NCBI GenBank assembly: GCA_026770585.1
Contig: MU646596.1
Span: 70,942 to 91,850 of the forward strand
Direction: 5' to 3'
Length of the DNA: 20,909 nt
From: Baffinella frigidus
Taxonomy: Eukaryota > Cryptophyceae > Cryptomonadales > Baffinellaceae
The position numbers and the translations under genes are program-made. The notes below the pieces were generated by a model. That model was not told the DNA's origin. It ran no database searches and worked only from the letters and a program-made list of their open reading frames with translations. Positions 1-20,909 of this stretch are shown here, piece after piece. Every line of letters begins with the position of its first letter. Positions within the stretch are counted from its first letter, which is position 1.

Positions 1-110
1 GTTTAGGGTTTAGGGTTTGGGGTTTGGGGTTGAGGTGGGATGGGTTTCGGGATGAGGGTTTCGGGATGAGGGTTTCGGGATGAGGGTTTAGAGTTGAGGG
101 TTGAGGGTTG
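1..110. repeat. Telomere-like TTTAGGG array with GGGATGAGGGTTTC variants
   Basis: Begins with TTTAGGG and TTTGGGG heptamers, then three tandem copies of a 14-bp gggatgagggtttc unit, then gttgagg units. On the sense strand of the minus gene it reads CCCTAAA/CCCTCAA and directly follows the proposed donor of exon B, so it is more likely intronic than a chromosome end. Confidence 0.85.
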
Positions 111-111
111 C

Positions 112-154
112 GAGCCTTGAGGAGCGCCTCGAGCCCCTCGTCTGCCAGACTGTC
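112..154 (-). CDS. Possible secreted-protein exon B
   Basis: Acceptor ccaatgcag|G. It reads DSLADEGLEALLKA in the phase set by exon C, giving a continuous acidic stretch across the junction. No GT follows before the window edge; the likely donor is GC, ctc|GCAACCCTCAACCC at 111, again at the lip of a telomere-like array. An alternative acceptor at 171 (ggcccag|G) would add WPPMQ in another phase. Confidence 0.5.
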
Positions 155-3100
155 CTGCATTGGCGGCCACCTGGGCCAGGGGTCAGGGTTTAGGCGAGGG
201 GGAGGGGGGGCAAGCCTATTGAGCCATTCCACTGCCAGCGAGAATAGTTCGCAGCGGACGTGAAGACCCTTTTAAAACTTTGTTGTGGGTCCCAGACCCA
301 TTATAAAGACTATAATGGGTCTGGGACCGACAATAATGTTTTAAAAGGAAGACTATACCACCCCGGCGGTCGAAACAGCCGAATTCGCATCCTGCATACC
401 TTAGCCTACCACTCGAGAATGCAAAAGGGACCTATTTACATGTGGGGTTGTAAACATTCGTACCAGGATAGGGTATTCAAACCTCGTGACTGTGCAAATT
501 TCGCTGAGTTACGTGCCCAATCAACGAAAGTTACTACGCAAATGCCCACTTTTAAATGCACATCGGTTTCCAATAGACACTAGCATTCTCGTGTGGGTCA
601 GGGATAGACGCGTTTTCAATTTCTTCCTGGTCATGCATAGATTATGGTTCAAATTTGGCTTGACGTTGGAGCCATTTCTCACTTTTAGGGATTTAAAATA
701 CCGGGGGTTTCACCAGGAATCTGTTAGATCGACACCTTGCGAAATAGAATCTATTCTGTGCTGGGACTATCCACTTACCACCAACCCTCACGGAAGGACC
801 AAATCGATTGATTTCGACCTGTTCCCAAAATTTGATTTTGCACCAAGATTGGGACTTAAGTTGACACAGAGACCCCAGATCTGGGGTCTCTGCAAGGTGA
901 ATCCGAGGTCTGAAAATCGACGATTTGGTCTTTCAGTGAGGCTTGGTGGTAGCAGGCGCCGGTGCCTTCGGGAATCGGTCCGTCTCAACGATTCCCGTAC
1001 AAATTGCCCCTCGGTTCGGATTGACTCAGAATCTTCCTCAGAAATCTGGGGAAGAAAGGCACCGGTGGCTGTTGAGTGGATTGGGAAGGCTCACCCGAAC
1101 TTCTGCAGTTCGTGTCGCTCTTTTTCCACCAGTTCGTCCTGTGGAGGGACACGGCGGGGTGGATGTCAACATTCACGCGAAAGTGGACCACTTCTGAGGA
1201 CACCCGGATCCACGGGGAAGTTCTAGCGGCAGGATGCAGCCGCGCCACCTCTGTACCACGTCAGGGGGGTCGAAACATCCATTTTGGACATCTTGCAAGG
1301 GAAATCCCTTGAATTCTTCAGTCAACCACGACAGATCTGTCGTGGAGATCCGCCGTGGATCAGGCGTCGGTTTCCCTTGATCATTCTGGCGTGGTACATG
1401 TACAGAGAAAGCCGGGTGCCTGTCTACCTCACCACCACCGCAGTGCTGAGAGCCTTCCAAAAACTTCCGGGGTGGATGTCAACATTCACGTGAAAGTGGA
1501 CCACTTTTGAGGAAACCGGCGTGATGCATCGGGGATAGTTCAACGACTACGCGTCTGCACACAACCACACGGTGGGCTACGAGGGTTTGGTTGGCCCTGG
1601 ATTCCAGGGTGATACGTGACCAATTTGCATCAGCAAAAATCGTGAAGTTAATTGTCTTCAGGCAAGTTGACTTTTGATGAAAGGTTTGTAGTCCACCGAG
1701 TGGTTTCTCTCCGTCAGAGAAATAAATAGAAATCAATAATTTGCTCATGACATGTCCTGGGCCTTTTGCCTGAGAAATTTTCCGAACGTGGCCGATTTGC
1801 ACCATGAAAAATAGACAGACTCGCGCAAGGGTTCAAGGACGCGTACCACTCGGAACACGACGGGGAACATTCCAAAGTCAATTATTGGATTATTTCGTAC
1901 GGAAACATGCCAAAAGTCAGCAATTTTTGGTCACGTTATCCCCGGATGTCCGGGGCCTGTGTGCCCCGTAGCCTCCCGAGCGGGGAGGTGGGAGGGTGCC
2001 TCAGGTCCAGGGTCACCGTATCGCAGCCACTACCAGCCCTCACGGTTTGCACAAATGGAAAGTTACGTACCAGTTTTAAAACTCAAAACACCTTGTTTTG
2101 GAGTTTTAAAAATAACCGACGCCGGAATCCGGCGGTCTCCAAGGGCATTACGTACCGCCAAATTCGATCATTTGCCCAAACCGTGAGGGTTGGTGGGAGG
2201 GTTCCTCAGGTTCTGGGTCGCCTGAGCGCTGGCTGGATCTAAAATGAGGGGTGAAAAAGCCATCCAGGGCTAAAGCCTTTCAAACGTAGGTGTGGGAGGT
2301 GTGGGAGCGTTCCTCGGGTTCAGGGGCCTGAAAAATCTTGCTTCACTATACGTACCTCAGGTTCAGGATCGCCGTAGCGCAGCCAGCGCGCCATGTCCCG
2401 CAGTGGGATCGCGCCCCACCCGTACGTCCCTGGGTACCCCCCGACCCCGTATTCGTGTACCTGCGGTGGTTACAAGATGAGAGTGTGTGAGAGAGAGTGT
2501 GTGTGTGTGGGTGTGTGTGTGAGAGAGAGAGAGGGAGAGGGAGGGAGAGGGAGGGGGAGAGAGAGAGAGAGAGCGGTAGAGGGAGGGAGAGAGACAGAGG
2601 CAGAGTGTTGGGGGTCTGGTCAGGAAAGTTCGTGTCCTGGTATGTGACCTGCCGATCCTGGTGTGAACTGTCGTGTTAATAGGGCAACTGACCAAAAATG
2701 GGGTAGTTAGGCCTACGGCATTGCCTAGGACCTCCTACCGTAGGCCGAGACTTTTTGGTCCTAGGATCCCTCGGCCTACGGTAGGAGGTCCTAGGCAATG
2801 CCGTATGCCTAACTACCCCATTTTCAGGCCGTTAGCCTATGAGTGTGGGGCGAACGTTCGATCACGTGATCGAAAAGTTAGCACCTGCATAAATGATCTG
2901 CCCATTTATTCGAAACGCGTTGAAAACAATGAACTTTCGATCGGATGTGGGATCACAAAACCTTCTGGAGCCTTCTGAGACCGCCTTAGTTGACTAATCG
3001 GGGGCCCATGCTGACAATCGTGGGCCATTAATGAGCAACACCGGCCCACGATTCCCGGTACACAAGTTGACTTGTTGAAGGGCCTTCCTCAAGCAGTTTT

Positions 3101-5649
3101 CGGTGGTCCGGTCTCTTTCAAGGCCCCCAGAATAGTGAGGTCGCGTGATCAATTTTGCATCTGACAAAGGCGAAGCAGGCCAAACTAAGCGAAATTCAAC
3201 GAGAGTGCTTTCCAAATCAAACATCGTAGTCCACCGTGTGGAACCCTGCACACCACCACCAACCCTCACGGGAGGACCAAATCGTCAATTTTGAAACCTC
3301 AGATTTACCCGGCAGAGGGGTTAGATCTGACCCCTCTGTCAAAGGAAAGCGGCTCCAAAACCTCGTCGGTTTGGTCCGATGGTGAGGGTTTCATAGGCTA
3401 ACGAACTAAAAATGGGGTAGTTAGGCCTACGGTATTGCCTACCGTAGGCCGTAGGGCTCCTATGACCGAAAAGTCCTAGGATCTTGGCCTACATTAGGAG
3501 GTCCTAGGCAATCCCGTAGGCCTAACTACCCCATTTTTGGTCCATTTCCCTATTAGGTTGGTGGCACGCACCCTCTCCGATGGTGAGGGTTGGTGGTGTA
3601 GATCCTCCGGATTTGCGTCTGGAACACCGCGCAGTTTGACCGCCACCGCTGCGGAGCGAGAGAGGGAACAGTCCATCTAAACGTAATCCATAGACCCTAC
3701 GGATCAAACCCGTAGGAACGTAGGGGTGGCACGCACCCTCTCCACGTGATCCGCATACGATTCCATCGGGGTTTGCTCCAGCTCCCCGTCGTCGTTCGGC
3801 CCCCACTCGCTCCAGCGCGTCCACACCTCCCCCGCTTCCAACCTAATCCGGGGACAGGTTTAATGTAAAGGAAAATGGATCCCTATTTGTTCATAGGAGT
3901 TTGACCAAGGTCAATTAGGGCCCTAAGTAAATTTATTTAGGCTTCCAAACTGTCTCAGGAAACCGTGCAGGGATCTCATCCGGGAACACGTTTAATTCGA
4001 AGGGAAATGGCCTATCAAACCGGATTATGGCCCTAATTGGATTTACTTAGGGCCCTAATTGACCTGCGTCTAAGTCCTATGAACAAATAGGGATCCATTT
4101 TCTTTTTCATCAAACATGTCCCCGGATTAGATCGGGGAAGCGCCGGTGGATGATCGCATGGCACGACCGCCCACGCAGGATGATCCGTGGGGGTATTTCG
4201 TGGCTGGTATTTGAGCCATTGGCTGGCATTTGAGCCATTTTGGCACGACCGCGGAAAGCTCGTGTTCTTTCCCGATTGACTTTACAAGTGGTTTCACCGC
4301 GGTCGAACGTTCTCTCTTCGAAACGATTGACTTTCGATTGCGGGTTTTACGTTTCTCGGGTATTTGTACGAGAAGTTGCCCGAAATCGGGCAGCCTGCGG
4401 CGCAAAAAGCCAGCGGAAAGCACGTGTAAAGTCAATCGGGAAGAAATGGTTTCTTCCAGAGTTGGGAGCTGTAGAACCGCTCCCAACCCGGGAAGAACCC
4501 ATTAGTTCTGCTATCTAGCTCGCCTCAGTTCTGCAGTTAAATTGGTCTCATTATTTTCGCAGTCCTATCTGGGCTCGCCATGGGATACATTTAGATTTCA
4601 TCCCACCAGGTATTTGATTTAAATGCTTCGGAGTTCCCCGAATGCACGAAATTTACTACACGAACGCTCGTCCAGGGCTGGACGTGACTGGATTTGGCCA
4701 AGTGTGTAGTAAATTTCGTTGATTCCGGAACTCCGAAGCATTTAAATCAAATACCTGGTGGGATTAGATTGTAACTCCGAACGAAAAGAGTCCAAACGAT
4801 CATCCTACAAGCGTGTGTGGCGGGCCCGGACTTACTCAAGCTGAGGAAGGGTTCAGGGTTTAGGTTTAGGGTTTAGGGTTCAAGGTTTAGGGTTTAGGGG
4901 TTAGGGGTTCGGGGTTAGGGGTTAGGGGTTAGACGTTTGTATCACTCAACTCAAGGCTGAAGGGCCTCATTTAGGACCTGTATCGAGAGTAATAAAGAAG
5001 AAGAAGAGAAGGTTAGGGTTAATGGTTAAGGGTTGAGGGTTTAGTACCATGCGTTGTACTTCCGCACGGAGTCCGCTCGCGAAACCATGTTGAAGCCCGG
5101 CGCCATCGGGATCCGTTCGCCGCGCCAATCGGACCGCATCAAGGGAATGCATGGCGGCGCAGCCGGGCACTCGGTGCCGTTCGATGGCGCGGTGCTGTCG
5201 TTCGCGGCGGGGGCGGCCCACCATGGCGTTTCGGAAGAGGAGTTGGCGGCGGGGCAAAGGGAGAGGTTCCAGAGGGGTTCCGCGGCGTCGAGGAGATCCC
5301 CGATCAAGAACCTTGCTTCGTAGAGGGGATCCCAGGAGTCCCCTTTCTCGCGATCAAAGGCAAGGATTCGGTCGGACGCCCATGTTTCTCGGGTGTCGCT
5401 GTCAGACACTTCCTCCACCCCGGGTGGGGCTCTTCCTCCCCGCAGAGCAAGACGCAGGCCGAGCGGGCGCATCTCGACAGCGGCGCCATGAAGGGCACCA
5501 CGGCGATGAGGCGCCAACATGGCTTGACGCCCGCGCCACAATCGGAGGAGCGATGCCCTCTCAGGCGGAGCTGCTGGGCCGCCGCGGCTCAGGGCAGCGA
5601 TGAGGGCGAGCAGGGCCCCAGCGCGTGGAATCCCCCAGGCCGACCGCAT
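112..5649 (-). CDS. Uncharacterised secreted or membrane-anchored glycoprotein; 4 exons, 3' end outside window
   Basis: Spliced model in transcript order: 5649-5048, 3842-3737, 2460-2356, 154-112 (about 285 codons). The phases (2/1, 0/0, 0/0) agree at all three junctions. The N-terminus has a hydrophobic stretch ALLALIAALSRG (residues about 12-23) after a basic start: signal peptide or signal anchor. Four N-glycosylation sequons follow (N128, N136, N150, N157). The downstream exons are rich in Trp, Tyr and acidic residues, for example VWTRWSEWGPNDDGELE and GWGAIPLRDMARWLRYG. I do not recognise the family; a lumenal or extracellular enzyme is a guess only. It is divergently arranged with the monooxygenase, with 371 bp between start codons. 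The protein continues past position 1. Confidence 0.72.
230..352. mobile_element. Partial CACTG-family inverted-repeat element
   Basis: Starts CACTGCCAGCGAGAATA like the intact element at 19876. The core is a hairpin: 287-305 (gggtcccagacccattata) pairs with 311-328. The opposite CACTG end is not found, so the copy is truncated or rearranged. Confidence 0.6.
409..596. mobile_element. Inverted-repeat element, family G copy 1
   Basis: About 188 bp with ends ccactcgagaatgc / gcattctcgtgtgg. The interior carries cctattta...tgtggggttgtaaa and caacgaaagttactac blocks. Related copies are at 10614-10803 and, inverted, at 17663-17853. No coding. Confidence 0.75.
776..952. mobile_element. Inverted-repeat element, family I (ccaccaaccctcac ends), copy 1
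   Basis: Ends ccaccaaccctcac / gtgaggcttggtgg; inner arms include accaaatcga / cgatttggt and a gagaccccagatctggggtctc palindrome near 870. Other family members, sharing the same end sequence, are near 2032, 3251, 8869 and 13672. Confidence 0.7.
953..1564. repeat. Intron region with a 50-bp direct repeat
   Basis: Direct repeat of about 50 bp: ggggtggatgtcaacattca at 1157 and again near 1470, each followed by cg/tgaaagtggaccacttytgagga. An inverted pair cggtgcctt / aaggcaccg brackets 960-1070. No convincing exon is seen; the open frames here cross repeat boundaries and look fortuitous. Confidence 0.5.
1565..1703. mobile_element. Inverted-repeat element, family L (inverted copy)
   Basis: Ends ccacacggtgggctacgag / gtagtccaccgagtgg; interior ttgacttttgatgaaaggtt. 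Relatives at 9724-9860, 15372-15510 and 20160-20297. Confidence 0.7.
1846..1985. mobile_element. Dispersed repeat, family R
   Basis: Contains ggggaacattc, ggaaacatgccaaaa, ggtcacgttatcc and gcctcccgag; an inverted related copy is at about 16010-16146 and a partial one near 19248-19300. No coding potential is supported. Confidence 0.5.
1990..2340 (-). repeat. Degenerate copies of the exon C 3' end, with a family I element
   Basis: On the minus strand, gaccctggacctgag (about 2000-2014), gacccagaacctgag (about 2204-2219) and gcccctgaacccgag (about 2312-2326) resemble the end of exon C, gatcctgaacctgag|GTACG. In these copies the dinucleotide after GAG is GC, GA and GA instead of GT. Between the first two lies a family I hairpin (2032-2194, ccagccctcacggtttg / caaaccgtgagggttggtgg). 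Confidence 0.6.
2356..2460 (-). CDS. Secreted-protein exon C
   Basis: Exactly 35 codons, phase 0 on both sides. Acceptor accaccgcag|G, donor cctgag|GTACGT (near-consensus). It reads VHEYGVGGYPGTYGWGAIPL then RDMARWLRYGDPEPE. Three degenerate copies of its 3' end with altered donor dinucleotides lie in the next intron (around 2000, 2205 and 2315). Confidence 0.83.
2481..2610. repeat. Simple (TG)n / (GA)n tract
   Basis: About 130 bp of tgtgtg then gagaga/gggaga on the plus strand. On the minus strand it is a CT-rich tract upstream of the exon C acceptor, where it could serve as an extended polypyrimidine tract. Confidence 0.9.
2677..2842. mobile_element. MITE-1 copy 1 (166 bp, 4-bp target duplication gtgt)
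   Basis: A near-perfect hairpin: taatagggcaactgacc..., then aatggggtagttaggcctac and its complement gcctaactaccccatt, loop gactttttggtcctaggatccc, end gttagcctatga. Flanked by gtgt at 2673-2676 and 2843-2846. No open frame, so non-autonomous. Confidence 0.9.
3251..3575. mobile_element. Family I element split by MITE-1 copy 2
   Basis: Left end ccaccaaccctcacggg; inner palindromic gaggggttagatctgacccc. The right end reads ccgatggtgagggtt | MITE | ggttggtgg. Removing the MITE and one ggtt restores gtgagggttggtgg, the complement of the left end. A second ccgatggtgagggttggtgg lies just downstream (3578-3597). Confidence 0.75.
3391..3555. mobile_element. MITE-1 copy 2 (inverted, 165 bp, target duplication ggtt)
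   Basis: Same hairpin as at 2677 but in reverse: begins tcataggctaacg, ends tttccctatta. Flanked by ggtt at 3387-3390 and 3556-3559. Confidence 0.9.
3640..3736. mobile_element. Dispersed repeat, family J (partial)
   Basis: gagcgagag(a)gggaacagtccatctaaacg followed by an inverted accctacgg / cccgtagg pair. Related copies at 9968-10082 and 13860-14003. It lies directly downstream of the exon D donor on the minus strand. Confidence 0.55.
3737..3842 (-). CDS. Secreted-protein exon D
   Basis: 106 nt. The acceptor cggattag|G is formed by the last bases of an adjoining 286-bp inverted-repeat element. It reads LEAGEVWTRWSEWGPNDDGE then LEQTPMESYADHVER; the Trp-rich, repeat-free sequence in one frame only is strong coding evidence. 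The donor gagagg|GTGCGT has phase 0. The donor region is duplicated about 170 bp further on (3562-3581). Confidence 0.75.
3844..4129. mobile_element. 286-bp inverted-repeat element abutting exon D
   Basis: Ends taatccggggacaggttt / aacatgtccccggatta; arms of about 80 nt (ggatccctatttgttcatag and complement, caattagggccctaagtaaa and complement). Its left terminus supplies the AG of the exon D acceptor on the minus strand. Confidence 0.8.
4140..4500. repeat. Intron stretch with inverted repeats
   Basis: cccgattgactttaca (about 4270) pairs with tgtaaagtcaatcggg (about 4424), and gttgggagc / gctcccaac (4462-4484) forms a small hairpin. The rest is unassigned; no exon is supported. Confidence 0.5.
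4596..4768. mobile_element. Inverted-repeat element with arms of about 60 nt
   Basis: tcccaccaggtatttgattt...cttcggagttcc pairs with ggaactccgaag...aaatcaaatacctggtggga; the inner part aaatttactacac / gtgtagtaaattt also pairs. No coding. Confidence 0.8.
4849..5047. repeat. Telomere-like TTTAGGG arrays flanking a dispersed repeat
   Basis: Heptamers at 4849-4935 and 5011-5047, separated by a block (about 4938-5000: gtatcactcaactcaaggct, aggacctgtatcgagagtaa) whose inverted copy is at 10083-10165. On the minus (sense) strand the array begins immediately at the exon A donor. Confidence 0.85.
5048..5649 (-). CDS. Secreted-protein exon A (signal sequence)
   Basis: A 602-nt open block from ATG at 5649, GC-rich and with a signal-like N-terminus. 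Read straight through it would stop two codons later at TAA 5041, inside telomere-like repeat, giving 202 residues. The donor gcatg|GTACTAAACCC at 5047 instead gives a phase-2 join to exon D. The unspliced 202-residue product remains possible. The end reads MAPGFNMVSRADSVRKYNAW. Confidence 0.75.
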
Positions 5650-6020
5650 AACCAGGGCGGCTTGCTTGTAACCCGGTGGTCAAGAATTCACGGCGCCAGG
5701 GCGAAGGGCGTTGAAGTCCAATGGAACGGGAGTCAGGGGGGCGTCGTGGGGGCACGAAACCCCGGCGAGAACCCTGTGGCGCCTCCCATCGACTCCTGAT
5801 CCAGAAAATCCTGGATTGACCCTGGATTTTTTCCCCGGGATGTGGATCAAATCGAGGCTGTCGCTAGAGCCAGTTTCTTCGAGGGAAGGTTCGTATACGA
5901 ACCTTCTCTCAAGGAAACGGCCTGTACTTCAACTTTTGTTTGATCTCCTCTAGCCCACGACAAATTTTTGTCAATTTTTTTAAAAAAAACGAGGCTGCCA
6001 GCAGAGGAGGGGGACCTGCG
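5650..6020. promoter_or_regulatory. Shared upstream region of the two divergent genes
   Basis: 371 bp between the two start codons; it must hold both transcription starts and probably both promoters. No TATA box is convincing. At 5885-5906 there is a perfect 22-bp palindrome (AAGGTTCGTATACGAACCTT plus one G/C pair outside). It sits in a longer imperfect inverted repeat (about 5846-5948, ends gatcaaa/tttgatc), which looks like another small MITE. An A/T-rich stretch (5957-5990) precedes the monooxygenase ATG. Confidence 0.5.
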
Positions 6021-6070
6021 ATGGCGTCCGTGATCATCAGCGGCGGGGGCATCGCTGGGCTGTGCACGAG
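6021..6070 (+). CDS. Monooxygenase exon 1 (N-terminal FAD-binding GxGxxG)
   Basis: Starts at ATG 6021, shortly after an A/T-rich leader, and reads MASVIISGGGIAGLCT, a beta strand plus GGGIAG dinucleotide-binding loop placed at the very N-terminus as in class A flavoprotein monooxygenases. The donor is cacgag|GTGCGC; the codon split there (AG|G, Arg) rejoins exon 2 in frame. Reading straight through would replace the expected helix with unrelated sequence. Confidence 0.85.
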
Positions 6071-9000
6071 GTGCGCGCCAAAGCAAAGAATCACCCACCT
6101 GCGCTCGGGCCCCGTGTCCCCAGCCCAGAACCTTCTGACCTTGTCTCTCTCAGCCCGCTTACCGCTCGCCCTCGCAACCAGGCTCGCGCTCAAGCGCCTG
6201 GGCGTGGCGTCGGAACTAATTGACCTGGCACCGGCGGTCGCGAAGCCCGATCGCGACGAGCCGCTCTTGCTCCTTCCCAACGCCACGAAGATCCTCACGG
6301 CTCTGGGCTTCGCTCCCCTGGTCCTGCCCCGAAGCGCCCCAGCTCAGGCGAGCGCGCGGACTGAGAGTGCGCGTGTGCTCGTCCACGGGGGAATGCGCGT
6401 TCCTGCACGATCAGAGGGGTCATCGTTGTCCCCGCTCGCCCACACCGGACGCCAGCCATACTCTGCGAGCCGACGGATCCCTTGACGCTGCCCATCCCGA
6501 AACCAGGTCGGAAGGTCGCAGTCACTGGACCGCTGGACGATCGTGAATCCCCAGGGGCAGATTCTCGGTGGCGTGGACTTCTCGCGGCTCTCTGAGGAGC
6601 ATGGCGGGGGGTAAACCCTAAACCCTAAACCCTGAACCCTAAACCCTAAACCCTAAACCCTAAACCCTACACCTAAACCATAAACCATAAACCCTGAAGC
6701 CTGAACCCTAAATCCTGAACCCTAAACCCTAAACATTAAACCCTAAACCCTAAACCCTAAACCCCAAACCCTAAACCCTAAACCCTGAACTCTGAACCCT
6801 GAACCTTAAACCCTAAACCCGAAACCCTAAAGCAGGCACCCCACCGTGATGATGCGTTCTAGTGATCTGCTGGTGGCGTTGCTCAAAGCAGGGTCCAACC
6901 CTAAACCCGGAACCCTAGACCCGGAACCCTAAACCCTAAACCCTAAACCCGGAACCCTAAACCCGGAACCCTAAGCCCGGAACCCTAAACCCTAAACCAT
7001 AAACCCCAACCCCAAATTCCAAACCCAAAACCCAAAAACCCAGAACCCAAAACCCAAAACCCAAAACCCAAAACCCGAACCCAAAACCCAAAACCCTAAA
7101 CCCCAAACCCTGAAGCAGGTCCGGCACCAAGGATCCGCTCTGTCCAGTGCGCATGGTGACCGGGCTGCGCTCTCTGGAGCAGCAGCCAGACGCGAGCCTG
7201 CTGGCGTCCTTCACAGGAGCGTCCCTCGCCTCTTGTCCAACCTCCACCCTGGAGGCAACATTAGGGGGATTTTGAACCTCCCAAACCCTCGCACGCGCCC
7301 CTCTCGCTCGCATCCAGGATCCCTGCCTCTTCTTCTTCTTCTTCGTTATTACTCGCAAGCCTGGAGGTGCGTTTCTATGAGCAACCGTTGGGCTAACCCC
7401 CGCACGCACACACCTCTCGTCCACAGCCAGGATGCCTCTGAGTGATCCAAAATTGTGTGAGCCTTACGCTGGGCTGAACCCTCGCACGCACACCTCTCGT
7501 CCACAGCCAGGAACCCTTCTTCTTCGTTATTACTCGCACGCCTGGAGATGCGTGATCGGAGATCAGTGATCCAAACGTCGATGAGTCTTACGTTCCGCTA
7601 ACCCTCGCACGCACACACCTCTCGTCCGCATCCAGGATGCCTCTGAGTGATCCACAATTCTGTGAGCCTTACGTTGGGCTGAACCCTCGCACGCACGTCT
7701 CTCGTCCACAGCCAGGAACCCAGGATCCCTGCCTCTTCTTCTTCTTCGTTATTACTCGCACGCCTGGAGATGCGTGATCCAAACGTCTATTAGTCTTAAG
7801 ATCCAAAAGTCTATGAGCCTATGAGCCTCCAAAAGTCTATGAGCCGTTGGGCTAACCCTCGCACACATCTCGTCCACAGCAAAGATGCCTGCCGCCTCCA
7901 TCGACCTCCTAGTCGGGGCTGACGGGGTGGGGAGCAAAACGCGGGAGTTGCGATGCGGGCCACCCACCTCCGGGGGGGGGGGCGGGGGGGGGGTGAACAT
8001 CGCGTTCCCAGGTGCCTGCTAGTCTCATCGCGAAAGATAACTGAATCAGCTCCCTGATTAGCGTTTTTATTTAATCAGGAGGCCTGATTAAAATTACTAT
8101 GCCCCATCAAATTTCTCCTGTTCAACCTCCTATTGAAAAGGAACTGATTCAGTTATCTTCCGAGGTGAAGTCTGGGCACACAGTCCCGTGTAGGATAGCC
8201 GGAGTGACTTTACAGAATGTCAAGTCGCGCCGGCTATCCTACACAGGACTGCCACTTGAGGCTGGAAAGGGGGGCATTTTAAATGTGGGATTGTAACCTT
8301 TTGTACCAGTCACGGGCGGGGCTTGGTCACGTATCTGCGGGATGTCCCGCAGATACGTGAACAAACGCGATATTTGTGTGAAAATTACGACACGGCGGTC
8401 CACTTGTAAAGGACTTGTAAAGCTAAAACTTTTAAAATACTCAACCAGCGTGAGAGTCCCGCGTGCTCGGCTGTTGACGGATCTTATCCGTGGAAACCTA
8501 TTTTTCTTTCATTTCCTGGCAATGAAAATTACATCACAAACGCTTTAATATTGCTAGCAAGAACGGATTGTGTAATAATTTTCGTTGCCAGGGAATGAAA
8601 GAAAAATAGGTTTCCCTGGATAAAATCCTGGGAGGGGGGTTCCACCCGGGTGGCGGTCAAACTGCGCGGTGTTCCAGACGCAAATTGAAAGTAACATGGT
8701 CTCGTGTTAGATTCGTAAAGTGGCTCGTTCTAGTACAAATAATAAAACTCAAGGGGCTACAAGTCACTTGTAGCCCCTTGAGTTTTATTATTCGTACCAG
8801 AACGTGCTACTTTACGAATCTAAAACGAGATCCTCACACTTTTAAAATCCGGGGGATCTACACCACCAACCCTCACTATCGGACCAAATCGACCAGTTTT
8901 TGGAGCCGCTTTCCTTTGACAGAGGGGTCAGATCTGACCCCTCTGCCGGGTGAATGTGGGGTATTAAAATTGACGATTTGGTCGTCAATTTGGTCGTTAA

Positions 9001-12000
9001 TAAGTGCGAGGGTTAGGTGAACGTTGACGACCAAATCGTCAATTTCTAGGGCGCATCATAACTCCCGTGAGGGTTGGTGGCACGATCGAAGTGCGGCGCT
9101 TCGGAGGGCTGGTTTCTGGAGTGTGCTCTGATCTCAGCATTCTCAGCATGCTGCGCATTCTGATTTATTAGAGATTATTCTCGCCGTTTCGCCAACCCCA
9201 TGCCGTCGCCGAGCGAGGAACGGGGCTGTCTTGGACACTGGTCGGGGGGGCTTGATTCATTAACCGTAAACCATAAACCATAAACCATGACCTGAAACCC
9301 GAAACCCGAAAAACCCAAACCCCAAACCCCAAACCCGGAACCCGAAAACCCCAAACCCCAAACCCCAAACCCCAAACCCCAAACCCCAAACCCCAAACCC
9401 CAAACCCCAAACCAGGGTGGGGGTTTTGGAGCTGGGAGGCGCCTGCGGAAGCCGGTAACCTCCGCATGGATTTTGGGCCCATTTCGGGCCGAGTTTCCGT
9501 TACCTTATCCGTAGGAACCCCCCTATGTCACTACGGATTGCCTACCGTAGGGTCACAGGTCTTACCGCTTAGGGGTTATTCGTCTTATCGCTTAAGGGTT
9601 ATTCGCAGAACCCCCTAAGCATGGCCCTTAGTGGGCCCTGAGTGGGTCCTTAGTGGGTTAAGCTTGATTCGGCGCCCATGGAGTCCCCACCAGGGAGGCG
9701 CTTTCCATTCGGCAGCTGCCACCCACACAGTGGACTACAGACCTTTCATCAAATGTCAACTTACCCTGTGTGCAGTTAACTTTAAGGATTTTCTACTGCA
9801 AATTTGGTCACGTTACCGCTAAATCTAGGGTTCCCGAAACCCTCGAAGCCCACCGTGTGGAGTGGGCTCTTACTGGGTTATTCCACGGAGGGTTTCCCAA
9901 GGCCCGTAGCAGATTATTCCAAGGCCCTTATTGGGGTTTTGTTATTCCAAGACCCTTAGGGGGTTCCGCTGTGGAGCGAGTTTGGCACGAAATCCAACGC
10001 CGAGGTTGGAATTCGACCTTGGCTTTTCCGTAGGGACCCCCTATGTCCCTACGGTAGGGCCTATGGGTTGCGTTTAGATGGACTTCTTCTTCTTCTTTAT
10101 CACTCTCGATGCAGGTCCTAAATGAGGTCCTTGAGCCTTGAGTTGAGTGATACAAAAGTCTATGAGCCTTCAGAAACGGGCCCGCCTCAGAGGCAAGAGC
10201 TGGATGGACTGTTCCCTTCTCGCTCGACAGCGGGGCGTTTCCGCGTTGAAAGTTCAACGCATGGCCCTTGGTAGATTATTCCAAGGCCCTTATTGGGTTA
10301 TGGTTATTCCAAGGCTCTTAGGGGATTATTCCACGTTGAAAGTTCAGCGAATGGCTCCGACTCCCGGAAAAACGGTGTTTAGGCTCCAGGTGTCGTGCCG
10401 ACTCCAAATTAATAGGGTACCGGCCTGAAAATGGGGTAGTTAGGCCTGCGGTATTGCCTAGGACCTCCTACCGTAGGCCGAGACTTTTTGGTCCTCGGAT
10501 CCCTCGGCCTACGGTAGGAGGTTCTAGGCAACGCCGTATGCCTAACTACCCCATTTTCAGGCCGTTGGCCTATGAAAATCCTAAATAACACCTCAAGGGC
10601 CCGGCGTGGCCTGCCACTCGAGAATGCTGGAGGACCCTATTTAAATGTGGGGTTGTAAATATTTGTACCAGGATAACGTAACCAACCTCGTGACTGTGCT
10701 AATTTCGAAGAGTTACGTGACCAACCTCACGAAAGTTACTACACAAATGCCCACATGTAAAAGCAAACGGTTTTTAATAGGCCCCTCTTGCATTCACGTG
10801 TGGTGCCTTAAATAGTCATGTCCCGAATGACCGATATTTAAAAAATAGAGCGATTAAAATAGAAACTCATTTAACTTGGAATGCTAAACATCCATTTCAT
10901 GAATTAAAAGCACATAAACTCCGAAGTGATTATAAAGTATTCATACGTCCAGATTTAGATGAGGGGGCGCACAACGAGGGGAGAGTCCGACGGCCGATGA
11001 CTGATTTCATAGGAAAACAGTTTGAATTTAAAACTTTCCGGCAATGAAATTTACTACACACAATGAGTTTTACTAGTAATATCAAAGCATTCGTGTTGTA
11101 ATTCTGATTGAATCCAATGGTTTTAAATTAAAACCGTTTCCCTATGAGATTTGAGGGATGGTTTTAAATTAAACCCGTTTCCCTTCGAGATTTGAGGGAC
11201 TCTGGCTCAGGAACCCTGGTGAGGACCTCTGGATGACTGGTTTGGGGAACTCCGACCGATGACTGATTTTGAGGAACTCTCGTTACGGAAGCTTGGAGCC
11301 CTGAGGGGCTTTCTTGGGATCTGAAGCGGATCAAATCCCCTTTCTGGGCCTGAAAACGTTCAAATCCTAAAAGGGGCTAAAAGGGGGTGAGCGTAGAGGG
11401 GATTTGGTCCACTGCAGGTCCCAAAAAGCCCCCCAGGGCTGAAAGGTTCCGAAACTAACTCTGGTGCACCTCACAGGGGTTTCAGAAGCGCTGGGGCTGC
11501 ATGCGAACAGGCGAGTCGTGGAGGTATTCCACTGCCAGCCAGGATCTTTTACCTTAAGTCAACAAACCTGATCCTCGGCAGTAAGTTGCCATTTCGTTTA
11601 GATGGACCGGCGCCGCATTTGACTTGAGGCTGTGGTTTTCAGGGGGGGTTGACTTAGGCGAAATGTTCTGGCTCAGAGTGTATTCCCGCAAGACATTCCA
11701 CCCCCGCCAGCAGCTCCCTCCGACCCTTGGAACCCACCACGCCAGAGTCTTGGAAGGGGTTGTCAAACGTCAATTCCTTCTCAAGGCAGTGGTTTTCAAA
11801 CGTCAACAACCGTGTCCTGATACGGTTTAAAAAATCCAACCCCCTCCTGCGCTCTGGCGTGGCAGTCGCTCTTGAGCAAGGAGGGGGGAAACTTCAAGGG
11901 GTTTAAAGACTTTCATCACACCAGAACCACCACTCGAGGCTGGAAAGGGGGGCATTTAAAATGTGGGTGTTAAACTTTGTACCAGTCACGGGCGGGTTTG

Positions 12001-14515
12001 GTCACGTACTCGCTCGAATTCGAGCGGGTTGGGCAAATAACCTGTCTATTTATGTGAAAATTACTACACATCCCTTCACAAGTAAAGGACTTGTAAAGTT
12101 ATTTTTTTTAAAATACACACATTTCTAGCCTCGAGTGGCATGTCCAGATGCTAGCCATGGAGTTTTATTCCGTGGCCCACGCCAGGTCACAAGTTTCTTT
12201 TTCACACACACTCGTTCGCGCTAAAAGTGTTTAGATGGCTTATTGTGGTACTTATTTTGTTAGATCCGGACGTGTTCCGCATGGCAAGAGCTCCAATTCC
12301 CATCACTTTTGGCGTGTTCCCCGGGTTGAATCAACTTTGCTCGAACGAATCATCATTTTACTACACGATCTTGAAAACCGACCTTCTGCCCTGGCGTGGG
12401 AGGTCGCTCGAGAGCTGCAGACAGAGCAGACATAGGCTCATACGCCCTACCGTAGGGCCCTAGGACCTGCCTAGGACCTGTAGGGGGTTCTCCAAGACCC
12501 CCTCGCCACTTAAGGGATGGCCACGAGCGCCCTGCTTTGATGCCAGCCCCGACTACTGGGTGAACGTCGTACTGCGCAATGCTGCCATGGCGACGCGTCT
12601 CCTGAAGAGCGAGGTGCCCTCTCTCTCTCTCTCTCCCACCTCTCCGCTCTCTCTCCCTCTCTCCCTCGACGAGCTTGCCGGCGGCACCTGACCAGCCTGC
12701 CATGGCAGCGAATACCTCCTTGCGTCGCCGCGACGGCAAACAACCACTTTGCCGAAAGTGGTCGATGCGTCCCGTGAGCTCACGGGTCACTCTAATAGGG
12801 AAACGGCCTGAAAATGGGGTAGTTAGGCCTACGGCATTGCCTAGAACCTCCTACCGTAGGCCGAGACTTTTTGGTCCTAGGATCCCTCGGCCTACGGTAG
12901 GAGGTCCTAGGCAATGCCGTATGCCTAACTACCCCATTTTCAGGACGTTAGCCTATGAACTCTGGCGTGGGCGGTCAGACTTGTACCATTGCAACCCTTT
13001 GCCAATCGCGAACGGGCGTTTCGCCCCGTTCAGTTCCTTTAGGTCCCTTAGGTTTTGATTTCTCCCAACATAGCCCAACGACACGCCTTTCCGTAGAAAA
13101 GATTTGCAGAAAAGGCATTTTTTCTTTCCACGCTGGCCCCGCGAAACCAGAGGGCTGGACCCTAGCCTGGTTTCAGGTGTGGGGCACAGGCGTCCCTTCT
13201 TTACATGTCCTTTAAGAAGGATTGGTGGGCCTGGCACTGAAATGACATGTGGCTCCAGGCGGCATCGTTCATCGCCCGTTAGAGTTGCTTTACTCCACAC
13301 AAACGTTTCGCCCGGGGCCCGAGTTGACTACTTCTGCGTCCAGACTCGGATTCTGGGCCGACTCGGGACCATGGGTGCCGCGCGGCACCGCCTTTGTTCC
13401 TACGCTAGACCTGATGGGGAGCAATCGCAAAAGTCAATTTCGACAAATTACCTTCAAATTCTGTCAACTTTTGGAGAAATAGCCGGATTTCCGGCTATTT
13501 TGTGTAAAGGGAGTCGATGAGATTGCCCACACTCAGGTCTAGCGTAGTCTCGGTCTAGGGGGCACGATGCCTCCGGCAACTGAACCAGAAGGCTGAACCC
13601 TAGCTTGGTTTCAGGTGTAGGGGGCAGGCGTGCGGCTTCCAGGTGTGGGGACCAGGCGTCCCTTCCACCAACCCTCACGGCTTGGGCAAATCGACGATTT
13701 TTGATTTCCCGATTTCAAGGGGAATTGGAGCCGTTGAAGTCGGATTCCGACTTGAACCTCCTTGAAATCCCGGGTCGAAAATCGTCGATTTGCCCAAGCC
13801 GTGAGGGTTGGTGTTTTTTTGCATGTATGTGTGGAGGAGGAAGCGCACTCTAAATCCGCTTTCGAGCGAGCTTGGCACGAAATCAAAAGCCAAGGTCGAA
13901 AATCGACGTTGGCTTTTCAGTAGCCCCCCCCTATGTCCCTACGGTTTGGATCCGTAGGGCCTATGGATTACGTTTAGATGGACTGTTCCCTTCTCGCTCG
14001 CCAGCGGACACGTTGCAGAGCTCTCCAGCACTAGGGTTGATTAACACGCGAAATGTTAATTAACATTAACATTTCGCGTGTACCTTGGCAGGAGGTGGAG
14101 TTGAAATCCATCCGGAAAATGCTCGTATGAGCGGCCGACACGGGGTACAGTAAGTGGCACAATGCGTCGAGCATGTGCGGCACTGACGCTGATTGCTTGG
14201 CAATAAATTATCGATCTCGCTTCGCGTGTACCACAAAACACTTTTAGCGCGAAACGTCGCGTTTTGAAATCCCCGCTTGTGACCTGGCGTGGCCCTGGCG
14301 TGGCCCCTATTTTCAGGTGTGGGGGGCGGGCGTGCGGCTGCGGGCGTCGCCGCTGGGAAACAAGGGGGTGCACTTGACTGCGTCCGTGCAGCACCAGCGT
14401 CCGACCCCCCCAGGTCTCTCTCCTTCTCTTGCTCACCCTCTATCTCTCTCCCTCTCTCTCGCCCTCCCTATCTCTCGCCCTACCTCTCTCTCGCCCTCCC
14501 TCTCTCTCGCCCTCC

Positions 14516-14573
<58 letters not shown>

Positions 14574-17500
14574 CCCTCTCCCTCTCCCTCTCTCTCTCAC
14601 CCTCGCTCACCCTCTCCCTCTCCCTCTCTCTCTCTCTCTCCCTCTCGCTCGCTCGCTCGCTCGCTCGAACCTTAAATTTTCGAGGGGGGGGGGGACATTC
14701 GAGAGAAACATCTCAAATCCTCGTTTTGGGCCTTGCGTGGCAGGGAGGACGCACTCGGCAATGGCGGCCGAACTTGCCAAACACCTCGCGCCTCTCGCCA
14801 GCGCACAGGTCGTTATCCGGGGGAGCAGCGTGTTGAAGGAGGCTTAGGGTGTGGGGTTCAGGGTGACCTAGGGTGACCTAAGATGACCTAGGGTGTGGGG
14901 TTCAGGGTTCAGGGTGGCCTAAGGTGACCTAGGGTGTGGGGTTCAGGGTCCAGGGTTCGGCCGAACTTGCAAAACACCTCGCGCCGCTCGCCAGCGCACA
15001 CGTTATCTCAGTACACTGTTAGGGTGAATATTCACCCTAACTCGCCCTAGGCAGGTCCTATTCACCCAAACTCGCCCTAGGCAGGTCCTATTCACCCAAA
15101 CTCGCCCTAGGCAGGTCCTATTCACCCAAACTCGCCTTAGGCAGGTCCTAGGGCCCTACGGTAGGACGTATGATCCTAATCGCCACTTAAGGGATAGGTC
15201 CAAGCCAAACGAGGCCTCCTCGGGAGGGTATTACACTGCCAGGGCGGAGTTGTTGTTTTAGTCAACTCACCTGCGGATGCGTAGTAAAGAAGTCGTTATC
15301 CGGGGGAAACTGTTTTTCTTTCTTTTCCTTTGACAACGAAAGTTACTCCGCAAATGCTTAAATATTACTAATCACGCGGTGGACTGCGAACCTTTCATCA
15401 AAAGTCAACTTGCCTGAAGACAGTCAACTTTTCGGATTTTTCTGATGCAAATTGGTCACGTATCACCCTGGAATCCAGGGTCAACGAAACCCTCGTAGCC
15501 CACCGTGTGGTAAGAACGAATTGTGTGGTAATTTTTGTTGCCAGGAAATGAAAGAAAAATTGGTTTTGGTTCATGTTTATCCGGGAAAACTACAAAATTT
15601 GTTCTTATCAGTAATGTTAAAGCATTTGCGAAGAAATTTTCGTTGTCAGGGAATGAGAGGAAAATAGGTTTCCCCGGATAAGTCTCTCCCTCCGCGTCCA
15701 GCAGCGTGTTGAAGGTGACCTAGGGTGTGGGGTTCAGGGTTTAGGGTTTCGGGGTTAGGGTGTAGGGTTGAGGGGTCGGGGTTCAGGGGTGTCTCTCTAG
15801 CCCCCGGTTAGCCGAGATAACCAATGCAGATCACGGATAACCGTTGATAGAGACGGATTTCGAGTCATGACTCGTCCACTCGTAGGTAGTATGTGACACC
15901 CTAGATTTCGTTGTTGGATGCAATTCCGCAACACCCTCGACACTCGCGATTGTACGGGCGCCCAATAAATCCATGATCTTATGGGTGTCCCATAAATTCA
16001 CGATCCCACTCGGGAGGCTACGAAGCACGTCTTGCCCGGATGTATGGACGTAACGTGACCAAAATCGCTGTCTTTTGGCGTGTTTCCTTAGAAACAATCC
16101 GATAATTAACTTTAGAATGTTCCCCGTAGAGTTCCGAATGGGTACGGCCCAACCATCGCTTCGGGACTTTGGTGATGTAGTCAGGCTGTCACGCTCCCCA
16201 ACTGTAACCAGAAACCCTGAACCCTAAACCCTGAACCCCCAACCCTAAAGCCTAGACCCTAAGCCCTAAACCCTGAACCCTGAACCCCCAACCCTAAGGC
16301 CTAGACCCTAAGCCCCAAACCCTAAACCCCAAACCCCAAAGCCCAAAGCCTAGACCCTAACCCGTCGACTTGACCAGAAACTCTGGACCCTAAAGAGGGC
16401 ATGCAATAAATCCACAATCTGATGGGCGTCCAAGAATCCACCCCAAATCCTGCCCACCAACCCCTAAACCGCTATCGAGGCAATACGGGGTTGATTTAAA
16501 ATCCAGGACTGGAAATCTGGTCTCAGCTTTTCATTTTAAAAGTCCAATTCCCTTAGGATCCAGGTAAAAGTTTTTTAAATCCTTTAAAATTGTGCCACGT
16601 CCTCGAAAATTGTGTCACGTCTTCAAAGTGTGTCACGTCCATTTTGTCACGTCCCCTTCAAAATTGTGTGTCACGTCCTCGGGCTGTCCACAAATCTCCC
16701 TCCGCACAGGCTGCAGCCAGCGGGGGGTGGACCCCAAACCCTCAACGATATACAATAAGCAACACAAACTCGGCGTTAAACCCTAAACCCTAAACTCTAA
16801 CCCCTGCAGGCTGGGGGGGGGGCGAGCGATGTGCCAGAGGGCATAGCGGTCGGCCCGGCGGTTGCGCTGGCTCTCAAGCACGTTGCAGCGGGCTCTGAAC
16901 CCTAAACCCTGAACCGTCCCTAGTCCCTAGTCCCTGATCCTTGGTCCCTAAACCCTGAACCCTGAACCCTAAACCCTAAACCCTAAACCCTGAACCCTAA
17001 ACCCTAAACCCTAAGCCCTAGATCCTCAACCCTCAACCCTCAACCCTAAACCCTAAACCCTAAACCCTGAACCCTGAACCTTGAACCCTAGACCCTAAAC
17101 CCTGAACCCTAAACCCTAAACCCTGAACCATAAACCCTGAACTGTAAACCCTAAACCCTAAACCCTAACCCCCCCGTGTGTTTCCTCTCCGCTGTGCACT
17201 CCGGCTATGTCCAGTGAAATGGCGTGAAATCGAAGGCTCAGCCCACACAGCGGACTACGACGGGATCTTGAGTAACCGCTAGGCGACAAGACCTAGGACC
17301 CTACGGTAGGCAACCCGTAGGGACATAGGGGGTTTCCTACGGATAAGGTAACGGAAACTCAGGCTCTCAGAGCCCGAAAATCCCTTCGAAGCCCTCTGTG
17401 TGGCTTCTCCCGTTTCGAGAACAACCTCGAATTTAACTCGAATTTATCGAATTTAACTCGAATTTAAGGTCTCTCTCGCTCACCAAGCACCCCCCCCACG

Positions 17501-20500
17501 CAGGGCTGGAGGAGGGGGTATTCAAAAGTCATTTTTGAAGGGAAACCTTTCTCAAAAGTCAGTTTTTAGCACAAAAACGGCTCCAAGAACGAGCAAACGG
17601 CTCCAAAAACGAGCACGGAATACCCCACCCAAGGGCCTGGAGTGGCTCTCTCCTCCCCCTCCCCACACGAGAACGCTAGAGGGGCCTATTTAAAACCAGG
17701 GTGCTTAGAAAAGTGGGCATTTGTGTAGTAATTTTCGTTGATTGGTCACGTTACCAGCCATATATTGGCCAGTCACGAAGTTGGAATACCTTGTCCTGGT
17801 ACAAATATCTACAACCCCACATATAAATAGGGCCCTCTAGCATTCTCGAGTGGCCCACACAGCGGACTGTGAAGGTGTTTCGTGAATAACCCACACATGG
17901 ATAAGCCATGAGACTCTACAGCACGCAATCCGTAGGGACCGCTGCTGAGCGAGGACGTGATTCCATTTTAAAGGATTTAAAAAACTTTTACCTGAATCCT
18001 GAGGGAAATGGACTTTTAAAATGGAAAAGCCACGACCAAATTTCCGGTTCTGGCCTTTAAAATGAACCCCCAGTTGCCTCGATGGCGGATAATGTCAACC
18101 CCCAGTTGTCTCGATAGCGGATAGGACATCCGTATGAACAACCCTAAACCCTAAACCCTGGACCCTGGACCGTAAACCCTAAACCCTAACCCCCCCGTAT
18201 GTTTCCTCTCCGCTGTGCACTCTACGGCAGGCTATTGGACGCCCATCAGATCGCAAATTTGTTGCATGCCCCCTTTAGGGTTCAAGGTTTCGGGTTAGTT
18301 ACGGCAGGCAAGAGGGGCATAGGATTGTTCATACGGATGTGCTAACCGATTCTCGGTGGATCAGCCACCGAGAACCGCAAATTCCCAACCCCAAACCCCA
18401 AACCCCAATCCCCAAACCCCAAACCCCAAACCCCAAACCCCAAACCCCAAACCCCAAACCCCAAACCCCACACCCCAAACCCCACACCCCAAACACCAAA
18501 CACCAAACACCACACCCCAAACACCAAACCCCTCTCCCGCAGAACGCAAAACGCTCCCGCCTGACGTTAGTCAGGCAGTACCCCCCGCGCGGTTCAGGGC
18601 GCGAAGCGCGGTTTAGGGCACTTCGCGCCCTAAACCCTAATCCCCAAACCCCAAACCCCAAACCCCAAACCCCAAACCCCAAACCCCAAACCCCAAAACC
18701 CAAACCCCAAACCCCCGCAGAACGCAAAACGGTCCTGCCTGACGTTCGAGTACCCCCCGGTACTCGAACCGCTCCCGCCTCACGCGCTCCGCGCCCCACA
18801 GGGGAGGGGGGGTACCGAATCGACGGCGGCGTATTCCCATCTGAACCCCAACCCCTCTCCCGCAGAACGCAAAACGGTCCCGCAGAACGCGCTTCGCGCC
18901 CTAAACCCCAAACCCCAAACCCCAAACCCCAAACCCCAAACCCCAAACCCCAAACCCCAACAGAACGCAAAACGCTCCCGCCTGGCGTTTGAGTACCCCC
19001 CGGGCGTCTCCCTCCCCTCGTCTTCGTACCCGGCGGCGTTCCCCGTAGCGCTCCTCGGGGACGCGGCGCACGCGATGCCCCCGACGCTCTTTCAGGTCCA
19101 CACGAATGAATGGACGTTTTAGGGATAAATGGACGTTTTAGGGATAAATGGACGTTTTAGGGGTTTGTGGGGAAGAATAAATCGACGGTTTAGGGGGGAG
19201 GGGGGGGTGATCACGTTTCAGACCGAAAAGCGATCGGAAACGTGATCAGTTGCTGACTTTTGGAGTGTTTCCTGGGCAATATTCCCATGATTGACTTAAG
19301 AATCTGTTCACAAGGGTAGTCTCGTGTGGGTTCTCCCTCTCTCTCCGCCTGATTTTCATCTCGAAAGATAACTGAATCAGTTCCCCAATAGCGTTTTCAC
19401 TTTAATTAGGAGACCTGATCAAATTTACTATGCCCTAACTAATTTCTCCTGTTTAACCTCCTATTGAAAAAGAACTTATTCAGTGATCTTCCGAGATGAA
19501 TTTGCTGGCGCTCGTTTGGCGAGACGGGGCTCTTTTTCACACAACGCGACGGATTTGTCCCCTCGTGGAGCCATTTCTGATTTCAGCCATGGGCCCCTTC
19601 TTGAAGCCATTTCTAACACGTGTTCTTGGAGCCATTCCTAGCGCGGAAAATTCCTGGAGCCATTCCTAACACGGAACATGGCTTCTTGGAGCCATTTCTA
19701 AGTGTTCTTGGAGCCATTTCTAACACGTGATGGGGAAAAAACGGCAGGGCCCCGCTCTGGCGCTAGAGGACGCGTGGACGCTGGTGGAAGCGGTGGTGGT
19801 CAAGGACGAGAGTGGCGCGGGGGCGCTCCTGCGCGGGGCGCCTCTCAGCAGGTGCGTTCTTCTTCTTCTTTATTACACTGCCAGCGAGAATATTTCGTGA
19901 AGGACGTGGAGACCCCTTTAAAAGACTATAATGGGTCTCAGGCCCATTATAGTGTTTATAATGGGTCTGAGACCCATTATTATGTTTTAAAGGGGTCTTT
20001 TTCTGCGAAATGTTCTCGCTGGCGGTGTATTACTCTCGATACGTGGAAGCGGTGGTGGTCAAGGGCGAGCGCGGCGCGGGGGCCCTCCTGCGCGGGGCGC
20101 CTCTAAGCAGGTTCGTTCTTCTTCTTCTTCTTCTTTATTCCTCTCGATGCAGGTCCTAACCACACAGTGGACTACGGACCTTTCATCAAAAGTCAATTTA
20201 CCCTGTAGGCAGTTCACTTTTAAGGGTTTTCTCATGGAAAATTGGTCTCGTTGCCGCTAAATCTAGGGGTCCCGAAACCCATTCCCACACAGCGTGTTAC
20301 GCAGGGATTGTCGACGCATGGGCGCACGTTCGCCACGCAGGGCTCGAGGGGAGGGTATTCAAAAGTCAATTTTTTAAAGGAAAACGGTATTCAAAAGTCA
20401 TTTTGGGGGGAAACGGCTCCAAGAACGCACAAATAGCTCCAAGAACGCACATGGAATACCCCACCCAAGGCCCCACTACTGCAAAGCCACAGAGGAAGTC

Positions 20501-20758
20501 TCAAAATTCTTGGACACGACACTAAAATTACTTATAGGTTACCTTTTGACGAATTTTGGTCACGTCCTTGGGGTGAAAATTGCCTTTTGAGGAGAAAATG
20601 GCTCAAAAGTATGCGACACCAGAGTGTCGCGAACTTTTTGAAACTTCCCCTGGGGCTTTCCAGTAGCAGGCTCCTGAACCTCGCGCTCTCCCCCTGAGCG
20701 CAGCGCGGTCGAGGCATGGGCGCACGCTCGGATGGCAAAAGCGGAGCAAGCGCGCAAG
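6021..20758 (+). CDS. FAD-dependent monooxygenase, class A flavoprotein; 13 exons, 3' end outside window
   Basis: Spliced gene model: 6021-6070, 6182-6320, 6507-6610, 6836-6892, 7119-7234, 7880-8011, 12528-12613, 12709-12760, 14744-14808, 16810-16881, 18964-19095, 19748-19851, 20704-20758. It totals 1164 nt (388 codons), with phases matching at every junction and all introns GT-AG. Three family fingerprints appear in order and at normal spacing: ISGGGIAGL (FAD Rossmann GxGxxG, residues about 7-14), LLVGADGVGSKTR (DG motif, about 165-177) and LLGDAAHAMPP (GD motif, about 321-331), then ALEDAWTL. Such enzymes use FAD and NAD(P)H to hydroxylate or epoxidise aromatic, isoprenoid or similar substrates; the substrate cannot be told from sequence. 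The motif-bearing exons are secure, while exons 7-10 rest on openness, codon character and phase. The usual GQG after the GD motif reads FQG. The C-terminal end lies beyond 20909. Confidence 0.85.
6182..6320 (+). CDS. Monooxygenase exon 2
   Basis: Acceptor aaccag|G after a 111-bp intron. It continues the Rossmann fold with LALKRLGVASELIDLAPAV, then LLLLPNATKILTALGFAPL, the helix that follows the first beta-alpha-beta unit (equivalent to the 'GPNALRALEALGL' segment of the family). The 3' end is the least certain point: CTG|GTCCTG at 6321 gives phase 0, which fits exon 3; other GT sites in phase 0 occur shortly downstream. Confidence 0.8.
6507..6610 (+). CDS. Monooxygenase exon 3
   Basis: Acceptor aaccag|G, phase 0. 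It reads SLDRWTIVNPQGQILGGVDF then SRLSEEHGGG, matching the 'RDGRVLARLPLGELAERYGG' type of strand-helix in this family. The donor is gggg|GTAAACCCTAAACCC, so the intron begins inside a telomere-like array. Phase 2. Confidence 0.85.
6611..6835 (+). repeat. Telomere-repeat intron 3 (225 bp)
   Basis: Almost nothing but CCCTAAA and close variants (ccctgaa, accataa). Starts GTAAACCCTAAACCC and ends AACCCTAAAGCAG. The flanking exons join in phase 2 and restore the monooxygenase sequence, so the array is an intron in full. Confidence 0.88.
6836..6892 (+). CDS. Monooxygenase exon 4
   Basis: A 57-nt island of unique sequence between two telomere-repeat arrays. Acceptor cctaaagcag|G, donor gcagg|GTCCAACCC. 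It reads HPTVMMRSSDLLVALLKA, the conserved 'R..L...L..A' helix that follows the 'GG' turn in class A monooxygenases. Phase 2 on both sides matches exons 3 and 5. This exon is the clearest proof that the flanking arrays are introns. Confidence 0.9.
6893..7118 (+). repeat. Telomere-repeat intron 4 (226 bp)
   Basis: GTCCAACCCTAAACCCGG... through ccctaaa, cccggaa and cccaaaa units to ccctgaagcag. Same orientation, nearly the same length and same phase as intron 3. Confidence 0.88.
7119..7234 (+). CDS. Monooxygenase exon 5
   Basis: Acceptor cctgaagcag|G. It reads PVRMVTGLRSLEQQPDASLL then ASF, the family's 'V..G..V..LEQ.PDGV.V.F' strand pair that precedes the DG motif. The donor is probably ctctt|GTCCAA at 7235 (phase 1, fits exon 6), with alternatives at 7221 (GT) and after 7252 (GC donor). 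Confidence 0.85.
7255..7879 (+). repeat. Imperfect tandem repeat filling intron 5
   Basis: Repeats of a composite unit: gctaaccctcgcacgcacac, ctctcgtccacagccaggat, ccctgcctcttcttcttc, gttattactcgcacgcctgg, agatgcgtgatccaaacgtc. The phrase ctcgtccacag recurs several times; its last copy (about 7870-7879) is the real acceptor of exon 6. Confidence 0.75.
7880..8011 (+). CDS. Monooxygenase exon 6 (DG motif)
   Basis: Acceptor cgtccacag|C. It reads SIDLLVGADGVGSKTRELRC, which contains the DG fingerprint (FAD and NAD(P)H contact) of class A monooxygenases. Next comes a glycine tract encoded by near-homopolymeric G (about 7971-7993), then VNIAFPG. The donor cccag|GTGCCT is followed 13 bp later by a 144-bp MITE. 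A second donor in the G tract (7993, phase 0) is possible. Confidence 0.88.
8025..8168. mobile_element. MITE-2 copy 1 (144 bp, target duplication agtc)
   Basis: Ends tcatcgcgaaagataactga / tcagttatcttccgaggtga. Flanked by agtc at 8021-8024 and 8169-8172. Inserted 13 bp downstream of the exon 6 donor. Confidence 0.88.
8178..8460. mobile_element. Hairpin plus family H inverted-repeat sequence
   Basis: cagtcccgtgtaggatagcc pairs with ggctatcctacacaggactg (8183-8250). Next comes family H sequence (gaggctggaaaggggggcat, then gcgggatgtcccgc palindrome at 8337), a relative of 11930-12139. Confidence 0.65.
8484..8624. mobile_element. Inverted-repeat element, family K copy 1
   Basis: Ends ttatccgtggaaacctattt / aaataggtttccctggataa, inner ctttcatttcctggcaa and complement. 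Relative at 15297-15681. Confidence 0.78.
8697..8832. mobile_element. Inverted-repeat element with a perfect 27-nt core
   Basis: 8738-8764 is the exact reverse complement of 8766-8792 with a single base between (aaactcaaggggctacaagt / acttgtagccccttgagttt). Outer arms tctcgtgttagattcgtaaa pair imperfectly with tttacgaatctaaaacgaga. Confidence 0.85.
8869..9079. mobile_element. Family I element
   Basis: Ends caccaaccctcac / gtgagggttggtg; inner gaggggtcagatctgacccc palindrome and three tandem-like copies of gacgatttggtcgtcaattt in alternating orientation (about 8970-9050). Confidence 0.7.
9257..9412 (+). repeat. CCCCAAA heptamer array
   Basis: aaccataaaccataaacc, then cccgaaa, then at least 13 CCCCAAA units (9314-9412). 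Long open frames here (LGFGVWG...) are periodic artefacts. Confidence 0.9.
9413..9723. repeat. Intron stretch with family P repeat
   Basis: 9488-9573 (tttccgttaccttatccgta, cctaccgtagggtcac) has an inverted copy at 17287-17361. The remainder has short repeated cttaggggttattcg units near 9575-9610; no exon is supported. Confidence 0.5.
9724..9860. mobile_element. Family L element
   Basis: Ends cacacagtggactac / gaagcccaccgtgtgg, interior gacctttcatcaaatgtcaa, attggtcacgttaccgctaa-like block. Non-coding. Confidence 0.7.
9968..10165. mobile_element. Family J repeat followed by family Q repeat
   Basis: J: gcgagtttggcacgaaatcc ... ccgtagggacc / ggtagggcc ... gtttagatggac. Q (10083-10165): cttcttcttctttatcactc, tcgatgcaggtcctaaatga, the inverted counterpart of 4938-5000. 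Confidence 0.6.
10410..10575. mobile_element. MITE-1 copy 3 (166 bp, target duplication aaat)
   Basis: taatagggtaccggcctg ... caggccgttggcctatga, hairpin as in the other copies. Flanked by aaat at 10406-10409 and 10576-10579. Confidence 0.9.
10614..10803. mobile_element. Family G element copy 2
   Basis: ccactcgagaatgc ... gcattcacgtgtgg, 190 bp, same interior blocks as at 409. Confidence 0.75.
10804..11529. repeat. A/T-rich intron stretch with a 41-bp tandem duplication
   Basis: Two adjacent copies of ggttttaaattaaa(a/c)ccg + tttccctatgagatttgagg at 11119-11159 and 11160-11200. Repeated gactg and ccgatgactgatttc phrases (10995, 11256). 11300-11460 is unassigned, with repeated ctgaaa/aggggct phrases. 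No exon is supported. Confidence 0.55.
11530..11680. mobile_element. CACTG-family element, 151 bp, target duplication tattc
   Basis: Ends cactgccagccaggatc / gttctggctcagagtg; inner ttaagtcaac / ttgacttaa-like pairing. Flanked by tattc at 11525-11529 and 11681-11685. Confidence 0.75.
11686..11929. other. Unassigned intron stretch
   Basis: Contains an imperfect inverted pair (aaacgtcaattccttctcaa / ttctcaaggcagtggttttc region near 11766-11800) and ccctcctgcgctctggcg. No recognised element or exon. Confidence 0.35.
11930..12139. mobile_element. Family H inverted-repeat element
   Basis: Ends ccactcgaggct / agcctcgagtgg; central palindrome ctcgctcgaattcgagcg near 12010. Related to 8252-8460. 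Confidence 0.75.
12528..12613 (+). CDS. Probable monooxygenase exon 7
   Basis: An open GC-rich block after 4.5 kb of repeats. It reads PCFDASPDYWVNVVLRNAAM then ATRLLKSE, with a clear amphipathic helix. The donor agcgag|GTGCCC opens a short CT-rich intron. The start is uncertain: cacgag|C at 12528 gives the two leading bases required by exon 6; 12515 and 12547 are alternatives. No diagnostic motif assigns it to the monooxygenase; position, strand and phase do. Confidence 0.6.
12614..12708 (+). repeat. CT-rich 95-bp intron
   Basis: gtgccctctctctct ... ccctcgacgag ... catggcag. A polypyrimidine tract precedes the acceptor; this is one of only two introns here near normal size without telomere-like or MITE sequence. 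Confidence 0.5.
12709..12760 (+). CDS. Possible monooxygenase exon 8
   Basis: Follows a 95-bp CT-rich intron that ends tggcag|C. In the phase set by exon 7 it reads RIPPCVAATANNHFAESG, with donor aaagtg|GTCGAT. Another frame reads EYLLASPRRQTTTLPKVVDA and ends at a better donor, ccc|GTGAGC at 12773. Both end in phase 1 and fit exon 9, so the exon is likely but its frame and end are unsettled. Confidence 0.42.
12793..12958. mobile_element. MITE-1 copy 4 (166 bp, target duplication actc)
   Basis: taatagggaaacggcctg ... caggacgttagcctatga. Flanked by actc at 12789-12792 and 12959-12962. Nearly identical to copies 1 and 3, suggesting recent spread. Confidence 0.9.
12963..13402. other. Unassigned intron stretch with short dispersed phrases
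   Basis: The phrase ggtttcaggtgtgggg..caggcgtccc occurs at 13170 and again near 13605 and 13638. Open frames on both strands are short and show no family resemblance. Confidence 0.35.
13403..13550. mobile_element. Inverted-repeat element
   Basis: Outer arms ctacgctagacctga / tcaggtctagcgtag; central aaatagccggatttccggct (core 13476-13501). Confidence 0.65.
13672..13813. mobile_element. Family I element, compact copy
   Basis: caccaaccctcacggcttgg and its exact complement at the other end; inner gggcaaatcgacgattt / aaatcgtcgatttgccc and gatttcaagg / ccttgaaatc. Arms of about 45 nt. Confidence 0.82.
13860..14003. mobile_element. Family J element
   Basis: gagcgagcttggcacgaaat ... gtccctacgg / ccgtagggcctat ... 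acgtttagatggactgttcc ... gctcgccagcg. Longest copy of the family. Confidence 0.6.
14044..14081. repeat. 38-bp near-perfect palindrome
   Basis: acacgcgaaatgttaatt / aacattaacatttcgcgtgt; a self-complementary block flanked by gattaac / ttcgcgtgtacc. A further cttcgcgtgtaccac copy lies at 14220. Confidence 0.8.
14414..14668. repeat. 255-bp polypyrimidine (CT)n tract
   Basis: ctctct, ccctct, cgccctccctctct and finally ctcgctcgctcg. It precedes the exon 9 acceptor by 73 bp. Long serine/leucine/proline frames across it are low-complexity artefacts. Confidence 0.92.
14744..14808 (+). CDS. Probable monooxygenase exon 9
   Basis: Acceptor gtggcag|G, 73 bp after a 255-bp polypyrimidine tract. It reads RTHSAMAAELAKHLAPLASA then Q, an alanine-rich helix. 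The donor gcacag|GTCGTT has phase 0. A partial copy of this exon lies about 200 bp downstream (14957-15005), and telomere-like repeats start soon after the donor. Confidence 0.62.
14820..15010. repeat. Telomere-like array enclosing a partial copy of exon 9
   Basis: gggtgaccta and gggtgtggggttcagggt units, then at 14957-15005 cggccgaacttgcaaaacac + ctcgcgccgctcgccagcgcacac, which matches the 3' half of exon 9 but lacks the cag|gt donor. Confidence 0.8.
15031..15150. repeat. 30-bp tandem repeat, four copies
   Basis: Unit ttcacccaaactcgccctag + gcaggtccta, exactly 30 bp, copies starting 15031, 15061, 15091 and 15121 with one or two substitutions. Preceded by gggtgaatattcaccc, an inverted junction. 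Confidence 0.95.
15297..15681. mobile_element. Family K element enlarged by a nested family L element
   Basis: Ends ttatccgggggaaactgttt / aaataggtttccccggataa. Around 15560-15681 the right arm is duplicated. A family L element (15372-15510) interrupts the left part. Confidence 0.65.
15372..15510. mobile_element. Family L element nested in family K
   Basis: tcacgcggtggactgcgaac ... ctcgtagcccaccgtgtgg; taa occurs on both sides (actaa| and |taagaac), and copy K1 (8484-8624) lacks the insert. Confidence 0.65.
15690..15800. repeat. Telomere-like array, reverse orientation
   Basis: gcagcgtgttgaaggtgacc (a copy of sequence downstream of exon 9) followed by gggttcagggtttagggttt and variants; G-rich on the sense strand, unlike most arrays here. 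Confidence 0.75.
15801..16150. repeat. Intron stretch with inverted family R copy
   Basis: 16010-16146 is the inverted relative of 1846-1985 (ctcgggaggctacg, ggacgtaacgtgaccaaaat, gaatgttccccg). 15801-16009 has aataaatccatgatcttatg / cataaattcacgatccc near-repeats. No exon is supported. Confidence 0.45.
16205..16370 (+). repeat. Telomere-like CCCTAAA array
   Basis: ccctgaaccctaaaccc with two longer tandem blocks of about 60 bp (ccaaccctaaagcctagacc repeated at 16237 and 16287). Confidence 0.88.
16390..16600 (+). repeat. Left arm of an inverted duplication around exon 10
   Basis: gggcatgcaataaatccaca, tctgatgggcgtcca, ccgctatcgaggcaa, cattttaaaagtccaattcc and ggtaaaagttttttaaatcc appear in reverse complement, in collinear order, at 17950-18275. 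Confidence 0.78.
16587..16685 (+). repeat. tgtcacgtcc tandem repeat
   Basis: Five copies of g(t)gtcacgtcc separated by tcgaaaatt or ttcaaaatt spacers. Confidence 0.8.
16775..17172 (+). repeat. Telomere-like arrays flanking exon 10
   Basis: CCCTAAA-type units at 16775-16806 up to the exon acceptor, and 16893-17172 after it, including catccctagtccctgatccttgg-like degenerate stretches. Same sense orientation as introns 3 and 4. Confidence 0.88.
16810..16881 (+). CDS. Probable monooxygenase exon 10
   Basis: A unique-sequence island between two telomere-like arrays, with acceptor aacccctgcag|G. After a glycine run (poly-G 16812-16822) it reads SDVPEGIAVGPAVALALKH. The donor proposed is cac|GTTGCA, phase 0. 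Because the opposite strand is also open here, the assignment rests on phase agreement with exons 9 and 11 and on the array-bounded context shared with exons 4 and 11. Confidence 0.52.
17287..17361. repeat. Inverted copy of family P
   Basis: aggaccctacggtaggcaac, cctacggataaggtaacgga; reverse complement of 9488-9573. Confidence 0.65.
17432..17645. mobile_element. Family M element with a preceding tcgaattt repeat
   Basis: actcgaatttatcgaattta repeats (17432-17467), then ccacgcagggctggagg ... ggtattcaaaagtcattttt ... ggctccaagaacgagc (twice) ... ggaataccccacccaaggg. Relative at 20333-20474. Confidence 0.7.
17663..17853. mobile_element. Family G element copy 3 (inverted)
   Basis: ccacacgagaacgctag ... 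ctagcattctcgagtgg, 191 bp; contains accagccatatattggccagt central inverted motif. Confidence 0.75.
17950..18280 (-). repeat. Right arm of the inverted duplication around exon 10
   Basis: Reverse complement of 16390-16600 with a telomere-like array (18141-18195) and a tttcctctccgctgtgcact block inserted. The latter also occurs at 17181, again after a ccctaaccccccc array end. Confidence 0.75.
18385..18963 (+). repeat. CCCCAAA arrays alternating with degenerate copies of the exon 11 start
   Basis: CCCCAAA arrays at 18385-18535, 18628-18715 and 18900-18960. Between or after them cagaacgcaaaacg recurs at 18540, 18718, 18863 and 18961; only the last leads into the true exon. The first two copies continue ctcccgcctgacgtt and tcctgcctgacgttcgagta. 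Two copies carry palindromes (cctgacgttagtcagg; gttcgagtacc / ggtactcgaac). Confidence 0.85.
18964..19095 (+). CDS. Monooxygenase exon 11 (GD motif)
   Basis: Acceptor ccccaacag|A directly after a CCCCAAA array. It reads RLAFEYPPGVSLP, then YPAAFPVALLGDAAHAMPPT and LFQ. GDAAHAMPP is the second FAD-binding (GD) fingerprint of class A monooxygenases and is unmistakable. The donor ctttcag|GTCCAC has phase 0. The first 15-30 nt of this exon are repeated three times in the intron upstream. Confidence 0.92.
19100..19190 (+). repeat. About 20-bp tandem repeat (aaatggacgttttagggat)
   Basis: Three near-perfect copies followed by a degenerate aatcgacggtttagggg, directly after the exon 11 donor. Confidence 0.88.
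19207..19247. repeat. Short hairpin
   Basis: tgatcacgtttc / gaaacgtgatca around a 16-nt loop. Confidence 0.75.
19356..19499. mobile_element. MITE-2 copy 2 (144 bp, target duplication attt)
   Basis: tcatctcgaaagataactga ... cagtgatcttccgagatga. Flanked by attt at 19352-19355 and 19500-19503. Same length as copy 1 but with many substitutions, so an older pair than MITE-1. Confidence 0.88.
19565..19735 (+). repeat. Degenerate tandem repeat (ttggagccatttctaacacg)
   Basis: About six copies of ttcttggagccattyctaac-type units, ending just before the exon 12 acceptor. Confidence 0.85.
19748..19851 (+). CDS. Monooxygenase exon 12
   Basis: Acceptor aacggcag|G. It reads GPALALEDAWTLVEAVVV, then GAGALLRGAPLS. 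This continues the GD motif as in '..QGANQALEDAWTL' of the family, joined in phase 0 to exon 11. The donor ctcagcag|GTGCGTTC has phase 2. The last 68 nt plus the donor are tandemly duplicated at 20043. Confidence 0.92.
19784..20140 (+). repeat. Tandem duplication of the exon 12 end and its donor
   Basis: 19784-19875 and 20043-20140: gtggaagcggtggtggtcaa ... ggggcgcctct(c/a)agcag|GT(g/t)cgttc(ttc)n tttatt. Copy 2 keeps the monooxygenase frame (VEAVVVKGERGAGALLRGAP) but lacks an AG acceptor in front, so it is more likely a pseudo-exon than a used one. Confidence 0.85.
19876..20027. mobile_element. CACTG-family element, 152 bp, target duplication tatta
   Basis: cactgccagcgagaatattt ... gttctcgctggcggtg with a long hairpin core (gactataatgggtctcaggc / gtctgagacccattatta). 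Flanked by tatta at 19871-19875 and 20028-20032. It sits inside the duplicated exon 12 unit. Confidence 0.85.
20160..20297. mobile_element. Family L element
   Basis: ccacacagtggactacggac ... ttcccacacagcgtg, interior tttcatcaaaagtcaattta and aggggtcccgaaacc. Confidence 0.65.
20333..20474. mobile_element. Family M element
   Basis: ccacgcagggctcgagggga ... ggtattcaaaagtc (twice) ... gctccaagaacgcac (twice) ... ggaataccccacccaaggcc. Relative of 17497-17645. Confidence 0.7.
20704..20758 (+). CDS. Monooxygenase exon 13
   Basis: Acceptor tgagcgcag|C. It reads AVEAWAHARMAKAEQARK, matching the 'YE..RRPRAE.V' C-terminal helix that follows the ALEDA segment in this family. Phase 2 in, phase 0 out. 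The donor gcaag|GTTACCCTCAACCC leads straight into a telomere-like array that runs to the window edge; further exons must lie beyond it. Confidence 0.75.
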
Positions 20759-20808
20759 GTTACCCTCAACCCTCAACCCTGAACAAGCATAAAAGTGCAA
20801 GGTTGCCT

Positions 20809-20895
<87 letters not shown>

Positions 20896-20909
20896 ACCAT
20901 CAACAACCA
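20759..20909 (+). repeat. CCCTCAA array starting at the exon 13 donor
   Basis: gttaccctcaaccctcaacc, a short copy of the exon edge (acaagcataaaagtgcaag|gtt), then an almost pure CCCTCAA heptamer run to the window end. Confidence 0.9.

Follow-up and report, generated by a model that had tools for sequence, protein, structure and literature searches.

Introns 3 and 4 of a FAD-dependent monooxygenase gene of Baffinella frigidus are C-rich telomere-type arrays from donor to acceptor, and they are not isolated: they belong to a recurring class of array introns in this alga. We consider it probable (roughly 0.65) that both are spliceosomal introns whose whole bodies consist of degenerate (CCCTAAA)n, and that introns of this class arose when telomere-type DNA was inserted at breaks in coding sequence and was then spliced out. 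The evidence consists of the array bodies, their fit with reading frame and homology, a bias in strand, the presence or absence of array introns among paralogues and, in some introns, repeats at the borders.

Structure of the monooxygenase gene

The window, i.e., the whole stretch of DNA analysed (20,909 bases, GC 0.529), corresponds to positions 70942–91850 of a 479,849-base contig (C292), and its arrays thus lie inside chromosome sequence. The plus strand carries the monooxygenase gene, for which 14 exons have been placed so far (6021 to 20758) and whose joined translation is open throughout. The joined protein is matched by Pfam FAD_binding_3 (PF01494, 6.2e-08), and NCBIfam models of related FAD hydroxylases match it at scores under their curated cut-offs.

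The exons and introns described here are all on the plus strand. Exon 1 (MASVIISGGGIAGLCT; 6021–6070) was placed by homology to the protein P0001 and by the gene model, exon 2 (6182–6320) by homology to P0001 and P0002, and exon 3 (ending in LDRWTIVNPQGQILGGVDFSRLSEEHGG; 6507–6610) by homology to P0001. Intron 3 (6611–6835, 225 nt, phase 2) is followed by the 57 nt exon 4 (HPTVMMRSSDLLVALLKA; 6836–6892) and by intron 4 (6893–7118, 226 nt, phase 2). Exon 5 (7119–7234) again has homology to P0001; its 3′ end is a prediction, P0001 having a gap of six residues at the exon 5/6 junction. Exon 6 (DLLVGADGVGSKTREL; 7880–8011) was located by sequence comparison, exon 11 (16810–16890) by the protein P0003, and exon 12 (GDAAHAMPPTLFQ; 18964–19095) by P0003 and PF01494.

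Besides introns 3 and 4, the window holds 14 array segments, eight of them C-rich and six G-rich on the plus strand. One (9262–9413) ends 2 nt from the acceptor of intron 6 (8012–9415). Intron 11 (16891–18963) has an array at either end, the two being separated by other sequence, and at the start of intron 14 (20759–20904) array segments begin 3 nt inside the donor and continue almost to the end of the window.

A minus-strand ORF (5041–5679) is divergent to the monooxygenase gene and, judged by eye, begins like a signal peptide. The array at 5013–5044 begins at the end of this ORF and is C-rich on its strand. The ORF has no Pfam match, and its gene orientation was therefore not used as proof. 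Many self-complementary (foldback) elements of about 70–330 bp are found in the introns and upstream of the monooxygenase gene, among them those at 2677–2842, 3833–4142, 8700–8845, 12793–12958, 13666–13813 and 19871–20032. The foldback at 13662–13808 also occurs in the B. frigidus protein P0128 (80% identity over 49 aa, E 2e-21). Rfam and tRNA scans found nothing.

Array bodies of introns 3 and 4

The earlier note had placed the two introns and the exon between them at the positions given above, had described the introns as CCCTAAA-type arrays from donor to acceptor and had joined exons 3-4-5 in phase 2, all of which holds. GT stands at 6611 and at 6893, the corresponding AGs end at 6835 and 7118, and the frame is restored across both introns. 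Sense C-rich array covers 97–98% of intron 3 and 96% of intron 4. Their scores against (CCCTAAA)n, 178 and 141, lie far above the maxima of 500 shuffles each (21.3 and 21.2). The arrays are degenerate (CCCTAAA occurs as a perfect unit 13 times in intron 3 and eight times in intron 4), so that no pure telomere captured in a single step can be seen in them; intron 4 also contains local runs of CCCGGAA and CCCAAAA units.

On the sense strand each of the two introns has one GT, that of its donor, and on the antisense strand the counts are 30 and 29. Folding predicts no structure for the RNA of intron 3 (MFE 0 kcal/mol), and the RNA of intron 4 folds no better than shuffles (z −0.71). As candidate branch-point motifs, CTAAA or CTGAA words are found at −9 and −23 in both introns, none of which fits yTnAy within the last 60 nt.

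The earlier note had also considered that one intron was copied to make the other, which could have happened by intron transposition or segmental duplication. The two are equal in phase and orientation, nearly equal in length, and similar in their AAGCAG acceptors. However, the order of their units is no more alike than that of shuffled units (116 of 300 score as high), and intron 3 reaches a local score of 155 against the longer array of intron 11 but only 129 against intron 4, making a copy highly improbable. Equal length, previously taken as a sign of shared origin, looks like coincidence, given that nine delimited array introns of this genome range from 121 to 563 nt.

Evidence for splicing

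P0001 (325 aa, JGI source) shows 64% identity to the first joined query over 185 aligned residues. Aligned with the full gene model, it is free of gaps over residues 1–149 of the joined protein, which hold junctions 1/2 to 4/5; its gaps fall within exon 6 and at the junctions of exons 5/6 and 7/8. The exon 4 peptide, which the earlier note had described as conserved, was looked for in this homologue and is present there (TAAVVMRSNDLLSAMLKA), and its gap-free alignment over junctions 3/4 and 4/5 supports the view that the flanking introns are genuine. Reading through intron 3 gives a stop at the first codon, and reading through intron 4 gives one after 11 codons. A second protein, P0002, from what we take to be the cryptophyte Hemiselmis, is 38% identical to the window monooxygenase.

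In no frame does the tail of P0001 significantly resemble exon 10 or 11; its source may thus be cDNA or genomic DNA, and P0001 was dropped as an intron-free genomic relative. No relatives of P0001 were found among viral contigs.

P0003 (267 aa, from a 914-bp contig) is identical to the joined exons 6–14 in 212 of 213 residues, the sole mismatch being its first residue. It crosses eight junctions, including that of intron 6, and runs on beyond the start of intron 14. An open frame over eight junctions in a contig of 914 bp means that P0003 must derive from spliced RNA. At three of its junctions (introns 6, 10 and 11) arrays lie within 6 nt of the splice site, and these array-adjacent sites are thus used. 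The monooxygenase gene is very likely expressed. As P0003 starts in exon 6, we infer the excision of introns 3 and 4 in RNA from frame and homology; both are probably genuine introns, spliced as drawn.

The donor of intron 11 (16890/16891) is GG in the window sequence (GCAGCG/GGCTCTGAACCC), yet P0003 joins exactly there; this may be an allele difference, an error or an unusual donor. The start of exon 12 (AACGCAAAACG) occurs four times (18543, 18721, 18866 and 18964), and the first three copies degenerate further on and adjoin arrays. Intron 13 contains a copy of the 3′ half of exon 13 (20043–20117) and intron 10 a copy of part of exon 10 (14957–14998), both of which are absent from P0003.

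The arrays of introns 3 and 4 might instead stay unspliced, the locus being a pseudogene, the assembly faulty or the protein truncated. Such a reading could point to the late start of P0003 and to the GG donor, but it is very hard to maintain: reading frame, homology and the order of motifs are kept across 14 exons, P0003 agrees almost residue for residue over exons 6–14, and the same array-intron design recurs in kinases.

Array introns elsewhere in the genome

The assembly to which the window belongs (G000) has 382,457,362 bases in 1,364 contigs. For Baffinella CCMP2293, values of 53.9% GC, 534.5 Mbp and 41.1% repeats have been reported (PMC9756366). Of 17 random stretches of the genome, three contained all the readable bases (17,519), and about 2,875 of these are in arrays.

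Kinase genes were sampled through 31 gaps between neighbouring PF00069 exon matches, chosen from 108 matches. The gaps were picked by hand, according to contig, strand and profile order, shorter ones first and blind to arrays, and represent part of all possible pairs. In 18 of the 31 gaps (three of the 18 are mutual paralogues) C-rich array predominates on the coding strand, in no gap does the reverse predominate, and the other 13 have no array. In array bases, the kinase gaps contain 6895 sense C-rich versus 375 antisense and the monooxygenase gene 1715 versus 160, both counts being taken within genes. When introns 3 and 4 are left aside, arrays in the window gene are not significantly nearer to splice sites than shifted ones (5 of 23 sites, reached by 568 of 5000 shifts).

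Array introns were delimited in five of the 31 gaps (on contigs C32, C662, C63, C180 and C789). The seven introns obtained there, together with window introns 3 and 4, make up the nine delimited array introns. Six of the seven are 95–98% array; the other, intron 1 of C662, was kept despite a score-based cover of 58%. Five of the kinase introns have GT donors, that of C180 (L054) has GC and intron 3 of C63 (L067) has GA. These GC-AG and GA-AG borders hint at relaxed donors in this genome. A further array at a kinase border (L055, on C4) was left out of the nine, as by eye no GT-AG placement keeps the frame. Across the nine, GT occurs 0–4 times on the sense strand and 12–66 times on the antisense strand. 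They have only the heptamer in common, and near-identical element copies were not seen among them. A translated array region matches five proteins of B. frigidus, P0128 among them, the only eukaryote named among the matches listed (120 of 177).

Heptamers of this kind are also found in other DNA. Three IMG/VR contigs classed as viral (L001, L004 and L005) carry TTTAGGG in perfect runs of some 15 copies. Viral contigs with CCCTAAA arrays were rejected as relatives of the window, with which they have only the repeat in common among the BLAST matches listed. In P0202, P0238 and P0242, CCCCAAA-type arrays seem to be translated, and the contigs appear bacterial (two are named Burkholderia pseudomallei); such heptamers are therefore not restricted to eukaryotes.

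Presence and absence among kinase paralogues

The three kinase paralogues differ in their array introns: C32 has intron 1 only, C662 has introns 1 and 2, and C63 has introns 2 and 3. Each of the three sites is uninterrupted in at least one paralogue. C662 and C32 are 85% identical over 462 aligned coding bases, and C63 is 76–77% identical to these two over 226–230 bases. Intron 2 of C662 is a 121-nt array, and C32 reads through its site without an indel. Intron 3 of C63 is a 450-nt array at a site that is uninterrupted in both C32 and C662, and C63 in turn reads through the site of intron 1. These differences point to repeat insertion as a source of new introns. Some of the absences may instead reflect intron loss, so that either polarity would be compatible with the comparison; as C32 and C662 are the closest pair, intron 2 needs either a loss or a second gain.

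Intron 1 is found at the same position in C32 and C662, where it measures 563 and 128 nt, respectively, indicating that arrays also change length in place. This difference would be in keeping with an alternative in which older, ordinary introns had been invaded or replaced by telomere-type arrays grown by slippage, the arrays not having created the introns. The abundance of arrays in the random stretches, their occurrence inside longer introns and the runs of variant units in intron 4, a mark of slippage, fit that explanation as well. Against it stand the clean, uninterrupted paralogue sites, and the near absence of any non-array remnant from six of the seven kinase introns and both window introns. 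Overall, we regard invasion of pre-existing introns as rather unlikely.

Border repeats

At intron 3 of C63, the two borders share an exact 11-bp repeat (CAGCATGCAGG); among random border pairs anchored on AG, about 0.1% have 11 or more in common. Intron 2 of the same contig has AGGTCG on both sides, which is weak when taken alone (6 or more in 9.7% of random AG-anchored pairs). In the window, the borders of intron 4 (AAGCAGGGTCC / AAGCAGGTCC) form a 10/11 repeat. Its score is equalled in 0.6% of random GT/AG pairs, and two of 156 mismatched intron pairs reach it as well. The borders of intron 3 have only AGCATGGC/AGCAGGC, no better than other introns. In total, non-array border repeats of at least 6 nt were found in three of the nine delimited array introns.

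A similar arrangement is seen, at the protein level only, in P0232, in which an array lies between two LEMLQ copies inside one aminotransferase domain. Removal of the array and one LEMLQ lifts the Aminotran_5 score from 21.1 to 34.3 bits and carries the match over the joint, from residues 1–68 to 1–96. Both P0232 and the 11-bp repeat of C63 speak against the view that arrays invaded older introns. Among array-bearing proteins (94 of the 120 matches listed, of 177), a flank repeat of at least 4 aa was found in one of 118 arrays with both flanks, many of which are probably not coding.

The Iwr1-domain protein P0207 (JGI) reads ...MSDIG/KPQTPNP...KPQ/LSDSDDSNAE, compatible with a whole-array intron starting GTAAACCCC. 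Its domain score changes from 26.1 to 29.0 bits without the array, in a query that was also trimmed at its start. By eye, intron 2 of C63 (L067) shows two extra copies of its acceptor and exon start.

Origin of the array introns

The course of events that we favour would begin when a break in coding sequence, frequently at or close to AG/G, takes up telomere-type DNA. A staggered break would duplicate the target, placing one copy by the donor while the other supplied the acceptor AG; the AG/G(T) of the duplicated target would then give both the exon end and the acceptor. The insert would subsequently be spliced out. Mainly inserts with the C-rich strand in sense would persist, since GT is almost absent from that strand, AG is infrequent in it, and it folds little or not at all. 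Being almost free of GT, it would present few false donors, leaving the spliceosome with one donor and a C/A-rich tract ahead of the acceptor. The reverse orientation would offer GT in nearly every unit together with a quadruplex-prone RNA, G-rich RNA of such repeats being expected to form quadruplexes. Later slippage would alter the length and unit type of an array, and foldback elements could enlarge the intron, as may have happened in intron 11. The inserts presumably stem from telomeres or telomerase, and selection on splicing, favouring splice silence, may be the cause of the strand bias.

Capture of telomeric DNA at a break followed by splicing, as the earlier note had proposed, is thus the best-supported origin. 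It rests on the border repeats and on sites without an intron elsewhere in the genome, in the kinase paralogues. Given the small number of border repeats, the degeneracy of the arrays, possible intron loss, strand counts taken within genes alone and the non-significant proximity of arrays to splice sites in the rest of the window gene, invasion of older introns is a serious rival.

The arrays might also be transposons of the introner type, mobilized by a transposase, that happen to consist of telomere-type units. Border repeats of 6–11 bp in some introns, insertion at AG/G, the existence of several copies in genes and presence or absence among paralogues are all features that such elements would produce. 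Terminal inverted repeats or hairpins are found in many introner families, and some families lack them. RNA folding of introns 3 and 4 did not reveal an end-to-end hairpin, and the lengths of the nine introns are not fixed; transposase-moved elements are therefore a very improbable source.

Comparison with known systems

Insertion at breaks has a precedent in mammalian interstitial telomeric sequences, which were inserted in double-strand break repair; Nergadze et al. (2007, PMC2246262) list target duplication for 6 of 130 such sequences in rodents and 4 of 25 in primates. The Baffinella arrays resemble these in being telomere-type repeats inside chromosomes at presumed breaks, some with a possible target duplication, but differ in that they make up entire introns of coding sequence in several genes, almost always with the C-rich strand in sense. 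In Daphnia, 33 neointrons have short direct repeats of 4–12 bp at opposite ends (PMC4202315). The border repeats described here are similar to those of this staggered-break intron gain, whereas the insert is a telomere-type array; the word stem 'telomer' is absent from the main text of the Daphnia paper.

Introners, known from diverse lineages, create introns by insertion, often with target duplication and with many copies in one genome (Gozashti et al. 2022, PMC9860276; for Amoebophrya, PMC7789003), but in the array introns folding shows no hairpin at the ends, and a fixed element is absent. The terms cryptophyte, Baffinella, Guillardia, telomer and tandem are missing from the main text of PMC9860276. 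In amphioxus, 'mirage' minisatellites consist of tandem copies of an intron end and exon start (PMC3087553). Border copies of this type are present at exon 12 of the window and at intron 2 of C63, although the mirage unit is the border itself, while the unit of the Baffinella arrays is a telomere-type heptamer. Introns can also be gained by transposon insertion or tandem duplication at AGGT proto-splice sites (reviewed in PMC3443670). Intron 2 of C662 and intron 2 of C63 are comparable in having AG/GT on both sides, but the insert is array DNA and not a transposon or exon copy.

A search of the full-text literature, with subscription papers mostly outside its scope, showed no report of introns made of telomere repeats among the papers listed, as judged by title and start of abstract. 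In the favoured reading, intron gain by insertion, a process already known, has an unusual source, telomere-type arrays, and a clear orientation filter.

Implications

A broader proposition, which we put forward tentatively and regard as possible though doubtful, is that the insertion of telomere-type DNA, by telomerase or as fragments captured at breaks, is a main and continuing route of intron gain in this lineage, that only inserts with the C-rich strand in sense survive, and that a large share of its introns are spliced-out telomere repeats. The source of new introns is a long-standing question, and few clear sources have been caught in the act. Whole-intron inserts of telomere type, differences between paralogues and a strong strand bias make intron gain testable in Baffinella: the sequence itself gives access to the source DNA and target site as well as to border duplication and the splicing filter. 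If true, an origin by insertion would link chromosome-end maintenance or break repair to gene structure.
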